DNA from: Bacteroidota bacterium
Lineage (GTDB): Bacteria; Bacteroidota; Bacteroidia; Bacteroidales; Lentimicrobiaceae
Length of the DNA stretch: 64,000 bases
Assembly: GCA_009773515.1 (NCBI GenBank)
Contig: WSXX01000014.1
Location: 1-64,000 of the forward strand
Reading direction: 5' to 3'
Shown here: positions 1 to 64,000 of the stretch, in pieces
Layout of the letters: each line of letters starts with the position of its first letter
How positions within the stretch are numbered: the stretch's first letter is position 1
Translations under genes and position numbers: made by a program
Notes under the pieces: model-generated
Databases searched by the model: none
The model's input: only the letters and a program-made list of their open reading frames with translations
Told to the model about the DNA's origin: nothing

Positions 1-225
1 GTTTCTTGAACTATTTAGTCGAAGTTGTGCTCTCATTCTTTTTCACTTTATCTGCAAATCTATTTTAAATTTGCAAACATAGGAGTCGAAGTGTTTAAAC
101 GCTTGATTAACCGTCATCTCTGCAATATGCTCAATCAGTTTGAGGAGAGTCTAAGACAATTTATCTTAACATACAACATTCAATTATTATTTGTAAAGCA
201 CAGATTTTTCAACAATCCAACCTGC

Positions 226-233
226 TATCTTTG
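226..233 (+). promoter_or_regulatory. Bacteroidota -7 promoter box (TATCTTTG)
   Basis: The octamer TATCTTTG matches the TAnnTTTG -7 consensus of the Bacteroidota primary sigma factor. It lies about 30 bases upstream of the ATG at 264. It favours that start over the non-ATG start at 231, which would overlap the box. Confidence 0.5.
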
Positions 234-263
234 CCGCAAAATTTACCCCTGACTGATTGTATT

Positions 264-950
264 ATGAAACGTTCCGATCTGATCTTTGTTTGCTGCGTAG
301 TACTGTTCTTTCTGCCGTTTTTTGTTTTTCCTGCTGTTTATAGTGCATACACTACGTTTAACGGCGAACATGGCATGATTATGAGTTTTTTTAAGTTTGC
401 TGTACTCGCTACATTGGGCGAAGTAATAGGCTTGCGCATTAAAACAGGAAAATATAATACTCCGGGGTTTGGAATACTTCCACGTGCAATTGTATGGGGA
501 GTTCTCGGCTTAACCATAAAGCTGGCTTTTGTAATTTTCAGCTCAGGAACAGTTTCATTTCTTACTTATATGGGTATGGAAAATGCCGGTGAAGCAATAA
601 AAGGCGGATTTACTGTCGACAAACTTTTTGTCGCTTTCTGCATCAGCATTTTTATGAATTCGATTTACGCACCAGTGATGATGACCCTGCACAAAATTAC
701 CGATACACATATTTTGAGCACCGGTGGTACAATAAAAGGACTCTTTACTCCTATCGATTTCAGAGGTATAATCACAAACCTGAACTGGGATGTGCAATGG
801 AATTTTGTATTCAAAAAGACCATTCCGTTTTTCTGGTATCCCGCGCATACCATTACCTTTTTACTTCCGGAAGACTTTCAGGTGCTTTTTGCTGCTGCGC
901 TGGGAATTGCATTGGGAACTATTCTTGCGCTGGCTTCGATGAAGAAATAA
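264..950 (+). CDS. Mpv17/PMP22-like multi-pass inner-membrane protein
   Basis: The product is a 228-residue hydrophobic protein of unknown function with about five membrane segments, the first at residues 5-25. The C-terminal part (NW...W, then PFFWYPAHT, then LLPEDFQVLFAA) resembles by eye the signature of the Mpv17/PMP22 membrane family (W..P..., then a P..RVL-like stretch). I treat this as resemblance, not proof. The ATG at 264 was chosen because a TAnnTTTG promoter box sits 30 bases upstream and the hydrophobic N-terminus begins there. The gene stands alone, with 240 bases before the next gene. No substrate or partner can be inferred. Confidence 0.75.
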   Translation: MKRSDLIFVCCVVLFFLPFFVFPAVYSAYTTFNGEHGMIMSFFKFAVLATLGEVIGLRIKTGKYNTPGFGILPRAIVWGVLGLTIKLAFVIFSSGTVSFLTYMGMENAGEAIKGGFTVDKLFVAFCISIFMNSIYAPVMMTLHKITDTHILSTGGTIKGLFTPIDFRGIITNLNWDVQWNFVFKKTIPFFWYPAHTITFLLPEDFQVLFAAALGIALGTILALASMKK

Positions 951-1113
951 TTTGAAACATGGCGAAAATAAATTATTACATACTGAAATAAATTTTTCTG
1001 TTCCTGCCTTGCTATGTTGGGGCAAATCTATAACTTGCCACCCGAATTGAAGACAAAATAATCGTTTTTGTCAATTTGATAAAAGGCTGATTATGAATTT
1101 AATAATAATTTTT

Positions 1114-1121
1114 TAGATTTG
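1114..1121 (+). promoter_or_regulatory. Bacteroidota -7 promoter box (TAGATTTG)
   Basis: TAGATTTG fits TAnnTTTG and lies 70 bases upstream of the aminotransferase start at 1191, leaving a 5' leader of about 60 bases. Confidence 0.4.
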
Positions 1122-1190
1122 TCCTCTGTAATTATCAAGACCCAATTCTTTTGACAATCACCAAAATCAAAATAAACCAACCCAATTAAA

Positions 1191-2519
1191 ATGAAAGAGC
1201 AGTTCAGGAACGACACACCTATTAATTATGAAGTTGTGTCAAGGCAAATTGATGAGATGAATCTGGCAAGTGTTGGAAAAGCCAGCATTAGAGAAATTAA
1301 AAGATTGGTAGATAATATTGAAAATGCATCCGGAGAAAAGTACATCCGCATGGAGATGGGGATTCCCGGAATGAAGCCTTCTTCAATCGGCACAGAAGCT
1401 GAAATTGAGGCGCTTCGGAATGGCGTTGCTGCAATTTATCCGGATATTGACGGCATTCCGGAATTAAAAAAGCAGATTTCCCGGTTTGTCAAGAAATTTA
1501 TGGATATAGATGTGAAACCAGAAGCCTGCATTCCTACGGTTGGATCAATGCAGGGTAGTTTTGCAGCTTTTCTTACACTTTCACGCATGTATCCCGAAAA
1601 GGACACCACCTTGTTTATTGATCCGGGGTTTCCTGTTCACAAACTGCAGCACAAAGTATTGGGACAGAAGTATGAAAGCTTTGATGTTTATGCTTATCGT
1701 GGCGAAAAACTGCGCGAAAAACTAGAATCTTATTTCAAAAAAGGAAATATTCATTCTGTACTTTATTCAAATCCCAACAATCCTTCCTGGATTTGTTTCA
1801 CCGATGAGGAACTTCAGATAATCGGAGAGTTGGCCAATCAATACAATGTTGTTATTTGCGAAGACCTTGCTTATTTTGGAATGGATTTCCGGAAAGATTA
1901 TTCGCAGCCCGGAGTTCCACCATTTCAACCCACAGTAGCAAAATACACCGACAACTATATATTGCTGATTTCCAGCTCAAAGGCATTCAGTTATGCAGGT
2001 CAGCGTATTGGAATGATGGTGGTATCAAACAAACTTTTTATCCGCCGGGCACCCGGGTTGCCACAATACTACAATTGCGATAATTTTGGCAGAGCCATGA
2101 TTTTCGGAACCGTATATGCATTGAGTTCCGGAACTGCTCATTCGGCTCAGTATGCGCTTGCAGCTATGCTAAAGGCTGCAAATGATGGCAATTTTAATTT
2201 TGTGGAAGAAGTTAAGGTTTATGGGGAAAAGGCCAAAATCATGAAAAAGCTTTTTACCGATGCCGGTTTCCATATTGTTTACGATACCGATGGAGAAGAG
2301 CCCATTGCCGATGGATTCTACTTTACAATTTCATATCCTGGTCTTTCCGGAGAAGAACTGATTGAAGAATTGATCTTCTATGGAATCAGCGCAATTTCGC
2401 TGGCTATAACCGGAAGCGACAGAACTGAAGGTTTGAGGGCTTGTGTATCATTGGTAAAACCATCTCAATTCCCTGATCTTGAATCAAGGCTGAAAAAATT
2501 CAGTCTGCATCATTCATAG
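1191..2519 (+). CDS. PLP-dependent class I/II aminotransferase
   Basis: This 442-residue cytoplasmic enzyme has the fold-type I aminotransferase layout. A substrate/PLP region includes SNPNNPSW, followed by the PLP-contact region VICEDLAYFG. The Schiff-base lysine motif is SSSKAFSYAGQRIG, and the C-terminal arginine region is TEGLRACVSL. It would transfer an amino group between an amino acid and a 2-oxoacid; the specificity cannot be read from sequence. It lies just upstream of a 2-oxoacid:ferredoxin oxidoreductase operon, which could consume the 2-oxoacids it makes. That link is inference, because a separate promoter-like box precedes each unit. Length is normal for the family, and nothing suggests truncation. 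Confidence 0.9.
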   Translation: MKEQFRNDTPINYEVVSRQIDEMNLASVGKASIREIKRLVDNIENASGEKYIRMEMGIPGMKPSSIGTEAEIEALRNGVAAIYPDIDGIPELKKQISRFVKKFMDIDVKPEACIPTVGSMQGSFAAFLTLSRMYPEKDTTLFIDPGFPVHKLQHKVLGQKYESFDVYAYRGEKLREKLESYFKKGNIHSVLYSNPNNPSWICFTDEELQIIGELANQYNVVICEDLAYFGMDFRKDYSQPGVPPFQPTVAKYTDNYILLISSSKAFSYAGQRIGMMVVSNKLFIRRAPGLPQYYNCDNFGRAMIFGTVYALSSGTAHSAQYALAAMLKAANDGNFNFVEEVKVYGEKAKIMKKLFTDAGFHIVYDTDGEEPIADGFYFTISYPGLSGEELIEELIFYGISAISLAITGSDRTEGLRACVSLVKPSQFPDLESRLKKFSLHHS

Positions 2520-2647
2520 TAGCACTTTTTGGATGGAAGAATCATCATATAAAGTGAAATTTGTTCATGCTGTTTAAAACCATTATAAATTGCATGTCAG
2601 TAACCAAATTGCAAACGTTTGCGGCATCCGGATTGATAAATAATGCA

Positions 2648-2655
2648 TAATTTCG
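2648..2655 (+). promoter_or_regulatory. Probable -7 promoter box of the 2-oxoacid oxidoreductase operon
   Basis: TAATTTCG differs from TAnnTTTG at one position and lies 45 bases upstream of the ferredoxin-subunit ATG, so it is the best promoter candidate for the four-gene operon. Confidence 0.3.
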
Positions 2656-2692
2656 CTGCATCATTTGCATTAAAACTAAACACTTATATATC

Positions 2693-2917
2693 ATGGCAAA
2701 AGTAAAAGGTGACATAGTGATTGACATCGAAAAATGCAAAGGCTGTGAGGTTTGCGTTCCAGCCTGCCCCAACGATGTAATTGCAATGTCGAAAAATGTA
2801 AACGGCAAAGGTTATAACTATGCCGAAACCATTAATGATGAATGCATTGGTTGTGCCAATTGTGCCATAGTTTGTCCTGACGGTGTAATAACTGTCTATA
2901 GGAAACGAATGGAGTAA
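2693..2917 (+). CDS. 2xFe4S ferredoxin (delta) subunit of 2-oxoacid:ferredoxin oxidoreductase
   Basis: This 74-residue protein has two Cx2Cx2Cx3CP motifs (Cys15/18/21/25 and Cys51/54/57/61), each of which binds a 4Fe-4S cluster. It would carry electrons between the catalytic TPP subunit and an external ferredoxin. It is the first gene of an operon with the alpha (2940), beta (4028) and gamma (4947) subunits, 22 bases before alpha. The short length matches the KorD/VorD type, in which the ferredoxin domain is a separate polypeptide. All eight ligand cysteines are present. Confidence 0.92.
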   Translation: MAKVKGDIVIDIEKCKGCEVCVPACPNDVIAMSKNVNGKGYNYAETINDECIGCANCAIVCPDGVITVYRKRME

Positions 2918-2939
2918 GAATTTAAATTACTGAAAGTTT

Positions 2940-4022
2940 ATGAAAGAGCTCAGATTAATGAAAGGCAATGAAGCCTTTGCCGAAGCAGCCATTCGCGCAG
3001 GTGCTGATGGATACTTTGGATACCCGATCACTCCGCAATCGGAAGTAATGGAATACCTGATGGCCGAAAAGCCTGAGGAACGTACCGGAATGATTGTACT
3101 TCAGGCCGAAAGTGAAATAGCTGCCATCAACATGGTTTATGGCGGTGCAGCTTGCGGAAAGCGCGTGCTTACTTCTTCTTCAAGCCCCGGTGTCAGTCTC
3201 AAACAAGAAGGAATTTCTTACATAGCTGGTGCTGAACTTCCGTGTGTAATTTTAAATGTTGCCCGTGGAGGTCCGGGTCTTGGTACCATCCAACCTGCTC
3301 AGTCTGACTATTTCCAGTCAACAAAAGGTGGTGGTCACGGAGATTATAAAATGCTTGTTCTTGCTCCTTCATCAGTTCAGGAAATGGCTGATTTTGCAGG
3401 ACTTGGTTTCGAACTAGCCTTCAAGTACCGCAATCCGGTACTGATTCTCTCTGATGGCGCCATCGGACAAATGATGGAAAAAGTTGAGTTGGATGAACAA
3501 CGTCCACGCTTCACCGATGAGGAGATAAAAAACAATACACCCTGGGCCACTACCGGAAAAACAAAGGACAGAGAGCGCAATATTATTACTTCGCTTGATC
3601 TTGACTCATACAAACAGGAACTTCATAATCTCGATCTGCAGGCAAAATACAGAGAGATGGAGAAAAACGAAACACGATATGAAGCCATCAGTTGTGATGA
3701 TGCTGAATACCTGATCGTTGCCTATGGCACCAGTGCCCGTTTAAGTCAGAAAGCCGTTGATCTGTTAAGGGCAGAAGGCATTAAAGTTGGCTTATTACGC
3801 CCTATCACACTATTCCCCTTCCCTACTGCGGTTATCGCTAAGCTCGCTGATCAGGTAAAAGGCATTCTCACTGTTGAAATGAGTGCCGGACAAATGATTG
3901 AAGATGTAAGACTCGCTGTTGGTTGTAGAGTGAAAGTTGAACATTTTGGCCGCATGGGTGGAATCATTCCATCGCCGACCGAAATAGTTGATGCAATGCA
4001 CAAAAAAATAATCGGAGGATAA
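2940..4022 (+). CDS. vorB: 2-oxoacid:ferredoxin oxidoreductase alpha subunit (VorB/KorA type)
   Basis: The 360-residue subunit has the pyrimidine-binding half of the TPP site. GYPITPQSEVMEYL lies near residue 27 and is followed by the ESE-type glutamate region LQAESEIAAINM. A C-terminal transketolase-C-like domain follows (LIVAYGTSARLSQKAVDLL onwards). With its neighbours it would oxidatively decarboxylate a 2-oxoacid to the acyl-CoA, reducing ferredoxin; the reverse reaction is also possible in anaerobes. This length and subunit order are usually annotated as VorB (branched-chain 2-oxoacids) in Bacteroidota, but KorA (2-oxoglutarate) cannot be excluded from sequence alone. Beta starts 5 bases downstream. 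Confidence 0.92.
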   Translation: MKELRLMKGNEAFAEAAIRAGADGYFGYPITPQSEVMEYLMAEKPEERTGMIVLQAESEIAAINMVYGGAACGKRVLTSSSSPGVSLKQEGISYIAGAELPCVILNVARGGPGLGTIQPAQSDYFQSTKGGGHGDYKMLVLAPSSVQEMADFAGLGFELAFKYRNPVLILSDGAIGQMMEKVELDEQRPRFTDEEIKNNTPWATTGKTKDRERNIITSLDLDSYKQELHNLDLQAKYREMEKNETRYEAISCDDAEYLIVAYGTSARLSQKAVDLLRAEGIKVGLLRPITLFPFPTAVIAKLADQVKGILTVEMSAGQMIEDVRLAVGCRVKVEHFGRMGGIIPSPTEIVDAMHKKIIGG

Positions 4023-4027
4023 TTGAA

Positions 4028-4801
4028 ATGGCTGAAATAACAAAAGAAGAGCTCCGCCAGCCGGAGAATCTTATATACAAAAAAACTGACTTACTCACCG
4101 ATAAGCCTCTTAGCTATTGCCCTGGTTGCGGACATGGTACTGCACACCGCATTGTTATGGAAGTGCTTGACGAAATGGGCATACAGGATCAAACCATCGG
4201 AATTGCTCCGGTTGGTTGCTCGGTACTTGCTTATGAGTTTATGAACATCGACATGCAACAGGCTGCTCACGGCCGTGCGCCGGCAGTTGCTACAGCGGTT
4301 AAGAGACTGCATCCTGAAAAGTTTGTATTTACCTATCAGGGTGATGGAGATCTCGCTGCAATCGGAACAGCAGAAACCATTCATGCCTGCAACCGTGGCG
4401 AAAACATTGTGATAATCTTTATCAACAATGGTATTTACGGTATGACCGGTGGCCAGATGGCTCCTACAACACTTCCGGGAATGAAGTCTTCTACTTCACC
4501 TTACGGACGCGATGTTGCAACAATGGGTAATCCTCTGAAAATTACTGAACTGATTGCCCAGCTGCCGGGAACCATTTATGTTACCCGTCAGGCTGTTCAT
4601 ACTCCTGCAAATGTTCGCAAGACCAAAAAAGCAGTTCGTAAAGCTTTCGAAAATCAAAAACTTAACAAAGGACTTTCATTTGTTGAGATTGTATCCAACT
4701 GCAATTCAGGATGGAAAATGACTCCACGCCAGTCGAATGAGTGGATGGTGGAAAATATGTTCCCGTTCTATCCGCTTGGCGATATTAAGGTTAATGATTA
4801 A
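4028..4801 (+). CDS. 2-oxoacid:ferredoxin oxidoreductase beta subunit (TPP-binding)
   Basis: This 257-residue protein carries the CPGCGHGT motif near residue 31 and the diphosphate/Mg-binding TPP signature. That signature starts at GDGDLAAIG and ends at NNGIYGMTGGQ about 30 residues later. It forms the catalytic TPP site with the alpha subunit encoded 5 bases upstream. The protein lacks the long C-terminal extension of fused pyruvate:ferredoxin oxidoreductases, as expected for a four-subunit enzyme. It is followed by a 145-base gap before gamma, longer than the other gaps in the operon. Confidence 0.93.
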   Translation: MAEITKEELRQPENLIYKKTDLLTDKPLSYCPGCGHGTAHRIVMEVLDEMGIQDQTIGIAPVGCSVLAYEFMNIDMQQAAHGRAPAVATAVKRLHPEKFVFTYQGDGDLAAIGTAETIHACNRGENIVIIFINNGIYGMTGGQMAPTTLPGMKSSTSPYGRDVATMGNPLKITELIAQLPGTIYVTRQAVHTPANVRKTKKAVRKAFENQKLNKGLSFVEIVSNCNSGWKMTPRQSNEWMVENMFPFYPLGDIKVND

Positions 4802-4946
4802 ATGTAAATCCCGGATTCAGGTAATAATAAGTAACTTCAGGATATAAACAGAAGCAGCTTAATTCACTTAAACCCGGAGATATTACAAGATCAGAAGAGT
4901 TGAAAAACCAACCATCTGTGTTTCAAAAAATTAAAAAATTCAAGCA

Positions 4947-5501
4947 ATGACAGAAGAAATCATCATAGCAGGGTTTGGCGGACAAGGAGTCCTTTCCATG
5001 GGTAAAATTCTGGCTTATTCCGGTGTTATGGAAAACAAGGAAGTAAGCTGGATGCCTTCATATGGTCCTGAAATGCGCGGAGGAACCGCCAATGTGATTG
5101 TGATCATCAGTGATGAACGAATCAGTTCGCCAATTGTGAACTCTTTCGATACAGCCATCATTCTTAATCAGCAGTCGATGGATAAGTTCGAAAAAACAGT
5201 AAAACCAGGCGGAATTCTGATTTACGATCCCAATGGAATTACCCGTCATCCCGGGCGAAAAGACATTAACATTTACACGATTGAAGCAGCTGATGAAGCA
5301 TCTAAGGTCGGACTTTCAAAGGTGTTCAATATGGTTGTGCTTGGCGGTTATCTGAAGCTGAAACCAATTGTTCAACCTGAGTACATCCGCAAAGGCTTGG
5401 AAAAATCACTGCCCAAACGTCATCATGGCATGATTCCTGAAAACGAAAAAGCCATTGATAAAGGAAAAGAAATCATCAAGGCAGTACATTTACTGAATTA
5501 G
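4947..5501 (+). CDS. 2-oxoacid:ferredoxin oxidoreductase gamma subunit
   Basis: This 184-residue protein belongs to the POR/KOR gamma family. GFGGQGVLSMGKILAYSG lies at the N-terminus and SWMPSYGPEMRGGTAN, a typical gamma-family segment, near residue 35. The subunit helps form the CoA-binding part of the complex. It is last in the operon and is separated from beta by 145 non-coding bases in which no clear hairpin or promoter was seen. A weak terminator follows at 5532-5562. Length and motifs are normal. Confidence 0.9.
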   Translation: MTEEIIIAGFGGQGVLSMGKILAYSGVMENKEVSWMPSYGPEMRGGTANVIVIISDERISSPIVNSFDTAIILNQQSMDKFEKTVKPGGILIYDPNGITRHPGRKDINIYTIEAADEASKVGLSKVFNMVVLGGYLKLKPIVQPEYIRKGLEKSLPKRHHGMIPENEKAIDKGKEIIKAVHLLN

Positions 5502-5531
5502 ATTTCCGGTTCACACACCAACCACCAAAAG

Positions 5532-5562
5532 CCTTCCTGCAGATTGTGGGGAGGTTTTTTTT
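5532..5562 (+). terminator. Rho-independent-like terminator after the 2-oxoacid oxidoreductase operon
   Basis: CCTTCC (5532-5537) can pair with GGGAGG (5549-5554, one G-U pair), followed by eight T residues. The stem is short but is placed 30 bases after the gamma-subunit stop. Confidence 0.5.
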
Positions 5563-5623
5563 GTAATCCTTTGCAATTTCATTGGAAGCCCAAAAACGTT
5601 GAATGCCCTCAAAAAATATCGTT

Positions 5624-5631
5624 TAACTTTG
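5624..5631 (+). promoter_or_regulatory. -7 promoter box almost abutting the start codon (TAACTTTG)
   Basis: TAACTTTG matches TAnnTTTG and ends only four bases before the ATG at 5636. Transcription normally begins a few bases after this box, so the message would be leaderless or nearly so. Confidence 0.5.
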
Positions 5632-5635
5632 TTCC

Positions 5636-6406
5636 ATGAATTTTGAAGGAATACGAGCACTCCTTGAGGAGAAAACAATCTTATACAATCAGCCTGATTT
5701 TATTCCAAGTGACCCGATTAGTATTCCACACCTTTTTAGCAGGCGCGAGGATATTGAAATCTCCGGTTTTCTGGTGGCCACCATCGCCTGGGGACAGCGA
5801 ACAACCATTGTCAAAAACGGCTTCAGGCTGATGAATCTTATGGATAATGCACCGTATGATTTTATAATGAATGCAGGTCCGGCTGATCTGAAACGTATAG
5901 AAACTTTTGTTCATCGCACTTTTAACGGTATTGATGCTTTGTTCTTTATTGAATCGCTGAAATCAATTTATCAGAATCATGGAGGACTTGAGCAAGCATT
6001 TTCGGCAGGATTGAGGGATGGTGAAATGGATGTTTATCATTCAATCATTCATTTCAGGAAAATATTTCTTGAAACTCCTCATCTGGTTCGGTCACAGAAA
6101 CATATTGCCGACCCTGCATCGGGCAGCACAGCCAAAAGAATAAATATGTATCTCCGTTGGATGATACGAAAAGACAATAATGGAGTTGATTTCGGGCTTT
6201 GGAACAGCATCTCCCCTGCCCTGCTTTGTTGCCCCCTGGATGTTCATGTTGGAAATGTTGCCCGAAAAACAGGGCTTCTTTCAAGAAAACAGAACGACTG
6301 GAAAGCAGTGGAAGAACTTACTTCAAATCTTCGCATGTTTGATAAAAATGATCCGGTGAAGTATGACTTTGCTTTGTTTGGAATGGGGGTTTTTGAGAAG
6401 ATTTAA
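5636..6406 (+). CDS. TIGR02757 family protein (DUF2400), HhH-glycosylase-like
   Basis: This 256-residue protein matches the TIGR02757 family common in Bacteroidota. The segment LDVHVGNVARKTGL near residue 200 resembles the VDTHV..RV..RLGL element of helix-hairpin-helix (endonuclease III-type) DNA glycosylases, including the aspartate. The upstream stretch ISGFLVATIAWGQR is also family-typical. A DNA-repair-like role is plausible, but no catalytic lysine or Fe-S cysteines were identified, so the function is open. The last 17 bases of the gene are copied 97 bases downstream. A promoter box ends four bases before the start codon. Confidence 0.85.
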   Translation: MNFEGIRALLEEKTILYNQPDFIPSDPISIPHLFSRREDIEISGFLVATIAWGQRTTIVKNGFRLMNLMDNAPYDFIMNAGPADLKRIETFVHRTFNGIDALFFIESLKSIYQNHGGLEQAFSAGLRDGEMDVYHSIIHFRKIFLETPHLVRSQKHIADPASGSTAKRINMYLRWMIRKDNNGVDFGLWNSISPALLCCPLDVHVGNVARKTGLLSRKQNDWKAVEELTSNLRMFDKNDPVKYDFALFGMGVFEKI

Positions 6407-6596
6407 ATGGGCGTGCACTTCGGGCACGCTTTAGTCACGCTTTAGTCACGGACGCGCGCCAGCAAAAGACGCGCGCCAGCAAAAGATTTTTGAGAAGATT
6501 TGAATGGGCTTGCATTTCGGGCACGCGTCAGGGGACGCGCGCCAGCATGCGCGCCAGCATGCACGCCAGCAAAACGTGCAGACATTCGGGGTTTAA
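6390..6596. repeat. 97-bp imperfect tandem duplication plus GC-rich slippage tracts
   Basis: The 40 bases from 6390 recur at 6487 with three differences. The copied unit therefore includes the end of the upstream gene, where its TAA stop reads TGA in the second copy. Between and after the copies are short tandem units: ACGCGCGCCAGCAAAAG twice (6450-6485) and several GCGCGCCAGCAT-like units (6535-6575). These are far more GC-rich than the surroundings. No gene was found in 6407-6664. Confidence 0.7.
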
Positions 6597-6664
6597 AGAG
6601 CAGAGCTTGCGAACTTAAATGATTTCAGCACATTGTTTTAGGCATCCCTATCAGAACGTAACAA

Positions 6665-8218
6665 TTATCTTTTTCTGCTTCCACCGAAAAGAGAACCAAA
6701 CAATCCTCTGACCAGTGTGCGACCAAGTTCATTGCCAAGAGTTCGGGTAGCAGTTCGTCCAACCTGTTTGGTCAGCTCTGCAAAAATATCGGGATTTGCC
6801 CTTTTATTTGCTCTTTCAGCTCTTTCTTTTGCAGCTTGTGTTTTGGCGAGTGCAGCCTCCTCTTTTGCCCTTGAAAGTTTTTCTTTTGCATCTGCGGCTG
6901 CTTCATCAGCTTCTGCTTTCAGGCGGTTATTTTCATTTACCCTTTCCTGAAGAATTTCAAATGCCGATTCTCTGTCGAGCACTTTTTCATAAACTCCATA
7001 GACATCAGATTTCCGGATTATTCTTTCTCTTTCCTCACTTGTGATCGGACCAATCTGAGAAGCCGGGGGCAAAATCAGCGCGCGTTCAACCATCATTGGA
7101 ATTCCTTTGGCATCCAGAAATGATACCAGAGCCTCTCCTACGCCCAACTCGGTGATTGCGGCTTCAACATTAAGCTTTGGGTTTACCCTGAAGGTTGTTG
7201 CTGCAGCCTTAACTGCCTTCTGATCGCGGGGCGTAAATGCCCGTAACGCATGTTGAACCCTATTTCCCATTTGCCCGAGAACTGAATCAGGAATATCAAG
7301 CGGATTCTGCGTAACAAAATACACGCCCACCCCTTTGGAACGGATAAGCCGCACAACCTGCTCGATTTTATCAAGCAGAATTTTAGGTGCTTCATTAAAA
7401 AGCAAATGTGCTTCGTCAAAGAAAAAAACCAGTTTGGGCTTTTCTAGATCTCCGGCTTCGGGCAGTTCTTCGAAAAGTTCAGACAGCAGCCATAAGAGGA
7501 ATGTAGAATATATTCGGGGAGAATGCATCAGCTTATCGGCAGCAAGAAGATTCAATACTCCTTTTCCGTCGGAATCGGTTTGCATAAGATCATGGATATC
7601 AAAAGCAGGTTCGCCGAAAAAATGAGCCGCACCCTGTTGTTCAAGCACAAGCAAATTGCGCTGAATGGCTCCGACGCTGGCAGCAGAAATATTGCCATAT
7701 GACACTGTAAAGTTATTGCGGTTGTTTCCGATGTATTCAAGAAGTGAGGTCAGGTCTTTTAGATCGAGCAATAACAAGCCTGCATCGTCGGCAATTTTAA
7801 AAGCAAGGTTAAGCACACCTTCCTGTGTATCGTTCAGGTTTAGCAATCGCGACAACAGCAGAGGTCCCATTTCGCTTATGGTGGTTCGCATGGGATGTCC
7901 CTGCTCGCCAAAAACATCCCAGAAACATACCGGAAAGCCCCTGTTCTCATATCCCTGAAGTTGAAGCTTTTCAACCCTTTCAAGTATTTTTTGTCCTGGA
8001 ACTCCGGCTTTGCTGATTCCGGAAAGATCACCTTTTATATCGGTCATAAAAACCGGAACTCCCTGAAGGCTAAACGACTCAGCCAGCACCTGAAGCGTAA
8101 CGGTTTTTCCTGTTCCTGTGGCACCGGTTATTAATCCATGCCTGTTGGCCATCCGTGGAGTGATGTGCAATTCAATTTCTGATTTTGCTATGAATGTCTC
8201 TGCGCCTTTGAATGCCAT
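6665..8218 (-). CDS. HerA-like ATPase/helicase (DUF853 family)
   Basis: The product is a 517-residue P-loop ATPase. Walker A is [12 protein letters not shown] near residue 33 and Walker B is [41 protein letters not shown], read as two adjacent blocks, is the typical sensor region. After the ATPase core come an Ala/Glu/Lys-rich coiled coil (about residues 425-480) and a glycine-rich basic tail ([13 protein letters not shown]). This matches the DUF853 family related to HerA, presumed to act on DNA, although its physiological role is uncertain. The ATG at 8218 was preferred over the upstream in-frame start at 8287 because a -7 box (8240-8247) lies between them. Confidence 0.88.
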
Positions 8219-8239
8219 ATCAGTTAATTTTCGTTTCAG

Positions 8240-8247
8240 CAAATTTA
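8240..8247 (-). promoter_or_regulatory. -7 promoter box of the HerA-like gene (TAAATTTG, minus strand)
   Basis: The plus strand reads CAAATTTA, so the minus strand has TAAATTTG, a full match to TAnnTTTG 22 bases upstream of the ATG at 8218. It decides the start of that gene. Confidence 0.5.
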
Positions 8248-8339
8248 TAAAATTTGATGAGTTAATTCCTATTCGATTGGCATACAAATAAACAGATTTA
8301 ATAAATTTCTCTACTTTTACAGGATAATCTGAATTTATT

Positions 8340-9173
8340 ATGGTTGACTACACTGAAAATGAAAAGCTGAAAAGGAAGATTTACACCATAATTTTTGAGG
8401 CAGATACTCCTGCCGGAAAGTTTTTCGACATCATACTCATATGGTCGATTATTTTGAGTGTTGTTTTGGTCATTGTAGAAAGTGTACATGATTATGCTAC
8501 TAAATATCAGATATTTTTTACTGCCGGAGAATGGTTTCTTACTATTCTCTTTACATTGGAATATTTATTACGCATCTATGTCATCAGGAAGAAAAAAGCA
8601 TATATTTTCAGCTTTTTCGGGGTTGTTGATTTGATGACTTTTCTGCCAACATATATAAGTCTTCTGGTTCCTGGGACACAATACCTTATGGTAATTCGAA
8701 TTCTCAGGCTGTTAAGGGTATTCAGGATATTTAAATTGTCATTATACCTTGCTGAGGCAAATATTCTTGTCAGAGCACTCAGGGCAAGCAGCCGGAAGAT
8801 TCTGGTGTTTCTTTCATCTATCGCGGTTCTGGTTGTGATTATTGGTGCAATAATGTATGTGATTGAAGGACCTGAATATGGTTTCCATGATATCCCTACC
8901 AGTATTTATTGGGCCGTAGTTACACTCACCACAGTAGGATATGGAGACATTTCACCCCAAACCGGTGTGGGCCAGTTCTTCGCGAGCCTTGTCATGGTTC
9001 TGGGATATGCCATCATTGCGGTTCCCACCGGAATAATGACAGTGGAATTATCAAAAGCTTCAAAAAGCAAAGCTAAACCTACAACTCAGGTATGTCAGGA
9101 GTGTTTGAGGGAAGGACATGACCATGATGCCAGGTATTGCAAATATTGTGGGGCTGAGATTGATCTGGAATGA
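8340..9173 (+). CDS. Voltage-gated potassium channel with C-terminal zinc ribbon
   Basis: The 277-residue membrane protein has six predicted transmembrane segments. S4 carries regularly spaced arginines ([12 protein letters not shown]), and the pore helix and filter are TLTTVGYGD, with TVGYGD at residues 198-203. This is a KvAP/Kv-type tetrameric K+ channel subunit in the inner membrane. After S6 the cytoplasmic tail holds two CxxC pairs (CQEC and CKYC), which form a putative zinc ribbon that may tetramerise or gate the channel. The start ATG lies 122 bases beyond the divergent HerA-like start. Filter and voltage sensor look intact. Confidence 0.92.
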
Positions 9174-9204
9174 GGGAAGAGGGAAAAGTGAAAAGTGAAT
9201 AGTG

Positions 9205-9556
9205 CACTATCTTTTATGCTGCCCTTTCAGGGCGCGGTTAGGTCTTGTTGGCTAGTTTTACCCAGGGCTCTGCCCATGGTTTTGACTCAGGGCGTTGCCC
9301 GTGAGTTGATCTTATGCTGCCCTTTCAGGGCGCGGATAGGCTCCAGGGCGTTGCCCGAGAGTTGAGGTATGTTGCCACTTCGTGATGTTATCTCAGGGCG
9401 TTGCCCGTGGGTTGAGGTATGTTGCCACTTCGTGGTGTAAAGGAAAGTTAAAAGCACTGAACTCCCAGGCTGAAGGCCTGGCATATCTTAACCCAAGGCA
9501 CCGCCTTGGGTTAACAGTGTAGAACGGCATCAGCGCCCTGAAAGGGCAGCATAATT
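9205..9556. repeat. REP-like palindromic repeat cluster, left of the HUH transposase
   Basis: This gene-free stretch is built from two palindromic modules. Module P has core GCCCTTTCAGGGC at 9221-9233 and 9319-9331, and inverted at 9535-9547. Module Q has core GGGCGTTGCCC at 9290-9300, 9346-9356 and 9396-9406, with the variant GGGCTCTGCCC at 9265-9275. Two Q copies form a 50-bp tandem (9345-9394, 9395-9444). Further hairpins lie at 9465-9481 (CCAGGC/GCCTGG) and 9488-9514 (a 12-bp perfect stem with a 3-base loop). Such arrays are typical of RAYT-associated REP sequences. Confidence 0.85.
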
Positions 9557-10045
9557 CTATGTCCAAAGGTAATTCTCATCGTAATCAATATCGTATTCCT
9601 TTAAAAAACGAATATATTCCTCTTTGAATGTTTCTGTTTTGTGATGTTCCTTTTGGTTTTCAATGTAGCGCTTTACAATCTTTACTATACTTTCACTCAC
9701 CGAGAAGCCTCCATAACCACCCTGCCAGACAAAAGTTTTATAATTAACTCCTTTAGTTTTAATCCAGCGGCTGCTATTTCGTTTTAACTCTTCCAAAAGG
9801 TCGGCCAGTGCTATGTTTTTTGACATGATACAAAGAATATGCACATGATCTTCAACTCCATTGATTTTTATTGGTACACAATTGTTTAATTTTAGAATTC
9901 CACCCAGATAGGCATACAATTCATTTTCGACATCAGCCTTTATCAGGTCTTGATTGTTTTTGGTATGAAAAACTATGTGGGTGTACAGTTTGGATAAGGA
10001 TTGTGACATAGTACATTGTTTTTATACTGCCCTTTCAGGGCGCTG
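9533..10045 (-). mobile_element. IS200/RAYT-like unit bounded by inverted palindromes
   Basis: The transposase gene at 9557-10009 is bracketed by the same palindrome in opposite orientation. CAGCGCCCTGAAAGGGCAGC begins at 9531 on the left. On the right is its near-perfect reverse complement, ACTGCCCTTTCAGGGCGCTG, from 10026. HUH transposases of this class recognise subterminal hairpins, so these are good candidates for the sites processed. True element ends and target-site preference cannot be fixed without an empty-site comparison. Confidence 0.6.
9557..10009 (-). CDS. IS200/IS605-family HUH transposase, REP-associated (RAYT-like)
   Basis: The 150-residue protein is a Y1 single-tyrosine transposase. 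The metal-binding HUH motif is the HVH of EDHVHILC, and the catalytic tyrosine is in RYIENQKEHH. The gene is complete and of normal length. There is no accompanying tnpB. It lies within a dense cluster of palindromic repeats and has inverted copies of one palindrome about ten bases beyond its stop and about twenty beyond its start. This is the arrangement expected for a RAYT that mobilises REP-like palindromes, rather than for a classic IS200 copy. It is likely functional as judged from the motifs alone. Confidence 0.88.
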   Translation of the reverse strand: MSQSLSKLYTHIVFHTKNNQDLIKADVENELYAYLGGILKLNNCVPIKINGVEDHVHILCIMSKNIALADLLEELKRNSSRWIKTKGVNYKTFVWQGGYGGFSVSESIVKIVKRYIENQKEHHKTETFKEEYIRFLKEYDIDYDENYLWT

Positions 10046-10303
10046 GTTTGACTTTTTCGATTATTATATACCAGGGGTGATTGCCCGGTGGTTCTTTGTA
10101 TGCTGCTTTTTGTGGCTTAAGTTATAAGTGTATTTAAGTTCAAAGATAATGATCTTTTTGATTTGCGAGTTAAGTTGAAGGCTGTTGTACATATATATGC
10201 TGCTCTTTCATTGCGTTATATCAAGGTGCTGTCACTAGGTATTTATAACCTCTGATTTACAAAACCTGATATTGAAAGAACCCCAGATTCAATTAATCCC
10301 ATT
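10010..10303. repeat. Right flank of the transposase: one palindrome and degraded repeat remnants
   Basis: GCCCTTTCAGGGC is intact at 10029-10041. Decayed pieces of the same family follow (GGGTGATTGCCC near 10076, and GCTGCTTTTTGTGGC and GCTGCTCTTTCATTGCG-like stretches to about 10215). I see no gene or clear terminator before the CHASE2 gene end at 10304. Confidence 0.6.
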
Positions 10304-11590
10304 TCAGAAATTATTATTTTCCCCCTTCTTTTTGAAAATATAATTTTTAAAAAAATCTATCAAGCCAAAGTAGCTCAACAGGATAAGGATATGCAAATAA
10401 TGATGAAAAAACAGCATTGAAACATAAACCAACAGAAGCAGTACTAAGTATATTTTTTTATCCCTGATCTGATGAAGAATTTTTGCCCAACGGCTTAAAC
10501 CAGGCTCTGACCTACTCTGGTAGCAAAGGGTATGGTATGAAACATAGAAAAATACAAGAAATAAGACTATTCTGTACCAGATTGATATAACATGATCGTT
10601 ATTTAATAAGGAGGCTGTAATGTTTGCCAGAATCACCGGACCCGAAATCAGCCCGGCCATTGAATGGTGAATGTCATACGCACCCTCAAAGTCGCCGATA
10701 ATTACCACTTGTTCATCTTTTAAAAAGTAGTCCTCAAACAATCCCAATTGGAAATAATTAAGACCTTCAACAAGGTCTGACTGCGAATATCTGAATTCAG
10801 GAATGAAAGTATTCAGCACCCATCTGCCATTGTGTGTGTAATAATTGATAAACCCAATTTCCTTTCTTTGTATTTTACTATTCGTTATCGCCTCCCAGGC
10901 AATCAATGGTATCTGCGGCATACCATCGTAGAGGATAAGCGTATATTTAAGAAACTGTATATTCATAAATGAAGATCGGTATTGAGAAAGCCCTGTGGTC
11001 CCTTTAAAAACCGGGTTAATCAGTTCCTTCTCAATATCGTTGTAAAAACCAGGCATTACAAGTTTATTGGCATCGGACAGTTTTCTGATCTCCTCCTGCA
11101 AAAGACTGTCTGCAGCAGCATCAGCCGAAGGACTTTCGAAAAATACATCACAGATGATAAACTTTATTTTATCCTTATTCTCATTCAGTATTCTGAGTTT
11201 TTCGGCCAACACGACACGGTCGGTGATTACGCTGTTTATGGTATTGTCATTATCGAAAGGAAGTAGTTCATTGTTTCTGGATGTATTGATAAACAGCATT
11301 TTATCATCAGATTCTAAAGCTGAAGAGCTTTGCAATACATATTCTTTAAAAAATGACCGCATGTTAAAATAGTCATTCATAAATTCAAAACCGTCCATAT
11401 AATTCACATGTCCAAGCCAGAGCAATGCGAGAATAATCATCCATATGGAATGCAGGGACATTAATATCGCTTTAAGCCATGTAATTCCGGGGAAAACGAA
11501 ATTCAACAACGAACGGATTCTTAGAAAGAACTTCTTTAATTTTCGAGATTGCTTCGGTGTTTTCTTTGATGAGCCAGTCTTCATTGTCAT
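10304..11590 (-). CDS. CHASE2-domain membrane sensor protein
   Basis: The 428-residue protein has one N-terminal membrane segment (about residues 40-60), a large extracytoplasmic region, and three C-terminal hydrophobic segments with a basic tail. The central region matches the CHASE2 sensor pattern by eye: IKFIICDVFFESPSAD, then KLVMPGF, and late EQVVIIGDF before the first C-terminal membrane helix. It lacks any fused kinase, cyclase or CHAT output domain. Its start (ATG at 11590, or 11584) lies four bases after the stop of the CHAT gene, so the two are almost certainly co-transcribed. I infer that it anchors or controls the secreted CHAT protein, but no interaction is shown by sequence. Confidence 0.8.
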   Translation of the reverse strand: MTMKTGSSKKTPKQSRKLKKFFLRIRSLLNFVFPGITWLKAILMSLHSIWMIILALLWLGHVNYMDGFEFMNDYFNMRSFFKEYVLQSSSALESDDKMLFINTSRNNELLPFDNDNTINSVITDRVVLAEKLRILNENKDKIKFIICDVFFESPSADAAADSLLQEEIRKLSDANKLVMPGFYNDIEKELINPVFKGTTGLSQYRSSFMNIQFLKYTLILYDGMPQIPLIAWEAITNSKIQRKEIGFINYYTHNGRWVLNTFIPEFRYSQSDLVEGLNYFQLGLFEDYFLKDEQVVIIGDFEGAYDIHHSMAGLISGPVILANITASLLNNDHVISIWYRIVLFLVFFYVSYHTLCYQSRSEPGLSRWAKILHQIRDKKIYLVLLLLVYVSMLFFHHYLHILILLSYFGLIDFFKNYIFKKKGENNNF

Positions 11591-11594
11591 GCAA

Positions 11595-14500
11595 TTAGCG
11601 GATAAATACAAAGCCTGCCCACAAAGAGGGTTGATTGACATACCGGTTTCTCATTTCCTGTTGCGCTTGTTGAAATGCTGTTTCAGGATTTTTCACTTTC
11701 ATAAGATTTTCATAAAACAATGTCATCAACTCCATGGTCTCAAAATCAGGCACTTCCCAGAGAGAAACGATGGTGCTGCTAACTCCAGCCATAAACATTG
11801 AACGTTGAAGACCAAAAACTCCTTCACTTCCTTTTATATCGCCCAGACCTGTTTCGCAGGCGGAGAGCACCATCAGGCTTGTGCCCGAAAGGTCAAGATT
11901 TGCCATTTCATAGGCGGTAAGTATTCCATCTTCTGCTCCAGCTGTCGATTCACCTTTCGCCCAGGTATTGTTTGCTCCGGCAAATAGCAAACCTGACCTC
12001 ATAAGCGGATTTTCAGTGTTTGTGTATGCCTGATTGGATTGACCTGCCAGAAAATTCTTTTGTTCATTACGCTGATCAGCTGCTGGAAAACTGAATCCAT
12101 GACTTGCTATATGGATAACCGAAGAAGAGTTTCCATTCATGACTTTTAAAGATTCTTCAGTCGCTTCCTGATCAATCAGCGTATTGAGCAGCATATTTTC
12201 GTCTGACATTATCCGGCTGATCTCCCGGGCTTCGGATTTGGTTCCGGGGAGGTAATCCCAGGCAGTTCCCCGGAGGTTTCTTTTTACTTCATTTTTTAAA
12301 ACAGCATCTTGTTTCTCAATTGAATACGATCTGGCCAGCTTGTTCAACGTTATAGTATCTGCATTATAATCGATGCCGCCATATATTGTTCCTGAATTTC
12401 CCTGAATGGAAACATTGCCGGTCAGTAAATTCCTTGTAGATGCCAGATTGGTCAGTTTGTATTGCTGCGATAATACCTGTCTTTTATGATTTGGAATTGC
12501 AGAAAAGGAGATCCTGTTCAGCAATCCAGACGGTGAATAGAATACTGTTTCAATGCCTTCCAGATGTTTTTCGAGAGGTTTCCAGATTTCATCATATAGG
12601 CTAGAATTTTCCAAGTTATAAATCTCATCAGGATGATTCTTGAGCAATTCTTCAAGCTTATTCCCGGTTGTGAGGAATATCATTTCAGGCCAAAGAAATT
12701 CTTTTCTCAGGATCAGAGCACAATAGTAAACCGAATCTGTTTCAATACATTTATCGATGTATTTAAAGCTCAGAAACTCAATCGCGGCCTGGTCGTGAGC
12801 AAGAGCATCGCGCACTCGGGTGAAAGGAATTTCTTCATTCATCATCAAATTACTATTCAAACTCCCCTCCTTTGCCAGCAGACTGATGCGTTGTTTTATT
12901 TGTTTCTGGAGGCCTGAAAATTCCAGCTCCAGCTTTTCTGGCTCAGCTTTACGCTGATCAGCAGGTTGGGTATAGAGTTTCTCAAGCTCAGCACGGATAT
13001 TCCGTTGCTGCTCTGTAAGTGCTGAAAGAATAGTATCATTTGCGCCGGAAACCGCATGCTGAAATTTCCTGGTTGAGTTCAGAAGCAGACCTTTAAGAAA
13101 AAGCTGATTGTTGTAGGTTTTACCGGCAAGTTCCGGGTTGCTGTGGCTGTTGCGCAGATAATTCGAGTTCAAATAATCAAAGAAGCGGTTGATATGGACA
13201 TTAATGTATGCCTCCATTTCATTTTCAGACCAATACAGCAGATTTTGGTCAACCATTGACACAACAGCTTCATTGCTTTCGATGGCCTCAGAAACAGATT
13301 CAGCAATGCTTCCATTTCCTTCGAGATACATGCTTCGGTTTATTTTCTGTGCCAAAAAATCAGGATGCAGTTCACTCTCAAGCTCCTGGTATTTTGCAAT
13401 GGCTGAAGTATTCCATTTCAGCGCTTCATTGAAATCGCATGTTTTGGAATACACCATTGAAAGGTTGCCCATAATGTTTGCTAATTCACGCCATTGGGTT
13501 AACCCTGATTTTTCAAAAATATCAATTGCCTCAAGGTATGTACTTGCCGAAGGAGAATATTCCTTCAGATACCAGTAAATTGTTGCCAGGGTACCCAATG
13601 TAGTCGCGTAATCAAGTTCTGCTATTCCTCCCCGGGGAGCTTTTTGCAATATTTGCTTATAGGTTGATTCAGCTTCTTTGTATTTCTGATGATATATTTG
13701 ACTCGTTCCCTGTATCACCATGTAATCGCGCATGGCTGATTCCGGAATGTTACCCGTCATCTTTAGTATATTCATTCCTTGTTCCGCAAGATCGCGGGCC
13801 TGAACCGGATTATACATCTGCATATATATCATTCCGAGGTCTATAAGTGATAATCCAACCCGCGCATCCGTTTCTGAATATAATTCCTTTTTCAGTTGAA
13901 TACATTCCAGCAGGTACTTCTCTGCCAGATCGTATTTGCCATCGTATTGATATAAATTGCTAAAACACTCAAGCTGTCCGGCATAGAATTCTTTGTCTAT
14001 TTCCTTGTATTTGCTGATAAAAGGCACCATTTTGTCAGCAACATAAGCCAACATCCGGAAGTCAAGTTTTTCAAGAAAGTATTCCAATAAATTGCCGTAG
14101 ATATCCAATACTGCTATATCATTCACTTGAATAGATTCCGTTTCAAATATTGACAAAAACAAGGGTATTGCTTCATCTTTGAAATCATCTTTGTACAACC
14201 TATTTGCCAGGGTAAAAACAATTTCCTGATACTCTTTGTTGGTATTCCCCAGTTTTGCTTTAATCAGCGGCAAGGATTCCATGTAAACATCCAGCGCCTC
14301 TTGCTTTCTCCCTGTATCCCAATACCCATCACCCAAATAGGCAAGTAAACCCATTCGTTCGTCCGGATTATTACTATCCAGTATTCCCAACTCCAGGTAC
14401 TTTTCTATATAGTAAACTGCTTCAGCAATCTTTTCAGCTTGCAGGTAACTGGTGAGAATTGCTTTCAAAATAAGGGCATAACTTCCGGCTTGGGAAGCAG

Positions 14501-15005
14501 GTAGGTCTTTATATACTTCAACTGATTTTCTGTACCAGATTTCAGCATCATGTGGATTATTCCAATTCTGGTAAAGGCTGCCCAGAAAAAAATACATATA
14601 CCCTGACCTTGGTACATTGCCCAATTTCTCAAGCATATGTGTGGTGGCCAGATAAAACTTTTCGGTGGTTTTAAAATCCTTATGGGTTTCGAGAAAGTAA
14701 TCCCCGATTCGTTCGAGGCAAAGTGAGGATTCTATTGAAATGTCGAGACTTACTTCAAGTTCAGTGTTCAGATATGCGAGTGTCTTTTCAATCGGCCAGT
14801 CACCGTCAAAGCGGGTGGTTTTCTTTTTTTGAATCCAATAATAAAGCGGTTCGCCATTTTTAAAATACATAGCATTTTTAAGTGTACCATTTGCATCTCG
14901 ATCAACATGCATTCCATCTCCGGCTGATTGGGCACGAACTGCCAGAGGCAATGATTCCATAAAAAGCGGCAGGAAAAGCAGGAGCAGATGAAATCTAATT
15001 TTCAT
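11595..15005 (-). CDS. Secreted TPR-CHAT protein (caspase-like protease, predicted)
   Basis: The 1136-residue protein begins with a Sec signal peptide (MKIRFHLLLLFLPLF... ending near RAQ). About 500 residues of tetratricopeptide-like helical repeats follow (roughly residues 70-590), then a CHAT domain from about 730 to the end. The caspase-type dyad is visible: His969 in IHIASHGFSF and Cys1050 in VLSACETGLGD. GVFGLQRSMFMAGVSS, typical of CHAT, comes next. It should act as a cysteine protease outside the cytoplasm. The ATG at 15005 was chosen because it gives the signal peptide and starts 14 bases after the upstream stop. The middle gene of a three-gene operon. Confidence 0.9.
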   Translation of the reverse strand: MKIRFHLLLLFLPLFMESLPLAVRAQSAGDGMHVDRDANGTLKNAMYFKNGEPLYYWIQKKKTTRFDGDWPIEKTLAYLNTELEVSLDISIESSLCLERIGDYFLETHKDFKTTEKFYLATTHMLEKLGNVPRSGYMYFFLGSLYQNWNNPHDAEIWYRKSVEVYKDLPASQAGSYALILKAILTSYLQAEKIAEAVYYIEKYLELGILDSNNPDERMGLLAYLGDGYWDTGRKQEALDVYMESLPLIKAKLGNTNKEYQEIVFTLANRLYKDDFKDEAIPLFLSIFETESIQVNDIAVLDIYGNLLEYFLEKLDFRMLAYVADKMVPFISKYKEIDKEFYAGQLECFSNLYQYDGKYDLAEKYLLECIQLKKELYSETDARVGLSLIDLGMIYMQMYNPVQARDLAEQGMNILKMTGNIPESAMRDYMVIQGTSQIYHQKYKEAESTYKQILQKAPRGGIAELDYATTLGTLATIYWYLKEYSPSASTYLEAIDIFEKSGLTQWRELANIMGNLSMVYSKTCDFNEALKWNTSAIAKYQELESELHPDFLAQKINRSMYLEGNGSIAESVSEAIESNEAVVSMVDQNLLYWSENEMEAYINVHINRFFDYLNSNYLRNSHSNPELAGKTYNNQLFLKGLLLNSTRKFQHAVSGANDTILSALTEQQRNIRAELEKLYTQPADQRKAEPEKLELEFSGLQKQIKQRISLLAKEGSLNSNLMMNEEIPFTRVRDALAHDQAAIEFLSFKYIDKCIETDSVYYCALILRKEFLWPEMIFLTTGNKLEELLKNHPDEIYNLENSSLYDEIWKPLEKHLEGIETVFYSPSGLLNRISFSAIPNHKRQVLSQQYKLTNLASTRNLLTGNVSIQGNSGTIYGGIDYNADTITLNKLARSYSIEKQDAVLKNEVKRNLRGTAWDYLPGTKSEAREISRIMSDENMLLNTLIDQEATEESLKVMNGNSSSVIHIASHGFSFPAADQRNEQKNFLAGQSNQAYTNTENPLMRSGLLFAGANNTWAKGESTAGAEDGILTAYEMANLDLSGTSLMVLSACETGLGDIKGSEGVFGLQRSMFMAGVSSTIVSLWEVPDFETMELMTLFYENLMKVKNPETAFQQAQQEMRNRYVNQPSLWAGFVFIR

Positions 15006-15018
15006 AATTATATGAATA

Positions 15019-15888
15019 TCAGCGTGAAAATATATACTTAATCCTTGTTTCGAGCCATTGCATTGCTTCTTCTTCATTCAACATGCCAAACTCCCTTTGA
15101 ATCTGACGACTGCTAATCAAGTCGGGCATGATCATGTTAAATACCGTATTGGTATCCATTCTAATTCCATCGTGCTTAACCTGTGCATAGTACTGAATGA
15201 TGTCATTCAAGAAATACAGAGAAAAAGGCTTAATGTCCGGAAGAATAGTTTTTTCCCGTGCTGATGAATCATCTATCAGGTAGAGACTTATTTTTTCGAT
15301 TTCGAAAGAGTTGACCCTAACAGTTCCTTCTGGAATGTTGATGCTAAATAGTGAGTTGCTGGTTAGGAAAAGTGTATCGTTACGGCCAATTTCCTTTAGA
15401 ATTTCCATTCCATTCCACTGATATCCGGCAATCAGTCTTTCATTTTGGCCAAAACTATAATCTTTAAGACCGATGCAGATCAAAGTATCTTCAGCCAAAA
15501 GGGTGAGCACCCCGTTTTCGGGTGAAAATGCCCGTTTGAATTCGAAATCACTTCTTATGAATTTAATTCCCCTGGTGGCAAGCATAAGATCTCTGCCTTG
15601 TTTATTGGTGCGGGCGGAGAGCAGTACAATTTTCCGTCGTTCAACATCGAGCAGATGCACTTCATCGGAATTGGCAGTAAAAGAGAAATACGATAATTCT
15701 TTGTTCATATTTTCCTTTATATCCATATCGTGGAGCATAATTCTATCTCCCCGCTGTAACGCCCGTTCTTTATAATTTACCTTTCCTTTAACAAGGACTA
15801 CCTCATAAGGAATGCCGGCAAATCCAGCCGTTGATGTTAAAACAGAGGTATATATCAAAACAGCAAACAGAATAAAACATGTTTTCAT
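15019..15888 (-). CDS. Secreted protein, FecR-like N-terminal region (predicted)
   Basis: The 289-residue product has an N-terminal signal peptide (MKTCFILFAVLIYTSVLTS) and no other membrane segment. Residues 28-60 (VVLVKGKVNYKE...LQRGDRI) resemble the small beta-domain at the start of FecR-type proteins. The rest is not recognised. It is the first gene of the leftward operon with the TPR-CHAT (14 bases downstream) and CHASE2 genes, so it is probably a periplasmic partner: regulator, substrate or scaffold. The FecR resemblance is by eye and weak. No cysteine dyad or enzyme motif was seen. The upstream 350 bases contain repeats, not a recognisable -7 box. Confidence 0.7.
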   Translation of the reverse strand: MKTCFILFAVLIYTSVLTSTAGFAGIPYEVVLVKGKVNYKERALQRGDRIMLHDMDIKENMNKELSYFSFTANSDEVHLLDVERRKIVLLSARTNKQGRDLMLATRGIKFIRSDFEFKRAFSPENGVLTLLAEDTLICIGLKDYSFGQNERLIAGYQWNGMEILKEIGRNDTLFLTSNSLFSINIPEGTVRVNSFEIEKISLYLIDDSSAREKTILPDIKPFSLYFLNDIIQYYAQVKHDGIRMDTNTVFNMIMPDLISSRQIQREFGMLNEEEAMQWLETRIKYIFSR

Positions 15889-16210
15889 AATGTATGTGCT
15901 TAACTATAAGCTAAGTTATGAATATTATTGTTGTTTGATGTAAATATCCTGAAATATTTTTCTATCTAAATTCCTGAAGCCAGAAAGTTGTCCAGAGGGG
16001 GACTTTTTATGCTACTCTATCAGGGCACGGATTGTTTTTTTATTTTCTATACCCAGGGCTTTTCCTATGGGTTGAGATATGCTGCCACTTTGTGGTGTTA
16101 TCCCTGGGCGTTGCCCGTGGGTTGAGGTATACTGCAACTTCGTGGAGTTATCTCAGGATATTGGCCATGAGTTAATTAATGTTGGCGCAATGCTGCAACA
16201 TAAAAGAAAA
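15889..16210. repeat. Second REP-like repeat cluster, upstream of the CHAT operon
   Basis: No gene is seen here. Repeats of the family at 9.2-10.2 kb recur from about 16010. There is a decayed P module near 16010-16030, then GGGCTTTTCCTATGGGTTGAG from 16055 and an exact Q core GGGCGTTGCCC at 16106-16116. The Q core is followed by the same GTGGGTTGAGGTAT and (C/A)ACTTCGTGG text seen at 9400-9440, and further decayed copies run to about 16200. The 15889-15990 part is AT-rich and should hold the CHAT operon promoter, but no clean TAnnTTTG was found on the minus strand. Confidence 0.75.
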
Positions 16211-16231
16211 AAGCCCTGAAAATCAGGGCTT
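16211..16231 (-). terminator. Ancestral terminator of tRNA-Arg, now separated from it
   Basis: AAGCCCTGA and TCAGGGCTT form a 9-bp perfect stem with a 3-base loop, and on the minus strand a T-rich tract follows. It lies 14 bases beyond the displaced tRNA 3' end, where the terminator of a leftward tRNA-Arg transcript would be expected before element insertion. Confidence 0.65.
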
Positions 16232-16244
16232 TACGCTTTATTTT

Positions 16245-16292
16245 GTGACCCCGACAGGATTCAAACCTGTAACCTTCTGATCCGTAGTCAGA
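16245..16292. repeat. attL: displaced 3' part of tRNA-Arg (48-bp direct repeat)
   Basis: These 48 bases are identical to 23256-23303, which lie inside the intact tRNA-Arg gene. They cover the anticodon arm to the discriminator base and then diverge. This is the classic scar of a tyrosine-recombinase element integrated into a tRNA 3' half, with this copy as the displaced fragment. Confidence 0.9.
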
Positions 16293-16308
16293 AATTTATC
16301 TATTTTGT

Positions 16309-16320
16309 TATCAATTGATA
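16309..16320. promoter_or_regulatory. 12-bp palindrome next to attL (TATCAATTGATA)
   Basis: TATCAATTGATA is a perfect palindrome 16 bases inside attL. Its half TATCAATT recurs at 16385-16392 and 16429-16436 around the integrase promoter. It may be a binding site for recombination proteins; this is inference. Confidence 0.35.
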
Positions 16321-16391
16321 TATTACAAATGTACTGTATTACAATGATATAGCTATTGTTGTTTATAATTTATTTATAGATTTTTATCAAT

Positions 16392-16415
16392 TTTGTTTTA
16401 TAAGTTGTTTTATAA
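16392..16415. promoter_or_regulatory. Left arm-type site: paired GTTTTATAA repeats
   Basis: A 24-base block contains two GTTTTATAA copies 12 bases apart. It is repeated exactly at 23184-23207, near the other end of the element. It lies 3 bases upstream of the integrase -7 box. Its position and pairing suit an integrase arm-type binding site that would also repress the int promoter. Confidence 0.6.
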
Positions 16416-16418
16416 GTG

Positions 16419-16426
16419 TATATTTG
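16419..16426 (+). promoter_or_regulatory. -7 promoter box of the integrase gene (TATATTTG)
   Basis: TATATTTG matches TAnnTTTG, lies 19 bases before the integrase ATG at 16446, and directly adjoins the arm-like repeats. It argues against the in-frame GTG at 16416, which overlaps the box. Confidence 0.5.
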
Positions 16427-16445
16427 TATATCAATTTTAAAGCAA

Positions 16446-17786
16446 ATGGAAACAACCAGACCCACCACAGCTATTACATTGGACACATTACACCCCAAAG
16501 TAGATGGAACCCTGCCATTGAAAGTTAGGGTAATATCAAACCGTAAAGCCAGATATTATGCTGTCAGCATTGAACTGGAGGACAAAACAATTATTGACAG
16601 CCTGACAAAAGACGATTTAACCAAAGCAAAAGCCCCCAAACCGAGAGGTAAATTAAAAGAAATTGCTTTGAAGTTGGCAGCTAAGGAACAGACTGCAAAT
16701 GATATATTGGCAGAAATAGAGGACAATTTCAGCTTTGAATTATTTAAGGAACGATTTACAGGTAAGAAACAAGCAGCCGACCCCGGAAACGTGTTTATGT
16801 GTTACAATGATACAATCAAAGACCTGACAGAAAATAAACAATATGGTACTGCCAGTAGTTACGATTTATCATTGAAGAGCCTGAAAGCATTCATTGAAAG
16901 TAAAACAGGCAATGAACCCAAAAAGCTATATTTCAAAGATATTACCCCTAAATGGCTGAATAATTATGAAACATTTATGACCAGTGATAAAGCCACCCTC
17001 CTACCCGATGGAAGCATAAAAGTAAAAGACGGCCTGACCCGGACAACAGTAGGTATTTATTTAAGACCTCTCAGAGCAATTTTTAACACTGCCATAGATA
17101 AAAAAGAAATTGAGGCAGCCTTATATCCGTTTAGTAGATCCGCAAAAGACAAAAGCAAATACAGGATACCAAAGGGTAAAAAGGTAAAAAAAGCACTGGC
17201 AAAAGATCAACTTAAATTATTGTTGAACGCTGAAGCTGCCACAATCGAACAAGAGAAAGCCCGGGATTTTTGGTTTTTCAGTTACACCTGCAATGGCATG
17301 AATATTAAAGATATTTGTTTGCTCAGGAATAAGGATTTAGAGCCTGACAGCTTAAGTTTTGGAAGGGCAAAGACCAGCTTAACAGACGAAAATCAAAAGC
17401 CTGTTATTGTTGTTTTAACCGATTATGCAAAAAGTATTATTGAAAAATACAGGAACCAGGATACAAGCCCGAAAGCATACCTTTTCCCGATACTCAGCCC
17501 CAAAGACAATGGACAGGAAATAAGAAGGAAAGTGCATTTATTTACCCGGTTTATAAATACACACATAAAAAAACTGGCCGTATCCGTTGGGGTAACCAGT
17601 GACATAAGCAGTTATTTTGCCCGGCATTCATTTGCTACATTGGCAATTCAGGGAGGTCAAAGCATTGAGTATGTAAGTGAAGCACTAAGCCACACTAATA
17701 TAAAAACAACCCGGGATTATTTCGCTGGCTTTGCGGATCCTGCAAAAAAGAAAATACAAGAATCTTTGATGAACTTTGATAATTAA
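16446..17786 (+). CDS. Tyrosine recombinase (site-specific integrase) of the tRNA-Arg element
   Basis: The 446-residue integrase has an N-terminal arm-binding-like region, a SAM-like core-binding domain (about residues 115-220) and a C-terminal catalytic domain. Catalytic residues visible are Lys in GRAKTS, Arg393 in YFARHSFAT, His in LSHTNIKTTR and the nucleophile Tyr425 in TTRDYFAG. The position where Arg I normally sits reads TCNGMNIKDI, with Asn283 where many Bacteroidota integrases have Arg. The ATG at 16446 was preferred because the longer frame would start inside the promoter box. It lies 153 bases from attL and should integrate and excise the element at tRNA-Arg. Confidence 0.92.
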   Translation: METTRPTTAITLDTLHPKVDGTLPLKVRVISNRKARYYAVSIELEDKTIIDSLTKDDLTKAKAPKPRGKLKEIALKLAAKEQTANDILAEIEDNFSFELFKERFTGKKQAADPGNVFMCYNDTIKDLTENKQYGTASSYDLSLKSLKAFIESKTGNEPKKLYFKDITPKWLNNYETFMTSDKATLLPDGSIKVKDGLTRTTVGIYLRPLRAIFNTAIDKKEIEAALYPFSRSAKDKSKYRIPKGKKVKKALAKDQLKLLLNAEAATIEQEKARDFWFFSYTCNGMNIKDICLLRNKDLEPDSLSFGRAKTSLTDENQKPVIVVLTDYAKSIIEKYRNQDTSPKAYLFPILSPKDNGQEIRRKVHLFTRFINTHIKKLAVSVGVTSDISSYFARHSFATLAIQGGQSIEYVSEALSHTNIKTTRDYFAGFADPAKKKIQESLMNFDN

Positions 17787-17812
17787 AAAAAAAATAAGTT
17801 TATGTTTTCATT

Positions 17813-17837
17813 TTCACTTTTTCACTAATTTCACTAA
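17813..17837. repeat. Left iteron-like array (three TTCACT units)
   Basis: TTCACT occurs at 17813, 17821 and 17830 (spacings 8 and 9). The same three-unit array in inverse orientation, with the same spacings, lies at 23085-23107. The two arrays bracket all element genes except the integrase. Confidence 0.5.
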
Positions 17838-17847
17838 TTAAAATAAA

Positions 17848-17878
17848 GCCCCGGAGGTTTGCAGACCATAGCCGGGGC
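17848..17878 (+). other. Stem-loop in the leader of the unknown element gene
   Basis: GCCCCGG (17848-17854) pairs with CCGGGGC (17872-17878), with inner GGT/ACC pairing possible, just 15 bases before the ATG at 17894. No T-run follows, so it is more likely a leader structure than a terminator for the integrase gene. Confidence 0.4.
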
Positions 17879-17893
17879 GTAAAACTTGAAGAG

Positions 17894-18643
17894 ATGGACA
17901 AAGATAAAGAAGTTGTTGTTAAAGTTGAAGATTACCTTCCTTTATACGGTTTATTATTAGCAGATAAATACGGAATTTCAGTTGATGGGAAAAATAATAT
18001 TTCCGTTGCTGAATTGTTTCAGTATCCGGAAATTGAATTAAACAAAATACATATAGAATCACTCAATCATTTTGATCGTATGTCTTTTCAGACATTTATT
18101 AAAAACAAGAAAAATGAACAGGAAGTTTTAAAGTTTGTCCGGGAGTTATTTGATGAATTTAAAACTAACGGGGGTAATCCTTTGGAATGGATTTATTCAA
18201 CCCTTTCAGATTTAGAACTCAATTCTTATAATTATCCTGCATTGCTTCGGGGCGTTATACAAACAAAGTTAATGGAGTGGGCTGATTATTACGAAAAGAT
18301 CAAAGCCCCTGTTAAAAAATTACCAGCAAAAACCTTTCCTGATTACATATTGCACCCACAAAAAAAACGTATTGCAGAAGCGTTAAAAGACACATTCACA
18401 GGCGAAAAAGGCAAAACAATTAGATTAATGATTGAGGTATTAAAAAATCAGCCTCAGCCATTGATCACATACGATAACAGACAGCGCCAAAAGATATTTG
18501 ATGCAATGAAATTGTTTTTCAATTGGGATATTGGCAGCAAGCAAAGTATTTTTGATTATAAACGATTCAATGATGAAACAGACTACAAAGCTATTGAAGT
18601 CAAAGTATTATATATTTTGAAAAGTATTAAGATCAATAGATAA
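17894..18643 (+). CDS. Unknown element protein, 249 aa
   Basis: I do not recognise this protein. It is 249 residues, soluble, without signal peptide or membrane segment, and rich in Lys, Glu and aromatic residues. The C-terminal half (ILHPQKKRIAEALKD, then KGKTIRLMIEVLKN, then KIFDAMKLFFNW) is predicted helical. This has the look of conserved proteins found next to integrases and primases in Bacteroidota islands, but I cannot name a family. It lies between the integrase and the HTH gene, preceded by an iteron-like array and a stem-loop. It is the only sizeable element gene without a replication or recombination signature, so it could be cargo, a replication initiator or a regulator. Confidence 0.75.
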   Translation: MDKDKEVVVKVEDYLPLYGLLLADKYGISVDGKNNISVAELFQYPEIELNKIHIESLNHFDRMSFQTFIKNKKNEQEVLKFVRELFDEFKTNGGNPLEWIYSTLSDLELNSYNYPALLRGVIQTKLMEWADYYEKIKAPVKKLPAKTFPDYILHPQKKRIAEALKDTFTGEKGKTIRLMIEVLKNQPQPLITYDNRQRQKIFDAMKLFFNWDIGSKQSIFDYKRFNDETDYKAIEVKVLYILKSIKINR

Positions 18644-18657
18644 AGACCTTTCAAAAC

Positions 18658-18687
18658 TTGTTTATTCTTGTTAACAAGTTTAAACAA
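18658..18687. promoter_or_regulatory. 30-bp dyad operator or origin candidate
   Basis: TTGTTTA (18658-18664) and TAAACAA (18681-18687) share a centre with the perfect inner palindrome CTTGTTAACAAG (18667-18678). Only two positions per arm are mismatched. It lies in an AT-rich gap 34 bases upstream of a -7 box, so an operator bound by an element protein, or a replication origin site, is likely. Confidence 0.55.
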
Positions 18688-18720
18688 CTAAATATCAATA
18701 GGTTAGCTATACTTATGCCG

Positions 18721-18728
18721 TATCTTTG
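18721..18728 (+). promoter_or_regulatory. -7 promoter box of the element replication operon (TATCTTTG)
   Basis: TATCTTTG is a full match to TAnnTTTG and ends five bases before the HTH gene ATG at 18734, giving a leaderless or nearly leaderless transcript that would continue through the helicase and downstream genes. Confidence 0.55.
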
Positions 18729-18733
18729 TCCGT

Positions 18734-19021
18734 ATGAAAACAACGGATATCGATACTTTAACTTTTGATCAGCTCCCAGCAGCTATTTCATTATTGATCC
18801 GGGAGGTTAACAGCCTTAAAATTGCTTTGCAGTTAGCACCCCCGGAACAAGCCGACCAGCTTTTAACAGTTGATCAGGCCGCTGCATTCCTTTCACTTGC
18901 TAAGCCCACTATTTATGCAATGTTAAGCCGGGGCGAACTGCCAAACCTGAAAAGGGGTAAACGTGTCTATTTTCAAAAATCCGATTTATTAAGGTACCTC
19001 AAAGAAGGTAAAAGGGGGTAA
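18734..19021 (+). CDS. HTH (excisionase/MerR-type HTH_17) DNA-binding protein
   Basis: This 95-residue protein has an N-terminal helical stretch and a C-terminal winged-HTH of the excisionase family. The segment TVDQAAAFLSLAKPTIYAML is followed by RGELPNLKRGKRVYFQKSD, the typical recognition helix and wing. Small proteins like this act as recombination directionality factors or as repressors. A 30-bp dyad lies upstream and a promoter box almost touches the start codon, so autoregulation is plausible. The stop is four bases before the helicase start, indicating tight coupling. Confidence 0.88.
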   Translation: MKTTDIDTLTFDQLPAAISLLIREVNSLKIALQLAPPEQADQLLTVDQAAAFLSLAKPTIYAMLSRGELPNLKRGKRVYFQKSDLLRYLKEGKRG

Positions 19022-19025
19022 CAAT

Positions 19026-20564
19026 ATGGAAATGGATATAGAAAAAACCACCCAGTACGAAATTACCCCAACTTTTGAACCCCTGCAAAGCCCTGAAACC
19101 CTTCAGGATATTAACCCCTTCAGCAAGCGGGAAAAGGAAGCCCCAGCAACCGAAAGCACAATTTTAGGGCAATTAATTGAATTGGTTCAGCCGTTGGACT
19201 TTCATTTGTTGGCATTTCCTGAATTAAGTAAATTAAGTAAAGAAGATCGGGAAAAACAGGACAAAAAAGTTAAAGAAAGGCACCTGTTAATATTGTCAGT
19301 TGAAAATATTCAGCAACTGGCAATACTTTATAATTGGGGGCTTTGTAAAAACGGGGGCTTCATATATTTATATAATGGTTGCTATTGGGTAAAGCTTGAC
19401 AAAGAAACCCTTCAGAATTTTTTAGGTAAGGTTGCCGAAAAACAAGGCATACAAAAGTTTTCAGCCCGGCATTATGAATTTAGGGAAAAACTATTAAAAC
19501 AATTCTTTGCAACCGGATTTTTAAAAACCCCGGATCAGCCCGAAAACAGAGTTTTAATAAACCTGATAAACGGCACCTTTGAAATTACCCCAACCGGCAC
19601 CCGGTTAAGACCGTTTAATTCTGAAGATTTTCTGACTTATCAGTTACCTTTTGAGTACAACCCGATAGCCCGGGCACCAATGTTTGAAGCGTTTTTAAAT
19701 AAGGTTTTGCCGGATAAAGATTTACAAAAAATACTATGTGAATTTTTGGGCTACATATTTATAAAAACCAATTTCCTGAAACTTGAAAAAGCCTTACTTC
19801 TTTACGGCACCGGGGCAAATGGAAAAAGCGTTGTTTATGACATTGTAAACGCTTTGTTAGGGGCAATGAATGTAACAAGTTATTCACTTGAAAACCTGAC
19901 AGATAAGGCCGGATATTATCGGGCAATGATTGCCGGTAAATTGGTAAACTACGCTTCAGAAATAAACGGCAAACTTGAAACTTCATTCTTTAAACAACTT
20001 GCTTCAGGTGAACCGGTTGAAGCCCGTTTACCTTATATGGAGCCGTTTATTATTTACGATTACGCAAAGCTAATATTCAACCTGAACGAATTACCCCGGG
20101 AGGTTGAACACACAAACGCTTATTTCAGGCGGTTGTTAATCATTCCTTTTGAAGTTACGATTTCTGAAGCCGATCAGGATAAACAACTGGCAAAGAAAAT
20201 AATTGAAACCGAACTTTCAGGGGTTTTTAATTGGGTTTTGGAAGGCCTGAAACGGTTACTTCAGAATAAGAAATTCACAGAAAGCCAAGCCACAGACAAA
20301 GCCCGGGAGGCCTATAAATTGGAAAGTGATAGCGTTGCATTATTCATAAATGAAATGTGTTACAAACCCAGTACAAAAAGACCGGTTTTGCTCAAAGAAC
20401 TTTACAGGGAATACAGGGCTTATTGTTTGGAAGATGGAAACCAACCCGTAAAAAAGCAAAACTTTAAAAAGCGTTTACAGGGGCAAGGCATTGTTATTGA
20501 GATACTTAACACAGGTAATAACGTAATGATTTCAAACGATGGAACACCATTACATATTGGATAA
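19026..20564 (+). CDS. P4-type phage/plasmid primase-helicase, SF3 helicase part
   Basis: The 512-residue protein has a D5_N-like N-terminal region (about residues 90-200) and an SF3 helicase core. Walker A is YGTGANGKS (Gly261-Ser268). The Walker B/sensor region is KLIFNLNELPREV, and the arginine-finger region is YFRRLLIIPFEV. A small DNA-binding-like C-terminal region follows. Such proteins unwind DNA at the replication origin of satellites, phages and plasmids. No Toprim or AEP primase active site is seen, so primase function probably lies in the next gene, which overlaps by 26 bases. An alternative start at M3 (19032) is possible. Confidence 0.9.
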   Translation: MEMDIEKTTQYEITPTFEPLQSPETLQDINPFSKREKEAPATESTILGQLIELVQPLDFHLLAFPELSKLSKEDREKQDKKVKERHLLILSVENIQQLAILYNWGLCKNGGFIYLYNGCYWVKLDKETLQNFLGKVAEKQGIQKFSARHYEFREKLLKQFFATGFLKTPDQPENRVLINLINGTFEITPTGTRLRPFNSEDFLTYQLPFEYNPIARAPMFEAFLNKVLPDKDLQKILCEFLGYIFIKTNFLKLEKALLLYGTGANGKSVVYDIVNALLGAMNVTSYSLENLTDKAGYYRAMIAGKLVNYASEINGKLETSFFKQLASGEPVEARLPYMEPFIIYDYAKLIFNLNELPREVEHTNAYFRRLLIIPFEVTISEADQDKQLAKKIIETELSGVFNWVLEGLKRLLQNKKFTESQATDKAREAYKLESDSVALFINEMCYKPSTKRPVLLKELYREYRAYCLEDGNQPVKKQNFKKRLQGQGIVIEILNTGNNVMISNDGTPLHIG

Positions 20565-21951
20565 AGGAGCAAAAAAACACATTTGCCCGGATTGCGGAAA
20601 AGGGCGGTTTGTCCGGTATATTGATACCGAAACCGGGCAATATTTGCCGGACAATTACGGGCGTTGCGACCGGGAAAGTAATTGCGGTTACCACAAGCGG
20701 CCACCACTTGAAACCCGTTGTTTCTTTGTCCCTTTCATTCAATTAATAGACTATTCAGAAAAAGCCTTTCAGGTTGTTACCGATGGGGGAACTTATTATT
20801 TACCCAAAACCCAGGTTAATGAAGTTATTGAAAATGGTTGTTACGTTACTGAATTTTATCTGAATAATAACGACAAAGCACCCGTTCACCTTTCAACTGA
20901 TTACCGGTATTATTCTGAAACCGGCACCATACAAATAAAGGACACCGAACCAAAGCCCCGGCCAAAGGTTCAACCCGTTTATTTCATTCCTGAAACCATA
21001 CTTAATGCAACCCTGAAAGGTTACCAAAATAATACTTTCATACAAAACCTTTTACAATGGTACCCGGCTGAAGATATTGAAAAAGTAATCAGTCTTTACA
21101 GGTTGGGAACAATTACCCGGGGTTACCGATCGGGGGCGGTTACGTTTCCATTTATTGACTTTGCCGGGTATGTTCGCACAATTCAGGCGAAGCAATTCAA
21201 TGAAACAAACCATACCAAAAGCACCGATTTTATTCATTCAATTATTGAACGGCACCATAGCGAAAAGGGCGAACCGTTACCCGGTTGGCTTCAGGATTAC
21301 AAACAGAATGAAAGGTTTGTTTCCTGTTTATTTGGCGAACACCTTTTAAACAGGTACCCAGTTAACCCCGTTGCATTGGTTGAAGCCCCGAAAACGGCCG
21401 TTATTGGTACCCTTTGTTATGGGTTACCCGACACCCCCGACCAGTTATTATGGTTGGCCGTTTACAATAAAAGCAGTTTAACACTTGAAAAGTGCAAAGC
21501 ATTGAAAGGCCGAAAGGTTGTTTTATACCCGGATTTAAACGCTTTTAATGAATGGAGCCAAAAGGCAAAGGATATAAACGCAAAATTGCCCGGATCCCGG
21601 TTTGTTGTTTCTGATATTTTGGAACGTAACGCAAGCGAAACCGACAAAAGCAAAGGTTTGGATTTAGCTGATTACCTTATCCGATTTGATTACAAACAAT
21701 TTAGGAAGGTACAAACCTATACTGAACCGGTAACACAACCACAGGCCGAAATATGGCAGATCATTGAAAGGCAATTTACAGGCCGTTTAATTCCTGATGT
21801 TTGGTTAAGCCCGGATAAAACTTCAGATGAAATTTATTATGATTTGGTTGTATTATCTGCTGATTGCCTGATTAATTACGGTTTGGATATTACCCCGGAT
21901 CAGTATTACAATGCTTTGAAAAGCAGAGAATCACAGTTATTAAACAATTAA
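20539..21951 (+). CDS. Zn-ribbon/Toprim-like primase (DUF6371-type)
   Basis: The 470-residue protein begins with a four-cysteine zinc ribbon (Cys16, Cys19, Cys43, Cys49), like the DNA-template-binding module of DnaG/gp4 primases. In the middle, VALVEAPKTAVIG (Glu282) and VVLYPDLNAF (Asp332, Asn334) match the glutamate and acidic motifs of a Toprim fold. This combination is usually annotated DUF6371 in Bacteroidota islands. It overlaps the helicase gene by 26 bases in another frame, so the two are translationally coupled and likely form a split primase-helicase. The long C-terminal region after residue 390 has no recognised motif. Confidence 0.85.
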   Translation: MEHHYILDKGAKKHICPDCGKGRFVRYIDTETGQYLPDNYGRCDRESNCGYHKRPPLETRCFFVPFIQLIDYSEKAFQVVTDGGTYYLPKTQVNEVIENGCYVTEFYLNNNDKAPVHLSTDYRYYSETGTIQIKDTEPKPRPKVQPVYFIPETILNATLKGYQNNTFIQNLLQWYPAEDIEKVISLYRLGTITRGYRSGAVTFPFIDFAGYVRTIQAKQFNETNHTKSTDFIHSIIERHHSEKGEPLPGWLQDYKQNERFVSCLFGEHLLNRYPVNPVALVEAPKTAVIGTLCYGLPDTPDQLLWLAVYNKSSLTLEKCKALKGRKVVLYPDLNAFNEWSQKAKDINAKLPGSRFVVSDILERNASETDKSKGLDLADYLIRFDYKQFRKVQTYTEPVTQPQAEIWQIIERQFTGRLIPDVWLSPDKTSDEIYYDLVVLSADCLINYGLDITPDQYYNALKSRESQLLNN

Positions 21952-21962
21952 ATTTTGATAAA

Positions 21963-22196
21963 ATGCCAAAGAAAGGAACTATAAACAACCCAAACGGGAG
22001 GCCGAAAGGATCAACAAATAAAAGCACCGATGAACTTCGCACACTTTTACAAACCTTCATTGATACCAATATTGAAACAATGCAGGCTGATTATGAAGCA
22101 TTGGAACCAAAAGACCGGTTAAACTTCATTGAACGTTTACTCAAACACGTTTTACCGGCACCCCTTCAGGAACTTGAAAAATTGACTGATGAATAA
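21963..22196 (+). CDS. Small element protein with NPNGRPKGS motif (DUF5681-like)
   Basis: The 77-residue protein starts with the basic segment NNPNGRPKGSTNK. This is typical of DUF5681 and similar small proteins encoded beside phage and island replication or packaging genes, followed by two acidic helices. It may bind DNA, but its function is unknown. It begins 11 bases after the primase stop and belongs to the same operon. A terminase-small-subunit role is conceivable for this motif, yet no large subunit is present. Confidence 0.75.
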   Translation: MPKKGTINNPNGRPKGSTNKSTDELRTLLQTFIDTNIETMQADYEALEPKDRLNFIERLLKHVLPAPLQELEKLTDE

Positions 22197-22227
22197 CTGG
22201 ATTTATTAATTCAAAAACTCAAAAGCC

Positions 22228-22419
22228 ATGATAAGTAAAAAACAGAAAATTGAAACGGTAAAAAAACTTATATCCGGGGAGGTTGAACATGAACCGAAAG
22301 TTTACAGAGTAATAGAGCGAAACGGAATAAAAACCTGTTCAGATCCCGATTACCCCGACAAGATAAGGCCACAGGATATTGTATTTCATATTGAAGTAAT
22401 ACAGCCGAACCATGAATAA
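22228..22419 (+). CDS. Small element protein, paralogue A
   Basis: I do not recognise this 63-residue protein. It opens with KKQKIETVKKLISGE, similar in pattern to the start of the next ORF (KRERIRIIRDLSAG), followed in both by a P.KV...I...NG segment. That suggests a tandem duplication. It overlaps the next gene by eight bases. No cysteines form a metal site and there is no membrane segment. Confidence 0.65.
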   Translation: MISKKQKIETVKKLISGEVEHEPKVYRVIERNGIKTCSDPDYPDKIRPQDIVFHIEVIQPNHE

Positions 22420-22681
22420 GAGAGAGAGAATCCGAATTATCCGGGACTTATCAGCCGGGAGCATGATTGAGCCGATAAAGGTTTGCTACATTGAAGCGAA
22501 AAACGGTAACGACCTGATAATAAAAGGCAATTATACACCGGATCAAATTAAGCTTATTGAATCGGGAAAGGTTAAAACAATTGAAGACTTTTCCGGAGTA
22601 TCAACAGAAATGCTCAAACGTATTGAATCCGGTTTTAAGCCGAAAGTTTATTTAAAAATACTGGCAATTTTGCCGGCCTAA
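22412..22681 (+). CDS. Small element protein, paralogue B
   Basis: This 89-residue protein shares the N-terminal pattern of the preceding 63-residue ORF and adds a C-terminal helical part (YTPDQIKLIESGK, then SGVSTEMLKRIESG). The function is unknown. It overlaps the preceding ORF by eight bases and shares its codon habits, which supports both being translated. Confidence 0.65.
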   Translation: MNKRERIRIIRDLSAGSMIEPIKVCYIEAKNGNDLIIKGNYTPDQIKLIESGKVKTIEDFSGVSTEMLKRIESGFKPKVYLKILAILPA

Positions 22682-22698
22682 CAATTAAAAACAATATC

Positions 22699-22995
22699 AT
22701 GATTGAAAAGAGAACGATGAACCAGATCATTGAAGCCACAATTTTAAATGTAGCTTCAACAAAACCGAACAGAAAAGCAACTGTTCAAACGGTTTTAAAC
22801 GAAATTCCAAAAATACGTTTAGGGCTAAAGCTGGAAGGTACAAACCTGATTGTTGATACCTTTTACGGTATTGAAGCCGAAACAGACTTTCAGAACAAAC
22901 TTCAGGAGGTTATTAACACCCATTCCACAACACACGAAAAAGATGGAAACGGGCATAGGATCCTGATTGTTGACCTTTTGAAGCCAAGAGTTTAA
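22699..22995 (+). CDS. Small element protein, 98 aa
   Basis: I do not recognise this 98-residue protein. It is mixed alpha/beta in appearance, with no signal peptide or membrane segment. It is the last gene of the rightward element operon, 17 bases after the previous stop, and is followed by a strong terminator. Base composition and codon use match its element neighbours. Confidence 0.65.
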   Translation: MIEKRTMNQIIEATILNVASTKPNRKATVQTVLNEIPKIRLGLKLEGTNLIVDTFYGIEAETDFQNKLQEVINTHSTTHEKDGNGHRILIVDLLKPRV

Positions 22996-23036
22996 GTTAT
23001 TCCGGGGGTATTCCATATCTATCCCCGGCCTTTTGC

Positions 23037-23074
23037 CCTGAACCGGAAGTGATTTACCCGGTTCAGGTTTTTTT
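23037..23074 (+). terminator. Rho-independent terminator of the element operon
   Basis: CCTGAACCGG (23037-23046) and CCGGTTCAGG (23058-23067) form a perfect 10-bp stem, directly followed by seven T residues. A second GC-rich hairpin (CCGGGGGTA... to ...ATCCCCGG, 23002-23028) precedes it. Confidence 0.85.
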
Positions 23075-23084
23075 ATGCTTAAAA

Positions 23085-23107
23085 AGTGAAAAAGTGAATT
23101 TTGTGAA
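23085..23107. repeat. Right iteron-like array (inverted, three units)
   Basis: AGTGAA at 23085 and 23093, then TGTGAA at 23102, give the same spacings (8 and 9) as the TTCACT array at 17813-17837, but on the opposite strand. Confidence 0.5.
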
Positions 23108-23183
23108 ATTGAAACAAAACCTTTCTTTTTTTATTTCCATTCAACCGGGGGAATTTACCCTGATTTTAGGGATATAAACCCCC

Positions 23184-23207
23184 TTTGTTTTATAAGTTGT
23201 TTTATAA
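23184..23207. promoter_or_regulatory. Right arm-type site: paired GTTTTATAA repeats
   Basis: This is an exact 24-base copy of the block at 16392-16415, in the same orientation, 49 bases inside attR. The paired nonamers at both ends of the element suggest integrase arm sites. Confidence 0.6.
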
Positions 23208-23211
23208 TAGA

Positions 23212-23247
23212 CAAAGGGTTACAACAAAAAAACGTTGTAACCCTTTG
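23212..23247 (-). terminator. Element-borne hairpin downstream of the restored tRNA-Arg
   Basis: CAAAGGGTTACAAC (23212-23225) and its perfect reverse complement (23234-23247) form a 14-bp stem, nine bases beyond the tRNA 3' end in its direction of transcription. It probably replaces the terminator displaced to 16211. The T-run after it is weak. Confidence 0.5.
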
Positions 23248-23255
23248 ATTATCAA

Positions 23256-23303
23256 GTGACCCCGACAGGATTCAAACCTGTAACCTTCTGATCCGTAGTC
23301 AGA
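23256..23303. repeat. attR: 48-bp direct repeat inside the intact tRNA-Arg
   Basis: Identical to 16245-16292. It spans tRNA positions from the anticodon stem to the discriminator base, plus one base beyond. The element supplies this copy, so the tRNA remains functional. Confidence 0.9.
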
Positions 23304-23330
23304 TACTCTATTCAGTTGAGCTACGGGGCC
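23257..23330 (-). tRNA. tRNA-Arg (anticodon ACG)
   Basis: A 74-nt cloverleaf reads on the minus strand. The acceptor stem is GGCCCCG/CGGGGTC with discriminator A, and the D stem is GCTC/GAGT. The anticodon stem is TCTGA/TCAGA around loop CTACGGA (anticodon ACG), and the T stem is ACAGG/CCTGT. No CCA is encoded. A -7 box (TATCTTTG) lies 13 bases upstream at 23343-23350. The 3' 47 bases are the integration target of the element. Confidence 0.95.
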
Positions 23331-23342
23331 GTTATGAGGGTG

Positions 23343-23350
23343 CAAAGATA
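23343..23350 (-). promoter_or_regulatory. -7 promoter box of tRNA-Arg (TATCTTTG, minus strand)
   Basis: Plus-strand CAAAGATA gives TATCTTTG on the minus strand, a full TAnnTTTG match 13 bases before the tRNA 5' end. Confidence 0.55.
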
Positions 23351-23382
23351 CACAGTTTTCTCTATTTTCAAATAAATTCAGG

Positions 23383-23390
23383 TATTTTTG
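23383..23390 (+). promoter_or_regulatory. -7 promoter box of the PAS gene (TATTTTTG)
   Basis: TATTTTTG matches TAnnTTTG 19 bases before the ATG at 23409. It is divergent from the tRNA promoter and overlaps the alternative TTG start at 23388, which is therefore unlikely. Confidence 0.5.
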
Positions 23391-23408
23391 CGCAAAAATT
23401 TATTCATC

Positions 23409-23747
23409 ATGAATAGCAACTGGTTTAACGGAATCCCTATTGCCATTACAGTTTCTGACAACGAAGGCAATATTGTTGAAATGAACGATGCTTCAGCAAA
23501 AGTGTTTGAAAAGTATGGAGGCAGGGATTTATATGGCAAGCCTTTGAACGATTGTCATAATTCCGCATCTGTCTCAATTATGTCAAGACTTCTTAACGAG
23601 GGAGTTACAAATGCATATACGATAGAGAAAAACGGCGTGAAGAAAATGATTTTTCAGAGCCCGTGGTATAAGGATGGTGTTGCTTCCGGATTGATTGAAT
23701 TTTCGTTCGTGATTCCTGCTGATATGCCTCATTTCATCAGAGGCTGA
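23409..23747 (+). CDS. Stand-alone PAS-domain protein
   Basis: The 112-residue cytoplasmic protein is a single PAS domain (IPIAITVSDNEGNIVEMND at the start) with no output domain. The later segments LYGKPLNDCH, AYTIEKNGVKK and FQSPWYKDG match a family of short PAS proteins common in anaerobes, in which a DCH motif is conserved. The ligand is unknown. It probably senses a small molecule or redox state and acts through a partner protein. The stop is four bases from the stop of the convergent arfB gene. It is the first host gene beyond the integrated element. Confidence 0.85.
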   Translation: MNSNWFNGIPIAITVSDNEGNIVEMNDASAKVFEKYGGRDLYGKPLNDCHNSASVSIMSRLLNEGVTNAYTIEKNGVKKMIFQSPWYKDGVASGLIEFSFVIPADMPHFIRG

Positions 23748-23751
23748 GTTG

Positions 23752-24201
23752 TTATAATTCAGGCTTAGGCGGTTTCCGAAGCTCCTTTTTTTGAGAAATA
23801 ACCTTCTTTCCGGCCAGACGTGCTTCTTTTTGCGCTCTTCCTGGTTTGCTTTTAATAATTCTGGCTTTGACTGGCTTGAGAGATTTAGCAATCAGCTCAT
23901 AAAAGCGCTTCAACACATCTTCCTTATTCGTTGACTGACTTCGTGATTTCTGGGAATACATTCTTAACTTCCCTTCGCCGGATAACCTGTGCCCAAGTTT
24001 TTCAATTAAAAGTGATTTCTGCTCAGCTGTGAGTAATCTGGAATCTGGAATATTGAAATGCAACTCTACCCTGGTTTCAGTAGTATTTACATGCTGACCG
24101 CCTTTTCCGCTGCTGCGCGATGTGCCGAAAATCAGCTCTTCTTCAAGTTCCGGCAAGCCGAATAATTCACTCAGTTCAGACATAGAATAATTTTTAAACA
24201 A
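23752..24201 (-). CDS. arfB: Alternative ribosome-rescue factor / peptidyl-tRNA hydrolase ArfB (YaeJ)
   Basis: The 149-residue protein has the catalytic GGQ motif in SRSSGKGGQHVNTTETRVEL near residue 32, and a long basic C-terminal tail (KARIIKSKPGRAQKEARL, AGKKVISQKK). That tail inserts into the empty mRNA channel of stalled ribosomes. It lacks the codon-recognition domains of RF1/RF2, so it should release peptides from non-stop complexes. A start at M7 (24183) is possible. It is convergent with the PAS gene, four bases apart. Confidence 0.92.
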   Translation of the reverse strand: MFKNYSMSELSELFGLPELEEELIFGTSRSSGKGGQHVNTTETRVELHFNIPDSRLLTAEQKSLLIEKLGHRLSGEGKLRMYSQKSRSQSTNKEDVLKRFYELIAKSLKPVKARIIKSKPGRAQKEARLAGKKVISQKKELRKPPKPEL

Positions 24202-24347
24202 AGTAACGGAATTCTTTTGCTCTCTTAACAGAACAATTCAACCCGGTGAAATGATATGGATACTCCGGTATTTATAATTTTCTCCACAAAAAATGGCTCC
24301 ATTACGAATAATGAAGCCAAAAGATATCTTGACTGAAATCAACAATT

Positions 24348-24953
24348 TTATTTTGAAGCAACCTTAATGGTGCATCCAACAGCTTTGGTGAAATCAACGG
24401 CCGGTTTATTGCCTTTAATCAATGCATTTACTGCATTTTCGAGATACTTTTCAGTAACTGCTGCTGCATCCTGATGGTTATTGTCAATGGCTCCGATGTA
24501 TGCTACTTTAAGTCCATCTTTCTCTTTATTAAGGAGATAGATGTGAGGAGTACGGGTGGCACCATAAACCGGAAATACCTTCTGACCTTCATCGAAAAGA
24601 TAAGGGAAAGTAAATTCCTTTTCTGCCGCACGTTTTTTCATTTCTTCAAAACTATCGGCAGGTACAAGAGCCGGGTCGTTGGGATTGATCGCAATCACCG
24701 GATAACCAAGTTCTTTGTATTTAAGGTCGATGTCAATGATACGGTCTTCATAAGCAACTGAAAAAGGACAATGGTTACAGGTGAAAATTACAATAAACCC
24801 TTTGGCATCAGGGTAATCAGCCATAGAAACATATTTATCATCTATGTTTTTCAATTTGAAATCAATGGCTTTGTCTCCAACATTATAGCCTTGTCCGAAA
24901 ACGAAAGCAATAGCGAGAAAAGAGAATAAAATTGATAAGGTGGTCTTTTTCAT
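24348..24953 (-). CDS. Exported thioredoxin-fold/peroxiredoxin-like protein
   Basis: The 201-residue protein has a signal peptide (MKKTTLSILFSFLAIAFVFG) and an AhpC/TSA-type thioredoxin fold. The redox motif is FTCNHCPFS and the cis-proline loop is ATRTPHIYLL. It is predicted periplasmic and involved in thiol redox chemistry; the substrate is unknown. Its ATG overlaps the stop of the upstream TlpA-like gene by one base (TGATG), so the two form an operon and may be electron-transfer partners. Confidence 0.88.
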   Translation of the reverse strand: MKKTTLSILFSFLAIAFVFGQGYNVGDKAIDFKLKNIDDKYVSMADYPDAKGFIVIFTCNHCPFSVAYEDRIIDIDLKYKELGYPVIAINPNDPALVPADSFEEMKKRAAEKEFTFPYLFDEGQKVFPVYGATRTPHIYLLNKEKDGLKVAYIGAIDNNHQDAAAVTEKYLENAVNALIKGNKPAVDFTKAVGCTIKVASK

Positions 24954-25435
24954 CAGTTTAGAATGTTTTGATTAATAATTTGTTCAAGTTCGTTGTAAGT
25001 AAAGCTTTGTTCGTAAAATCCCTGAAAATTCTTATTGTAAATCACTGTAGCAGGCAGTGCACCCGACCATTTTGGATTAACTTTATCTATCCATGAATTT
25101 GCATCCGGATCGTTAAGTAAAATCACTTCTGCGGTAAGCCTGTTTTTTTCGATAAACGGGATGAGTCTGCTTTTGATCTGCTTTTCAAAATCGAGGCTGA
25201 CCAGAATTACTTTAACTTTCCGGTCACTGAAGTTTTCATGAATCTGCTGGAAATACGGCATTTCTTTAATACACGGCAAACACCAGGTTGCCCAGAAATT
25301 CACGACATAGGTTGTGTCGTTTCGCTTATCAAGCAAAGGTTGCAGTTGGGTGAAATCAACTACAGCTATTTCCTGAGCAGAAATAAGGGGATTAAATAGA
25401 ATGACCAGTAAAACGAGCAAAAAGAGATTTTTCAT
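24953..25435 (-). CDS. TlpA-family thiol-disulfide oxidoreductase
   Basis: This 160-residue exported protein has a signal peptide (KNLFLLVLLVILFNPLISA) and a thioredoxin fold with active site FWATWCLPCIKEMP. A cis-proline region follows at WSGALPATVIYN. Such proteins reduce or isomerise disulfides in the periplasm, for example in cytochrome c maturation. It is the first gene of a two-gene leftward operon with the peroxiredoxin-like protein. A small hairpin (TTCAAC/GTTGAA) precedes the start. Confidence 0.9.
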   Translation of the reverse strand: MKNLFLLVLLVILFNPLISAQEIAVVDFTQLQPLLDKRNDTTYVVNFWATWCLPCIKEMPYFQQIHENFSDRKVKVILVSLDFEKQIKSRLIPFIEKNRLTAEVILLNDPDANSWIDKVNPKWSGALPATVIYNKNFQGFYEQSFTYNELEQIINQNILN

Positions 25436-25493
25436 TTTTCAACTTCTGTTGAAATTAAACGAACAATATTCTCTTATGTTCAATTTATGAAAA

Positions 25494-27140
25494 TCAGTTC
25501 TGTATATAGACAGCTTCGCCATCTATATATGTTCGCATAACTTTAGCCAAAGGAATCTCCCTTTCGGGAATAACCATAATGTCTCTGTCAAGTATTACGA
25601 AATCAGCATTTTTGCCGGGTTCGAGACTGCCACGACGGTTTTCTTCAAAGCAGGACTTTGCTGCCCATATGGTAACCGATCGGAGTGCTTCTTCGCGTGT
25701 AAGCGCATTCTCTTTCTGGAAACCTTTTGATGGATAGCCTTTGTGGTCTTTACGCGAAATTGTAGCATAGAAGGTATGAATCGGGCTGATGCCTTCTATT
25801 GGAAAATCTGTGCCATTGGGAATCCATCCGTTCTGAAGCATTAGTTTTCGATACGCATAGGCATTTTTAATCCGTTCTTTTCCTAATCTGTTCCCTGCCC
25901 AGCGCATGTCGGATGTTGCATGAGTAGCCTGGATTGATGGTACAATTTTAAACTCACCAAAAAGGTTAAAATCATCAGGATGAACAATCTGCGCGTGTTC
26001 TATCCTCCAGCGTAGATCATTGTCGGGCAACAGATAATTGCTGTAAACATTCAACACCATTCGTACCGCTGAGTCACCTATTGCGTGTGTATTTATCTGG
26101 TAACCATTGTCATAAGCTATTACGCAGTATCTTCCAAGTTCATCTGCCGACATGGTAAGAATTCCATAGTTTCCGGGTTGATCGGTGTATGGATCAAGCA
26201 GACAAGCGCCTCTGGAACCCAAAGCACCATCGGCATAAAATTTTATCGAACGGATGCTTAGTTTGGGTTTTACAACAATTCCGCTTTTTACAAAGCGATT
26301 TATATTTTCTTCTGTTGGATTCAGCATGGCGTAAATTGCCATCTTTAGTTTTGAATCATCTTGTAAATCATCAATATGATCAATTATTTCAGCATCCAAA
26401 CCTGCATCTGCAACCATAGTAAGCCCGGCTTCATGACAATCATCAGCAGCTTTCAGCAATAAATCAGTCAATTGATCACCCTCAGGAGCGGGTACAAGAT
26501 TTCTGAAATAATCTGCATAGGACTCCAGAAATACTCCGGTGAATTTTCCATTGTTCAAAATTGCCATTTTTGCATCAGAAATGCTATCGGGTGTGAGTCC
26601 TGAAAGAATAATCGCCGCTTCATTGACCAGTACTGCATGTCCGTCAACCCTTACAAGTACCACCGGATTTTCGGGAAACAGCTTGTTAAGTTCCTCATTA
26701 TCCGGGAAAACTTTCACCGGCCATTTATTTTGATCCCAACCCCTGCCAACTATCCATAAATCAGGATAAAGGTTGTTGTGTTCCTGAATGATTTCCAGCA
26801 TATTGTTATATGAAGACGCTTTTGAAAGATCAGCAAACCTCTTCATATTAGCATATCCATAAAAATGGCAATGCGCATCAATAAAACCAGGAAAAACTGC
26901 CTGTCCTTGCAAATCGATCACTGAATCGGACGAATAATTTTCCAGAATAAACTTATCGTCACCAACACCCATAATTTTCCCGTTCTGGATGGCCATAGCG
27001 GTATAAATGGTAAAACCACTGTCAGCAGTGTAGATTACAGCGTTCCTAAGGATAAGGTCGGCGGATGTACGGTCACGGTCGCAAGCTCCCAATACCATGA
27101 TTGTCAGAAAGGTGAATACTAATTTCTGTAACATTTCCAA
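25494..27140 (-). CDS. Amidohydrolase family lipoprotein (YtcJ-like)
   Basis: The 548-residue protein starts with a lipoprotein signal (VFTFLTIMVLGAC, lipobox LGAC), so it is probably anchored to a periplasmic membrane face. The metal-dependent amidohydrolase signature follows: PGFIDAHCHFYG near residue 85, the metal-ligand region NTHAIGDSA and the late WRIEHAQIV. The final ADFVILDRDI is also typical of the family. It would hydrolyse an amide or related bond; the substrate is unknown. Length is normal for YtcJ-type members. A TAAGTTTG promoter box lies 17 bases upstream of the start. Confidence 0.88.
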   Translation of the reverse strand: MEMLQKLVFTFLTIMVLGACDRDRTSADLILRNAVIYTADSGFTIYTAMAIQNGKIMGVGDDKFILENYSSDSVIDLQGQAVFPGFIDAHCHFYGYANMKRFADLSKASSYNNMLEIIQEHNNLYPDLWIVGRGWDQNKWPVKVFPDNEELNKLFPENPVVLVRVDGHAVLVNEAAIILSGLTPDSISDAKMAILNNGKFTGVFLESYADYFRNLVPAPEGDQLTDLLLKAADDCHEAGLTMVADAGLDAEIIDHIDDLQDDSKLKMAIYAMLNPTEENINRFVKSGIVVKPKLSIRSIKFYADGALGSRGACLLDPYTDQPGNYGILTMSADELGRYCVIAYDNGYQINTHAIGDSAVRMVLNVYSNYLLPDNDLRWRIEHAQIVHPDDFNLFGEFKIVPSIQATHATSDMRWAGNRLGKERIKNAYAYRKLMLQNGWIPNGTDFPIEGISPIHTFYATISRKDHKGYPSKGFQKENALTREEALRSVTIWAAKSCFEENRRGSLEPGKNADFVILDRDIMVIPEREIPLAKVMRTYIDGEAVYIQN

Positions 27141-27156
27141 TTAGCAGATTTTAAAG

Positions 27157-27164
27157 CAAACTTA
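27157..27164 (-). promoter_or_regulatory. -7 promoter box of the amidohydrolase gene (TAAGTTTG, minus strand)
   Basis: Plus-strand CAAACTTA gives TAAGTTTG on the minus strand, 17 bases from the start codon at 27140. Confidence 0.45.
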
Positions 27165-27228
27165 CTAAAAAATATGGCTTCCGGTTCAATCAGGAAAATT
27201 TTATCCTTAATTCCGCAAGTATGTCGAT

Positions 27229-27480
27229 GATTCGTTGATAGTCAGGGCTTGACTTGATTTTACCTTGTTTTGCGAAACATTTGCTTTCAATAAGTAAAAC
27301 CCTGACTTGCGTGATTCGTTGATAGTGAGGGCTTGACTTGATTTTACCTTGTTTTGCAAAACATTTGCTTTCAATAAGTCAAACCCTGACTTGCGTGATT
27401 CGTTGATAGTGAGGGCTTGACTTGATTTTACCTTGTTTTGCGAAACATTTGCTTTCAATAAGTAAAACCCTGACTTGCGG
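27229..27480. repeat. Three tandem 84-bp repeats, each an imperfect inverted repeat
   Basis: Units start at 27229, 27313 and 27397 and differ at only a few bases. Each opens with GATTCGTTGATAG and contains AGTCAGGGCTTGACTT-like and AAGTAAAACCCTGACTT arms that can fold back. The block is framed by TTCCGCAAG (27211) and CTTGCGGAA (27474), an outer inverted repeat. An open frame crosses it only because 84 is divisible by three. The rest of 27141-27727 shows no gene. Confidence 0.85.
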
Positions 27481-27698
27481 AATAATGCACTTCAAAATAA
27501 CTAAATTGTCCCGGAATTGTTTAATTGCATAAATACTCAGGCTTATTGACTGATATTAGGAGGGTTACACCTTTTCTGCTCTTAATTTCTTTTTACACAA
27601 ACAGTCAGGGAAGACCTGAAATTGTTACGGAAAGCAGGAATGTCGATAAATATGTTGAAAAAAAAACGCTCAGGTGTCTGTTTAAGTCAAAGCTTTTA

Positions 27699-27706
27699 TA
27701 ATTTTG
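27699..27706 (+). promoter_or_regulatory. -7 promoter box of the DUF6580 gene (TAATTTTG)
   Basis: TAATTTTG matches TAnnTTTG, 22 bases before the ATG at 27728. Confidence 0.5.
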
Positions 27707-27727
27707 CCGAAACAAAAAATGTGAATC

Positions 27728-28255
27728 ATGGACAATAAGAATTTAAAGGCCCGGACAATAATAATCGCAATGGCAATAATGGCAGCTGCATTTATGCGTC
27801 TTCTGCCCCACTGGCCAAACATTACACCGGTAGCCGCCATTGCTCTTTTCGGAGGAGCTTACATCAACCGCAAAGCTTTCGCAATTTTGTTGCCAATAGC
27901 AGCCATGCTGATCAGCGACCTGGTTATCGGGTTTCATTCAACAATGATTGCCGTTTATGCAGGCATAGTTCTTACAGTTTTAATAGGATTTGCGCTCAGA
28001 AACAGAGTAAAAGCCGGAAATGTATTGTTGGCTGCTGTCAGTTCAACAGTTGTATTCTTTCTGGTAACAAATTTTGGTGCATGGGCAAGCGGAATGATGC
28101 CTTATACCAAAGATTTTTCAGGATTGATTCAGGCTTATATTGCCGGATTGCCTTTCTTTTATAACGGACTTATGGGTGATCTCTTTTACAGTGCTGTATT
28201 CTTCGGCGGGTTTTATTTCGTCAGCAGACGTTATCCGGCAGTTGTAAAAGCATAA
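27728..28255 (+). CDS. DUF6580-type membrane protein, possible ECF transporter S component
   Basis: The 175-residue protein has about five membrane helices. MRLLPHWPNITPVAAIALFG, near residue 22, is typical of DUF6580 proteins, which resemble substrate-binding (S) components of energy-coupling-factor vitamin transporters. The C-terminal region GLPFFYNGLMGDLFYSAVFF is also family-like. No ATPase genes lie nearby, so an S component would rely on ATPase subunits encoded elsewhere. The transported molecule is unknown. A strong terminator follows. Confidence 0.82.
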   Translation: MDNKNLKARTIIIAMAIMAAAFMRLLPHWPNITPVAAIALFGGAYINRKAFAILLPIAAMLISDLVIGFHSTMIAVYAGIVLTVLIGFALRNRVKAGNVLLAAVSSTVVFFLVTNFGAWASGMMPYTKDFSGLIQAYIAGLPFFYNGLMGDLFYSAVFFGGFYFVSRRYPAVVKA

Positions 28256-28277
28256 AGAAAAATATCAAATTTTTAAG

Positions 28278-28298
28278 GGCCGGTTTTCCGGCCTTTTT
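28278..28298. terminator. Rho-independent terminator between convergent genes
   Basis: GGCCGG (28278-28283), TTTT loop, CCGGCC (28288-28293) and a T-run (28294-28298). A-rich bases to the left make it usable from both sides, and the GroES-like gene ends just beyond. Confidence 0.75.
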
Positions 28299-28303
28299 CA
28301 TTT

Positions 28304-28681
28304 TCAGATATCTTCATCCCGTTCAATCAGCAGAATGCTGTGCTGAGGAACTATGTAGTACTTCTCATCATTATAAGCTATTTCAATGGCTCCTTTCTGA
28401 AGGAAAATTGCCAGATCGCCTTCCTTAACCTGAAGCGGAACGTAACGCACATTTTCATTGCTTTGCCCTTTCCAGGGTTCATCTTCGTTTTCAGCAATCG
28501 GAATGGGATATCCAGGACCAGCCTTCAGAATATAGCCCGACTGAATTTCCTCTTTTTCGCTGTAACCGGGAGGAAGAAAGAGGCCGCCTTTTGTTTTCTT
28601 TGAAAGAGATAGTGGTTTGATTAAAACGCGATCACCAACTACGATCAGTTTATTGAGCTTGTCAGAGTTGATTGATTTCAT
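28304..28681 (-). CDS. GroES-like co-chaperone family protein
   Basis: The 125-residue protein has the Cpn10 beta-barrel pattern: VVGDRVLIKPL near residue 14, KKTKGGLFLPPGYSE, and the C-terminal IAYNDEKYYIVPQHSILLIE. It is longer than typical GroES (about 95 residues) and carries an insert around PIPIAENEDEPWKGQ, so it belongs to the divergent Bacteroidota family rather than being the main GroES. No groEL lies beside it. The partner and function are unknown. Confidence 0.85.
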   Translation of the reverse strand: MKSINSDKLNKLIVVGDRVLIKPLSLSKKTKGGLFLPPGYSEKEEIQSGYILKAGPGYPIPIAENEDEPWKGQSNENVRYVPLQVKEGDLAIFLQKGAIEIAYNDEKYYIVPQHSILLIERDEDI

Positions 28682-28854
28682 TTATTCAGGTATTTTCTGT
28701 GGTTAAACTTTCGCGATAAAATAGTTTTAACATCTGCTTTCACACACATTCAGGATTAATCTATGGCAAATGCAATGATTTGCAGAAATTCCGTTTATTC
28801 TCAGTCGGATAAATTGATTATTGAGAAGTATGCAAAAGTATTGATTTTTATCGG

Positions 28855-28862
28855 TATTTTTG
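28855..28862 (+). promoter_or_regulatory. -7 promoter box of the mutL operon (TATTTTTG)
   Basis: TATTTTTG matches TAnnTTTG, 70 bases upstream of the first ORF (28932). Gaps of 10-12 bases follow between the next four genes, so it probably serves the whole block to 33984. Confidence 0.45.
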
Positions 28863-28931
28863 TAGGTTAATAGAGTTGCTAAATCAAAAGGTGAGGGTTC
28901 AGTTTCATCTTTAAAAATAACAGAAAAATCA

Positions 28932-29192
28932 ATGAAAATAACCGCTTTTAAAACCGGTAAACCAAAATCGTTTAACTATCGTCCTGTCTATTACGACAAA
29001 AAAAAGGATGAAATGGAAGAGCGTTTGAAGCGTTACAAAGAGCCGAAAGAAGCAGAAGAAGACCGGCTCAGGACCCGAATAAAGGAAACATGGCGTCAGC
29101 GGGAGGTTAAAACCAAAAAGCTTTCCACCCGGACTTTTTATATTTACATTATTGCAGCGCTTGCCCTACTTTATTATATTTTCCTGCGTTAG
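28932..29192 (+). CDS. Small tail-anchored basic membrane protein
   Basis: This 86-residue protein has a charged N-terminal 65 residues, rich in Lys, Arg and Glu and likely a coiled coil (EERLKRYKEPKEAEEDRL). It ends in one C-terminal membrane helix (FYIYIIAALALLYYIFL). It is first in the mutL operon, 12 bases upstream of mutL. The function is unknown. Codon use and position support a real gene. Confidence 0.75.
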   Translation: MKITAFKTGKPKSFNYRPVYYDKKKDEMEERLKRYKEPKEAEEDRLRTRIKETWRQREVKTKKLSTRTFYIYIIAALALLYYIFLR

Positions 29193-29204
29193 TTGGCTTT
29201 TGTT

Positions 29205-31037
29205 ATGTCAGATATTATACGTTTACTTCCTGATTCGGTTGCCAACCAGATTGCTGCTGGCGAGGTTATTCAAAGGCCAGCTTCAGCTGCCAAAGAAATG
29301 CTTGAAAACGCAATTGATTCAGGCGCTGATGCCATTGAGCTTATCATAAAAGATTCAGGAAAAACACTGATTCAGATCATCGACAACGGTTGCGGCATGT
29401 CCCCTACCGATGCCCGCATGAGTTTTGAGCGCCATGCCACCAGCAAGATTAAAGAAGCTGCCGATCTATTCAAAATTCACACCTTCGGATTTAGAGGCGA
29501 AGCCCTTGCTTCCATTGCTGCCATTGCGCATGTTGAGCTTAAATCGCGCAGACATGAGGATGAGCTTGGAACCCAGATACTTATTGAAGGATCTTCATTT
29601 AAAAGCCAGCAACCTTGCGCTTGTTCAGCCGGAACATCAATTTCGGTGAAAAACCTCTTTTACAACGTTCCGGCGAGGCGAAATTTCCTCAAATCAGATC
29701 AGGCAGAAATGCGCCACATTCTTGAGGAGTTTCAGCGGGTAGTGCTGGTAAATCCGCAGATTGCTTTCGGATTGACGAGCAATGGAAAAGTATTGTTCAA
29801 ACTTCCGGCAGCCAACCTGAAGCAACGAATATCAAATGTATTCGGATCTAATTTCCACGAAAAACTGCTTGCTGTGAATCAGGATAGTGATGTGGTAAAC
29901 ATTACCGGATTTGTTGGGAAGCCTGAAAATGCAAAACGCACAAAAGGAGAACAGTATTTTTTTGCAAATCAACGATATATCAGACATCCTTACCTTAATC
30001 ATGCAGTTGAAGATGCGTTTAAAGAGCTAATTCCTGAAGGGCATTTTCCAACTTATTTCCTTTATCTTCAAGTTGATCCTTCAACCATCGACATCAACAT
30101 TCATCCTACAAAAACCGAAGTCAATTTTCAGGATCATCAGACCATCTATGCCATGCTTCGCTCAGCAGTAAAGCAGGCAATCGGCAGGTTCAGTTTGTCA
30201 TCAACGCTTGATTTTGAGGCTGAACAAAGCTTTCAGACTTTCTTTCCGAAAGATCGTCCTGTTGTTATGCCCGGCATTCATGTAGATACTGAGTTCAACC
30301 CTTTTGCCAAAAACAAACAACCGGAATTACGTTTATCTCCCGATCTGAGAGAGGACAAAACATCAGCGAGAGGCTGGGAACAACTTTTTGAACTGCCTTC
30401 ACCACAAAATCAATCCCCTGCTGAAGAAAACAAAACCCTGACCATTGGTTCTGATTTTGAACAAGAGCAAACGAGCCGCGGATTTATGCAGCTTAATGGC
30501 CGATATATTGTCAGCAGGGTTAAATCAAATCTGATGGTTGTGGATCAGCAGGCTGCCCATGAACGCGTATTGTTTGAAAAGTTTACCGAACGTGTTGAGC
30601 TTAAAAAAGCACATTCCCAGCAATTGCTGTTTCCTTTGACTGTTAATTTGTCAGCCTCTGATGCAGAGCTTGTCAGTGAACTTACCGGCGAGTTTTTTTC
30701 CATCGGTTTTCAGATTGAACATTTTGGCGGCAATTCGTTTATTATACAAGGAGTTCCGGCAGATTTGCACGCAGAAAATGTGCAAATGCTTTTTGAAAGT
30801 GTATTGGAAACTTACAAACACAATCAATTGGGCCTGAAAATTGACAAGCAACAGAATCTATTGCGCTCAATGGCGCGAAATATGGCCATTAAGCCAGGAA
30901 AATCAATGCTTCCTGAGGAGATGCAATCGCTGCTTGATGATCTGTTTTCGTGTCAGGTTCCAAACATAAGTCCATCAGGAAGAAACATCATTTTAATGAT
31001 CAGTACCGATGAAATTGAAAAACGTTTCGGTCAATAA
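29205..31037 (+). CDS. mutL: DNA mismatch repair protein MutL
   Basis: The 610-residue protein has the GHKL ATPase N-terminus: IAAGEVIQRPASAAKEMLEN, DNGCGM, and TFGFRGEALASIAAI. The family-specific VPARRNFLKS and the C-terminal dimerisation domain (residues about 430-610) follow. The C-terminal region has VDQQAAHERVLFE. The QxHxxxE-type endonuclease motif was not seen by eye, although it may be degenerate. MutL couples MutS mismatch recognition to strand removal. The ATG at 29205 was chosen over the upstream TTG at 29193, which directly abuts the previous stop. Confidence 0.97.
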   Translation: MSDIIRLLPDSVANQIAAGEVIQRPASAAKEMLENAIDSGADAIELIIKDSGKTLIQIIDNGCGMSPTDARMSFERHATSKIKEAADLFKIHTFGFRGEALASIAAIAHVELKSRRHEDELGTQILIEGSSFKSQQPCACSAGTSISVKNLFYNVPARRNFLKSDQAEMRHILEEFQRVVLVNPQIAFGLTSNGKVLFKLPAANLKQRISNVFGSNFHEKLLAVNQDSDVVNITGFVGKPENAKRTKGEQYFFANQRYIRHPYLNHAVEDAFKELIPEGHFPTYFLYLQVDPSTIDINIHPTKTEVNFQDHQTIYAMLRSAVKQAIGRFSLSSTLDFEAEQSFQTFFPKDRPVVMPGIHVDTEFNPFAKNKQPELRLSPDLREDKTSARGWEQLFELPSPQNQSPAEENKTLTIGSDFEQEQTSRGFMQLNGRYIVSRVKSNLMVVDQQAAHERVLFEKFTERVELKKAHSQQLLFPLTVNLSASDAELVSELTGEFFSIGFQIEHFGGNSFIIQGVPADLHAENVQMLFESVLETYKHNQLGLKIDKQQNLLRSMARNMAIKPGKSMLPEEMQSLLDDLFSCQVPNISPSGRNIILMISTDEIEKRFGQ

Positions 31038-31047
31038 ACTTTACTAA

Positions 31048-31884
31048 ATGAGCTATCAACATTACTCCCCCAGGGGCTTCAGCGTTTTACCTCCGGTTGT
31101 CAAAAATCTTTTGATAATAAACGGCTTGTTCTTTCTTGCCCAGATGACATCTGAACAGGTCTTTAACATGGATCTTGTTGACTATCTGGGAATGCATTAT
31201 TTCGGATCTTCGAAGTTTAACCCCATTCAGTTGGTAACCTACATGTTTTTGCATGGAGGTTTTACCCACATTCTATTCAACATGTTTGCCCTCTGGATGT
31301 TTGGGAATACACTTGAAAATGTATGGGGAGGCAAACGATTTCTGACCTATTACATGATTACCGGAGTTGGTGCAGCATTGGTGCATATGCTGGTTTTGTG
31401 GATCGGTATTTCAGGGATGCAATCTGACATTTCTCAGGTAATGATGTCTCCTACCCCGGAAGCATTTACTGCATTTCTCGATCAACATTTTCCGGGTTAT
31501 CAGGCTCAGCTTTCCGGATTTATCAATTCCTGGTCGATGAATCCAAGCGATCCAATGGCTATTAACCAGGCATCCATTTACATGAATGATCTGGCGAATA
31601 TCAAAATGGATGTCCCCACCGTTGGTGCCTCAGGGGCAGTATTTGGCATTTTGCTTGCCTTTGGTATGATGTTCCCGAATGCATTGATTTATCTGTATTT
31701 CTTTATTCCCATAAAGGCAAAATGGTTTGTAATTGCTTATGGTGCAATGGAACTATACTTTGGTTTTGCGAACAATCCGGGTGATAATGTTGCACATTTT
31801 GCTCACCTTGGCGGAATGATATTCGGATTTTTCCTTATCAGATACTGGAACCGCAAGATAAACCGTTTTAAAAACTGGGATTAA
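31048..31884 (+). CDS. Rhomboid-family intramembrane serine protease 1
   Basis: The 278-residue multi-pass protein has the oxyanion-hole His/Asn motif THILFNMFALWMFG. The serine motif is TVGASGAVFG and the histidine motif HFAHLGGMIFGF, so the Ser-His dyad is complete. A long loop (about residues 125-185) rich in Met, Ser and Pro separates the helices before the serine. It would cleave membrane-spanning substrates within the inner membrane. It lies 10 bases after mutL and 12 before a second rhomboid gene; such pairs are common in this phylum. Confidence 0.93.
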   Translation: MSYQHYSPRGFSVLPPVVKNLLIINGLFFLAQMTSEQVFNMDLVDYLGMHYFGSSKFNPIQLVTYMFLHGGFTHILFNMFALWMFGNTLENVWGGKRFLTYYMITGVGAALVHMLVLWIGISGMQSDISQVMMSPTPEAFTAFLDQHFPGYQAQLSGFINSWSMNPSDPMAINQASIYMNDLANIKMDVPTVGASGAVFGILLAFGMMFPNALIYLYFFIPIKAKWFVIAYGAMELYFGFANNPGDNVAHFAHLGGMIFGFFLIRYWNRKINRFKNWD

Positions 31885-31896
31885 CAAAAGAAAATT

Positions 31897-32829
31897 ATGT
31901 TTCCGACACACTCTCCATTGGAACGGATCAGGATTTTTTTCAGCAGCAGGCAACCTTTACCTGTGCTGATTCTGATTAATGTTGCCATCTGGATAAGCAT
32001 TCTATTGGTTAGTAATTTTGCGTTTCTTTTTTCGTCACCCGAAGCCGGAAGTGATGGGTCGTATAAAATCAATCTGTTAACACAGATTCAAGACTTTCTG
32101 GCGGTTCCTGCGAATACATCTTCATTGCTTGCAAAGCCATGGACATTAATCACCTACATGTTTTTGCATATTGATTTCTTCCACATTCTTTTCAATATGC
32201 TCTGGTTGTGGTGGTTTGGAAATATTTTTGTTCAATATCTTTCGCAGCGACAATTGCTTGGCACTTACTTTTTTGGTGGAATCGCAGGTGCTTTGCTTTA
32301 TGTAGCAGCTTTTAATGCATTTCCGGTCTTTGAGATTGCGCGTGAATCGGCAATTGCTTTGGGAGCTTCAGCATCGGTGCTTGCCATTGTGGTTGCAATT
32401 TCGTTTTATGTTCCTGAATACACCATTCATATGTTGTTCTTCGGTCCTGTTAAAATAAAGTACATAGCAATTATTTCTATAGTTCTTGATGTTCTGATGC
32501 TCAGCTCTTCAAACTCCGGTGGTCATATCGCGCATCTTGGCGGCGCTTTATGGGGATTTCTATGGATCAAGATGATTCCCGGGGCTGATCCAACTAAGAT
32601 ATTTCAGCCATTCTTCGAATTCGGGAAACAGGGAAGTTTTAAATTCAAACGAAGAAAATTCAAGGTTTATCACAACGAGAAGCCGCTCACTGACGACGAT
32701 TACAATAAAAACAAAGTTGCTAAACAAAAGAAAATGGATGCTATTCTTGATAAAATTTCAAGATCGGGATATGACAGTCTTACACGGGAAGAGAAAGAAC
32801 TGCTATTTTCGACCAGTAAAAAAAAATAA
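31897..32829 (+). CDS. Rhomboid-family intramembrane serine protease 2
   Basis: The 310-residue paralogue carries FHILFNMLWLWWFG, the serine motif ALGASASVLAIV and the histidine motif HIAHLGGALWGF, so its catalytic dyad is intact too. It has a cytoplasmic C-terminal tail of about 75 residues (basic, KFKRRKFKVYHNEK) that ends in a helical segment (DAILDKISRSGYDSLTREEK). This tail is absent from the first rhomboid and could recruit or restrict substrates. It is cotranscribed with the first rhomboid and the following nuclease-like gene (12-base gaps). Confidence 0.92.
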   Translation: MFPTHSPLERIRIFFSSRQPLPVLILINVAIWISILLVSNFAFLFSSPEAGSDGSYKINLLTQIQDFLAVPANTSSLLAKPWTLITYMFLHIDFFHILFNMLWLWWFGNIFVQYLSQRQLLGTYFFGGIAGALLYVAAFNAFPVFEIARESAIALGASASVLAIVVAISFYVPEYTIHMLFFGPVKIKYIAIISIVLDVLMLSSSNSGGHIAHLGGALWGFLWIKMIPGADPTKIFQPFFEFGKQGSFKFKRRKFKVYHNEKPLTDDDYNKNKVAKQKKMDAILDKISRSGYDSLTREEKELLFSTSKKK

Positions 32830-32841
32830 TCTGACATAGGA

Positions 32842-33984
32842 ATGGCTGAGCCAAAAAAGAAGTCGGGCAGGTTTTCAGTACTTCGGTTTTTGCTGATGGT
32901 GGCAAACCTGTTTGTTATTCTTGGAGTTATAGCAGGCTTCATGGCTGCGTATATTTCGCCCGACAAAAGCTGGATATGGGCTTTCTTCGGATTGGCTTTT
33001 CCTTATCTGCTGCTCATCAACTTATTTTTTATTCCTGTCTGGCTTCTGATCAAAAAAAAATATGCATTGCTGCCGCTTATAATTATTCTGGTTTGCTGGT
33101 CGCGAATATCAGGTTACATTCAATTGGATTTTGGAAAAAAAACTCCCGCAGGTGAAACGGATATACGTGTTATGTCATACAACGTCAGGCTTTTCGATTT
33201 ATATAACTGGAAAAAGGGTCAGGTCAGCGAATCAGCGGCACAAATGTTTAATCTGACAGGAGATTATAAGCCTGATCTGCTTTTTATACAAGAGTATCAT
33301 GCCGGCAGAAAAGGCAAGGTAAATATTGCTGATTCTATCAAAAAATATACAAAGCTGAAATACAGTTATATTTCTCTGGTGGAAAGTAATGGTAAGACCA
33401 GACCTTACGGAATAGCAACTTTCAGCCGTTGGCCGATTGTTTCAAAAGGGATTATAAACTTCATCGGCAATCCGGCAAATGTATGCAGTTACGCTGATAT
33501 AGTAAGAGATGGTGACACCATCAGAGCTTTCAACATTCATCTTGAATCTATTCAGTTCAGCAAAGAAGACTACCTGTATGTGAGCGAATTCAGGGCAAAT
33601 GCCGAAGAACAGGAGTTGCTTTCAGAAGGCCTCAGAAGCATAGCCAGAAAATTGAAGCATGCATTTATCCGCCGCGCAGCTCAAGCCAGAGTCGTTGCCG
33701 AAGAGATTGAAAAATCTCCATATCCGGTAATTGTTTGCGGCGACCTCAACGACACCCCATCCTCATATACTTATTACACAATCTCCAATCAACTCAGCGA
33801 TGCATTTGTTAATTCCGGAAACGGTTTGTCGCAAACTTATGCCGGTGCACTCCCATCATTCCGGATTGATTACATCATGCACGATAAGTCAAGGTTTATC
33901 GCATCTGATTATTCAAGAATCAGAAATAAACTAAGCGATCATTATCCTGTTTTTGCTACGTTGAGGCTACAGGCTGCTGAATAA
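32842..33984 (+). CDS. Membrane-anchored endonuclease/exonuclease/phosphatase protein 1
   Basis: The 380-residue protein has three N-terminal hydrophobic segments (to about residue 95) and then an EEP-fold domain. EEP motifs are MSYNVRLFD, LLFIQEYH (metal-binding Glu), FNIHLESI, CGDLNDTP and the terminal SDHYPV. It would cleave phosphodiester or phosphomonoester bonds; nucleic acid, phosphoinositide-like or sphingolipid substrates are all possible in this fold. It is last in the mutL-rhomboid block and has a paralogue 85 bases downstream. Confidence 0.9.
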   Translation: MAEPKKKSGRFSVLRFLLMVANLFVILGVIAGFMAAYISPDKSWIWAFFGLAFPYLLLINLFFIPVWLLIKKKYALLPLIIILVCWSRISGYIQLDFGKKTPAGETDIRVMSYNVRLFDLYNWKKGQVSESAAQMFNLTGDYKPDLLFIQEYHAGRKGKVNIADSIKKYTKLKYSYISLVESNGKTRPYGIATFSRWPIVSKGIINFIGNPANVCSYADIVRDGDTIRAFNIHLESIQFSKEDYLYVSEFRANAEEQELLSEGLRSIARKLKHAFIRRAAQARVVAEEIEKSPYPVIVCGDLNDTPSSYTYYTISNQLSDAFVNSGNGLSQTYAGALPSFRIDYIMHDKSRFIASDYSRIRNKLSDHYPVFATLRLQAAE

Positions 33985-34069
33985 TTCCTTGCCTGTTTCA
34001 TGTTTTCTTCCAGATAAAGTCCTGAGAACACTTTTTTAAACGAATTGATTCTTTTAGCCAAATCCGATA

Positions 34070-35173
34070 ATGAAACCCGAACGAAAAACCATAAGATTTT
34101 TGCACGCTTCGGTTTCGCTGGTATTAATCTCAGCTTTGTTTGCCGGGCTGTTATCGCCATATATCAATCCATGGCATTTCTGGATTGCCGCATTAGCCGG
34201 ACTGGCATTTCCCATAATATGGGTTCTGAATTCTGTTAATCTGGTTTTCTCCTTTTTTGCCGATAAGAGAATTTTTTATGTCACCTTGATCTACCTGATG
34301 GCAGGAACCCCGATGATGATGAGGCATTTCAGCATTTCATTGAAAATGGGATGTGATGAAGAAACAGAGCAGTTCTCAATAATGAGTTTTAATGTTGAAG
34401 GATTTAATGGAATTTCAGGCAAAGACAAGTATACAGGACAGAAAGAAATTCATTCATACATCAATGATAAAACGCCCGATATAGTCTGTCTTCAGGAATA
34501 TTCAATGAAAGGTCGCAAACATGGCGCTTTTTATAAAACGTTGACTGAAAACCTTCATTTAAGCTATAAACAACTATCGGGATACAATGCTGAAGCCTTA
34601 TCCACGTCAACAATTCTGGTGACGGCCTCCAGACATGAAATTCTGAATCAGGGAATAGTTTATTCTCCTGATAATGAAATCTTTGCCATTTTCAGTGATA
34701 TTTTGTTGGGAAGTGATACTGTAAGGGTATTTAATGTGCATCTGCAGTCGGTAAAATTAATCAGCGAGAAGCAGATTCTGAAGCCCGAAAGAGATCAGGT
34801 GCTGAAGAAAAAATCGGCCAGAAATGTCATCAGTTCAGTAAGAAAATTAAAGATTGCTTTCAGAATCCGATCCCATCAGTCTCTGATTCTGGCGGGGTCA
34901 ATAAAGGCAAGTCCATATCCGGTGATTGTTGCCGGCGATTTTAACGATACGCCTGCCTCTTTTTCATTCAGAACCATTGGCAAGTCATTGAAAGAAGCCG
35001 CCTATCTGAGAACCAATGGCTTCAGCAGGACTTATGCCGAAAGCTATTACCCGCTGAAAATTGATCATATCTTTATGGATAAGTCATTGAATATTTGTAA
35101 TTTCAGAAGAGACAAAGTTGAGCTTTCTGATCATTTTCCGGTGATGGCTGGTTTTTCGCTAAAGAAGGATTAG
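34070..35173 (+). CDS. Membrane-anchored endonuclease/exonuclease/phosphatase protein 2
   Basis: The 367-residue paralogue of the preceding gene has the same plan: N-terminal membrane segments, then an EEP domain with SFNVEGFNG, DIVCLQEYS, FNVHLQSV, AGDFNDTPASF and SDHFPV. All key acidic and histidine positions seen in the first copy are kept. Two tandem copies suggest duplication followed by divergence, perhaps for different substrates. Position suggests possible co-transcription with the first, across an 85-base gap. Confidence 0.88.
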   Translation: MKPERKTIRFLHASVSLVLISALFAGLLSPYINPWHFWIAALAGLAFPIIWVLNSVNLVFSFFADKRIFYVTLIYLMAGTPMMMRHFSISLKMGCDEETEQFSIMSFNVEGFNGISGKDKYTGQKEIHSYINDKTPDIVCLQEYSMKGRKHGAFYKTLTENLHLSYKQLSGYNAEALSTSTILVTASRHEILNQGIVYSPDNEIFAIFSDILLGSDTVRVFNVHLQSVKLISEKQILKPERDQVLKKKSARNVISSVRKLKIAFRIRSHQSLILAGSIKASPYPVIVAGDFNDTPASFSFRTIGKSLKEAAYLRTNGFSRTYAESYYPLKIDHIFMDKSLNICNFRRDKVELSDHFPVMAGFSLKKD

Positions 35174-35238
35174 CAATCTTCCATGTAAAAACTACCGGCT
35201 TATTGCCAAACCATTCACTTGTGGTTACCCATAAGCCT

Positions 35239-35246
35239 TACCTTTG
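35239..35246 (+). promoter_or_regulatory. -7 promoter box of uvrB (TACCTTTG)
   Basis: TACCTTTG matches TAnnTTTG and lies 18 bases upstream of the uvrB ATG. Confidence 0.5.
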
Positions 35247-35263
35247 CATTCAAATTATAAACC

Positions 35264-37291
35264 ATGGATTTTAACCTCACTTCCGAATTCAGTCCCACTG
35301 GAGATCAACCTCTTGCAATTCAGCAACTTGTTGAAGGACTTAAACGTGGTGATCCATCTCAGGTATTGCTCGGCGTAACAGGCTCGGGAAAGACATTTAC
35401 CATTGCCAATGTCATTGCTCAGGTGAACCGCCCTGCTTTGATTCTGAGTCATAATAAAACCCTTGCCGCCCAACTTTATGGGGAGTTCAAACAGTTTTTC
35501 CCGGATAACGCAGTTGAGTATTTTGTTTCCTACTACGATTATTATCAGCCCGAAGCGTTTCTGCCAACCACAAATACCTACATCGAAAAGGATTTATCTA
35601 TCAACGATGAAATTGAAAAACTCAGGTTAAGTGCAACCTCTGCCCTGCTTTCGGGCCGCAGAGATGTAATTGTGGTTTCATCGGTTTCGTGTATTTATGG
35701 TATCGGAAATCCCGATGATTTTGCAAGCAATGTTATCCGTTTGAAAACCGGCGATAAAGTGAGCCGTAACAAGCTTTTATGGACTTTTGTTGAAGGTCTA
35801 TACAGCCGTACCGAAGCTGAATTTACACGCGGAAATTTCAGGGTAAAGGGCGACACTGTCGATATTTTCCCGGCATACACCGATTATGCCATCCGCATTA
35901 TGTACTGGGATGATGAAATTGAATCGATTGAATCATTTAATCCCACCGATGGCGGAGTGATCGAAAAAATGAGTCAGATAAATATTTATCCGGCGAATAT
36001 TTTTGTTACTTCCAAAGAAAAAATGAAAGATGCCATTGAGCTGATTCAATCAGATATGATGAGTCAGGTGGAGTATTTCAGCCAGAATGGCAAAGGCCTG
36101 GAAGCCAAAAGGCTTGAAGACCGTGTAAGTTACGACATTGAAATGATGCGCGAACTGGGTTATTGCAGCGGAATTGAAAACTATTCGCGTTATTTTGACG
36201 GACGCGCTCAAGGCTCCCGCCCTTTCTGCCTTCTCGATTATTTTCCCGACGATTTCATTACAGTCATTGACGAAAGTCATGTAACGATATCGCAGGTGAG
36301 AGCCATGTATGGTGGTGATAAATCGCGGAAGCAGACTTTGGTTGAATATGGTTTCCGCCTGCCATCAGCCATGGACAACCGGCCGCTGAAATTTGAAGAA
36401 TTTGAAGATCTTACCGGACAAACCATCTACGTAAGTGCCACCCCTGCTGATTTTGAGCTGCAGCAATCCGAAGGTGTTGTTGTGGAACAGCTGATCCGGC
36501 CAACAGGTTTGGTTGATCCACCCATCGAAATCAGGCCAAGCCTGAACCAGGTTGATGATTTGCTGGATGAAGTAGACCGCACCATAAAATCAGGCAGCCG
36601 GGTATTGGTGACTACTTTAACCAAACGCATGGCCGAGGAGCTTACCAAATACATGTCGAGGCTCGATATAAAGTGCCGGTATATTCATTCCGATGTAGAA
36701 ACCATTGAACGGGTGGAGATTCTCCGCGACCTGCGTTTGGGATTGTTCGATGTGCTGGTTGGTGTAAATCTTTTGCGCGAAGGTCTTGATCTTCCTGAAG
36801 TTTCGCTGGTCGCCATTCTGGATGCCGACAAAGAAGGTTTCCTACGTTCGGAGCGTTCACTCACCCAAACGGCAGGCCGTGCAGCCCGCAACCTGAACAG
36901 TAAGGTGATTATGTATGCCGATAAAATTACCGACAGCATGCAGCGTACCATGGATGAAACAGATCGCAGACGTGAGAAACAAACGGCTTACAACCTTGAG
37001 CACAATATTACTCCTACGCAAATTGTAAAATCCATGGGTTCTATTATCGGGCAAACTGCGGTTGCGGGAGTTCAGGGCAATGGACCAAAACCATACATTG
37101 AGCAAACTGGTTTCAACCTTGCAGCTGATCCTGTAGTTAAATACATGAGCAAGGAGCAACTGGAAAAAGCCATTGTACAATCGCGCAAAGCCATGGAAAA
37201 AGCTGCCAAAGAGCTTGACTTTATGGAAGCCGCCCGCCTGAGAGACGAAATGCTGGGTTTGCAGGATCTGCTGAAAGCGGAGAAGAAATAG
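35264..37291 (+). CDS. uvrB: Excinuclease ABC subunit B (UvrB)
   Basis: The 675-residue protein is full length. Walker A is GVTGSGKTFTIANV near residue 38. YYDYYQPEAFLP marks the beta-hairpin that clamps DNA, ATPADFELQQSEG and GVNLLREGLDLPEVSLVA are helicase motifs, and the C-terminal UVR helix is EAARLRDEM. UvrB loads at damage with UvrA and recruits UvrC for incision. Neither uvrA nor uvrC is in the window. It has its own promoter box and stands alone. Confidence 0.98.
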   Translation: MDFNLTSEFSPTGDQPLAIQQLVEGLKRGDPSQVLLGVTGSGKTFTIANVIAQVNRPALILSHNKTLAAQLYGEFKQFFPDNAVEYFVSYYDYYQPEAFLPTTNTYIEKDLSINDEIEKLRLSATSALLSGRRDVIVVSSVSCIYGIGNPDDFASNVIRLKTGDKVSRNKLLWTFVEGLYSRTEAEFTRGNFRVKGDTVDIFPAYTDYAIRIMYWDDEIESIESFNPTDGGVIEKMSQINIYPANIFVTSKEKMKDAIELIQSDMMSQVEYFSQNGKGLEAKRLEDRVSYDIEMMRELGYCSGIENYSRYFDGRAQGSRPFCLLDYFPDDFITVIDESHVTISQVRAMYGGDKSRKQTLVEYGFRLPSAMDNRPLKFEEFEDLTGQTIYVSATPADFELQQSEGVVVEQLIRPTGLVDPPIEIRPSLNQVDDLLDEVDRTIKSGSRVLVTTLTKRMAEELTKYMSRLDIKCRYIHSDVETIERVEILRDLRLGLFDVLVGVNLLREGLDLPEVSLVAILDADKEGFLRSERSLTQTAGRAARNLNSKVIMYADKITDSMQRTMDETDRRREKQTAYNLEHNITPTQIVKSMGSIIGQTAVAGVQGNGPKPYIEQTGFNLAADPVVKYMSKEQLEKAIVQSRKAMEKAAKELDFMEAARLRDEMLGLQDLLKAEKK

Positions 37292-37582
37292 CTTGATTAT
37301 GTCAGCAGCGGGATGTTGCCTTGCTATGGTTGACGCTTCCCCGCTGAGCGGCATTTAGCTCCGCTGAGCTCCCTTCGGTCGGTTGCAATGCCGCTCCAAA
37401 CATCTGATAATTTACATTTAACAGCTGTTGGGTGCCTCAAATGGTGCAAATATATTTGAATTGCAAATTCAATGATGTTTAAAGCGGAATTACAAATTCC
37501 GCTTAGCCGGTTGACAAAAAAAGGGGATTATTCAAATAAACCAAACCAGAACTGTTTCAGGTTTTTGAAACCAGTTCAGATT
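37292..37582. other. Gene-free gap with several hairpins
   Basis: No gene is seen. GAGCGGCATT (37346-37355) pairs with AATGCCGCTC (37387-37396) around smaller AGCT repeats, and AGCGGAATT/AATTCCGCT (37483-37491, 37495-37503) forms a 9-bp stem with a 3-base loop. An AT palindrome (about 37456-37472) lies between them. They could terminate uvrB or the leftward response-regulator gene, but neither has a clear T-run. Confidence 0.5.
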
Positions 37583-38119
37583 TTACGCAAAAAGGTAAAA
37601 AACCAGACCCAGTAAGCCAATAATTATGGCTGACATTAATATAAGCCGTTTGCGATAGCCTTCAGCTTTGCTTTTATGAAACTGAATTTCAGACTGATAG
37701 TTTCTCAGGTTTATAATATTTCCAATGGTCTTTTTCAGGTTTTCAAAAAAGACTTCATCTTTCAGAATGTAATCAGTCGCTCCCTTTTTCAGCAGGTTAA
37801 CTGCAATACTAAGTTCATCGGCTGCAGAAAGCATAATAACCGGAATTTTTCTGAAAGGATTATTTCTGATCATCGGATCCTTGAGCTTAGCCAGAATCAT
37901 TTCTCCGCTCATTGCCTCAGCCACCATGCTGTTCAGGTAATAATCCAGTATAACAATTGAAGGAACAATCTCAGGGTTTACCGCTATAAAATCTATCAAT
38001 TGTTCACCGGTATTGAAAACCTTAACCTCAAAACCGAGGTCTTTTTCAAGGCTTTTCTGAGCTGTAGTTGCAAAAATTGGATTGTCCTCAACCAAAAAAA
38101 TAAGTTCCTTATTGTCCAT
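37583..38119 (-). CDS. Membrane-anchored single-domain response regulator
   Basis: The 178-residue protein is a receiver domain with acidic pocket Glu11/Asp12, phosphoacceptor Asp59 in IVILDYYLN, a conserved Ser in VIMLSAAD and Lys in YILKDE. After it come a short coiled-coil-like helix (residues 130-156) and a hydrophobic C-terminal segment (LILMSAIIIGLLGLVFYLF), so it appears tail-anchored in the membrane. It has no DNA-binding or enzymatic output. Its start lies five bases after the stop of the WecA-like gene. I infer a regulatory role at the membrane in polysaccharide synthesis. Confidence 0.88.
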   Translation of the reverse strand: MDNKELIFLVEDNPIFATTAQKSLEKDLGFEVKVFNTGEQLIDFIAVNPEIVPSIVILDYYLNSMVAEAMSGEMILAKLKDPMIRNNPFRKIPVIMLSAADELSIAVNLLKKGATDYILKDEVFFENLKKTIGNIINLRNYQSEIQFHKSKAEGYRKRLILMSAIIIGLLGLVFYLFA

Positions 38120-38124
38120 TGTGA

Positions 38125-39291
38125 TTAGTTTTTATTGTTCTCATCGAGAATATCTTCCAGAAATCTGTTTTCGGAGGTAATTTTTGAAGTTTCCTCCATT
38201 GCTTTTTTGCCCCGGGCTATTTCCATAAACCAACGCTTAATATTGATGCTTTCAGATAGCACTGCTGCCAGAATAAAGAGCATAAACACTGAGAATGAAG
38301 GGTTTGATTTACGCAGCAGAAATGCCGCTGCAATAATCAGAATGTTGGTTGTATAAAGGATAAAAACAGCTTTTTTGTGATTGGCACCGGTTTCGATAAG
38401 CAGGTGATGAACATGGGTTTTATCGGGCTTGAATGGAGATGATTTTTTGAGTATTCTTTCGGCAAAAACCCTGAGCGTATCGTAAACAGGCAACAAAAGG
38501 ATTCCCACAACAACAATTGTAATTCCTGATGAATAATTCTCAAACAGGAAATTTGCCGGAACACCGGCTTTTAAAATAACAATTCCAAAAATAGCCATCA
38601 AAAAGCCAACGATCAATGAACCAGTATCGCCCATAAATATTTTAGCCGGATTGAAGTTAAATATCAGAAAACCAAACAATGCTCCTGCAAATGAAATGGC
38701 AAGAATTGCATAGATCACATTGCCCTGCATAAGCAGAATAAGGCCCATGATCATAGAATTAATAAAGGCCAGTCCGCCAGCCAGACCATCAATGCCATCA
38801 ATAAGATTAAAAGCATTGGTTAATCCGGTAATCAGTAATACAGAAAAAGCATATTGTGCAATAACCGGCATTTCGTAAATGCCGAATATGCCATAAAGTG
38901 ATTCAACCCTGAATCCGAAATATGAGATTATAAGTGCCACAACTATCTGAATTCCAAACTTAACCAGTGCTCTCATATCGGTGAGGTCATCAAAAATGCC
39001 TGTAACGAACAAAACCACCAAGCCGATAAACAGGACAAAATCTGACAGATTTCCCATGATCACCATCCAGAAAAGCGACAGCACAATAAAGCCGGTAAAG
39101 AAACCAATACCACCCAGTGTTGGAATGGGGACTTTGTGCATCTTGCGCTGATCGGGATTATCAACCAGCTTGTATTTTTTGCTAAGACGAATTATCTGCG
39201 GAATGCAGATAACTGTAATAATCATAGCGGAAATAAAAGATAAAACAAGATGCAAAGCCTGCGAACCTGTTAAAGAACCAAAAGATTCCAT
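38125..39291 (-). CDS. WecA/MraY-family undecaprenyl-phosphate sugar-1-phosphate transferase
   Basis: The 388-residue protein has about ten membrane helices and the MraY/WecA signature residues. KVPIPTLGG, GIFDDLTDM (acidic pair), AFNLIDGIDGLAGG, IFMGDTGSL and the cytoplasmic HVHHLL histidines are all visible. It transfers a sugar-1-phosphate, often GlcNAc-1-P, to undecaprenyl phosphate to start O-antigen or exopolysaccharide chains. It is divergent from the glycan locus that starts at 39657, which is a sensible neighbour. The extra C-terminal 30 residues after the last helix are charged. Confidence 0.93.
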   Translation of the reverse strand: MESFGSLTGSQALHLVLSFISAMIITVICIPQIIRLSKKYKLVDNPDQRKMHKVPIPTLGGIGFFTGFIVLSLFWMVIMGNLSDFVLFIGLVVLFVTGIFDDLTDMRALVKFGIQIVVALIISYFGFRVESLYGIFGIYEMPVIAQYAFSVLLITGLTNAFNLIDGIDGLAGGLAFINSMIMGLILLMQGNVIYAILAISFAGALFGFLIFNFNPAKIFMGDTGSLIVGFLMAIFGIVILKAGVPANFLFENYSSGITIVVVGILLLPVYDTLRVFAERILKKSSPFKPDKTHVHHLLIETGANHKKAVFILYTTNILIIAAAFLLRKSNPSFSVFMLFILAAVLSESINIKRWFMEIARGKKAMEETSKITSENRFLEDILDENNKN

Positions 39292-39350
39292 ATTGATTTA
39301 GTGCTGGTGAAAACCGCTACAAAAATTTATACTGTGATGATGTGACAAAA

Positions 39351-39358
39351 CAAAAATA
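39351..39358 (-). promoter_or_regulatory. -7 promoter box of the WecA-like operon (TATTTTTG, minus strand)
   Basis: Plus-strand CAAAAATA gives TATTTTTG on the minus strand, 60 bases upstream of the start at 39291. Confidence 0.4.
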
Positions 39359-39590
39359 CTGTATTTGCCCGTTAAATTAATGTACTATTGATTAAAAAAG
39401 TAATTTATTCTTATTGCTCTGCCATTGTTTTTATTATCAATCTGATTATCATTAATATACTCGTCTGAGTAATATAGTCTCTTACTTTCCGGAAGGCAGA
39501 TTCTACAGAAAGGTATTGTTCATTGGCATGTTTTTTATTCATTTATCATTGGTTTAGTGTAAGATTTTTACTGCCGGAACTGAATTGAGT

Positions 39591-39598
39591 TACATTTG
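39591..39598 (+). promoter_or_regulatory. -7 promoter box at the head of the glycan locus (TACATTTG)
   Basis: TACATTTG matches TAnnTTTG, 59 bases before the ATG at 39657. Confidence 0.45.
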
Positions 39599-39656
39599 TA
39601 CAATTCTTTGATAATGTAAAACCGGAAATGATTCTGAAATACAAAACCCAGGTAAC

Positions 39657-40817
39657 ATGAAATCGGTAATAAGAATTGCTTTCTTAACTTCGTTTGATCC
39701 ATTGAATAAGAAGGTAATGTCAGGTGTTTCCTATTATTTTCTCAGAATATTGAGAGAACAATTTGAAGTAGTTGATATCATTGGTCCGGCCAAAACCCGA
39801 AATTTGCTGAAAGGGAATCTGAAACGGGTTTTGCATTTTCTTTTCAGAAGAAAAAAATACAATCTCGATCACAGCTTTCTGATGTCGTTGCTGTATAAGT
39901 TTGAATTTGAGCATAAACTTAAAGGAAAACGATACGATTTTATTTTTGCACTAAGGGCTTCCACTGAGATTGCCTTAATCAACTCTAAAATTCCGGTAGT
40001 TTATTATTCTGATGCAACATTTAAGTTGTTGTACAATTATTATGACTGGTTCTCGGGGTTTATGAAATTATCAGTAGCCGAAGGAAACAAAATCGAACAG
40101 CTGGCTCTTCGTAAATCTTCGGTTTGCCTGTTTGCTTCGGAATGGGCCAGGAATTCGGCTGTTGAGCAATACGGTTGCGATCCGGAAGCAACATTTTTAC
40201 TTCCCTTTCCACCCAATATTGAACGTACTCCGGAGATTGAACTTACCGACAAATCTCTGAAGTCCGGCATGTGCAATCTTTTGTTTCTGGGAGTTGAATG
40301 GGAAAGAAAAGGAGGTCAAATAGCACTTGATGCATATTATTCACTCAAGAGCCGCGGCATAAAATGCAGTTTAACCATTTGTGGTTGTATTCCCCCTGAA
40401 TCATTTGAAGACGAAGGTATCAATATAATACCTTACCTGAACAAGAACCTGGAAGCTGAATACATGCAGTTTGAAAAAATGATGCTGAACAGCCACTTTC
40501 TGATATTGCCCACACGCGCAGAGTGTTACGGGATTGTTTTTGCTGAGGCAAGCTCATATGCAGTGCCTTCACTGGCAACACAAACGGGAGGAATCGGATC
40601 GGTAATCAAAGATGGAATTAATGGGTTCAGGTTACCGCTTGAGGCAATCGGAGCCGATTACGCCGATGTTATTGAAACCCATTTTTCAGACTATACAGAA
40701 AAATACCTTCCATTATCACGCAGCAGCAGAAAGTACTTTGATGAGCATATTTCGGCAGAAGCTATTGGTAAAAAAATGGTTCAGATATTAGAAAACACTT
40801 TGTCAAAAAAACAATAA
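39657..40817 (+). CDS. Group 1 (GT4) glycosyltransferase
   Basis: The 386-residue protein has a GT-B fold. The N-terminal acceptor-binding half (IAFLTSFDPLNKKVMSGVSY) is followed by a C-terminal nucleotide-sugar half. That half carries LLFLGVEWERKGG and the donor-binding ECYGIVFAEASSYAVP motif of GT4 enzymes. It is cytoplasmic and would add a sugar to the growing lipid-linked glycan. It is the first gene of the rightward locus but has its own promoter and is separated from Wza by the signalling gene at 40914. The sugar specificity is unknown. Confidence 0.9.
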   Translation: MKSVIRIAFLTSFDPLNKKVMSGVSYYFLRILREQFEVVDIIGPAKTRNLLKGNLKRVLHFLFRRKKYNLDHSFLMSLLYKFEFEHKLKGKRYDFIFALRASTEIALINSKIPVVYYSDATFKLLYNYYDWFSGFMKLSVAEGNKIEQLALRKSSVCLFASEWARNSAVEQYGCDPEATFLLPFPPNIERTPEIELTDKSLKSGMCNLLFLGVEWERKGGQIALDAYYSLKSRGIKCSLTICGCIPPESFEDEGINIIPYLNKNLEAEYMQFEKMMLNSHFLILPTRAECYGIVFAEASSYAVPSLATQTGGIGSVIKDGINGFRLPLEAIGADYADVIETHFSDYTEKYLPLSRSSRKYFDEHISAEAIGKKMVQILENTLSKKQ

Positions 40818-40827
40818 GCGGTTTTCG

Positions 40828-40835
40828 TATTTTTG
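40828..40835 (+). promoter_or_regulatory. -7 box inside a 7-bp inverted repeat
   Basis: TATTTTTG lies between GTTTTCG (40821-40827) and CGAAAAC (40840-40846), an inverted repeat around the promoter core. It could be an operator for the gene at 40914, or a short hairpin after the preceding gene. Confidence 0.4.
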
Positions 40836-40913
40836 TAAGCGAAAACACCAACAATCGGGAGGAACCAAATTATTCTGGCATTCGGAAATCGTGATAAAAG
40901 GCCGAAAAAGACC

Positions 40914-42443
40914 GTGGCCAACAAGCAGTACTACCGCTCTCTTATTCAGGGAAGGCGGGAAGCCTGTTTGCTTGCAGATATTGACGGTGAGATATTGCTG
41001 ATAAATCCGGTATTTGAAGCTTTCAGCGGTTACAATGAAGAAGAATTGGCAGAGATAAAGCTCAGCGAAATCTTCCTTTCATTAGAAGGTGTTCATAATC
41101 CCCTTTCACAGGAAAATCTCAAAGAATTACATCATACATTTTACTTTTTGCTGGTTTCCAATGCCTTGAAACAGCTTACGCTGGAACTGAAAGAGATTGA
41201 AGGGCAGAAGTATCTTGGAATTATTCATGAATCAATTGACAACCCTGTGTCATCAGGTGTGGCTGAGGTGGCAAAAGAAAGCCAGCCAATAAATGTAACT
41301 GACAACACCCCTGTAAATGCTGTATCAGTATCCAAACAAAAAGAGCCGGAGAACGACAGTAATCTTCAGCACGAAATAAGAACTATGCTTAACGGAATTC
41401 TGGGTTATAGTTCGGTATTGAAACTTGAAAATACAATTACAGCAGATAAGCGCGTTGACAGTTATATTGATGGTATAATAAGCAATGGACAAAAAATCAA
41501 GGTTCTGCTTGATGAAAATATTTCAACAGACAGCAAAAAGCAACAAACTCACCTATCGCTGGTAAGTCCGTTGCTGGTGCTCAGGAAAATAATTATCCTG
41601 CTGGGTTCATTCAGTAAGGATCAGAATGTTGAAATTGAAATTCAGGGTTCGGAAGATTCTCTGGTTATTACAGATGAAAACCGTTTGCAGAATATTTTAT
41701 ATTTCCTTATTCACAAAGCAATTTTATACTGCCGTAAAGAAAAAGTAAACATAACAGTCGGCAAGGACACCAATCAGCAAAAGCTGAACATTGAGATTGA
41801 CAATATTGGAATTGACATTCCGAATTCTGTTATTCAGGAGATTAACCGCGAGAAAGTATTGCCGGAGTATAATGTTGATGCTCCTGCTTTCAAAAATAAC
41901 CCTGAAATTGCGGAGATTCTAAGTGATATTAATCTCATAGAAGGTAAACTTGAGTTTACAACGCAGAAGCAACACGAGCAAATGGCCGCACTGGCATTAC
42001 CCCTGAACAGCCAGAATACCCGCGAAGAAATTCTGAAATCAATAGAAACTGAAATTGCGGCCAAAAAAGTCCGTATATTAATTGTTGAGGATAATAAGGT
42101 CAATGCGAGAGTTTTAAGTTTATTTCTTGAAAAAATTTCAAACACTGAAATTGCCTATTCGGGAAACGAAGCTTTAAATCTTATTGAGAGCGCAAACAAT
42201 GCAGGCAGTAATTATAATGTCATTTTTATGGATATCGGTCTTCCGGAACCCTGGGACGGAATAATACTTAAAAAGGAGATTGAAAACCGATGGCCCGGAT
42301 ACCTGATGGTTCCGTTTGTAGCACAAACAGCTTTTGCACAGGATAGCTGGACAGACAGAATACTTCAGGGTGATTTCAGAAAATGCCTGATAAAACCAAT
42401 TGACAGGCTGGATGTGCTTCAAACAGTTAAAAAGCTCATTTAA
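40914..42443 (+). CDS. Hybrid PAS-HisKA-(degenerate HATPase)-REC signalling protein
   Basis: The 509-residue soluble protein has a PAS-like N-terminus (LLADIDGEILLINPVFEAFSG). A HisKA helix carries His153 in QHEIRTMLNGILGYS, followed by a HATPase-like region and a C-terminal receiver with Asp440 in VIFMDIGLP and Lys in CLIKPID. The ATPase part looks degenerate: the N-box reads FLIHKAILYC rather than N..NA, and the G1 box reads DNIGIDIP. It may be a pseudokinase whose receiver controls export. The GTG start at 40914 is uncertain, since no in-frame ATG lies nearby. It sits directly before wza/wzc. Confidence 0.8.
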   Translation: MANKQYYRSLIQGRREACLLADIDGEILLINPVFEAFSGYNEEELAEIKLSEIFLSLEGVHNPLSQENLKELHHTFYFLLVSNALKQLTLELKEIEGQKYLGIIHESIDNPVSSGVAEVAKESQPINVTDNTPVNAVSVSKQKEPENDSNLQHEIRTMLNGILGYSSVLKLENTITADKRVDSYIDGIISNGQKIKVLLDENISTDSKKQQTHLSLVSPLLVLRKIIILLGSFSKDQNVEIEIQGSEDSLVITDENRLQNILYFLIHKAILYCRKEKVNITVGKDTNQQKLNIEIDNIGIDIPNSVIQEINREKVLPEYNVDAPAFKNNPEIAEILSDINLIEGKLEFTTQKQHEQMAALALPLNSQNTREEILKSIETEIAAKKVRILIVEDNKVNARVLSLFLEKISNTEIAYSGNEALNLIESANNAGSNYNVIFMDIGLPEPWDGIILKKEIENRWPGYLMVPFVAQTAFAQDSWTDRILQGDFRKCLIKPIDRLDVLQTVKKLI

Positions 42444-42629
42444 AGAGACTTTTTCTTCACCATTCTATTTTAAAAAAATACACCTGTCCGGAATTATGAA
42501 AAAATAATCCTCCGGAAGTAAAGTTTTTTTATGTGTACCTATAATCAAATTACACTTAATGGCACATAATACAGGTTACTTTTACACCAATATGAAATAT
42601 ACATAAGAGTCTAGATATTGAGGAGCACT

Positions 42630-43442
42630 ATGGACAAGCTGAAAATAACAAAACAAATAATGACACTTGCAAAGACATTGGTTCTGGTAAGCAACCTGTT
42701 GTTGGTATCGTGTATCCCTCAGAGTAAATTAAATTTATTACAGACTCAGGAAGTTAACGACAGTTCGTTTGTGAATGATTTCATCACTGATACTGGATTT
42801 CTTACAGAATATCTGATTCAGCCAAATGATTACTTGTATGTCAACATCAGAACAATAGAGAAGGAATTAAGCAGCTTCTTAGAGCCCGGTTCAGGCATGA
42901 ACTTTATTAATTCTGAGAACCAGTCACTGCTTGGCTATAATGTAAATAATGAAGGCTATATATATTTCCCCTATTTAGGCGACATTAAACTTGGTGGTTT
43001 AACAATGATGCAGGCACACGATGCAATCAGGGAAAGTGCAACCAAAATACTTGGCGACAGGGTGAGAATAGACGTCAAACTCATCAACAATACAATCAAC
43101 GTTTTGGGAGAAGTGAATAAAGAAGGGCAGTACAATATGACCAAAGGCAAAATAACAATTATTGAAGCCCTGACTATTGCCGGAGGATTAACCAATTATG
43201 CCAAGAGGCAGCAAATCAAAGTTTTCCGTAAGATTAACGGTAAAGAAATGGTTTATCTGGTGGACATTACCAGTGGTAATCTGGTTAAAAACATGTTTTA
43301 CGTTTATCCCAACGACATGATATATGTAGAGGCAATGCGGGCTAAAGCTTTTGGTTTAACCCCAACTTTTTCAATAACGATGATTTCGACAATGCTGACT
43401 ACTGTGGTAGCAATCATGGTTCTGTTTGGAGGAATAAACTAA
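42630..43442 (+). CDS. wza: Wza-like polysaccharide export lipoprotein
   Basis: The 270-residue protein has a lipoprotein signal (VLVSNLLLVSCIP, lipobox VSC). A polysaccharide-export domain (IQPNDYLYVNI) and SLBB-type beta-grasp repeats follow (INVLGEVNKEGQY, IIEALTIAGGL). It ends with a C-terminal membrane helix (FSITMISTMLTTVVAIMVLF) instead of the amphipathic barrel helix of E. coli Wza, a feature common in Bacteroidota homologues. It would form part of the envelope export channel together with the Wzc-like protein encoded 11 bases downstream. The ATG at 42630 was chosen over the in-frame TTG at 42618. Confidence 0.9.
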   Translation: MDKLKITKQIMTLAKTLVLVSNLLLVSCIPQSKLNLLQTQEVNDSSFVNDFITDTGFLTEYLIQPNDYLYVNIRTIEKELSSFLEPGSGMNFINSENQSLLGYNVNNEGYIYFPYLGDIKLGGLTMMQAHDAIRESATKILGDRVRIDVKLINNTINVLGEVNKEGQYNMTKGKITIIEALTIAGGLTNYAKRQQIKVFRKINGKEMVYLVDITSGNLVKNMFYVYPNDMIYVEAMRAKAFGLTPTFSITMISTMLTTVVAIMVLFGGIN

Positions 43443-43453
43443 TTCGGGCAAAA

Positions 43454-45823
43454 ATGGGAAAGACGGTAAATTCTGTAAAATCTGAAATTAATATTGGCAG
43501 GATTCTGAGTAAATACCTGAAGAACTGGTATTTATTCGCATTATCATTCATAATTGCTACTCTTTTTGCCTGGAACGTCAATAAATATAATGAACCGCTT
43601 TACAGTTTGAGGACAAGCATTCTTATTGAAGATAAAACCAATTCTTCCATATTAAATGAGCGGGGAGCCATTTCATCATCCCCTTTGTTTCTCAATCAAA
43701 AACTTATTGAAAATCAGATTGCTCTCTTAAAATCGCATGTTCAGATAAAAAAAATCATTGAGAAACTTGATTTTGAGGTTTCCTATTTTTCGAAGGGCAA
43801 ATACATATGGAATGAGATTTACAAAGAGTCACCATTTGTAGTAAAAGTTGATACCGGGCATCGCCAGATCAGGTATAAAAAGATAAATCTGAAGTTTATT
43901 TCAGCTTCAGCTTATGAGATTTCGTCTGAAGAGATAGCTTCACTTAATAAACCAAAGACTTACAAAATCGGAGAACCTGCAATTTCTGATGAATACAGTT
44001 TTACGGTTCATCTGAGAGACCAATTGTCTGAAATCAACACCAATACCAGCTATGCTTTTCAGGTTAATGATATAAACGGACTGGTAAATCAGTACCTGAA
44101 TAAAACCAATGCCTATATTGAAAGAGGCCCGTCTATTATGGTAATTACCACAACTGGTTCCAATAAGGAGAAAGAAATGGATTACCTGAATCAGCTCACA
44201 AAAGAATTTTTGTTAAGTAATCTGGATAAGAAAAACCAGATGCTTACTAATATGCTTGGGTTTATCGATATTCAATTACAAGCTTTTGGCGAAGACCTGA
44301 GCATAACCGAACAGAAACTTGAAGAATTCAGGAAAAGCAATCAGTTTATGCAACTCGACCAGAAAATCGGGGCATTGTTGAAAAATCTTGATTCTGAGTC
44401 AAAAGACAGGAAAAATTTTCTTCTGGATCTTGATTATTATAACTATCTGAGTAATTACGTCAAAGAAAGGGAAGATATTGAGGATATTGTAATGCCATCT
44501 TCAATGGGCTATAACCTGCCGCTTTTTAACGATCTGGCAGGAAGGCTGTCTTTAAAAATCCAGGAGCGGGACAAGCTTCTGTCCAATTCAACAAAAAACA
44601 ATCCGTTTATTCAGATACTTGATCATGAAATCGATGTATTGAAAGAGTCATTGGTTGAGAGTATGCGCACTGTTATTGAGACAGTTGAGCAAAAAATCTC
44701 AAGTACAGAAGCCCGAATGACGGTAATGAACCAGGATTTTCTTTCTCTTCCCGGCATGGAACGCGAATATTTCTCGATTATGCGGAGATTTAAAATTATA
44801 GATAATCTTTATGATTTCTTATTAAAGCGCAAATCAGAAGTTGAGCTGCAAAGGGCTGCGAATATGCCGGATCATGAGATTATTGACATAGCCGGGGAAG
44901 CTGGGATTACAAATGTGTCAAAGAACCCCCGGACAGCTTATATGAACGCTTACATCTGGGCTATTTTGCTGCCAAGTGTATTTCTTTTTATGCTTGTTTA
45001 TTTTAACAACAGGATTCTTGCAATTGAAGATATTACAAGCAACACAGATGTTTCAGTTATCGGAACAGTGGCCAGTTACCCTTCGCAGGGACATGATATT
45101 GTGCTACGATCGCCGGGTTCATATTTTACTGAATTATTCAGAATCATCAGAATAAAACTTGATCTGCTGCCTGAAAAATCCCAGCAGGTGGTGGTAATCA
45201 CTTCTTCAACCCTTGAAGAAGGAAAAACATTCTTTGCTGCAAATATGGCTTCGGTATATGCGTTGACCGGAAAAAAATCTCTTTTTGTGGGTTTTGATTT
45301 CAGAAGTCCTGAAGAGCTTGAAGGCTTTGCGCTGAATACTGAAGTCGGAATTACCAATCACCTTGTCGGAGGATTTCCGCTTGATCAGGTAGTTCAGAAA
45401 ACATTTACAAAGAACCTTGATATACTTTTATCGGGGCCGGTTCCTCCGAATCCGGATGAACTGATTGAATCAGATAAAACGAAAAGTATGTTTGAACAGC
45501 TTCGGAAAAACTATGATTACATTATCATAGACACCCCTCCTATCGGGCTATTCGGAGATGCATACCTGCTCAACAAATACAGCGATGCAACATTATTTTT
45601 GGTTCGAAACAATTTTACGCGAAAACGTGAATTTGTAAGTTCCATCAATGAAGCTGTAAATAACCGCTTAAAAGGCCTGTGGATAGTTTACAACGATGTC
45701 AAACTGAAAGTAAGAGACAGCGACCTGAAAGCTTACGGAGGAGTTGCACCAAAAAGATTCATCCTTTATAAAATTTACCTTAAAGCAAGGAGATTAATAA
45801 TTGACTTTTTAAGAAACATCTGA
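43454..45823 (+). CDS. wzc: Wzc-like chain-length regulator and tyrosine autokinase
   Basis: The 789-residue protein has a Wzz domain bounded by two membrane helices (first at about residues 25-45, second near residue 510) and a long periplasmic coiled coil with the GNVR-type region. The cytoplasmic BY-kinase domain has Walker [16 protein letters not shown], Walker A-prime FVGFDFRSP and Walker [10 protein letters not shown]. The C-terminal tail has only three spaced tyrosines (AYGG, LYK, IYL), not the dense cluster of classical Wzc. It would control polymer length and export by cycles of autophosphorylation. No matching tyrosine phosphatase gene is visible nearby. Confidence 0.92.
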
Positions 45824-45839
45824 TCTAAAACTGGACAAT

Positions 45840-46958
45840 ATGAACAGAAAAGTTGCTTTGATTACCGGAATCACGGGGCAAGACGGTGCTTATTTATCTG
45901 AATACCTTATTAAACTAGGGTATATTGTACATGGTATCAAACGCCGGTCTTCGCTCTTTAATACAGATCGTATCGATCATTTGTATCAGGATCCTTTTGT
46001 AGATAACCAGAATTTTATTCTGCATTACGGTGATATGACTGACTCTACAAATCTGATCCGGATTGTTCAGGAAACACAGCCTGATGAAATTTATAACCTT
46101 GCTGCAATGTCGCATGTAAAGGTAAGTTTTGATACTGCAGAATACACCGCCAATGCTGACGGTATTGGAGCATTGCGATTACTGGAAGCCGTGCGCCTTT
46201 TGAATATGACCGAAAAAACCAGGATTTATCAGGCTTCAACATCTGAACTTTACGGACTGGTACAAGAAATTCCGCAAAGCGAAAAAACCCCGTTTTATCC
46301 CCGCTCACCTTATGCAATTGCAAAACTGTATGCTTACTGGATAATGATAAATTACCGTGAAGCTTATAATATGTATGCATGCAACGGCATTCTTTTTAAT
46401 CATGAATCACCCATCCGCGGAGAAACTTTTGTTACGCGCAAGATTACGATGGCTGTTGCAAAAATTGCAATGGGCATGCAGGACACCCTTCATCTTGGAA
46501 ACCTTTCGGCCAAACGCGACTGGGGACATGCCAAAGATTACATAAAAGCCATGCACCTGATTTTACAGCAAGAGAAGCCGGATGATTATGTAATAGCTAC
46601 GGGTGTTACAACCGAAGTGCGCGATTTTGTGAGACTGGCCTTTGAGGAAGTTGGGATTACCGTTGAATTTAAAGGTGAAGGCATAAATGAAACCGGAGTT
46701 GTAGTTTCATGCTCAATGCCTGAATATCAGGTAAAACCCGGAACCGTGGTAGTTAAAATTGACGAACGTTATTTCAGACCCACCGAAGTAGAATTGCTGA
46801 TTGGCGACCCAACCAAAGCAAAGCAAAAATTGGGATGGGAACCTGAGTATGATCTGAAAGGTTTGGTGAGTGATATGATGACCTCAGACATAAAACTCAT
46901 GCAGAAGGACAAATATCTTAAAGATGGTGGTTACGAAACACACAGCTACTATGAATAA
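45840..46958 (+). CDS. gmd: GDP-mannose 4,6-dehydratase
   Basis: The 372-residue SDR enzyme has the NAD(P) motif [15 protein letters not shown] at the N-terminus and the catalytic Tyr/Lys in [12 protein letters not shown]. Family-specific segments are [15 protein letters not shown] and [18 protein letters not shown]. It converts GDP-D-mannose to GDP-4-keto-6-deoxy-D-mannose, the first step to GDP-L-fucose. It overlaps the fucose synthase gene by eight bases, so both steps are encoded together. The internal insertion near residue 280 is a Gmd variant feature seen in Bacteroidota. Confidence 0.96.
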
Positions 46959-47919
46959 AAGTGAAAAAATACTGGTTGCTGGTGCTGCCGGAATGGTTGG
47001 CAGTGCTATTATACGCGCGCTGCTGGCAGAAGGCTATCAAAATATAAACGGAACCTACAGAAACCGTAAGCCTTCTGTTGGTTCTGATTTTATTGATTAC
47101 ATTCAGATAGATTTAATGGATCAGACTGCAGTAAAAAGCATGTATGAAACGCTGAAACCAGCTTATGTTTTTTATGCAGCGGCAAAAGTTGGAGGTATCG
47201 TGGCCAATAACACCTATCGTGCTGAATTCCTTTACGATAACCTTGTTATTCAAAACAATATTGTTCACAATGCATGGTTGAGCAAGGTAAAAAAACTCCT
47301 CTTTCTCGGAAGCTCCTGCATTTATCCGAAACACGCACCTCAGCCCATTAAAGAAGAATATTTACTTACCGGACTGCTGGAATACACCAATGAGCCTTAT
47401 GCCATTGCCAAAATAGCTGGTTTGAAGCTTTGTGAAAACTACAATATACAATATGGCACCGACTTTATCGCGGCAATGCCAACCAATCTTTACGGGCCTG
47501 AGGATAATTACGATTTGCAGAACTCGCATGTTTTACCGGCTCTGATCCGCAAATTCCATGAGGCGAAAACCAGTAAAACCGAAAAAGTAGTAATTTGGGG
47601 CACAGGATCGCCTTTGCGGGAGTTTATGCATGTTGATGACCTTGCTTCGGCCTGTGTTTTTCTGATGAATAACTACAGCGGTAACAAGTTCGTCAATATT
47701 GGCTGGGGCGAAGATATCTCCATAAAAGAACTGGCTCTTCTGGTAAAAAAGATCGTTGGATTTGAGGGAGATCTTGAGTTTGACACAACAAAACCTGACG
47801 GGACACCCCGAAAGCTGCTTGATGTTTCATTTTTGCGTTCACTGGGATTTAATCCATCTATACAGCTTGAAGATGGTATTAAAAATGCCTACGGCGATTT
47901 TCTCAACAAGTATCAATAA
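46951..47919 (+). CDS. fcl: GDP-L-fucose synthase
   Basis: The 322-residue SDR enzyme carries [15 protein letters not shown], the active-site Ser-Cys segment [12 protein letters not shown] and Tyr/Lys in [27 protein letters not shown] is typical of fucose synthases. It epimerises and reduces the Gmd product to GDP-L-fucose. The ATG at 46951 overlaps the last eight bases of gmd; the longer in-frame start at 46924 would extend into gmd and is less likely. Its product is a probable donor for glycosyltransferases of this locus. Confidence 0.96.
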
Positions 47920-47937
47920 GTCTAAAGTTCAAATAAT

Positions 47938-48819
47938 ATGCTGAATCACGGAACTTCTAACCATAACACTTCAGACGCTGACGAAGTCTGGACAATGGTT
48001 TTAAAACCCAAACGCAGTCTTTTTGAAATTAACCTCAAAGAACTGTGGCAATACCGCGATCTGATAGGTCTTTTTGTCAGAAGAGATTTTGTTTCAAAAT
48101 ATAAACAGACCATTCTTGGTCCCATCTGGTTTATTATTCAGCCGTTGTTGACTACCCTTATGTTTACAGTTGTTTTTGGAAACATAGCCGGAATACCAAC
48201 TGACGGGATTCCTAAAATGTTGTTTTACATGGCTGGAATCGTAGGATGGAATTACTTTTCAACCTGTTTGAACGATACATCGCAAACCTTTATAAAAAAT
48301 GCATCCATCTTTGGTAAAGTCTATTTTCCAAGGCTGGCAATGCCCATTTCCATTGTAATATCAAACCTGGTAAGCTTTGTGATTCAATTCCTCTTTTTGC
48401 TCGGCTTTCTTGCCTATTTTATGATTCAGGGAGCTGATGTAAATCCGGGACCTGCAGTTTTACTGATCCCTTTCCTGGTTTTAATTATCGCAGCAATGGG
48501 TCTGGGTTTTGGAATTATAATATCATCACTCACAACCAAATACCGCGATCTGGTTCATCTGGTAACATTTGGAGTTACACTCTGGATGTATGCAACACCG
48601 GTTATTTACCCCTTATCGGAAATACCCGAAAAGTATAGAATGTTTGTGCTGGCAAATCCAATGACGCCAATAATCGAAACATTTAAAACAGCTTTACTCG
48701 GAACAGGCAGCGTAAACTACATGCAACTGCTTTATTCTCTCGGCTTTACAATTGTATTGCTGTTTGCAGGTATTCTGATTTTCAATAAGGTTGAAAGAAC
48801 CTTTATGGATACCGTTTAA
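47938..48819 (+). CDS. wzm: Polysaccharide ABC transporter permease (Wzm)
   Basis: The 293-residue inner-membrane permease of the ABC-2 type has about six helices. The ABC-2 polysaccharide exporter signature is visible at RRDFVSKYKQTILGPIWFII, and the family-typical YRDLVHLV and VIYPLSEIPEKYR lie near the end. With the ATPase encoded next it would move undecaprenol-linked O-antigen across the inner membrane. The upstream N-terminal tail of about 30 residues is soluble. Confidence 0.94.
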   Translation: MLNHGTSNHNTSDADEVWTMVLKPKRSLFEINLKELWQYRDLIGLFVRRDFVSKYKQTILGPIWFIIQPLLTTLMFTVVFGNIAGIPTDGIPKMLFYMAGIVGWNYFSTCLNDTSQTFIKNASIFGKVYFPRLAMPISIVISNLVSFVIQFLFLLGFLAYFMIQGADVNPGPAVLLIPFLVLIIAAMGLGFGIIISSLTTKYRDLVHLVTFGVTLWMYATPVIYPLSEIPEKYRMFVLANPMTPIIETFKTALLGTGSVNYMQLLYSLGFTIVLLFAGILIFNKVERTFMDTV

Positions 48820-48867
48820 CACCAGCAGGTAATATCAAATTAAAACAAAGAACCTAAAATCCGGATC

Positions 48868-50124
48868 ATGTCTGACGCAGTTATAAAATTTGAGAATGTT
48901 TCAAAACAATACAGGTTGGGATCTGTAGGTACTGGAACCTTAAGCCACGACCTTAACCGTTTTCTGGCTAAAATCAGAGGAAAGGAAGATCCGACTCAGA
49001 AAGTCGGAGTGGTAAATACTTTGAATTCACGTGATGGTGAATTTGTCTGGGCTCTGCAGAATATCAACTTCTCTCTCAACGATGGTGAAGTGCTTGGTGT
49101 TGTTGGGAAAAACGGAGCAGGTAAGTCAACTTTGCTGAAATTATTGTCGAAAGTAACCGCACCCACCACAGGAGAAATTAAGGTTAAAGGACGCATTGCC
49201 AGTTTGCTGGAGGTTGGAACCGGTTTTCATCCTGAACTTACCGGAAAAGAGAATATTTACCTTAACGGTGCCATTCTTGGAATGACCAAAAGGGAAATTA
49301 CCTCAAAATTTGATGAAATTGTTGACTTTTCAGGTGTCAGTAAATATGTTGACACTCCGGTAAAACGATATTCTTCAGGAATGTACGTAAGACTGGCTTT
49401 CGCGGTGGCTGCTCATCTTGAGCCTGAGATTCTGATAGTTGATGAAGTGCTTGCAGTTGGTGATGCTGAATTTCAGAAAAAAGCAATCGGAAAAATGCAA
49501 TCTGTTTCAAAAAGTGGCCGGACTGTGCTTTTTGTAAGCCATAATCTTACTGCTGTTGAACAACTTTGTACCAGAGGTCTTTTGCTCCAAAATGGTTTGC
49601 TTAAGATGGAAGGCCCGATAAACGACATTACAACTGCCTATAAAAAAGCATCGGTGAATGAAAATGAATTACGCCGTTCAGGTACCAGGCATGTAGAATT
49701 TCTGGACTATAAAATGGTAAACCTTGACCGTAAACAAACCGATGAAGTCTATCTGGGCGAATCGTTTGTAGTTGAAACTGTTTTCAAGGCCAAAGAAAAT
49801 GTTGATTATACTGACCTCACGCTTGATATAAGAAACGATTCGAACGAATTTATCGGTCATATCACCAATTCTGATGATTTGTTTGAGGTTAAAAATATCA
49901 ATAAAGGTCAGGAAGTAAAAGTCTCTGTTACTGTTAAAGATATTTCATTTGCTCCCGGAACCTACTACATTTCGCTTTGGCTGGGAAACAATTACGGCAC
50001 TTATGATTATATCGAAAATTGCCTTCGTTTCAGCATTAAACAAGGCGATGCGTTTATTCAACGGCCATACCCTTTCGATAAAAGAGCAAAAACAGTTTTA
50101 AGATCTGAGTGGTTGTTTGATTAA
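48868..50124 (+). CDS. wzt: Polysaccharide ABC transporter ATPase with carbohydrate-binding domain (Wzt)
   Basis: The 418-residue protein has an ABC domain with Walker A VGKNGAGKSTLLKLL, signature YSSGMYVRLAFAVA and Walker B EILIVDEVLAVGD, and H-loop VSHNL. After about residue 280 comes a Wzt_C beta-sandwich domain (EVLEF... to the end) that recognises a terminal modification of the polymer in known two-domain Wzt proteins. It is therefore likely that this exporter recognises a capped chain. It lies 48 bases after wzm. Confidence 0.95.
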   Translation: MSDAVIKFENVSKQYRLGSVGTGTLSHDLNRFLAKIRGKEDPTQKVGVVNTLNSRDGEFVWALQNINFSLNDGEVLGVVGKNGAGKSTLLKLLSKVTAPTTGEIKVKGRIASLLEVGTGFHPELTGKENIYLNGAILGMTKREITSKFDEIVDFSGVSKYVDTPVKRYSSGMYVRLAFAVAAHLEPEILIVDEVLAVGDAEFQKKAIGKMQSVSKSGRTVLFVSHNLTAVEQLCTRGLLLQNGLLKMEGPINDITTAYKKASVNENELRRSGTRHVEFLDYKMVNLDRKQTDEVYLGESFVVETVFKAKENVDYTDLTLDIRNDSNEFIGHITNSDDLFEVKNINKGQEVKVSVTVKDISFAPGTYYISLWLGNNYGTYDYIENCLRFSIKQGDAFIQRPYPFDKRAKTVLRSEWLFD

Positions 50125-50134
50125 TTCTTTTGTT

Positions 50135-51160
50135 ATGGAAAACCTGCCCCTTGTCAGCATTTTAATGCCGGTATACAATGGCCGCGAATACCTCAGGCCT
50201 GCCATTGACAGCCTGCTGGAGCAAACCTTCAGGAATTTTGAACTGATCATTGTGAACGACGGTTCAAAAGACGATTCTCAGGATATTATTGATTCTTACA
50301 ATGATGCACGAATTGTCTCTCTTAAACAGGAAAATCAGGGCGTAGCGCGATCCCTGAACAATGGTTTGAAAGTCGCCAAAGGAAAATACGTGAGGCGTCA
50401 TGATGCAGATGATATATCAACTCCCGATTCATTGCAGATTCAGGTTGATTTCCTTGAATCACATCCTGATTATGTTATGGTTTGCAATCAGCAGGCTTTC
50501 ATGACTTCAAACGGGAAGATTGCAAAAAACCACAGGGTTCCAAGAAATAAGTTCTTCGGAGGAAAAATGTTGAAAGATCTGACTTTTGATGATTTTTCCG
50601 CTTCGGCATCCAGCCCTGTTGTGCATGGAACCGCTTGTTATCGAAAACTTGAAGTTCTGGAGGCCGGTTGCTACAGACCTGAATTTATTGTTGCAGAAGA
50701 CAATGATTTGTGGCTGAGGCTTTTGGAAAAAAGCAAAATCGCAGTATTGAGCGATTGCACCTATTTCATGCGAATACATGGCGGTTCGGCAACCCATTTT
50801 CATTCTGAAAAAATTCAACATTTCCGCAATCTGCTTATCAGTTATGCAGGGCAGCGAAAAGCAACCGGTTATGATCCGATAATGCGCGGTGTGCATATTC
50901 CATATGCTCAGAAAAAATCTGATCAACCTTCATTGCCTCAGTATAAACCGGGCAAATACTACAGAGATGATTTAAGATACATCTATGGGCTTTATGCCGA
51001 TGCAGGAGATTACAGCTTGTTGTGGAGCGTTTTCAGCGAAATTATTTCAGATGGCTGGAAAGATCCACGAACATATAAACTTTTGCTTTTTCCTTTAATT
51101 GGAAGCCGGTTAATTAGTGTTGGTGTGACGATTAAACAGTTTTTTCGCAGAATATCTTAA
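50135..51160 (+). CDS. Family 2 (GT-A) glycosyltransferase
   Basis: The 341-residue protein starts with the GT2 signature PLVSILMPVYNGREYLRPAI and has the donor-binding NDGSKDDSQ and the DxD-type RRHDADDISTPDS. The base-proximal acid region is AEDNDLWLRLLEKS. It is soluble or peripherally bound. The ATG at 50135 is preferred to the in-frame ATG at 50117, which lies inside the wzt gene. It starts 10 bases after wzt. The sugar and acceptor are unknown. Confidence 0.88.
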   Translation: MENLPLVSILMPVYNGREYLRPAIDSLLEQTFRNFELIIVNDGSKDDSQDIIDSYNDARIVSLKQENQGVARSLNNGLKVAKGKYVRRHDADDISTPDSLQIQVDFLESHPDYVMVCNQQAFMTSNGKIAKNHRVPRNKFFGGKMLKDLTFDDFSASASSPVVHGTACYRKLEVLEAGCYRPEFIVAEDNDLWLRLLEKSKIAVLSDCTYFMRIHGGSATHFHSEKIQHFRNLLISYAGQRKATGYDPIMRGVHIPYAQKKSDQPSLPQYKPGKYYRDDLRYIYGLYADAGDYSLLWSVFSEIISDGWKDPRTYKLLLFPLIGSRLISVGVTIKQFFRRIS

Positions 51161-51198
51161 GACTCATTGGCTGTAATCATGATTATTAAACAGATGGA

Positions 51199-52323
51199 AT
51201 GAAACTTATTTTTTTTGGAGCCGATGCTCCGTGGTCTGAGCTTGAAAAAACAGGATTTAAGCGACGCAACACCAACCTGTTAAAATCATTTGCTGATGTT
51301 CAGCTTTTTGATCAGGTAATCCTTATACATCCTTCCACGAGAATTGGAGTTGCCAAAGCTATATTTTCCAACAAATCAAAAAAATCAAAGGTTCAGGATG
51401 TGTTTGTTTCAGGAGTGTTTTACGAAAAATTAAATGGTGGTCTTTTTAACTCATTGAAACGGCTTTTCTTTAAAATACAAATTTGGGCTCAAGGCATCAG
51501 CTCTTTTAATAACGGTGCGAATATCTTATTTTGTTATTGGCCCAAAGGTTACCTGTTAAACAAAAAGGTGGCATTAAAAGGACGAATCTTTTTTGATACC
51601 GATCACAATATAATTCACGATGAAAATTTAAAAAAGGAACAATCAAGGCATCAGATCAATGTTCTGCTTGATGCCGGTAATAGATCAGAATTAATTATTT
51701 CCAGCGCCCGAAGCATGCTCAATTGGTATAAAGAAAATGGATTTTTAAATTTATACCGACTCAGAAACGGGATAGATCCTTCACGTTTTCCAGAATCAAT
51801 TGTGACAAAGAAAAACCCTGCTCCCATTATCGGATACATCGGCACACTCTCAAAATGGATAGATTTTTCTGTTTACGAAGAGCTTATTCAAAGGAATCCA
51901 CAATGGGATTTTCACATTTACGGATCTTCATTTAAGGATGAAAACTATAGGAATCTGGAAAAATATGTGAATGTAAGTTTTAAAGGATTTGTTGAGGCTG
52001 GAAGTGTTCCGGATGTCATTAAAAGTTTTGATGTTGCTCTGAACCTTTATAGAAATGAATCATGGTTGGATGTTGACAGCATGAAAATTTATGAATATCT
52101 GGCATCCGGAGTGCCGGTGGTATCAATGAATTATCACCCGAATCTTCAGGAAGATTTTGAGAACCTGATATTTACAGCTGATTCGGTGAATGAGATTGAG
52201 ACTGTAATTCTTGAAATCTTATCGGGTAAAAAGCCCAATCCGGATGCGCGGGAATTTATCAGGGAAAATTCATGGGATAAACGGGTTGAGGAATTTTATT
52301 ACACTGTTTTAAAAAGAAACTGA
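51199..52323 (+). CDS. GT4-like glycosyltransferase
   Basis: The 374-residue GT-B type protein has an N-terminal half rich in Lys and a C-terminal donor-binding half. Its donor-binding half has PIIGYIGTLSKWID, FHIYGSSFKDENYRNLE, and MKIYEYLASGVPVVSMN as the glycosyltransferase-1 signature. It is cytoplasmic, with no membrane segment, and its specificity is unknown. Its stop is one base before the next gene start, so translation is tightly coupled. Confidence 0.85.
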   Translation: MKLIFFGADAPWSELEKTGFKRRNTNLLKSFADVQLFDQVILIHPSTRIGVAKAIFSNKSKKSKVQDVFVSGVFYEKLNGGLFNSLKRLFFKIQIWAQGISSFNNGANILFCYWPKGYLLNKKVALKGRIFFDTDHNIIHDENLKKEQSRHQINVLLDAGNRSELIISSARSMLNWYKENGFLNLYRLRNGIDPSRFPESIVTKKNPAPIIGYIGTLSKWIDFSVYEELIQRNPQWDFHIYGSSFKDENYRNLEKYVNVSFKGFVEAGSVPDVIKSFDVALNLYRNESWLDVDSMKIYEYLASGVPVVSMNYHPNLQEDFENLIFTADSVNEIETVILEILSGKKPNPDAREFIRENSWDKRVEEFYYTVLKRN

Positions 52324-52324
52324 A

Positions 52325-53299
52325 ATGGAAAAAGGGATTTTGGTCTCGGTAATAATTCCTGTTAAAAACGGGGCAGATACGCTGCAATCATGCCTTGATG
52401 GTATATTCAGGCAAACGCTGAAAGATCAGATGGAGGTCATAGTTATTGATTCCGGGTCAACCGACGGAACGCTTGAGTTGCTTAGAAATTACCCGGTTAA
52501 AGTCCATAATCTGCCTCCTGCTGACTTTAATCACGGTGAAACACGCAACCTGGGCGTCAGTCTGGCTTCTGGCGAATTTGTGGTTATGACCGTGCAGGAT
52601 GCAACACCCGCTGCTGACAATTGGATTGAATTGATGCTCACTCATTTTGATGATCCTGAAGTTGCAGGAGTATGTGGCCAGCAGATTGTGGCTCACGACA
52701 AAGAAAAAAATCCGTTGAACTGGTTCAGGCCGGCTGGTGAAGCACAACCTTTCTCGTGGCAATTTAAAAATAAGGAAGATTTTACCCGAATGAGCGGAAA
52801 AGCCCAACACGCTTATTGCAACTGGGACGATGTAAATGCTGTTTACCGCAAATCAATCAAAGAAAAACTGCCATTCCGTAAGTTAATGTTTTCTGAAGAT
52901 ACACTTTGGGCTAAAGATGCACTGGAGGACGGATATAAAATCGTTTATGATTACCGGGCCCGTGTTTATCATTATCATCATCAGGATTTTAAGTTCTATT
53001 TTAAAAGAAGTTATATAATTCTGTATCAGAATTATAAGTTCTACGGATATATTAAATATCCAAAAAATCCTTTTGTATCAATCCTGAAGATGAAATACAG
53101 GTTACTGAAAATGAGCGAATTGTCGTTCAATGAGAAATTGCATTGGATCAGGTATAATTTCACCTTAATTCGTGCTGGCTGGAAAGCCGCACTGATCTTT
53201 TACTATTATAGTAAAACTCAGGGAATGCAAGGGATTGAAATGTCTCAGAAAAAATATGTTGGATTACCTCCACAGGGAATTCAGGCAAAGAAAAACTAA
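52325..53299 (+). CDS. Rhamnosyltransferase-type family 2 glycosyltransferase
   Basis: The 324-residue GT-A enzyme begins VSVIIPVKNGADTLQSCLDG. The segments IDSGSTDGTLELL, FNHGETRNLG and MTVQDATPA are typical of rhamnosyltransferases of the WsaF/RfbN type, so rhamnose or another deoxysugar is a likely donor. The protein has no dTDP-rhamnose genes next to it in this window. It has a basic C-terminal region that probably touches the membrane. It starts one base after the previous gene and is followed by a third GT2 enzyme. Confidence 0.87.
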   Translation: MEKGILVSVIIPVKNGADTLQSCLDGIFRQTLKDQMEVIVIDSGSTDGTLELLRNYPVKVHNLPPADFNHGETRNLGVSLASGEFVVMTVQDATPAADNWIELMLTHFDDPEVAGVCGQQIVAHDKEKNPLNWFRPAGEAQPFSWQFKNKEDFTRMSGKAQHAYCNWDDVNAVYRKSIKEKLPFRKLMFSEDTLWAKDALEDGYKIVYDYRARVYHYHHQDFKFYFKRSYIILYQNYKFYGYIKYPKNPFVSILKMKYRLLKMSELSFNEKLHWIRYNFTLIRAGWKAALIFYYYSKTQGMQGIEMSQKKYVGLPPQGIQAKKN

Positions 53300-53311
53300 A
53301 AAATCAAGCTG

Positions 53312-54193
53312 ATGAACACGAATGAAAAACCAATGGTAAGTGTTTTAATGACAACCTATAACCGGGAGAAATTCCTGGCGATTGCAGTGGATAGTGTGCT
53401 GGCTTCCACCTATGAAAATCTGGAACTCATTATCGTTGACGACCAGTCAAAAGATAAAAGTTATGAAATTGCTTTAGATTATGCTGAAAAAGACAGCAGG
53501 GTAAAAGCATTTCGTAATGAAAAAAATCTTGGTGATTATCCGAACAGGAACAAAGCAGCAAGTCATGCCTCAGGCAAATACCTTAAATATGTTGATGCCG
53601 ATGACATGATTTATCCCACCGGTCTTGAAGTGATGGTTTCGGCAATGGAAAAATATCCTGAAGCAGGCTGGGGATTATCCTCACTTCCACAGGATAGCAA
53701 GCAGATGTATCCTTTCGTATTATCGGGTCGTGAAGCCTATCTGAGGCATTATTTTCAGGAAAAATTATTTCACAAAGCCCCTCTTTCGGCTATTTTCAGA
53801 AAGGAAACGTTCGATAAAGTTGGCGGATTTACCGGAAAACGATACCTGGGTGATTTTGAAATGTGGCATATTCTGGCCAATCATTTTCCTGTGGTTCTTA
53901 TGCCCCAGGGAGTTGCTTGGTATCGTGTTCATGAAGATCAGGAAATGCAGAATAACCGCACAGATGCCACTATTCCTTTTAAGTACCTGAAATGCTCTGA
54001 AGAAATGATTAACCACCCTGATTGTCCGCTATCCGCTGATGAAAAGGAAAAGGCGCTGAACAAAATCAAGTGGAATCAGGCAAGGTACATTTTGGGTGTG
54101 GGAAAGAACCAATCCATCAAAACCATGAGAATGCTGCAAAAGGAATCAGAAATGGGATACATGGAAATAATAAAACGTGTCTTGAAAAAATGA
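53312..54193 (+). CDS. Family 2 glycosyltransferase
   Basis: The 293-residue GT-A protein opens with VSVLMTTYNREKFLAIAVDS and has the donor-binding LIIVDDQSKDKS, DxD region LKYVDADDMIY and GDFEMWHILANHF with the acidic residue expected for the catalytic base. It is cytoplasmic. The acceptor cannot be predicted. It starts 12 bases after its neighbour, as part of the same operon. Confidence 0.87.
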   Translation: MNTNEKPMVSVLMTTYNREKFLAIAVDSVLASTYENLELIIVDDQSKDKSYEIALDYAEKDSRVKAFRNEKNLGDYPNRNKAASHASGKYLKYVDADDMIYPTGLEVMVSAMEKYPEAGWGLSSLPQDSKQMYPFVLSGREAYLRHYFQEKLFHKAPLSAIFRKETFDKVGGFTGKRYLGDFEMWHILANHFPVVLMPQGVAWYRVHEDQEMQNNRTDATIPFKYLKCSEEMINHPDCPLSADEKEKALNKIKWNQARYILGVGKNQSIKTMRMLQKESEMGYMEIIKRVLKK

Positions 54194-54222
54194 CTTATAT
54201 AAACTCAAACAATTAAGATGTT

Positions 54223-54873
54223 ATGAAAATCACATCTGAGAAAATAAAACACGTGCTGGGAAATCCATTGATGATTTTTATCTGGCTGATTACCAGGCTT
54301 CCCTATTTCCGTTTTATCAAGGAAACGCAAACCGCCAACGACAGAATTTCATTCAAAAGGTGGTACAAACAAAGAATACTTGGTTACAACCGAGAAGCTT
54401 ATTGGCCGGTTCACTATACAAGTCGTGTTGTAGGTGCACATAATATTCTGGTGGGTATTGGTACAAATCCGGGTTTTAATCCTGGGTGTTATATTCAGGG
54501 TTCGGGAAAACTGTATTTCGGTAATTATACCACTGTTGGGCAAAATACCGGAATATTAAGCGGAGGCCATGACATTTATGATCATAGGATTCTGTTTGGA
54601 AAAGATACCCGAATTGGCAGTTATTGCTGGATTGGGATGAACTCCGTGATTCTTCCCGGTGTAACACTGGGCGATCTTACTGTAGTTGCTGCCGGCTCTG
54701 TTGTTACCAAATCGTTTCCTGATGGATATTGTATTATTGGTGGAAATCCTGCTAAAATTATCAAATCGCTGGAACCTGAAAAACTGGTTCATATCGATTA
54801 TAAACACAAATACATCGGGTACATCCGTGAAGAAAAATTTGCAGAATTCCGAAGTAAAAACCTAAAAATCTAA
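54223..54873 (+). CDS. Hexapeptide-repeat acyltransferase (LbH family)
   Basis: The 216-residue protein has a left-handed beta-helix made of hexapeptide repeats, visible from about residue 75 to 180. Segments include LVGIGTNPGFNPGCYIQGSG, GHDIYDHRILFG, WIGMNSVILPGVTLGD, and SVVTKSFPDGYCIIGGNPAKI. It is likely an O-acetyltransferase that decorates a sugar of the polymer, or acts on a nucleotide sugar. An N-terminal hydrophobic segment could bind the membrane. The histidine in GGHDIYDH is a catalytic candidate. Confidence 0.88.
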   Translation: MKITSEKIKHVLGNPLMIFIWLITRLPYFRFIKETQTANDRISFKRWYKQRILGYNREAYWPVHYTSRVVGAHNILVGIGTNPGFNPGCYIQGSGKLYFGNYTTVGQNTGILSGGHDIYDHRILFGKDTRIGSYCWIGMNSVILPGVTLGDLTVVAAGSVVTKSFPDGYCIIGGNPAKIIKSLEPEKLVHIDYKHKYIGYIREEKFAEFRSKNLKI

Positions 54874-54884
54874 TCTCAGATAAA

Positions 54885-55883
54885 ATGTCTGAATCTCCTA
54901 CTCCCCTGGTATCTGTAATTATTCCTGCTTACAATGCGGAAAGGTTTATAGCTGAAACACTGGATTCGGTTTTAAATCAAACCTGGAAAAATATTGAGGT
55001 ATTTGTGGTAGATGATGGTTCGAAAGATAAAACAGTTGAGGTTGCTAGGACCTTCGAATCCGATAAGGTAAAAGTGCTTGTTCAGAAAAATCAGGGCGCC
55101 TGTGTTGCCCGAAACAAAGGCTTAAGTTTAAGTAAAGGCAAGTACATTCAATACCTTGATGCTGATGATGTTTTGAGTTCAGATAAAATTGAAATCCAAG
55201 TCAGGATTCTTGAAAAAAACGAAGGTTACCTCAGTGTAAGTTCCTCAGTTCACTTTATGGATGGAGATGATTTCCTAACAAAAAAACCAAGAGAGGAATC
55301 CTCATGGATTCACAACACAGATGATCCTGTCGATTTTCTGGTGCGCCTTTATGGGGGCTATGGTGAGAGGTGGATGGTTTTAACCCATGCCTGGCTGACT
55401 CCAAGATCAATTTCTGACAAGATTGGTCCGTGGAACGAAAATTTATTGCTCGATCAGGATGGTGAATATTTTGCAAGGGCTGTATTGGCTTCAAAAGGCA
55501 TCAGAATTTCCGGTGGAATCAGTTATTACCGTCGGTTTATTTCCGGCGGAAATATTTCATCAAAATACAATAAAAAAGAAAATCTCCAGAGTGCTTTGCT
55601 CGCGCTTGGCAACAAAACAAAATTTCTGGGAGCAAGAACTGATTCAGAAGCATATAGGCAAGCAGTGGCAACATTGTATCACGAAATTGCTGTTAATGCT
55701 TATCCAATGTTCGCCGATATTGTTGGCCTATGCGAGAAAAAAATAAAGGAATCGGGTAAAATACCTTCTACTCCGGTTATGGGCGGTAAAATTATCGAAA
55801 TCACCAAAAAGTATTTTGGCTGGAAAGCAGCAAAAAAACTCCGGATGGCTTTTCACCAATTAAGCGGCAAAGGAGGAATTTGA
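54885..55883 (+). CDS. Family 2 glycosyltransferase
   Basis: The 332-residue GT-A enzyme begins VSVIIPAYNAERFIAETLDS and carries the donor-binding VVDDGSKDKTVEVAR, DxD motif QYLDADDVLSSD and LDQDGEYFARAVL for the catalytic acidic residue. It is cytoplasmic. The stop codon overlaps the ATG of the next gene by one base (TGATG). An AGGAGG sequence (55871-55876), unusual in this phylum, precedes that next start. Confidence 0.87.
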   Translation: MSESPTPLVSVIIPAYNAERFIAETLDSVLNQTWKNIEVFVVDDGSKDKTVEVARTFESDKVKVLVQKNQGACVARNKGLSLSKGKYIQYLDADDVLSSDKIEIQVRILEKNEGYLSVSSSVHFMDGDDFLTKKPREESSWIHNTDDPVDFLVRLYGGYGERWMVLTHAWLTPRSISDKIGPWNENLLLDQDGEYFARAVLASKGIRISGGISYYRRFISGGNISSKYNKKENLQSALLALGNKTKFLGARTDSEAYRQAVATLYHEIAVNAYPMFADIVGLCEKKIKESGKIPSTPVMGGKIIEITKKYFGWKAAKKLRMAFHQLSGKGGI

Positions 55884-57112
55884 TGAATAAAAAAATCTGT
55901 ATCCTCACTCAAAGTCATTTGTGCCGCAATCCCAGGGTTGTTAAAGAAGCCAATTCGCTGGTGAAAGCCGGTTATGATGTTACCATTCTTACCACATTTA
56001 CTTATGCCGATCTGCTTGAAGAAGACCTCAAACTGATTGATAAACGGGTAAAGCTTAAAGGTGTTATAAATATGATTCCCGGACAGGCAAGCAAATGGTA
56101 CCACCTGAAAGAACGTCTGCGCAAAAGAATTGCCGGTGAAATCATTGCCAGGTTCGGAATCGAAAATGTATATGCCCTGGGTTATGATTATGACCGGAAT
56201 CTGAAAGCCGCAATAAACGAAAACGCAGATTTATATACCTGTCATCAGGAGATCAGCACAGTAATTGGCTGTAAACTAATGAAAAAGGGGCGCAAAGTTG
56301 CCTTTGATTTCGAAGACTGGTATTCACACGATTTATTGCCGGAAGCCAACAAGACCCGACCTGTAAAGCTTCTTGAAAAATATGAAAAACTGGCCTTGAA
56401 CAAAGGAGCGCTTTGCTACACCACCTCTGATAGTCTGGCGCAGGCGCTTTCTGATTTTGCATCATCTCCTTTGCCAAAAGTGCTTCACAATGTTTTCCCG
56501 CTTGCCGAACGCGACCTGATGGATGGAAAACATCTCGACCGAAATGATTTATCAATGCCTTCCATGCATTGGTATTCCCAAACAATTGGCCCGGGACGCG
56601 GACTGGAATTTTTAATTGATTCGCTGAACGACGTTAAAACACCTTTACAACTCCATCTAAGGGGAAACCTATTCGGAAATTTCAAAGATCAGCTTCTCGA
56701 TCGTTTTCCAACTCAATCAGGACACAAAATTTATTTTCATAAGCTTGTCCCTCACAAAGAGTTATTGTCAAGAATTGCCGAACATGATATTGGGTTAGCC
56801 ACCGAGGAATACACCCCTGAAAGCCGAAATCTTACTATTACAAACAAGGTGTTGCAATACATGCTGGCGGGAATTGCTGTTTTAGCCAGCGATACCTCCG
56901 GCCAAAAAGAAGTGGCAAATGAAGCACCTGATTGTGTTTTTCTGTTCAAAAACAACGAAAAGGAAAGTCTGGTAAATGCGCTTAACGGGTTAATAACCAA
57001 TAATGAACTGATCTCAGATGCCAAATTGAATGCCCTAAAAGTTTCTTCAGAGAAATTTTGTTGGGAAAAACAGGAAATTCTGCTTGAATCATGGATTCGC
57101 TCAATCATCTAA
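55883..57112 (+). CDS. GT4-like glycosyltransferase
   Basis: The 409-residue GT-B type protein has the N-terminal half KICILTQSHLCRNPRVVKEA, in which a histidine/basic pair is typical of enzymes acting on lipid-linked acceptors. The C-terminal half has ITNKVLQYMLAGIAVLASDT, a glycosyltransferase-1 donor-binding motif. The sugar is unknown. The ATG at 55883 is preferred to the in-frame TTG at 55880. It overlaps the previous stop by one base and is preceded by AGGAGG. It is followed 10 bases later by a UDP-sugar epimerase gene. Confidence 0.86.
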   Translation: MNKKICILTQSHLCRNPRVVKEANSLVKAGYDVTILTTFTYADLLEEDLKLIDKRVKLKGVINMIPGQASKWYHLKERLRKRIAGEIIARFGIENVYALGYDYDRNLKAAINENADLYTCHQEISTVIGCKLMKKGRKVAFDFEDWYSHDLLPEANKTRPVKLLEKYEKLALNKGALCYTTSDSLAQALSDFASSPLPKVLHNVFPLAERDLMDGKHLDRNDLSMPSMHWYSQTIGPGRGLEFLIDSLNDVKTPLQLHLRGNLFGNFKDQLLDRFPTQSGHKIYFHKLVPHKELLSRIAEHDIGLATEEYTPESRNLTITNKVLQYMLAGIAVLASDTSGQKEVANEAPDCVFLFKNNEKESLVNALNGLITNNELISDAKLNALKVSSEKFCWEKQEILLESWIRSII

Positions 57113-57121
57113 AGTAAAAAT

Positions 57122-58150
57122 ATGAAAAAAGTACTGGTTACCGGAGCATTAGGTTTCATTGGGTTTCACCTCACACAAAGGCTTATTAAGGAAGGTTATA
57201 AAGTGGTGAGTGTTGATGTTATAAACAGCTATTATGATATCAGGCTGAAATATGCAAAACTTCCGTTGCTGGGTTTTGATGAAAGCACAATATGGCCGAA
57301 TGTAATGTATCAAAGCAGCCTTTATGCCGATCTGAGATTTTCAAAAACCGACATCAGCGACAGGTATTACCTGGAGAAATTAATGCAGGATGAAAAATTT
57401 GATATCGTGTGTAATCTGGCCGCTCAAGCAGGTGTTCAATACAGCATTGCAAATCCGCATACCTATATTGCTGATAACATTACTGGTTTTATCAATTTAA
57501 TGGATGCTTGCAGACAAACCGGCGTCAGCCACTTTATTTATGCAAGCAGTTCAAGTGTTTACGGAGATCGTGAAGATGTTCCCTTCAGTGAAAATGACAA
57601 CGTGGATAACCCGATAAGTTTGTACGCTGCCAGTAAAAAGTCGAATGAACTAATGGCGCACTCTTACAGCCATTTGTATAAGCTAAAAACCACCGGTCTA
57701 CGCTTTTTTACCGTATACGGACCGTGGGGAAGACCCGATATGGCACCCTTTATCTTTGTTAAAAACATTTATGAAGGCAAAAAAATAACCGTTTTTAACA
57801 ATGGCGAACTTGAACGAGACTTTACCTATGTTTCAGATATTGTTAACGGAATATTTCTTGTAATCTCAGGAAATAATAAAAATGATGTATATCAGATATA
57901 CAACATTGGCAACTCCAACCCAGTGAATCTGAACGATTTTATTTCCACAATCGAAAATGCGCTGGGAATAAAAGCCCAAATCAATTATGAACCTCTCCGT
58001 AAAGGGGATGTAAAACGCACATATTCCGATATCAGTAAGCTTAGCGCTGATTATGGCTACAAACCATCGGTTAATATTGATGAAGGAATAAAAAGATTTG
58101 TTGAATGGTATCTTGCTATTCAAGTCAAATCTTCCACTATGAATCATTAA
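57122..58150 (+). CDS. UDP-glucuronate 4-epimerase-like NAD-dependent epimerase
   Basis: The 342-residue extended SDR protein has the NAD motif TGALGFIGFHLTQRLI and the catalytic Tyr/Lys in ISLYAASKKSNELMAH. AAQAGVQYSIANPHTYIADN is typical of UDP-glucuronate 4-epimerases. GPWGRPDMAPF is the matching substrate-binding segment. It would interconvert UDP-glucuronate and UDP-galacturonate, supplying an acidic sugar. A related 4-epimerase specificity (for example UDP-N-acetyl sugars) is possible. It is embedded between glycosyltransferases. Confidence 0.9.
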   Translation: MKKVLVTGALGFIGFHLTQRLIKEGYKVVSVDVINSYYDIRLKYAKLPLLGFDESTIWPNVMYQSSLYADLRFSKTDISDRYYLEKLMQDEKFDIVCNLAAQAGVQYSIANPHTYIADNITGFINLMDACRQTGVSHFIYASSSSVYGDREDVPFSENDNVDNPISLYAASKKSNELMAHSYSHLYKLKTTGLRFFTVYGPWGRPDMAPFIFVKNIYEGKKITVFNNGELERDFTYVSDIVNGIFLVISGNNKNDVYQIYNIGNSNPVNLNDFISTIENALGIKAQINYEPLRKGDVKRTYSDISKLSADYGYKPSVNIDEGIKRFVEWYLAIQVKSSTMNH

Positions 58151-58156
58151 AAGCAG

Positions 58157-59449
58157 ATGAAAAAAGTACTTATCATATCTCCGAACTTTCCTCCGGTAAA
58201 CGCGGCTGATATGCACCGTGTGCGGCAGAGCATCGCGTTTTTCAGGCAAATGGGTTGGGAATCAACTGTTGTGGCAGTAGAACCTGCTTTTATTGAAATG
58301 AGTACTGATCCCATTCTGCTCGAAACACTCCCTGCCGATGCTGACATTATCAGAATACCGGCCTGGAAAGCATCATCCACACGTAAATTCGGACTTGGGA
58401 ATATTGGTTACCGATCGCTCAGCGCTTATTATAAAACGGGCAGCCGGCTGTTAAAATCAGGAACCTATGATCTTGTTTATTTTTCAACCACTGCCTTTCC
58501 GGTGATGGTACTTGGTCGCATCTGGAAAAGAAAATTCAGCGTTCCCTACATCATCGATATGCAGGACCCCTGGCGCAATGACTTTTATCTGGATAAACCA
58601 AAAAGCGAACGTCCTCCAAAGTTCTGGATGGCCTACCGAATGGATAAATACATGGAAGCTTTTGCCATGAAGAAAGTTGATGGTATTATCTCTGTTTCTG
58701 AAGGTTACCCAAAAACACTAATAGAGCGTTACCAGAATATCAGGCCTGAAATGTGCAGCGTTATTCCTTTTGGCGGAGCTGGCATTGATTTCGAAATTCT
58801 CGGAAAAACCGACCTGAAGAACAATCTTTTTAATAAAGAAGATGGTAAAATTAATCTGGTTTATATCGGCCGTGGTGGTCATGATATGAATCTGGCGGTA
58901 AGCAGTATTTTTCATGCTTTAAAAAATGGCTTGAACACCCAACCCGAAGTATTTAACAGGATCAGACTTTTTTTTGTTGGAACCAGCTATGCTGCTGATG
59001 GCAAGGGAATTAAAACAATTGAACCACAGGCCGAAAAGCTTGGTGTTGGACATCTGGTTACGGAAATTACAGACCGCCTCCCCTATTTTGAAGCCATGAA
59101 AGTACTCAAGGATGCTGATTTGCTTGTAATTCCCGGCTCAACCGACACCAATTATACTGCTTCAAAACTCTATCCTTACATACTCGCGAACAAACCATTG
59201 CTCGCTGTTTTTAATGAAAACAGCAGTGTGGTTAATATCCTGAAAAAGACAAAAGCAGGCGTTTGTGTTACGTTTCATAATGATGACCTGCCCGGAGATT
59301 GCGGAGAACGGGTGTTAAAAGCTTTGAAAGATTTGCTTGAAAAGCTTCCATTTACTCCTGAAACAGACTGGACCGAATTTGAACCTTATTCAGCCAGAGA
59401 AGCTGCACGCCGTCAGGTTGAGTTTTTTAACAAAACCATTGGCGTATGA
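58157..59449 (+). CDS. GT4-like glycosyltransferase
   Basis: The 430-residue GT-B protein has an N-terminus (VLIISPNFPPVNAADMHRVR) typical of WbuB/GT4-like enzymes. An acceptor-side motif is DMQDPWRNDFY, and the donor half has YTASKLYPYILANKPLLAVF. It lacks membrane helices. The glycosidic product is unknown. It overlaps the next gene by four bases (ATGA type), which again indicates coupling. Confidence 0.86.
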   Translation: MKKVLIISPNFPPVNAADMHRVRQSIAFFRQMGWESTVVAVEPAFIEMSTDPILLETLPADADIIRIPAWKASSTRKFGLGNIGYRSLSAYYKTGSRLLKSGTYDLVYFSTTAFPVMVLGRIWKRKFSVPYIIDMQDPWRNDFYLDKPKSERPPKFWMAYRMDKYMEAFAMKKVDGIISVSEGYPKTLIERYQNIRPEMCSVIPFGGAGIDFEILGKTDLKNNLFNKEDGKINLVYIGRGGHDMNLAVSSIFHALKNGLNTQPEVFNRIRLFFVGTSYAADGKGIKTIEPQAEKLGVGHLVTEITDRLPYFEAMKVLKDADLLVIPGSTDTNYTASKLYPYILANKPLLAVFNENSSVVNILKKTKAGVCVTFHNDDLPGDCGERVLKALKDLLEKLPFTPETDWTEFEPYSAREAARRQVEFFNKTIGV

Positions 59450-60624
59450 AAAAGGTGAAACTTGCTATAATTTCGTCACACCCGATACAGTATAACGCGC
59501 CAATGTTCAGGTTGCTGGCCAGTTCCGGTATTGTGGAACCAAAGGTGTTCTATACGTGGAGTCAAAGCAATCAAACACTTTTTGATAAAGATTTTGGTCG
59601 CGAAATCAAGTGGGATATCCCATTGCTTGATGGATATAACTATGAATTTATTGAGAATATTTCCCGAAATCCGGGTCCCGGTTCATTTGGGGGAATTAAT
59701 TGTCCTGTTCTGATTAAAACCATCAAAAACTGGAACGCTGATGCAGTGCTCGTTTATGGCTGGAATTATAAAGCACATCTGGGAGTAATGCGTCATTTCA
59801 AGGGCCGGATTCCGGTCTATTTCAGAGGCGATTCTACCCTTCTCGACGAAACCGGAGGTGCAAAACAATGGATACGAAGATTGGTGCTCAAATGGGTTTA
59901 TCATTATTGCGACGGGGCATTTTATGTGGGCAAAAACAACAAAGCATATTTTCTGAAGCATGGTTTCAGCGAAGATCAGCTGTTTTTTGCTCCTCATGCA
60001 ATTGATATTGAAAGGTTTTCAGTAAATGCTGTGAACGACAGGATTGCAGCCAACCGCTGGCGCAGTGAGCTGGGGATTTCAAAAGATGATATGGTAATGT
60101 TGTTTGTCGGCAAATTTGAGCCTAAAAAGAACCCGCTTTTACTGCTCAACGCATTTAACGATCTGGCTCTGAAAAATTCTCACCTTATTTTTGTTGGCAA
60201 CGGACAGCTTGAAGCAGAAATGAAAAGCCTGAGTGCCACGAACACAAATATTCATTTTCTTCCGTTTCAAAATCAAAGTTTAATGCCTGTAGTTTATCAA
60301 TTGGCTGATGTTCTGGCACTTACTTCTCAAGGGCCCGGCGAAACCTGGGGACTGGTGGTTAATGAAGCCATGGCTTGCGGAAAAGCAATACTGGCAAGCA
60401 GCAAAACCGGTTGTGCAACAGATCTGGTGGCTGATAATCATAATGGTTATATTTTCGATTCGGGGAGTTACGAAAGCTGTAAAACGGCCATAAACAATAT
60501 ACTGGCCGACAAAGAAAAGGTAAACCGTATGGGAATGAAATCATTTGAAATGATTCAGCCCTGGTCATTCTCAGGAATTGTAGCCGGAATAGAGAATCAG
60601 ATGAAGCAACTAATTCAGCAATAA
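59446..60624 (+). CDS. Family 4 glycosyltransferase
   Basis: The 392-residue GT-B enzyme begins VKLAIISSHPIQYNAPMFRL. Its nucleotide-sugar half has MLFVGKFEPKKNPLLLL and the donor-binding GPGETWGLVVNEAMACGKAI, a clear GT4 signature with the EX7E-like pattern. It is soluble. The sugar is unknown. It overlaps the preceding gene by four bases and shares one base of its stop with the start of the polymerase-like gene. Confidence 0.9.
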   Translation: MKKVKLAIISSHPIQYNAPMFRLLASSGIVEPKVFYTWSQSNQTLFDKDFGREIKWDIPLLDGYNYEFIENISRNPGPGSFGGINCPVLIKTIKNWNADAVLVYGWNYKAHLGVMRHFKGRIPVYFRGDSTLLDETGGAKQWIRRLVLKWVYHYCDGAFYVGKNNKAYFLKHGFSEDQLFFAPHAIDIERFSVNAVNDRIAANRWRSELGISKDDMVMLFVGKFEPKKNPLLLLNAFNDLALKNSHLIFVGNGQLEAEMKSLSATNTNIHFLPFQNQSLMPVVYQLADVLALTSQGPGETWGLVVNEAMACGKAILASSKTGCATDLVADNHNGYIFDSGSYESCKTAINNILADKEKVNRMGMKSFEMIQPWSFSGIVAGIENQMKQLIQQ

Positions 60625-61982
60625 TGTATTGGACACAAAGAAGTCTGGCACTAATGGTTCTGGGAATTGTGATTTTCACATATTTCCAGATCTTTACCGG
60701 GCTCTACTTTGTGTCGGCCATTGGATTGGCTGTGTCAGCCGGAGTTTTTGTCAAGTTTGTGCAGGATTTGGGTAAGCGTATCGAAATCCGCGATCTAATT
60801 GCATTTCTTGCGCTGATGCAATGGATAGTTGGCCCGGTGCTCGCTTACAATGTTTTGCCTTACGACAGCCTCTATTATATGGCTGTGCCCGAAGAAGAGT
60901 ACATGAATTATGTAGTTCCCGCATGTATTGCATTGCTTACAGGCATGTACTTTCCATTCACCGATGAAAGGGTAATTGATCTTGAAGACATCAACAAAAT
61001 AACGATATTCCTCAACGATAAAAAATACCTGGGTTATCTGATTGCATTTATTGGCATTGCAGCAGGTTTTGCCGGAGAATATCTTCCTAAAAGTTTATCC
61101 TTTCTTTTTTTCCTTTTATCCGGACTTCAGTTTGTGGGAGTTTACCTGATATTGTTCACCGATTCAAAATTCAAATGGCCGGCATTTTTCCTGATTATGG
61201 GTATGTCAATTTCATCGTCTGTTTTAATGGGGATGTTTGGCGAACTTGTTCTCTGGATGATGTTTTCCTTGCTCATCATTTCATTGGTGCTGAAAATTCC
61301 AATGGTTGGAAAAGTTGCTTTTCTGGCATTCGGAATGATTATGATACTGGTGATTCAGTCAACAAAGCAGGAATACAGAATGGCCACCTGGTATGCTGAA
61401 AGTGAGCTTTCCAACTCACAGATTTACAAACAGGTACTCATGAGCAAACTTGAAAATCCTTCTGATCTGGTAGATGTTTCAAGTATGCAGAATATGGGTG
61501 CAAGGCTGAATCAGGGATGGATTATTGCCCGCATATTGAATCATATGCCTGATAATTATGAATTTGTAAAAGGAGAAACCATAGAAACTGCTTTGTATGC
61601 CGGACTACTTCCAAGGGTTTTGGCTCCCAAAAAAGCAGTTGCCGGCGGCAGGGCTAATTTTGAGCGCTTCACCGGAACTGAACTTCCTGAGACCACCAGC
61701 ATGGATATATCGCTGGTGGGTGAAGGATACGCAAATTACGGAAAGCTGGGGGGCATTGTATTTCTGCTGTTTATTGGCTTCTTTTACAACTGGATCATAA
61801 TTCAGACAATCGTAATCGCAAAGACATACCCTACAGTAATACTCTGGCTGCCGATATTGTTTTTTCAGGTTGTAAAAGCCGAAACTGATTTTGCTACAGT
61901 GTTTAATCACTTTACCAAAGCTGCAATGGTGGCATTCATGGTTTTCTGGGGTATGACCAGAGTTCTGAAAATAAAAATGTAA
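60624..61982 (+). CDS. Wzy-like oligosaccharide polymerase (predicted), polytopic membrane protein
   Basis: The 452-residue protein has roughly ten membrane helices and a large extracytoplasmic loop between about residues 245 and 370 (QSTKQEYRMATWYAESEL onwards). This is the general layout of O-antigen polymerases and ligases. No sequence motif proves the role. If it is a polymerase, it would join repeat units in the periplasm, which is unexpected next to a Wzm/Wzt exporter. A ligase, or a membrane protein of other function, is possible. It overlaps the previous gene by one base. Confidence 0.75.
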   Translation: MYWTQRSLALMVLGIVIFTYFQIFTGLYFVSAIGLAVSAGVFVKFVQDLGKRIEIRDLIAFLALMQWIVGPVLAYNVLPYDSLYYMAVPEEEYMNYVVPACIALLTGMYFPFTDERVIDLEDINKITIFLNDKKYLGYLIAFIGIAAGFAGEYLPKSLSFLFFLLSGLQFVGVYLILFTDSKFKWPAFFLIMGMSISSSVLMGMFGELVLWMMFSLLIISLVLKIPMVGKVAFLAFGMIMILVIQSTKQEYRMATWYAESELSNSQIYKQVLMSKLENPSDLVDVSSMQNMGARLNQGWIIARILNHMPDNYEFVKGETIETALYAGLLPRVLAPKKAVAGGRANFERFTGTELPETTSMDISLVGEGYANYGKLGGIVFLLFIGFFYNWIIIQTIVIAKTYPTVILWLPILFFQVVKAETDFATVFNHFTKAAMVAFMVFWGMTRVLKIKM

Positions 61983-61998
61983 TTCAGATTTACAGAAA

Positions 61999-63003
61999 AT
62001 GGAAGAGAAAAAGATAAATGTGGTTTATTTCTTCAGGAAACCCTTTGCCGGGTATTTCAGCATTGAAGAGCTCTTTGGATTTATTAAATCGGCTTTGCCA
62101 GAAAGCATAGAAAGCACCAGCTATTACCTCAAAAGACACAGTAAAGGGCTAAAACAGCGCCTGCTCAGCTGTATTGAGGTAATGGACAAACAAGGCGATA
62201 TCAACCACATTACCGGCGATGTGCACTTTATTTCGTTCTTCATGCGAAAAAGCAGAACTGTACTTACCATTCATGATCTGGAAGTGCTGAAACGACTTAA
62301 AGGAATACAACGATTTATTATAAAACTTTTCTGGTTTACCATTCCTGCAAAACGCGTAAAATTCATCACTGTAATCTCTGAATTTACAAAACAGGAATTG
62401 TTGAAAGTAATAAATATTGATCCTGAAAAGGTGGTGGTAATTCACAATTCAATTTCACCTGATATTAAATTCGCGCCAAAATCTTTCAATTCTGAAAAAC
62501 CGAATATTCTTCATGTTGGCACTGCACACAATAAAAATCTAGAAAGACTGATTGTGGCAATTGACGGGTTGAATGTAAAACTTACTGTTCTTGGTCAGCT
62601 GAAAGACCACCATCTTGAGTTGCTGCAAAACCACGGCATTGAATACCAGAACTATTTCAGTCTGCCATACAGCCATGTTATTAAGCAATATCAGGAAGCT
62701 GATATTGTTTCTTTTGTTTCACTTTACGAAGGTTTCGGACTTCCCATTATTGAAGCAAATGCAATCGGAAGGCCGGTGATTACTTCAAACTGTACCTCAA
62801 TGCCTGAAGTGTCCGGAGACGCTGCAGTTATAGTAAATCCTTATGATGTGCAGGAAATAAGAAATGCCATTGTTAAGCTCATTGAAGACGAAACACTCCG
62901 TACCCGGCTGATTGAAAACGGCAGAAAAAATACCGAAAGGTTTCAGCCGTCATTTATTGCCGGAAGATATGCCGGTTTGTATTTCAGGATGATGAATGAA
63001 TAG
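61999..63003 (+). CDS. Family 4 glycosyltransferase
   Basis: The 334-residue GT-B enzyme has an acceptor half containing INHITGDVHFISF and TVISEFTKQELLKV. Its donor half has KPNILHVGTAHNKNLERLI and a complete GT4 signature (SLYEGFGLPIIEANAIGRPV, then TSNCTSMPEVSGDAAV). It probably adds mannose or a related sugar, as judged from the similarity to mannosyltransferase-type enzymes, but this is inference. It starts 16 bases after the polymerase-like gene. Confidence 0.92.
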   Translation: MEEKKINVVYFFRKPFAGYFSIEELFGFIKSALPESIESTSYYLKRHSKGLKQRLLSCIEVMDKQGDINHITGDVHFISFFMRKSRTVLTIHDLEVLKRLKGIQRFIIKLFWFTIPAKRVKFITVISEFTKQELLKVINIDPEKVVVIHNSISPDIKFAPKSFNSEKPNILHVGTAHNKNLERLIVAIDGLNVKLTVLGQLKDHHLELLQNHGIEYQNYFSLPYSHVIKQYQEADIVSFVSLYEGFGLPIIEANAIGRPVITSNCTSMPEVSGDAAVIVNPYDVQEIRNAIVKLIEDETLRTRLIENGRKNTERFQPSFIAGRYAGLYFRMMNE

Positions 63004-63024
63004 CCTGGTTTTAAAACTAAAACA

Positions 63025-64000
63025 ATGAAAACAATTTTATCGGTAATTGACTGGTATCTTCCGGGCTACAGGGCAGGCGGAACGCTCAAGGCCTTTGCCA
63101 ATCAGGTTGCTCAGCTCGAAGGTACATTCAGGTTCAAGATCATTACCCGTGATACCGATTACTGCGAAACCATTCCGTATGACAATGTAACAAGTGATGC
63201 CTGGAATCAAATAGCTCCAAATGCTGAAGCATACTATATTTCAGCCGGTAAACTATCGGTTTCTGAAATGATAAAACTCTTTAAAAAAACCGCTTTTGAT
63301 GCCGTGTATATTCACGGCATCTATTCGTTTTACTTTTCGGTGCTTCCGGTTGTGCTGGCCAAACGAAAAGGAACTCCGCGAATTGTAATCACCGCCCACG
63401 GAATGCTCGGAGAACATGCCCTGAAAGTAAAAAGTAGCAGAAAAAAAGTATTTCTTAAACTGGCAGGCCTGCTGGGACTTTACAAAGGTGTGATTTTTCA
63501 TGCAGCCAATGAAGCTGAAGCCACTGATATTAAGAAATCAGTCGGAAAAAATGCCAGGGTTATGATTGCAGAAGAGTTGCCAATGAAAATTGAGCTTGAA
63601 ACCTGGAGTAAAAAAAACAAGTCAGCCGGAGCGCTGAGCATTGCATCTGTAGCAAGGATTTCTCCTGAAAAAAATACACTTTTTGCCCTTGAAGTGCTCA
63701 GTCGTTGCACCACAGGCAATATAGTTTACGATATTTTCGGCCCTGTTTACGATCAGGATTACTGGAAACAGTGCCTCGCAGTTATTGAACGCATGCCGGC
63801 CGGAGTTAAGGTTACTTACAAAGGCAGTTTACCGGGTAATCTTGTGCTTGATGAACTCAGATCGTACCACCTGATGTTTATGCCTACTACCGGCGAAAAT
63901 TTCGGGCATACAATCCTCGAAAGCTTTATGGCTGCCACACCGGTTTTAATCAGCGACAAAACTCCATGGCTATTGCCTGAGAAAAAGCAATCGGGATGGG
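63025..64000 (+). CDS. Glycosyltransferase (GT4-like), truncated by the window edge
   Basis: The frame is open from the ATG at 63025 to the right edge, giving 325 residues without a stop. The N-terminus MKTILSVIDWYLPGYRAGG is that of a GT-B acceptor half. VARISPEKNTLFALEVL and GENFGHTILESFMAATPVLI form the donor half of a GT4 enzyme. The C-terminus is missing, cut shortly after PWLLPEKK. It lies 21 bases after the previous gene and continues the operon. Confidence 0.85.
   Translation, partial: MKTILSVIDWYLPGYRAGGTLKAFANQVAQLEGTFRFKIITRDTDYCETIPYDNVTSDAWNQIAPNAEAYYISAGKLSVSEMIKLFKKTAFDAVYIHGIYSFYFSVLPVVLAKRKGTPRIVITAHGMLGEHALKVKSSRKKVFLKLAGLLGLYKGVIFHAANEAEATDIKKSVGKNARVMIAEELPMKIELETWSKKNKSAGALSIASVARISPEKNTLFALEVLSRCTTGNIVYDIFGPVYDQDYWKQCLAVIERMPAGVKVTYKGSLPGNLVLDELRSYHLMFMPTTGENFGHTILESFMAATPVLISDKTPWLLPEKKQSGW

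Follow-up and report, generated by a model that had tools for sequence, protein, structure and literature searches.

The window analysed here is the whole 64,000-nt stretch at positions 1-64,000 of contig WSXX01000014.1 (assembly GCA_009773515.1), from a Bacteroidota bacterium (Bacteroidales; Lentimicrobiaceae). It contains an operon of three leftward genes on the reverse strand, encoding a predicted exported FecR-like partner protein of 289 amino acids (P0001, 15019..15888), a predicted exported TPR-CHAT protein of 1136 amino acids (P0002, 11595..15005), and a CHASE2 protein of 428 amino acids (P0003, 10304..11590). The gene coordinates give intergenic gaps of 13 and 4 bases, as originally predicted. 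The operon occupies a stable chromosomal position adjoining tRNA-Arg, common to another species. CRISPR and defence readings of the locus were rejected: PADLOC showed no Cas gene among the operon neighbours scanned and no clear defence gene adjacent to the operon, in keeping with the earlier statement that no defence gene lay nearby, and no CRISPR RNA family reached the Rfam gathering score in the window.

P0002 carries a CHAT domain at residues 802-1135 (11601..12602, reverse strand; PF12770, E=1.1e-57, 196.1 bits against a cut-off of 24), and its TPRs likewise exceed the Pfam cut-off. Its catalytic dyad, His969 (codon 12099..12101, reverse strand) and Cys1050 (codon 11856..11858, reverse strand), is intact and is invariant in 10 of 10 aligned CHASE2-linked CHAT proteins; P0002 is accordingly treated as a predicted protease. 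Peptidase_C14 gave no matches in the genome of the window, and P0002 has no C14 domain; in relatives, C14 occupies its position. Signal peptides and membrane helices were called throughout by hydropathy and conservation, with no dedicated predictor used. By these means a Sec signal peptide is predicted at residues 1-26 of P0002, ending in AVRAQ (14928..15005, reverse strand; conserved in orthologues), and CHASE2-linked proteases start with a signal peptide in nearly every case (hydropathy). The hydrophobic N-termini of both P0001 and P0002 are retained by orthologues from two families, with no sign of misassigned start codons, in agreement with the original description of a TPR-CHAT protein with a signal peptide and an intact dyad.

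The assignment of P0003 to CHASE2 is just above the Pfam cut-off, marginally so (PF05226, 27.6 bits against 26.3), and is supported by its relatives, those used in the family profile scoring up to 92 bits, and by a confidently predicted fold, with the AF2 model having a pLDDT of 85, a pTM of 0.84, and four membrane helices. In this model the chain stops about 5 residues past the last membrane helix, and neither there nor with Pfam did P0003 show a cytoplasmic output domain such as a kinase or a cyclase, which agrees with the original description of a CHASE2 protein lacking such an output. Because the CHASE2 domain of P0003 lies so near the cut-off, a six-frame PF05226 search of its own genome returned no match and left P0003 unlisted; own-family profiles were therefore used for the surveys described below. 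When PF05226 was searched across the phylum, most of the CHASE2 proteins retrieved were about 730 residues long and did not belong to the stand-alone type. A Foldseek search with the CHASE2 model gave nothing below E 0.001 and VIA-align gave nothing at Z >=5 (best 4.3), so no solved relative of P0003 was identified, from which a new fold does not follow. P0003 had no match in plasmids.

The first gene product, P0001, had been described as a signal-peptide protein with a FecR-like start. The predicted signal peptide stands, but the FecR label is not confirmed: PF04773 had no match in P0001 in Pfam (E up to 1), nor was FecR matched in NCBIfam, and among the families displayed for 36 P0001 relatives (E up to 0.1) FecR was absent. 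Profile comparisons gave at most a weak remote similarity, in which the wider family and the CHASE2-linked FecR proteins aligned with 45% probability over 58 columns at the domain start (column-shuffled controls reached at most 0.12%), while the window's own subfamily gave 0.2%; comparison with a small FecR set found nothing. We retain the term FecR-like. P0001 comprises a signal peptide, an N-terminal beta domain, a low-confidence linker, and a C-terminal region (all within 15019..15888, reverse strand). Its predicted structure is poor overall (pTM 0.37) and beyond about residue 92, a limit that also applies to a Foldseek search of the model against the PDB, which gave nothing below E 0.001.

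Within the linker of P0001, where pLDDT falls under 50, Arg106 (codon 15571..15573, reverse strand) is the only invariant column among the 16 members of its subfamily, in the context [T/S]R[G/S/A]. Of the 16 members, 15 have the motif [TSV]R[GSA] within their linker window, against a shuffled mean of 2.7, and none of 5000 shuffles reached 15. A second FecR-like subfamily has an equivalent arginine in 29 of 30 members, in the context G-x-V-x-R-[small]. This near-invariant residue is a concrete candidate cleavage site, judging from sequence conservation. The conserved arginine is also present in FecR-like proteins from loci without a protease, and may therefore serve docking or folding.

In a survey of stand-alone CHASE2 loci in Bacteroidia, the core that is conserved best consists of CHASE2 and the FecR-like gene: a FecR-like gene of the P0001 family lies within three genes of CHASE2 at 57 of 73 loci, whereas a CHAT or C14 gene, encoding a caspase-fold protease, lies no more than four genes away at 27 of 73. 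The protease is thus not an obligate local partner, as about 63% of these loci have no CHAT or C14 within that distance. The linkage is nonetheless far above chance: in Bacteroidales, 14 of 25 CHASE2 loci have a CHAT or C14 gene no further than 3 kb away, these 14 coming from 9 families, versus 0.33 expected from the number of CHAT/C14 genes in each genome, contrary to the concern that these genes might rarely be neighbours elsewhere. The protease need not be CHAT, since C14 caspases are at least as common, and one member of the CHASE2 clade containing P0003 (six rows, support 100) has a WD40-C14 protein replacing CHAT. The order FecR-like, CHAT, CHASE2 is repeated in two more Lentimicrobium-group genomes and in one genome of another family; gene order is otherwise variable among loci. 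At three loci, FecR-like genes directly adjoin C14 or CHAT without CHASE2. Among close genomes presence is patchy (5 of 60). Finally, P0004, found in one frame of one draft genome, is a fusion of CHASE2 (5.8e-24) and C14 (1.4e-12), and its junction past the CHASE2 helices carries RRAKTTACSIILALATFPADA, a signal-peptide-like segment; the C14 protease would therefore face outside.

Because the same parts recur together across many relatives while the type of protease changes, the three genes probably form a protease-based signalling unit acting outside the cytoplasm. We envisage that P0003 would be an inner-membrane protein whose sensor domain faces the periplasm and which lacks an output in the cytoplasm, and that P0001 and P0002 would be exported to the same side as that domain, where the components could form a complex. 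CHASE2, probably with the FecR-like protein, would sense an envelope or external signal and switch on the caspase-like protease, whose TPR array may provide an interaction surface. Of the proteins encoded here, P0001 would be the likeliest substrate, with cleavage following Arg106, between its N-terminal beta domain and its C-terminal part, which the linker joins. That CHASE2 controls the exported protease, and that the FecR-like protein is its substrate or regulator and may be cut at this position, seems to us somewhat likelier to be right than wrong. The original proposal of a CHASE2-controlled envelope protease, with all parts apparently facing outside the cytoplasm, gains from the neighbourhood statistics, the signal peptides, the CHASE2-C14 fusion, and the lack of an adjacent CRISPR or clear defence gene, but its FecR label is not supported by sequence. 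A more ambitious and quite tentative generalization is that Bacteroidota possess an extracytoplasmic caspase-type system in which an output-less CHASE2 switches on an exported protease, CHAT and C14 being interchangeable, that cuts a FecR-like partner after the linker arginine, with sensing, proteolysis, and response all periplasmic.

The closer linkage of CHASE2 to FecR-like genes than to proteases could also mean that these two are a sensing pair signalling inward via an unlinked cytoplasmic partner, the protease only resetting or maturing the pair. In other classes, FecR proteins do pair with CHASE2-cyclase or CHASE2-kinase fusions, and the known use is inward (PMC5192318). We regard this as unlikely here: P0003 ends just past its last membrane helix, no regulator is consistently adjacent to the loci, and CHAT or C14 pairs with FecR-like genes even where CHASE2 is missing. 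Alternatively, the CHAT protein might be a scaffold and the co-location a result of shared envelope expression, without a joint mechanism. The CHAT and C14 proteins here are exported and multidomain, co-expression alone can hold neighbours together, and at three loci the CHAT gene lies on the strand opposite the FecR-like gene. However, the dyad is invariant in all ten aligned proteins, the linkage survives reshuffling of gene order, the protease type is exchanged, and a fusion with CHASE2 exists; we regard this reading as distinctly improbable.

An active protease might instead serve envelope stress or cell suicide, in which case it would be released to degrade many envelope proteins and kill or remodel the cell, and the FecR-like protein would be its inhibitor. 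A part in bacterial cell death has been widely proposed for caspase-fold proteases, the fusions of CHASE2 to a metacaspase in cyanobacteria have been interpreted in this way (PMC7475262, PMC3501461), and the patchy distribution fits a dispensable trait. However, no clear defence or toxin gene adjoins the operon, and its stable site beside tRNA-Arg is common to another species; we consider such a role improbable.

Bacterial caspase relatives have mostly been studied as cytoplasmic enzymes of defence or cell death, and to our knowledge their signals and substrates, like the ligands of CHASE2, are largely unknown. Here a sensor is encoded next to an exported protease and to a putative substrate that has a possible cut site, in interchangeable forms, which makes protease control and target directly testable. 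The data also suggest a standing partner for CHASE2, in that an exported FecR-like protein accompanies it even without an output domain. Pairs of CHASE2 and FecR had been described before, as had one CHASE2-metacaspase fusion; we found no description of the exported three-part module in the open PMC literature, nor any paper there containing both 'CHASE2' and 'CHAT domain'.

Several known systems resemble parts of this module. Type III-E CRISPR TPR-CHAT (Csx29, Craspase) makes a sensor-triggered single cut in its partner Csx30 (PMC10028731), and, like P0002, combines a TPR array with a CHAT protease domain bearing a His-Cys dyad; it is, however, cytoplasmic and RNA-activated, whereas P0002 has a signal peptide and no Cas gene was found near its operon. 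The Bacteroidota FecR anti-sigma regulators may show weak similarity at the domain start, to the wider FecR-like family only, but P0001 itself lacks a FecR match and the flanking ORFs include neither an ECF sigma factor nor a TonB receptor. In magnetotactic bacteria, mtxA is clustered with a CHASE2 adenylate cyclase (PMC4439547; PDB 4z29), so that a signal-peptide partner is again encoded next to CHASE2. That cluster has a cyclase output and no protease, and although two FecR-like relatives weakly matched MtxA_C (best E 0.0049), the FecR-like family profile reached only E 0.84 against the MtxA N-terminus, a similarity too weak for a claim of homology. The Trichodesmium (cyanobacterial) fusion (PMC2853523, PMC3501461) unites CHASE2 and a caspase-fold protease in one polypeptide, but its metacaspase is N-terminal, predicted to be cytoplasmic, and C14 rather than CHAT, with no FecR-like partner described. 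The BiofilmReg operon of Burkholderia, encoding a LysM-FecR protein and a CHASE2 histidine kinase (PMC5192318), likewise places an exported FecR-domain protein beside a CHASE2 membrane receptor, a pair also seen in Cupriavidus; there, however, CHASE2 bears PAS and kinase domains and works with a cytoplasmic response regulator and no protease, whereas in the operon described here a protein without a FecR match is encoded together with an exported protease and a CHASE2 protein that ends at the membrane.

The three leftward genes of the original prediction were found on the minus strand of the window from 15888 to 10304, separated by 13 and 4 bases, and encode proteins of 289 (P0001, FecR-like), 1136 (P0002, TPR-CHAT) and 428 (P0003, CHASE2) amino acids. 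Domain searches recognized TPRs and a C-terminal CHAT domain in P0002 (E=1.1e-57), in agreement with its earlier description, and a CHASE2 match in P0003 at 27.6 bits, just above the 26.3 cut-off. The confident AF2 model of P0003 (pLDDT 85.2, pTM 0.84) comprises a long helix (38–59), an alpha/beta domain and helices 337–355, 367–395 and 401–423; no further domain follows, and this ending at membrane helices bears out a CHASE2 protein lacking a kinase or cyclase output. Hydropathy marks an N-terminal helix and a C-terminal membrane region in P0003 and a single N-terminal hydrophobic segment, read as an export signal, in each of P0001 and P0002. The FecR-like start claimed for P0001 found no support in domain profile searches, which returned neither FecR nor any other credible domain match.

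A survey of Bacteroidia genomes for the three-gene order found it at L001 (genome G013), L038 (G017) and L163 (G814), the last in another family and with identities to the window of 54% (CHASE2), 42% (FecR-like) and 42% (CHAT). The CHASE2 gene of L001 is broken, its 3' part lying at the start of another contig; at 4633–6663 of this locus the gene ends after about 216 residues and is followed by a transposase-like ORF. At L038 the operon lies next to the tRNA-Arg(acg) and two small genes that recur in the window on the far side of a 7.0-kb integrative element (16238–23303; tyrosine recombinase at 16416–17786, with HTH and primase-like genes), so the operon site is old and chromosomal. The boundaries of this element are direct repeats of the tRNA-Arg(acg) 3' end (55 nt, 95%), and it is absent from L038. 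Relatives of P0003 are patchy, occurring in 5 of 60 close-relative genomes. Elsewhere in the window, many short repeats with GCCCTGAAAGGGC and CCCACGGGCAACGCCC (9180–10100 and 16050–16160), around a small IS200/RAYT-like transposase ORF (9557–10009, minus strand), look like REP elements, and a HerA/DUF853-like ATPase (6665–8287), matched by the PADLOC mad8 and HerA models (6.8e-19), is probably a generic relative.

When genomes were searched with profile A1, built from stand-alone CHASE2 proteins, 43 of 395 in Bacteroidia and 23 of 393 in the order held relatives. Neighborhoods were read with profiles built in this analysis, and Pfam upheld the C14 (Peptidase_C14) or CHAT assignment in the representatives tested. 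A FecR-like gene lies within three genes at 57 of 73 stand-alone CHASE2 loci, and a protease gene (CHAT or C14) no more than four genes away at 27; for the 65 loci flanked by over 2.5 kb on each side, these counts are 53 and 25. The order varies: FecR-CHAT-CHASE2 in the window, CHASE2-FecR-CHAT (L121), CHAT-CHASE2-FecR (L172), C14-CHASE2-FecR (L164, L165, L170), CHASE2-C14-FecR (L176, L177, L179) and CHASE2-FecR-C14 (L167). Immediately after CHASE2 at L096 (9167–10141; Pfam match 5.3e-38) and L097 (9012–9947) comes a gene for an exported, LysM-containing glucosaminidase, which hints at a cell-wall link.

The linkage was compared with chance by counting every C14 and CHAT gene in 22 Bacteroidales genomes, the expectation being taken from each genome's own number. 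Such a gene lies within 3 kb of CHASE2 at 14 of 25 Bacteroidales loci (0.33 expected) and within 6 kb at 17 (0.58 expected). The formal probability, about 1e-21, overstates the significance, since loci within a single genus are not independent; the 14 linked loci span nine families. Three Lentimicrobium-group genomes each have two CHAT genes and no C14, one CHAT gene being the CHASE2 neighbor, and in G1104 the sole C14 gene and the sole CHAT gene each adjoin a CHASE2 gene.

The protease is exchanged between relatives. In a tree of CHASE2 proteins, the clade of the window's protein has six members (support 100), four linked to CHAT and one (L167) to a WD40-C14 protease. At L173, also of this clade, the terminal part of a subtilase follows the FecR-like gene where the contig ends (4755–5117; Peptidase_S8, 7.9e-20), possibly a third protease type of the module. 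G1107 encodes CHASE2 (5.8e-24) and C14 (1.4e-12) in one frame of 1307 amino acids (P0004). The junction between its CHASE2 helices and protease part, RRAKTTACSIILALATFPADA, reads like a signal peptide; as a fifth hydrophobic segment after four helices, it would place the protease outside. In genomes related to G1107, CHASE2 and C14 are encoded separately, and the C14 protein carries a signal peptide of its own by hydropathy.

FecR-like genes also directly adjoin C14 (L208, 6501–8844; L210, 5980–9016) or CHAT (L212, 7579–12698) with no CHASE2 found at these loci, a two-gene form of the module; pairing with CHASE2 and also with C14/CHAT alone, they thus have ties to each of the remaining components. 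Where CHASE2 carries an output domain, as in other classes, the nearby gene encodes a true FecR protein, as with LysM-FecR near a CHASE2 kinase in Cupriavidus and an annotated FecR gene near CHASE2 with a cyclase in Paroceanicella, and a FecR match lay about 4 kb or less from CHASE2 in 3 of the 5 phylum genomes examined. Loci L213, L214 and L215, from other classes within this phylum, hold an operon of a FecR protein, an exported protein of 786–915 amino acids resembling an outer-membrane barrel, and a CHASE2 protein of 720–745 amino acids. Compared with CHASE2-linked FecR, the wide Bacteroidia FecR-like family reached 45% profile probability (controls ≤0.12%), and its members may be relatives of FecR that have diverged strongly. 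The subfamily to which P0001 belongs gave no such signal in this comparison, and the name FecR-like is therefore kept.

Arg106 of P0001 is the only invariant column in the alignment of its 16-member subfamily and lies within a linker (95–141) modeled with pLDDT <50. Since an aligner can pull Arg into register in gapped regions, a shuffle test scored the pattern anywhere in the linker window rather than by column: [TSV]R[GSA] occurs in 15 of 16 members, against a shuffled mean of 2.7 (0 of 5000 shuffles reach 15), and in 12 of 13 after removal of near-duplicates (shuffled mean 2.2). The other large FecR-like subfamily shows the pattern G-x-V-x-R-[small], in which 29 of 30 members have the Arg. 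The Arg motif is present also in FecR-like proteins with no adjacent protease gene. Caspase-type enzymes are suited by small residues after the cut, and Arg106 is predicted as a candidate protease cut site. Bacterial orthocaspases cleave after basic residues (PMC6426788).

In the mechanism proposed, CHASE2 would sense, the TPR-CHAT or C14 protease would be switched on at the inner membrane's outer side, and the FecR-like partner would be cut or act as a regulator. CHASE2 proteins bearing a cytoplasmic output signal inward, whereas the output of the CHASE2 unit in the window seems to stay outside. The searchable literature yielded no module combining CHASE2, a FecR-like protein and an exported caspase-fold protease. 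Already known are FecR-CHASE2 pairs (PMC5192318), the mtxA-CHASE2 cluster (PMC4439547) and a CHASE2-metacaspase fusion in Trichodesmium (PMC2853523, PMC3501461).

Follow-up and report, generated by a model that had tools for sequence, protein, structure and literature searches.

The window analysed here, 64,000 nucleotides from a Lentimicrobium-like bacterium, contains a complete mobile element of 7,011 bp integrated in tRNA-Arg(acg), which we interpret, with a probability of roughly two in three, as a phage satellite carrying its own small terminase subunit (TerS), probably functional and belonging to a broad family of elements, ~5–10 kb long and integrated in tRNA genes, that is marked by the DUF5681 protein. 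The integration site, the gene set, the empty site in a relative, the recurrence of the layout and the adjacency of DUF5681 to the large terminase subunit (TerL) in phages are read from sequence.

Phage satellites have been described mainly from Proteobacteria and Firmicutes; a literature text search, covering mostly work outside subscription papers and preprints, found no paper on satellites of Bacteroidota. If our interpretation is correct, about 1 in 10 of the sampled Bacteroidales genomes (the gene is present in 39 of 393, mostly away from TerL) may carry such an element, and DUF5681 would gain a function and could serve to trace satellites, and the helpers they use, in communities of gut, sediment and wastewater. 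The element itself would belong to a large family of tiny phage hitchhikers that has been little described.

A complete element in tRNA-Arg(acg)

A repeat search of the window located exact 48-bp direct repeats, identical to each other, at 16245–16292 and 23256–23303, the spacing of which gives the length of the element; an exact repeat of this size in 64 kb is not a chance occurrence. The right copy coincides with the 3′ portion of an intact minus-strand tRNA-Arg(acg) (23256–23330; ARAGORN and Rfam), the integration target, while the left copy is a partial tRNA-Arg. The initial annotation had recognised these repeats in tRNA-Arg, and they hold to the base. Just within the ends, a second pair of direct repeats, with 24 nt in common (16392–16415 and 23184–23207), may be integrase arm sites, and a terminator-like hairpin with a 15-bp stem (23212–23247, minus strand) may be positioned to end the tRNA-Arg transcript; as the region has 14 terminator-like sites against 9.3 in shuffles, the hairpin alone is not significant. 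The element has a G+C content of 37.3%, compared with 40.2% in the remaining window.

A homologue of the right-flank gene was found in 17 of the 19 genomes of the genus (own genome counted). In one congener, G017, the right-flank gene, tRNA-Arg(acg) and the left-flank gene are contiguous, with no integrase match, and this junction shares a 49-bp identical stretch with the window in a DNA comparison. This was the one clean case among 17 loci examined for the empty tRNA-Arg site that the initial annotation had proposed to seek; at the others, the left-flank gene was not found within the short stretch examined. Near the G017 junction the tRNA end is repeated once more over 21 bp, perhaps as a scar from an earlier insertion. 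The presence of a complete element in tRNA-Arg(acg) is confirmed.

Nine tandem plus-strand genes lie between the 48-bp repeats. Profiles matched over cut-off identify a tyrosine integrase (16446–17786; PF00589, PF13102 and PF17293), an HTH_17 excisionase/AlpA-like protein (18734–19021; PF12728 and TIGR01764) and a D5/P4-type (SF3) primase-helicase of D5/DUF5906 type (19026–20564; TIGR01613, PF19263 and PF08706), all three as originally named from the sequence; the last also matches a DNA primase in the PDB (7ola, E 2.8e-10). The protein at 20539–21951, first labelled Toprim/Zn-ribbon, is a PG0870-related replication protein (PF21957, PF19898 and NF040506 over cut-off) in which profiles detect Zn_ribbon_16 together with DUF6371, a domain of unknown function, so that the Zn-ribbon half of the label stands and the Toprim half was not reproduced. 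Between the integrase and HTH genes, a hypervariable slot is occupied by a 249-aa protein (17894–18643) that has no Pfam or NCBIfam match and a single PHROG match (E 0.23). The DUF5681 gene (21963–22196; PF18932 at E 1.1e-4, below cut-off) is followed by three small conserved genes, at 22228–22419 (homologues in loci L040, L041, L049 and L050), 22412–22681 (L038 and L049) and 22699–22995 (L050, 40% identical).

As the initial annotation had it, no relaxase, coupling protein, capsid or TerL was matched in the element by Pfam, NCBIfam or PHROG profiles, nor was a portal, and no capsid-size gene was recognised in its 7 kb. A PADLOC run on eight window proteins returned one weak HTH match (mad1) and nothing else. 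In the set of 48 element ORFs described below, matches to phrog_57 (‘terminase small subunit’) fell on HTH proteins, not on DUF5681, and were dismissed.

DUF5681 as a candidate small terminase subunit

The gene at 21963–22196 probably encodes TerS, a reading based on synteny, because DUF5681 adjoins TerL on its 5′ side in viral contigs and in five Bacteroidales loci. The position directly 5′ of TerL is the usual place of TerS. This synteny supports the initial listing of 21963 as a packaging candidate and makes the accompanying statement that the element has no packaging genes probably wrong.

From at least 244 confirmed viral loci with DUF5681 we examined the best 80, in 65 of which gene calling located the gene. 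Among these best 80, 55 of the 65 loci had a gene encoding 300 aa or more within three genes downstream of DUF5681; it was the very next gene in 52 and lay at a gap of no more than 100 bp in 50 (median gap −8). In 62 of the 65, one of the next three genes encoded 240 aa or more; these formed the set used for downstream proteins, and at least 48 of these 62 proteins, again among the best 80, matched phrog_2 (TerL). DUF5681 homologues occupy in phages the place directly 5′ of TerL. Clustered at 50% identity, the 62 proteins gave 19 groups; the DUF5681–TerL pairing is therefore not the property of one phage lineage. In seven of the 62 cases, the neighbour was a 254-aa protein of a single cluster, which is probably not TerL, and in phage BF1-TP2 DUF5681 lies ~19 kb away from a Terminase_6C-like gene.

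Homology within DUF5681 spans most of its 77 residues, beyond the basic GRPKG motif. No profile calls it TerS, its PHROG matches being labelled ‘unknown function’, and its AF2 monomer model is a helical hairpin for which a BFVD search gave no significant fold match. A search of the genus with PF18932 found a match in G007 only, indicating that the curated profile is set too stringently to detect these members. In a DUF5681 tree, changes between element and phage contexts numbered 9, against a shuffle mean of 35 (minimum 27), where ‘element’ denotes every context away from TerL, uncertain ones counted; this indicates that elements mostly carry TerS lineages of their own.

DUF5681 would have a different role, that of an AT-hook-like DNA-binding accessory, if the element were mobilizable without a relaxase of its own (oriT-only or relaxase lost) and relied on an ICE or conjugative plasmid for its transfer. 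We consider this unlikely. The DUF5681 profile does match the HMG-I AT-hook, weakly (E 0.036), the integrase–HTH–primase order resembles that of the Bacteroides mobilizable elements NBU1 and Tn4555, and the PG0870-related family match recalls mobilizable transposons, but DUF5681 homologues adjoin TerL in phages and no DUF5681 match was found in 72,556 plasmid records. The relaxase family PF03432 was matched in 0 of 13 genomes and the coupling protein PF12696 in 1 of 19 genus genomes, counts to be read with the fact that a Bacteroides control genome matched neither, so that these families may miss Bacteroidota types.

Related elements and exchange of replication genes

DUF5681 relatives are present in seven of the 19 genus genomes (own genome counted), and elements with tRNA repeats sit in tRNA-Cys (G016), tRNA-Arg(cct) (G006), tRNA-Lys (G007) and tRNA-Arg(tct) (G001), with spans of 5.1–6.5 kb. 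The initial annotation had suggested looking for the same gene set in other Bacteroidota, and it recurs in other Bacteroidales: in G068, from another family, an element spanning 7.5 kb and bounded by a 47-bp repeat occupies tRNA-Asn and has the identical order of integrase, HTH, D5, DUF6371 and DUF5681.

Across the order, an alignment of the element’s DUF5681 matched 46 places in the 39 genomes. In 26 of these places (25 loci), an integrase lies upstream and TerL is absent, with an opposite-strand tRNA no more than 5 kb downstream in 19 of the 26 (18 loci); five places are 20–83 bp 5′ of TerL; and 15 are of other kinds, including eight with an opposite-strand tRNA no more than 1.5 kb downstream, most of them truncated where a contig ends. 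The layout in the group of 26 is that of the element, running from integrase through a variable gene, HTH and interchangeable replication genes to DUF5681 and small genes, usually with the tRNA at its end. In 17 loci of a scanned set that includes the genus elements, integrase and DUF5681 both lie between copies of a tRNA-end repeat. Other Bacteroidales likewise have complete att-bounded elements of ~5–9.7 kb, arranged in the same gene order and inserted in different tRNA genes.

No relaxase, capsid, portal or TerL appeared among the matches listed for 48 element ORFs (the top 25 of 59 PHROG families, and 25 of 30 in a second tally) or for 123 element ORFs (the top 25 of 49 PHROG families, with a complete Pfam tally; ORFs of L212 and L220 omitted). 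Two of the 123 ORFs matched, by Pfam, the G2P-type replication protein PF05144, which may be of the HUH type, to which relaxases also belong; this is a point against the satellite reading.

The breadth of this distribution bears on whether the element is what remains of a prophage or larger ICE after degeneration, in which case a TerS without TerL could be a relic. Its reading frames are intact and its 48-bp repeats exact, and the compact gene order is the same in many hosts and many tRNA genes, which makes this very improbable; the recurrence of complete att-bounded elements, with the PF03432 and PF12696 counts given above, goes against the decayed part of a larger ICE that had been named at the outset as a possible refutation.

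Replication genes vary between related elements, the slot holding D5, DUF3987, AAA_25, DUF6371, BT4734-like, G2P-type or other replication proteins, and the slot after the integrase is hypervariable, with 30 proteins from 30 loci in 22 groups. What recurs is a 3′ cassette in which DUF5681 is accompanied by the terminal part of the last replication protein and by between one and three small genes. The last ~75 residues of the DUF6371 protein, a C-terminal domain at 21730–21948 (plus strand), share 59–75% identity with the ends of replication proteins that are otherwise different and unrelated, in L038, L039, L040 and L041, and a second, unrelated C-terminal end is common to L049 and L043 (51% identity). 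Judged from these shared ends, recombination just 5′ of DUF5681 seems to be how replication proteins are exchanged. A PolA-like reading of the proteins from L039, L040, L041 and L049, prompted by what we took to be PolA-like motifs, found no PDB match and was set aside.

DUF5681 and the small genes next to it are retained even as the replication genes are exchanged, a pattern suggesting that the 3′ cassette is under selection. This pattern also tells against a self-replicating, integrative plasmid-like element spreading passively, by generalised transduction or transformation, with no specific packaging, a reading that we hold to be quite improbable even though integration and replication genes alone could be confidently named and the replication modules are variable, as in plasmids. 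A packaged satellite is the reading that we prefer, and for the group as a whole we lean, a little beyond even odds, towards widespread minimal phage satellites in Bacteroidales. In these, a DUF5681 TerS would sit by a tRNA att site, the replication engine (D5 helicase, DUF3987, AAA/DnaB-like, DUF6371 or other replication proteins) would be freely swapped and joined to a constant packaging cassette by way of interchangeable C-terminal domains, and each element’s own TerS would load it into helper capsids.

Proposed cycle and comparison with known systems

The initial view of the element as minimal, complete and dependent on a helper is supported. A helper phage would induce the AlpA/Xis-like HTH protein, and integrase and Xis would excise the element at its 48-bp repeats. 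The D5 primase-helicase and the DUF6371 protein, to go by their families, would replicate it, and the DUF5681 TerS would bind the element at a packaging site and recruit helper TerL, bringing the DNA into helper capsids. Packaging as a concatemer would be likelier than as a monomer, given the 7-kb size and no recognised capsid-size gene.

No helper prophage was found in the element’s own genome, where matches to TerL profiles were weak only. A phrog_2 search of the genus gave a single convincing TerL, in a prophage of G018 (E 6.4e-32), directly upstream of which the ORF list has no DUF5681-like gene, and in the Bacteroidales genomes searched DUF5681–TerL prophages were found only in families other than the host’s. 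Viral-contig scans with the DUF6371 protein and with the shared C-terminal domain found no relatives, and DNA comparison of elements and phages gave short matches only, most near a conserved motif or tRNA. Indirectly, the evidence points to a phage rather than an ICE as helper.

Several known systems share parts of this organization. NBU1 and Tn4555 also have a tyrosine integrase, an HTH protein and a primase, and NBU1 likewise enters a tRNA gene, but they encode a mobilization protein and none was found in the element. Integrative mobilizable elements require a relaxase, which was absent from the Pfam scan of the element, as was PF03432 from the genomes searched. P4-like satellites resemble it in the D5/P4-family primase-helicase (TIGR01613); P4, however, carries capsid-size and other genes (sid, psu), which have no match in the element.

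Phage-inducible chromosomal islands (PICIs; Gram-negative types and SaPI) have int, xis/alpA and a primase-helicase, in some a terS homologue, and no structural genes, and Gram-positive PICIs are typically ~15 kb (PMC6092414). On that description, the element has their specific att site and integrase and their xis/AlpA-type regulator with a primase/replication module (PF12728, PF19263 and TIGR01613), and its DUF5681 gene, TerS by synteny only, would correspond to the terS homologue of some PICIs. It differs from them in its size of 7.0 kb (family ~5–10 kb) versus ~15 kb in Gram-positive PICIs, in having no recognised interference gene and in a candidate TerS of an unannotated family.

The phage-inducible chromosomal minimalist islands (PICMIs) of Vibrionaceae average 6.7 kb and comprise an integrase, variable iolg/icg genes after int (13 families), an AlpA-type HTH and a DUF5906/DUF3987 primase, with integration at fis as a hallmark; they have no capsid-remodelling genes, the paper reports no terS homologue, and their packaging was experimentally shown and is reported to proceed as a concatemer (PMC10803314). 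In that study no complete PICMI was found outside Vibrio, the search model being PF00589, PF12728 and DUF5906/DUF3987 (PMC10803314). With its integrase, AlpA and DUF5906/DUF3987 primase our element fits this model, and its hypervariable slot after the integrase (17894–18643) is akin to iolg/icg. It differs in lying at tRNA-Arg with a DUF5681 gene, against fis and no terS, and in that packaging was shown there and is predicted here. The best explanation is that the element would work like a PICI or PICMI while belonging to neither as defined.

Exchangeable ends of the replication proteins

Sequence comparison revealed two alternative kinds of C-terminal domain immediately 5' of DUF5681, each common to otherwise different replication proteins. 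The first forms the end of the window element's Zn-ribbon/DUF6371 protein (21730-21948) and recurs in the related elements L038, L039, L040 and L041, and the second is found in L043 and L049; this comparison indicates that both domains are exchanged among replication proteins upstream of DUF5681.

A conserved protein of about 450-510 aa is encoded by each of L039 (12625-13995), L040 (8541-9917), L041 (7084-8610) and L049 (9144-10574). A PDB search gave no match at E 0.1; the motifs of these proteins are reminiscent of family A DNA polymerases.

The 3' cassette and the integration site

Two small proteins of the window element's 3' cassette (22228-22419 and 22412-22681) have in common a short N-terminal motif, which recurs in neighbours within other elements. 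Just beyond the element's left end lie two 50-bp tandem copies, 80% identical (16052-16151). At the empty site in relative G017 (L242), 21 bp of the tRNA-Arg end occur a second time some 100 bp away from the tRNA, and this extra copy is possibly the scar of an earlier element.

DUF5681 in other settings

DUF5681 genes stand in tandem, two per site, at the Bacteroidales loci L201 and L216. On viral contigs (L077, L080, L087, L090, L097, L102 and L111), DUF5681 is followed by a 254-aa gene, unlike TerL in size. When proteins downstream of viral DUF5681 were compared with PHROG profiles, seven members, probably the products of these 254-aa genes, matched phrog_14945, 'glycosyltransferase'.
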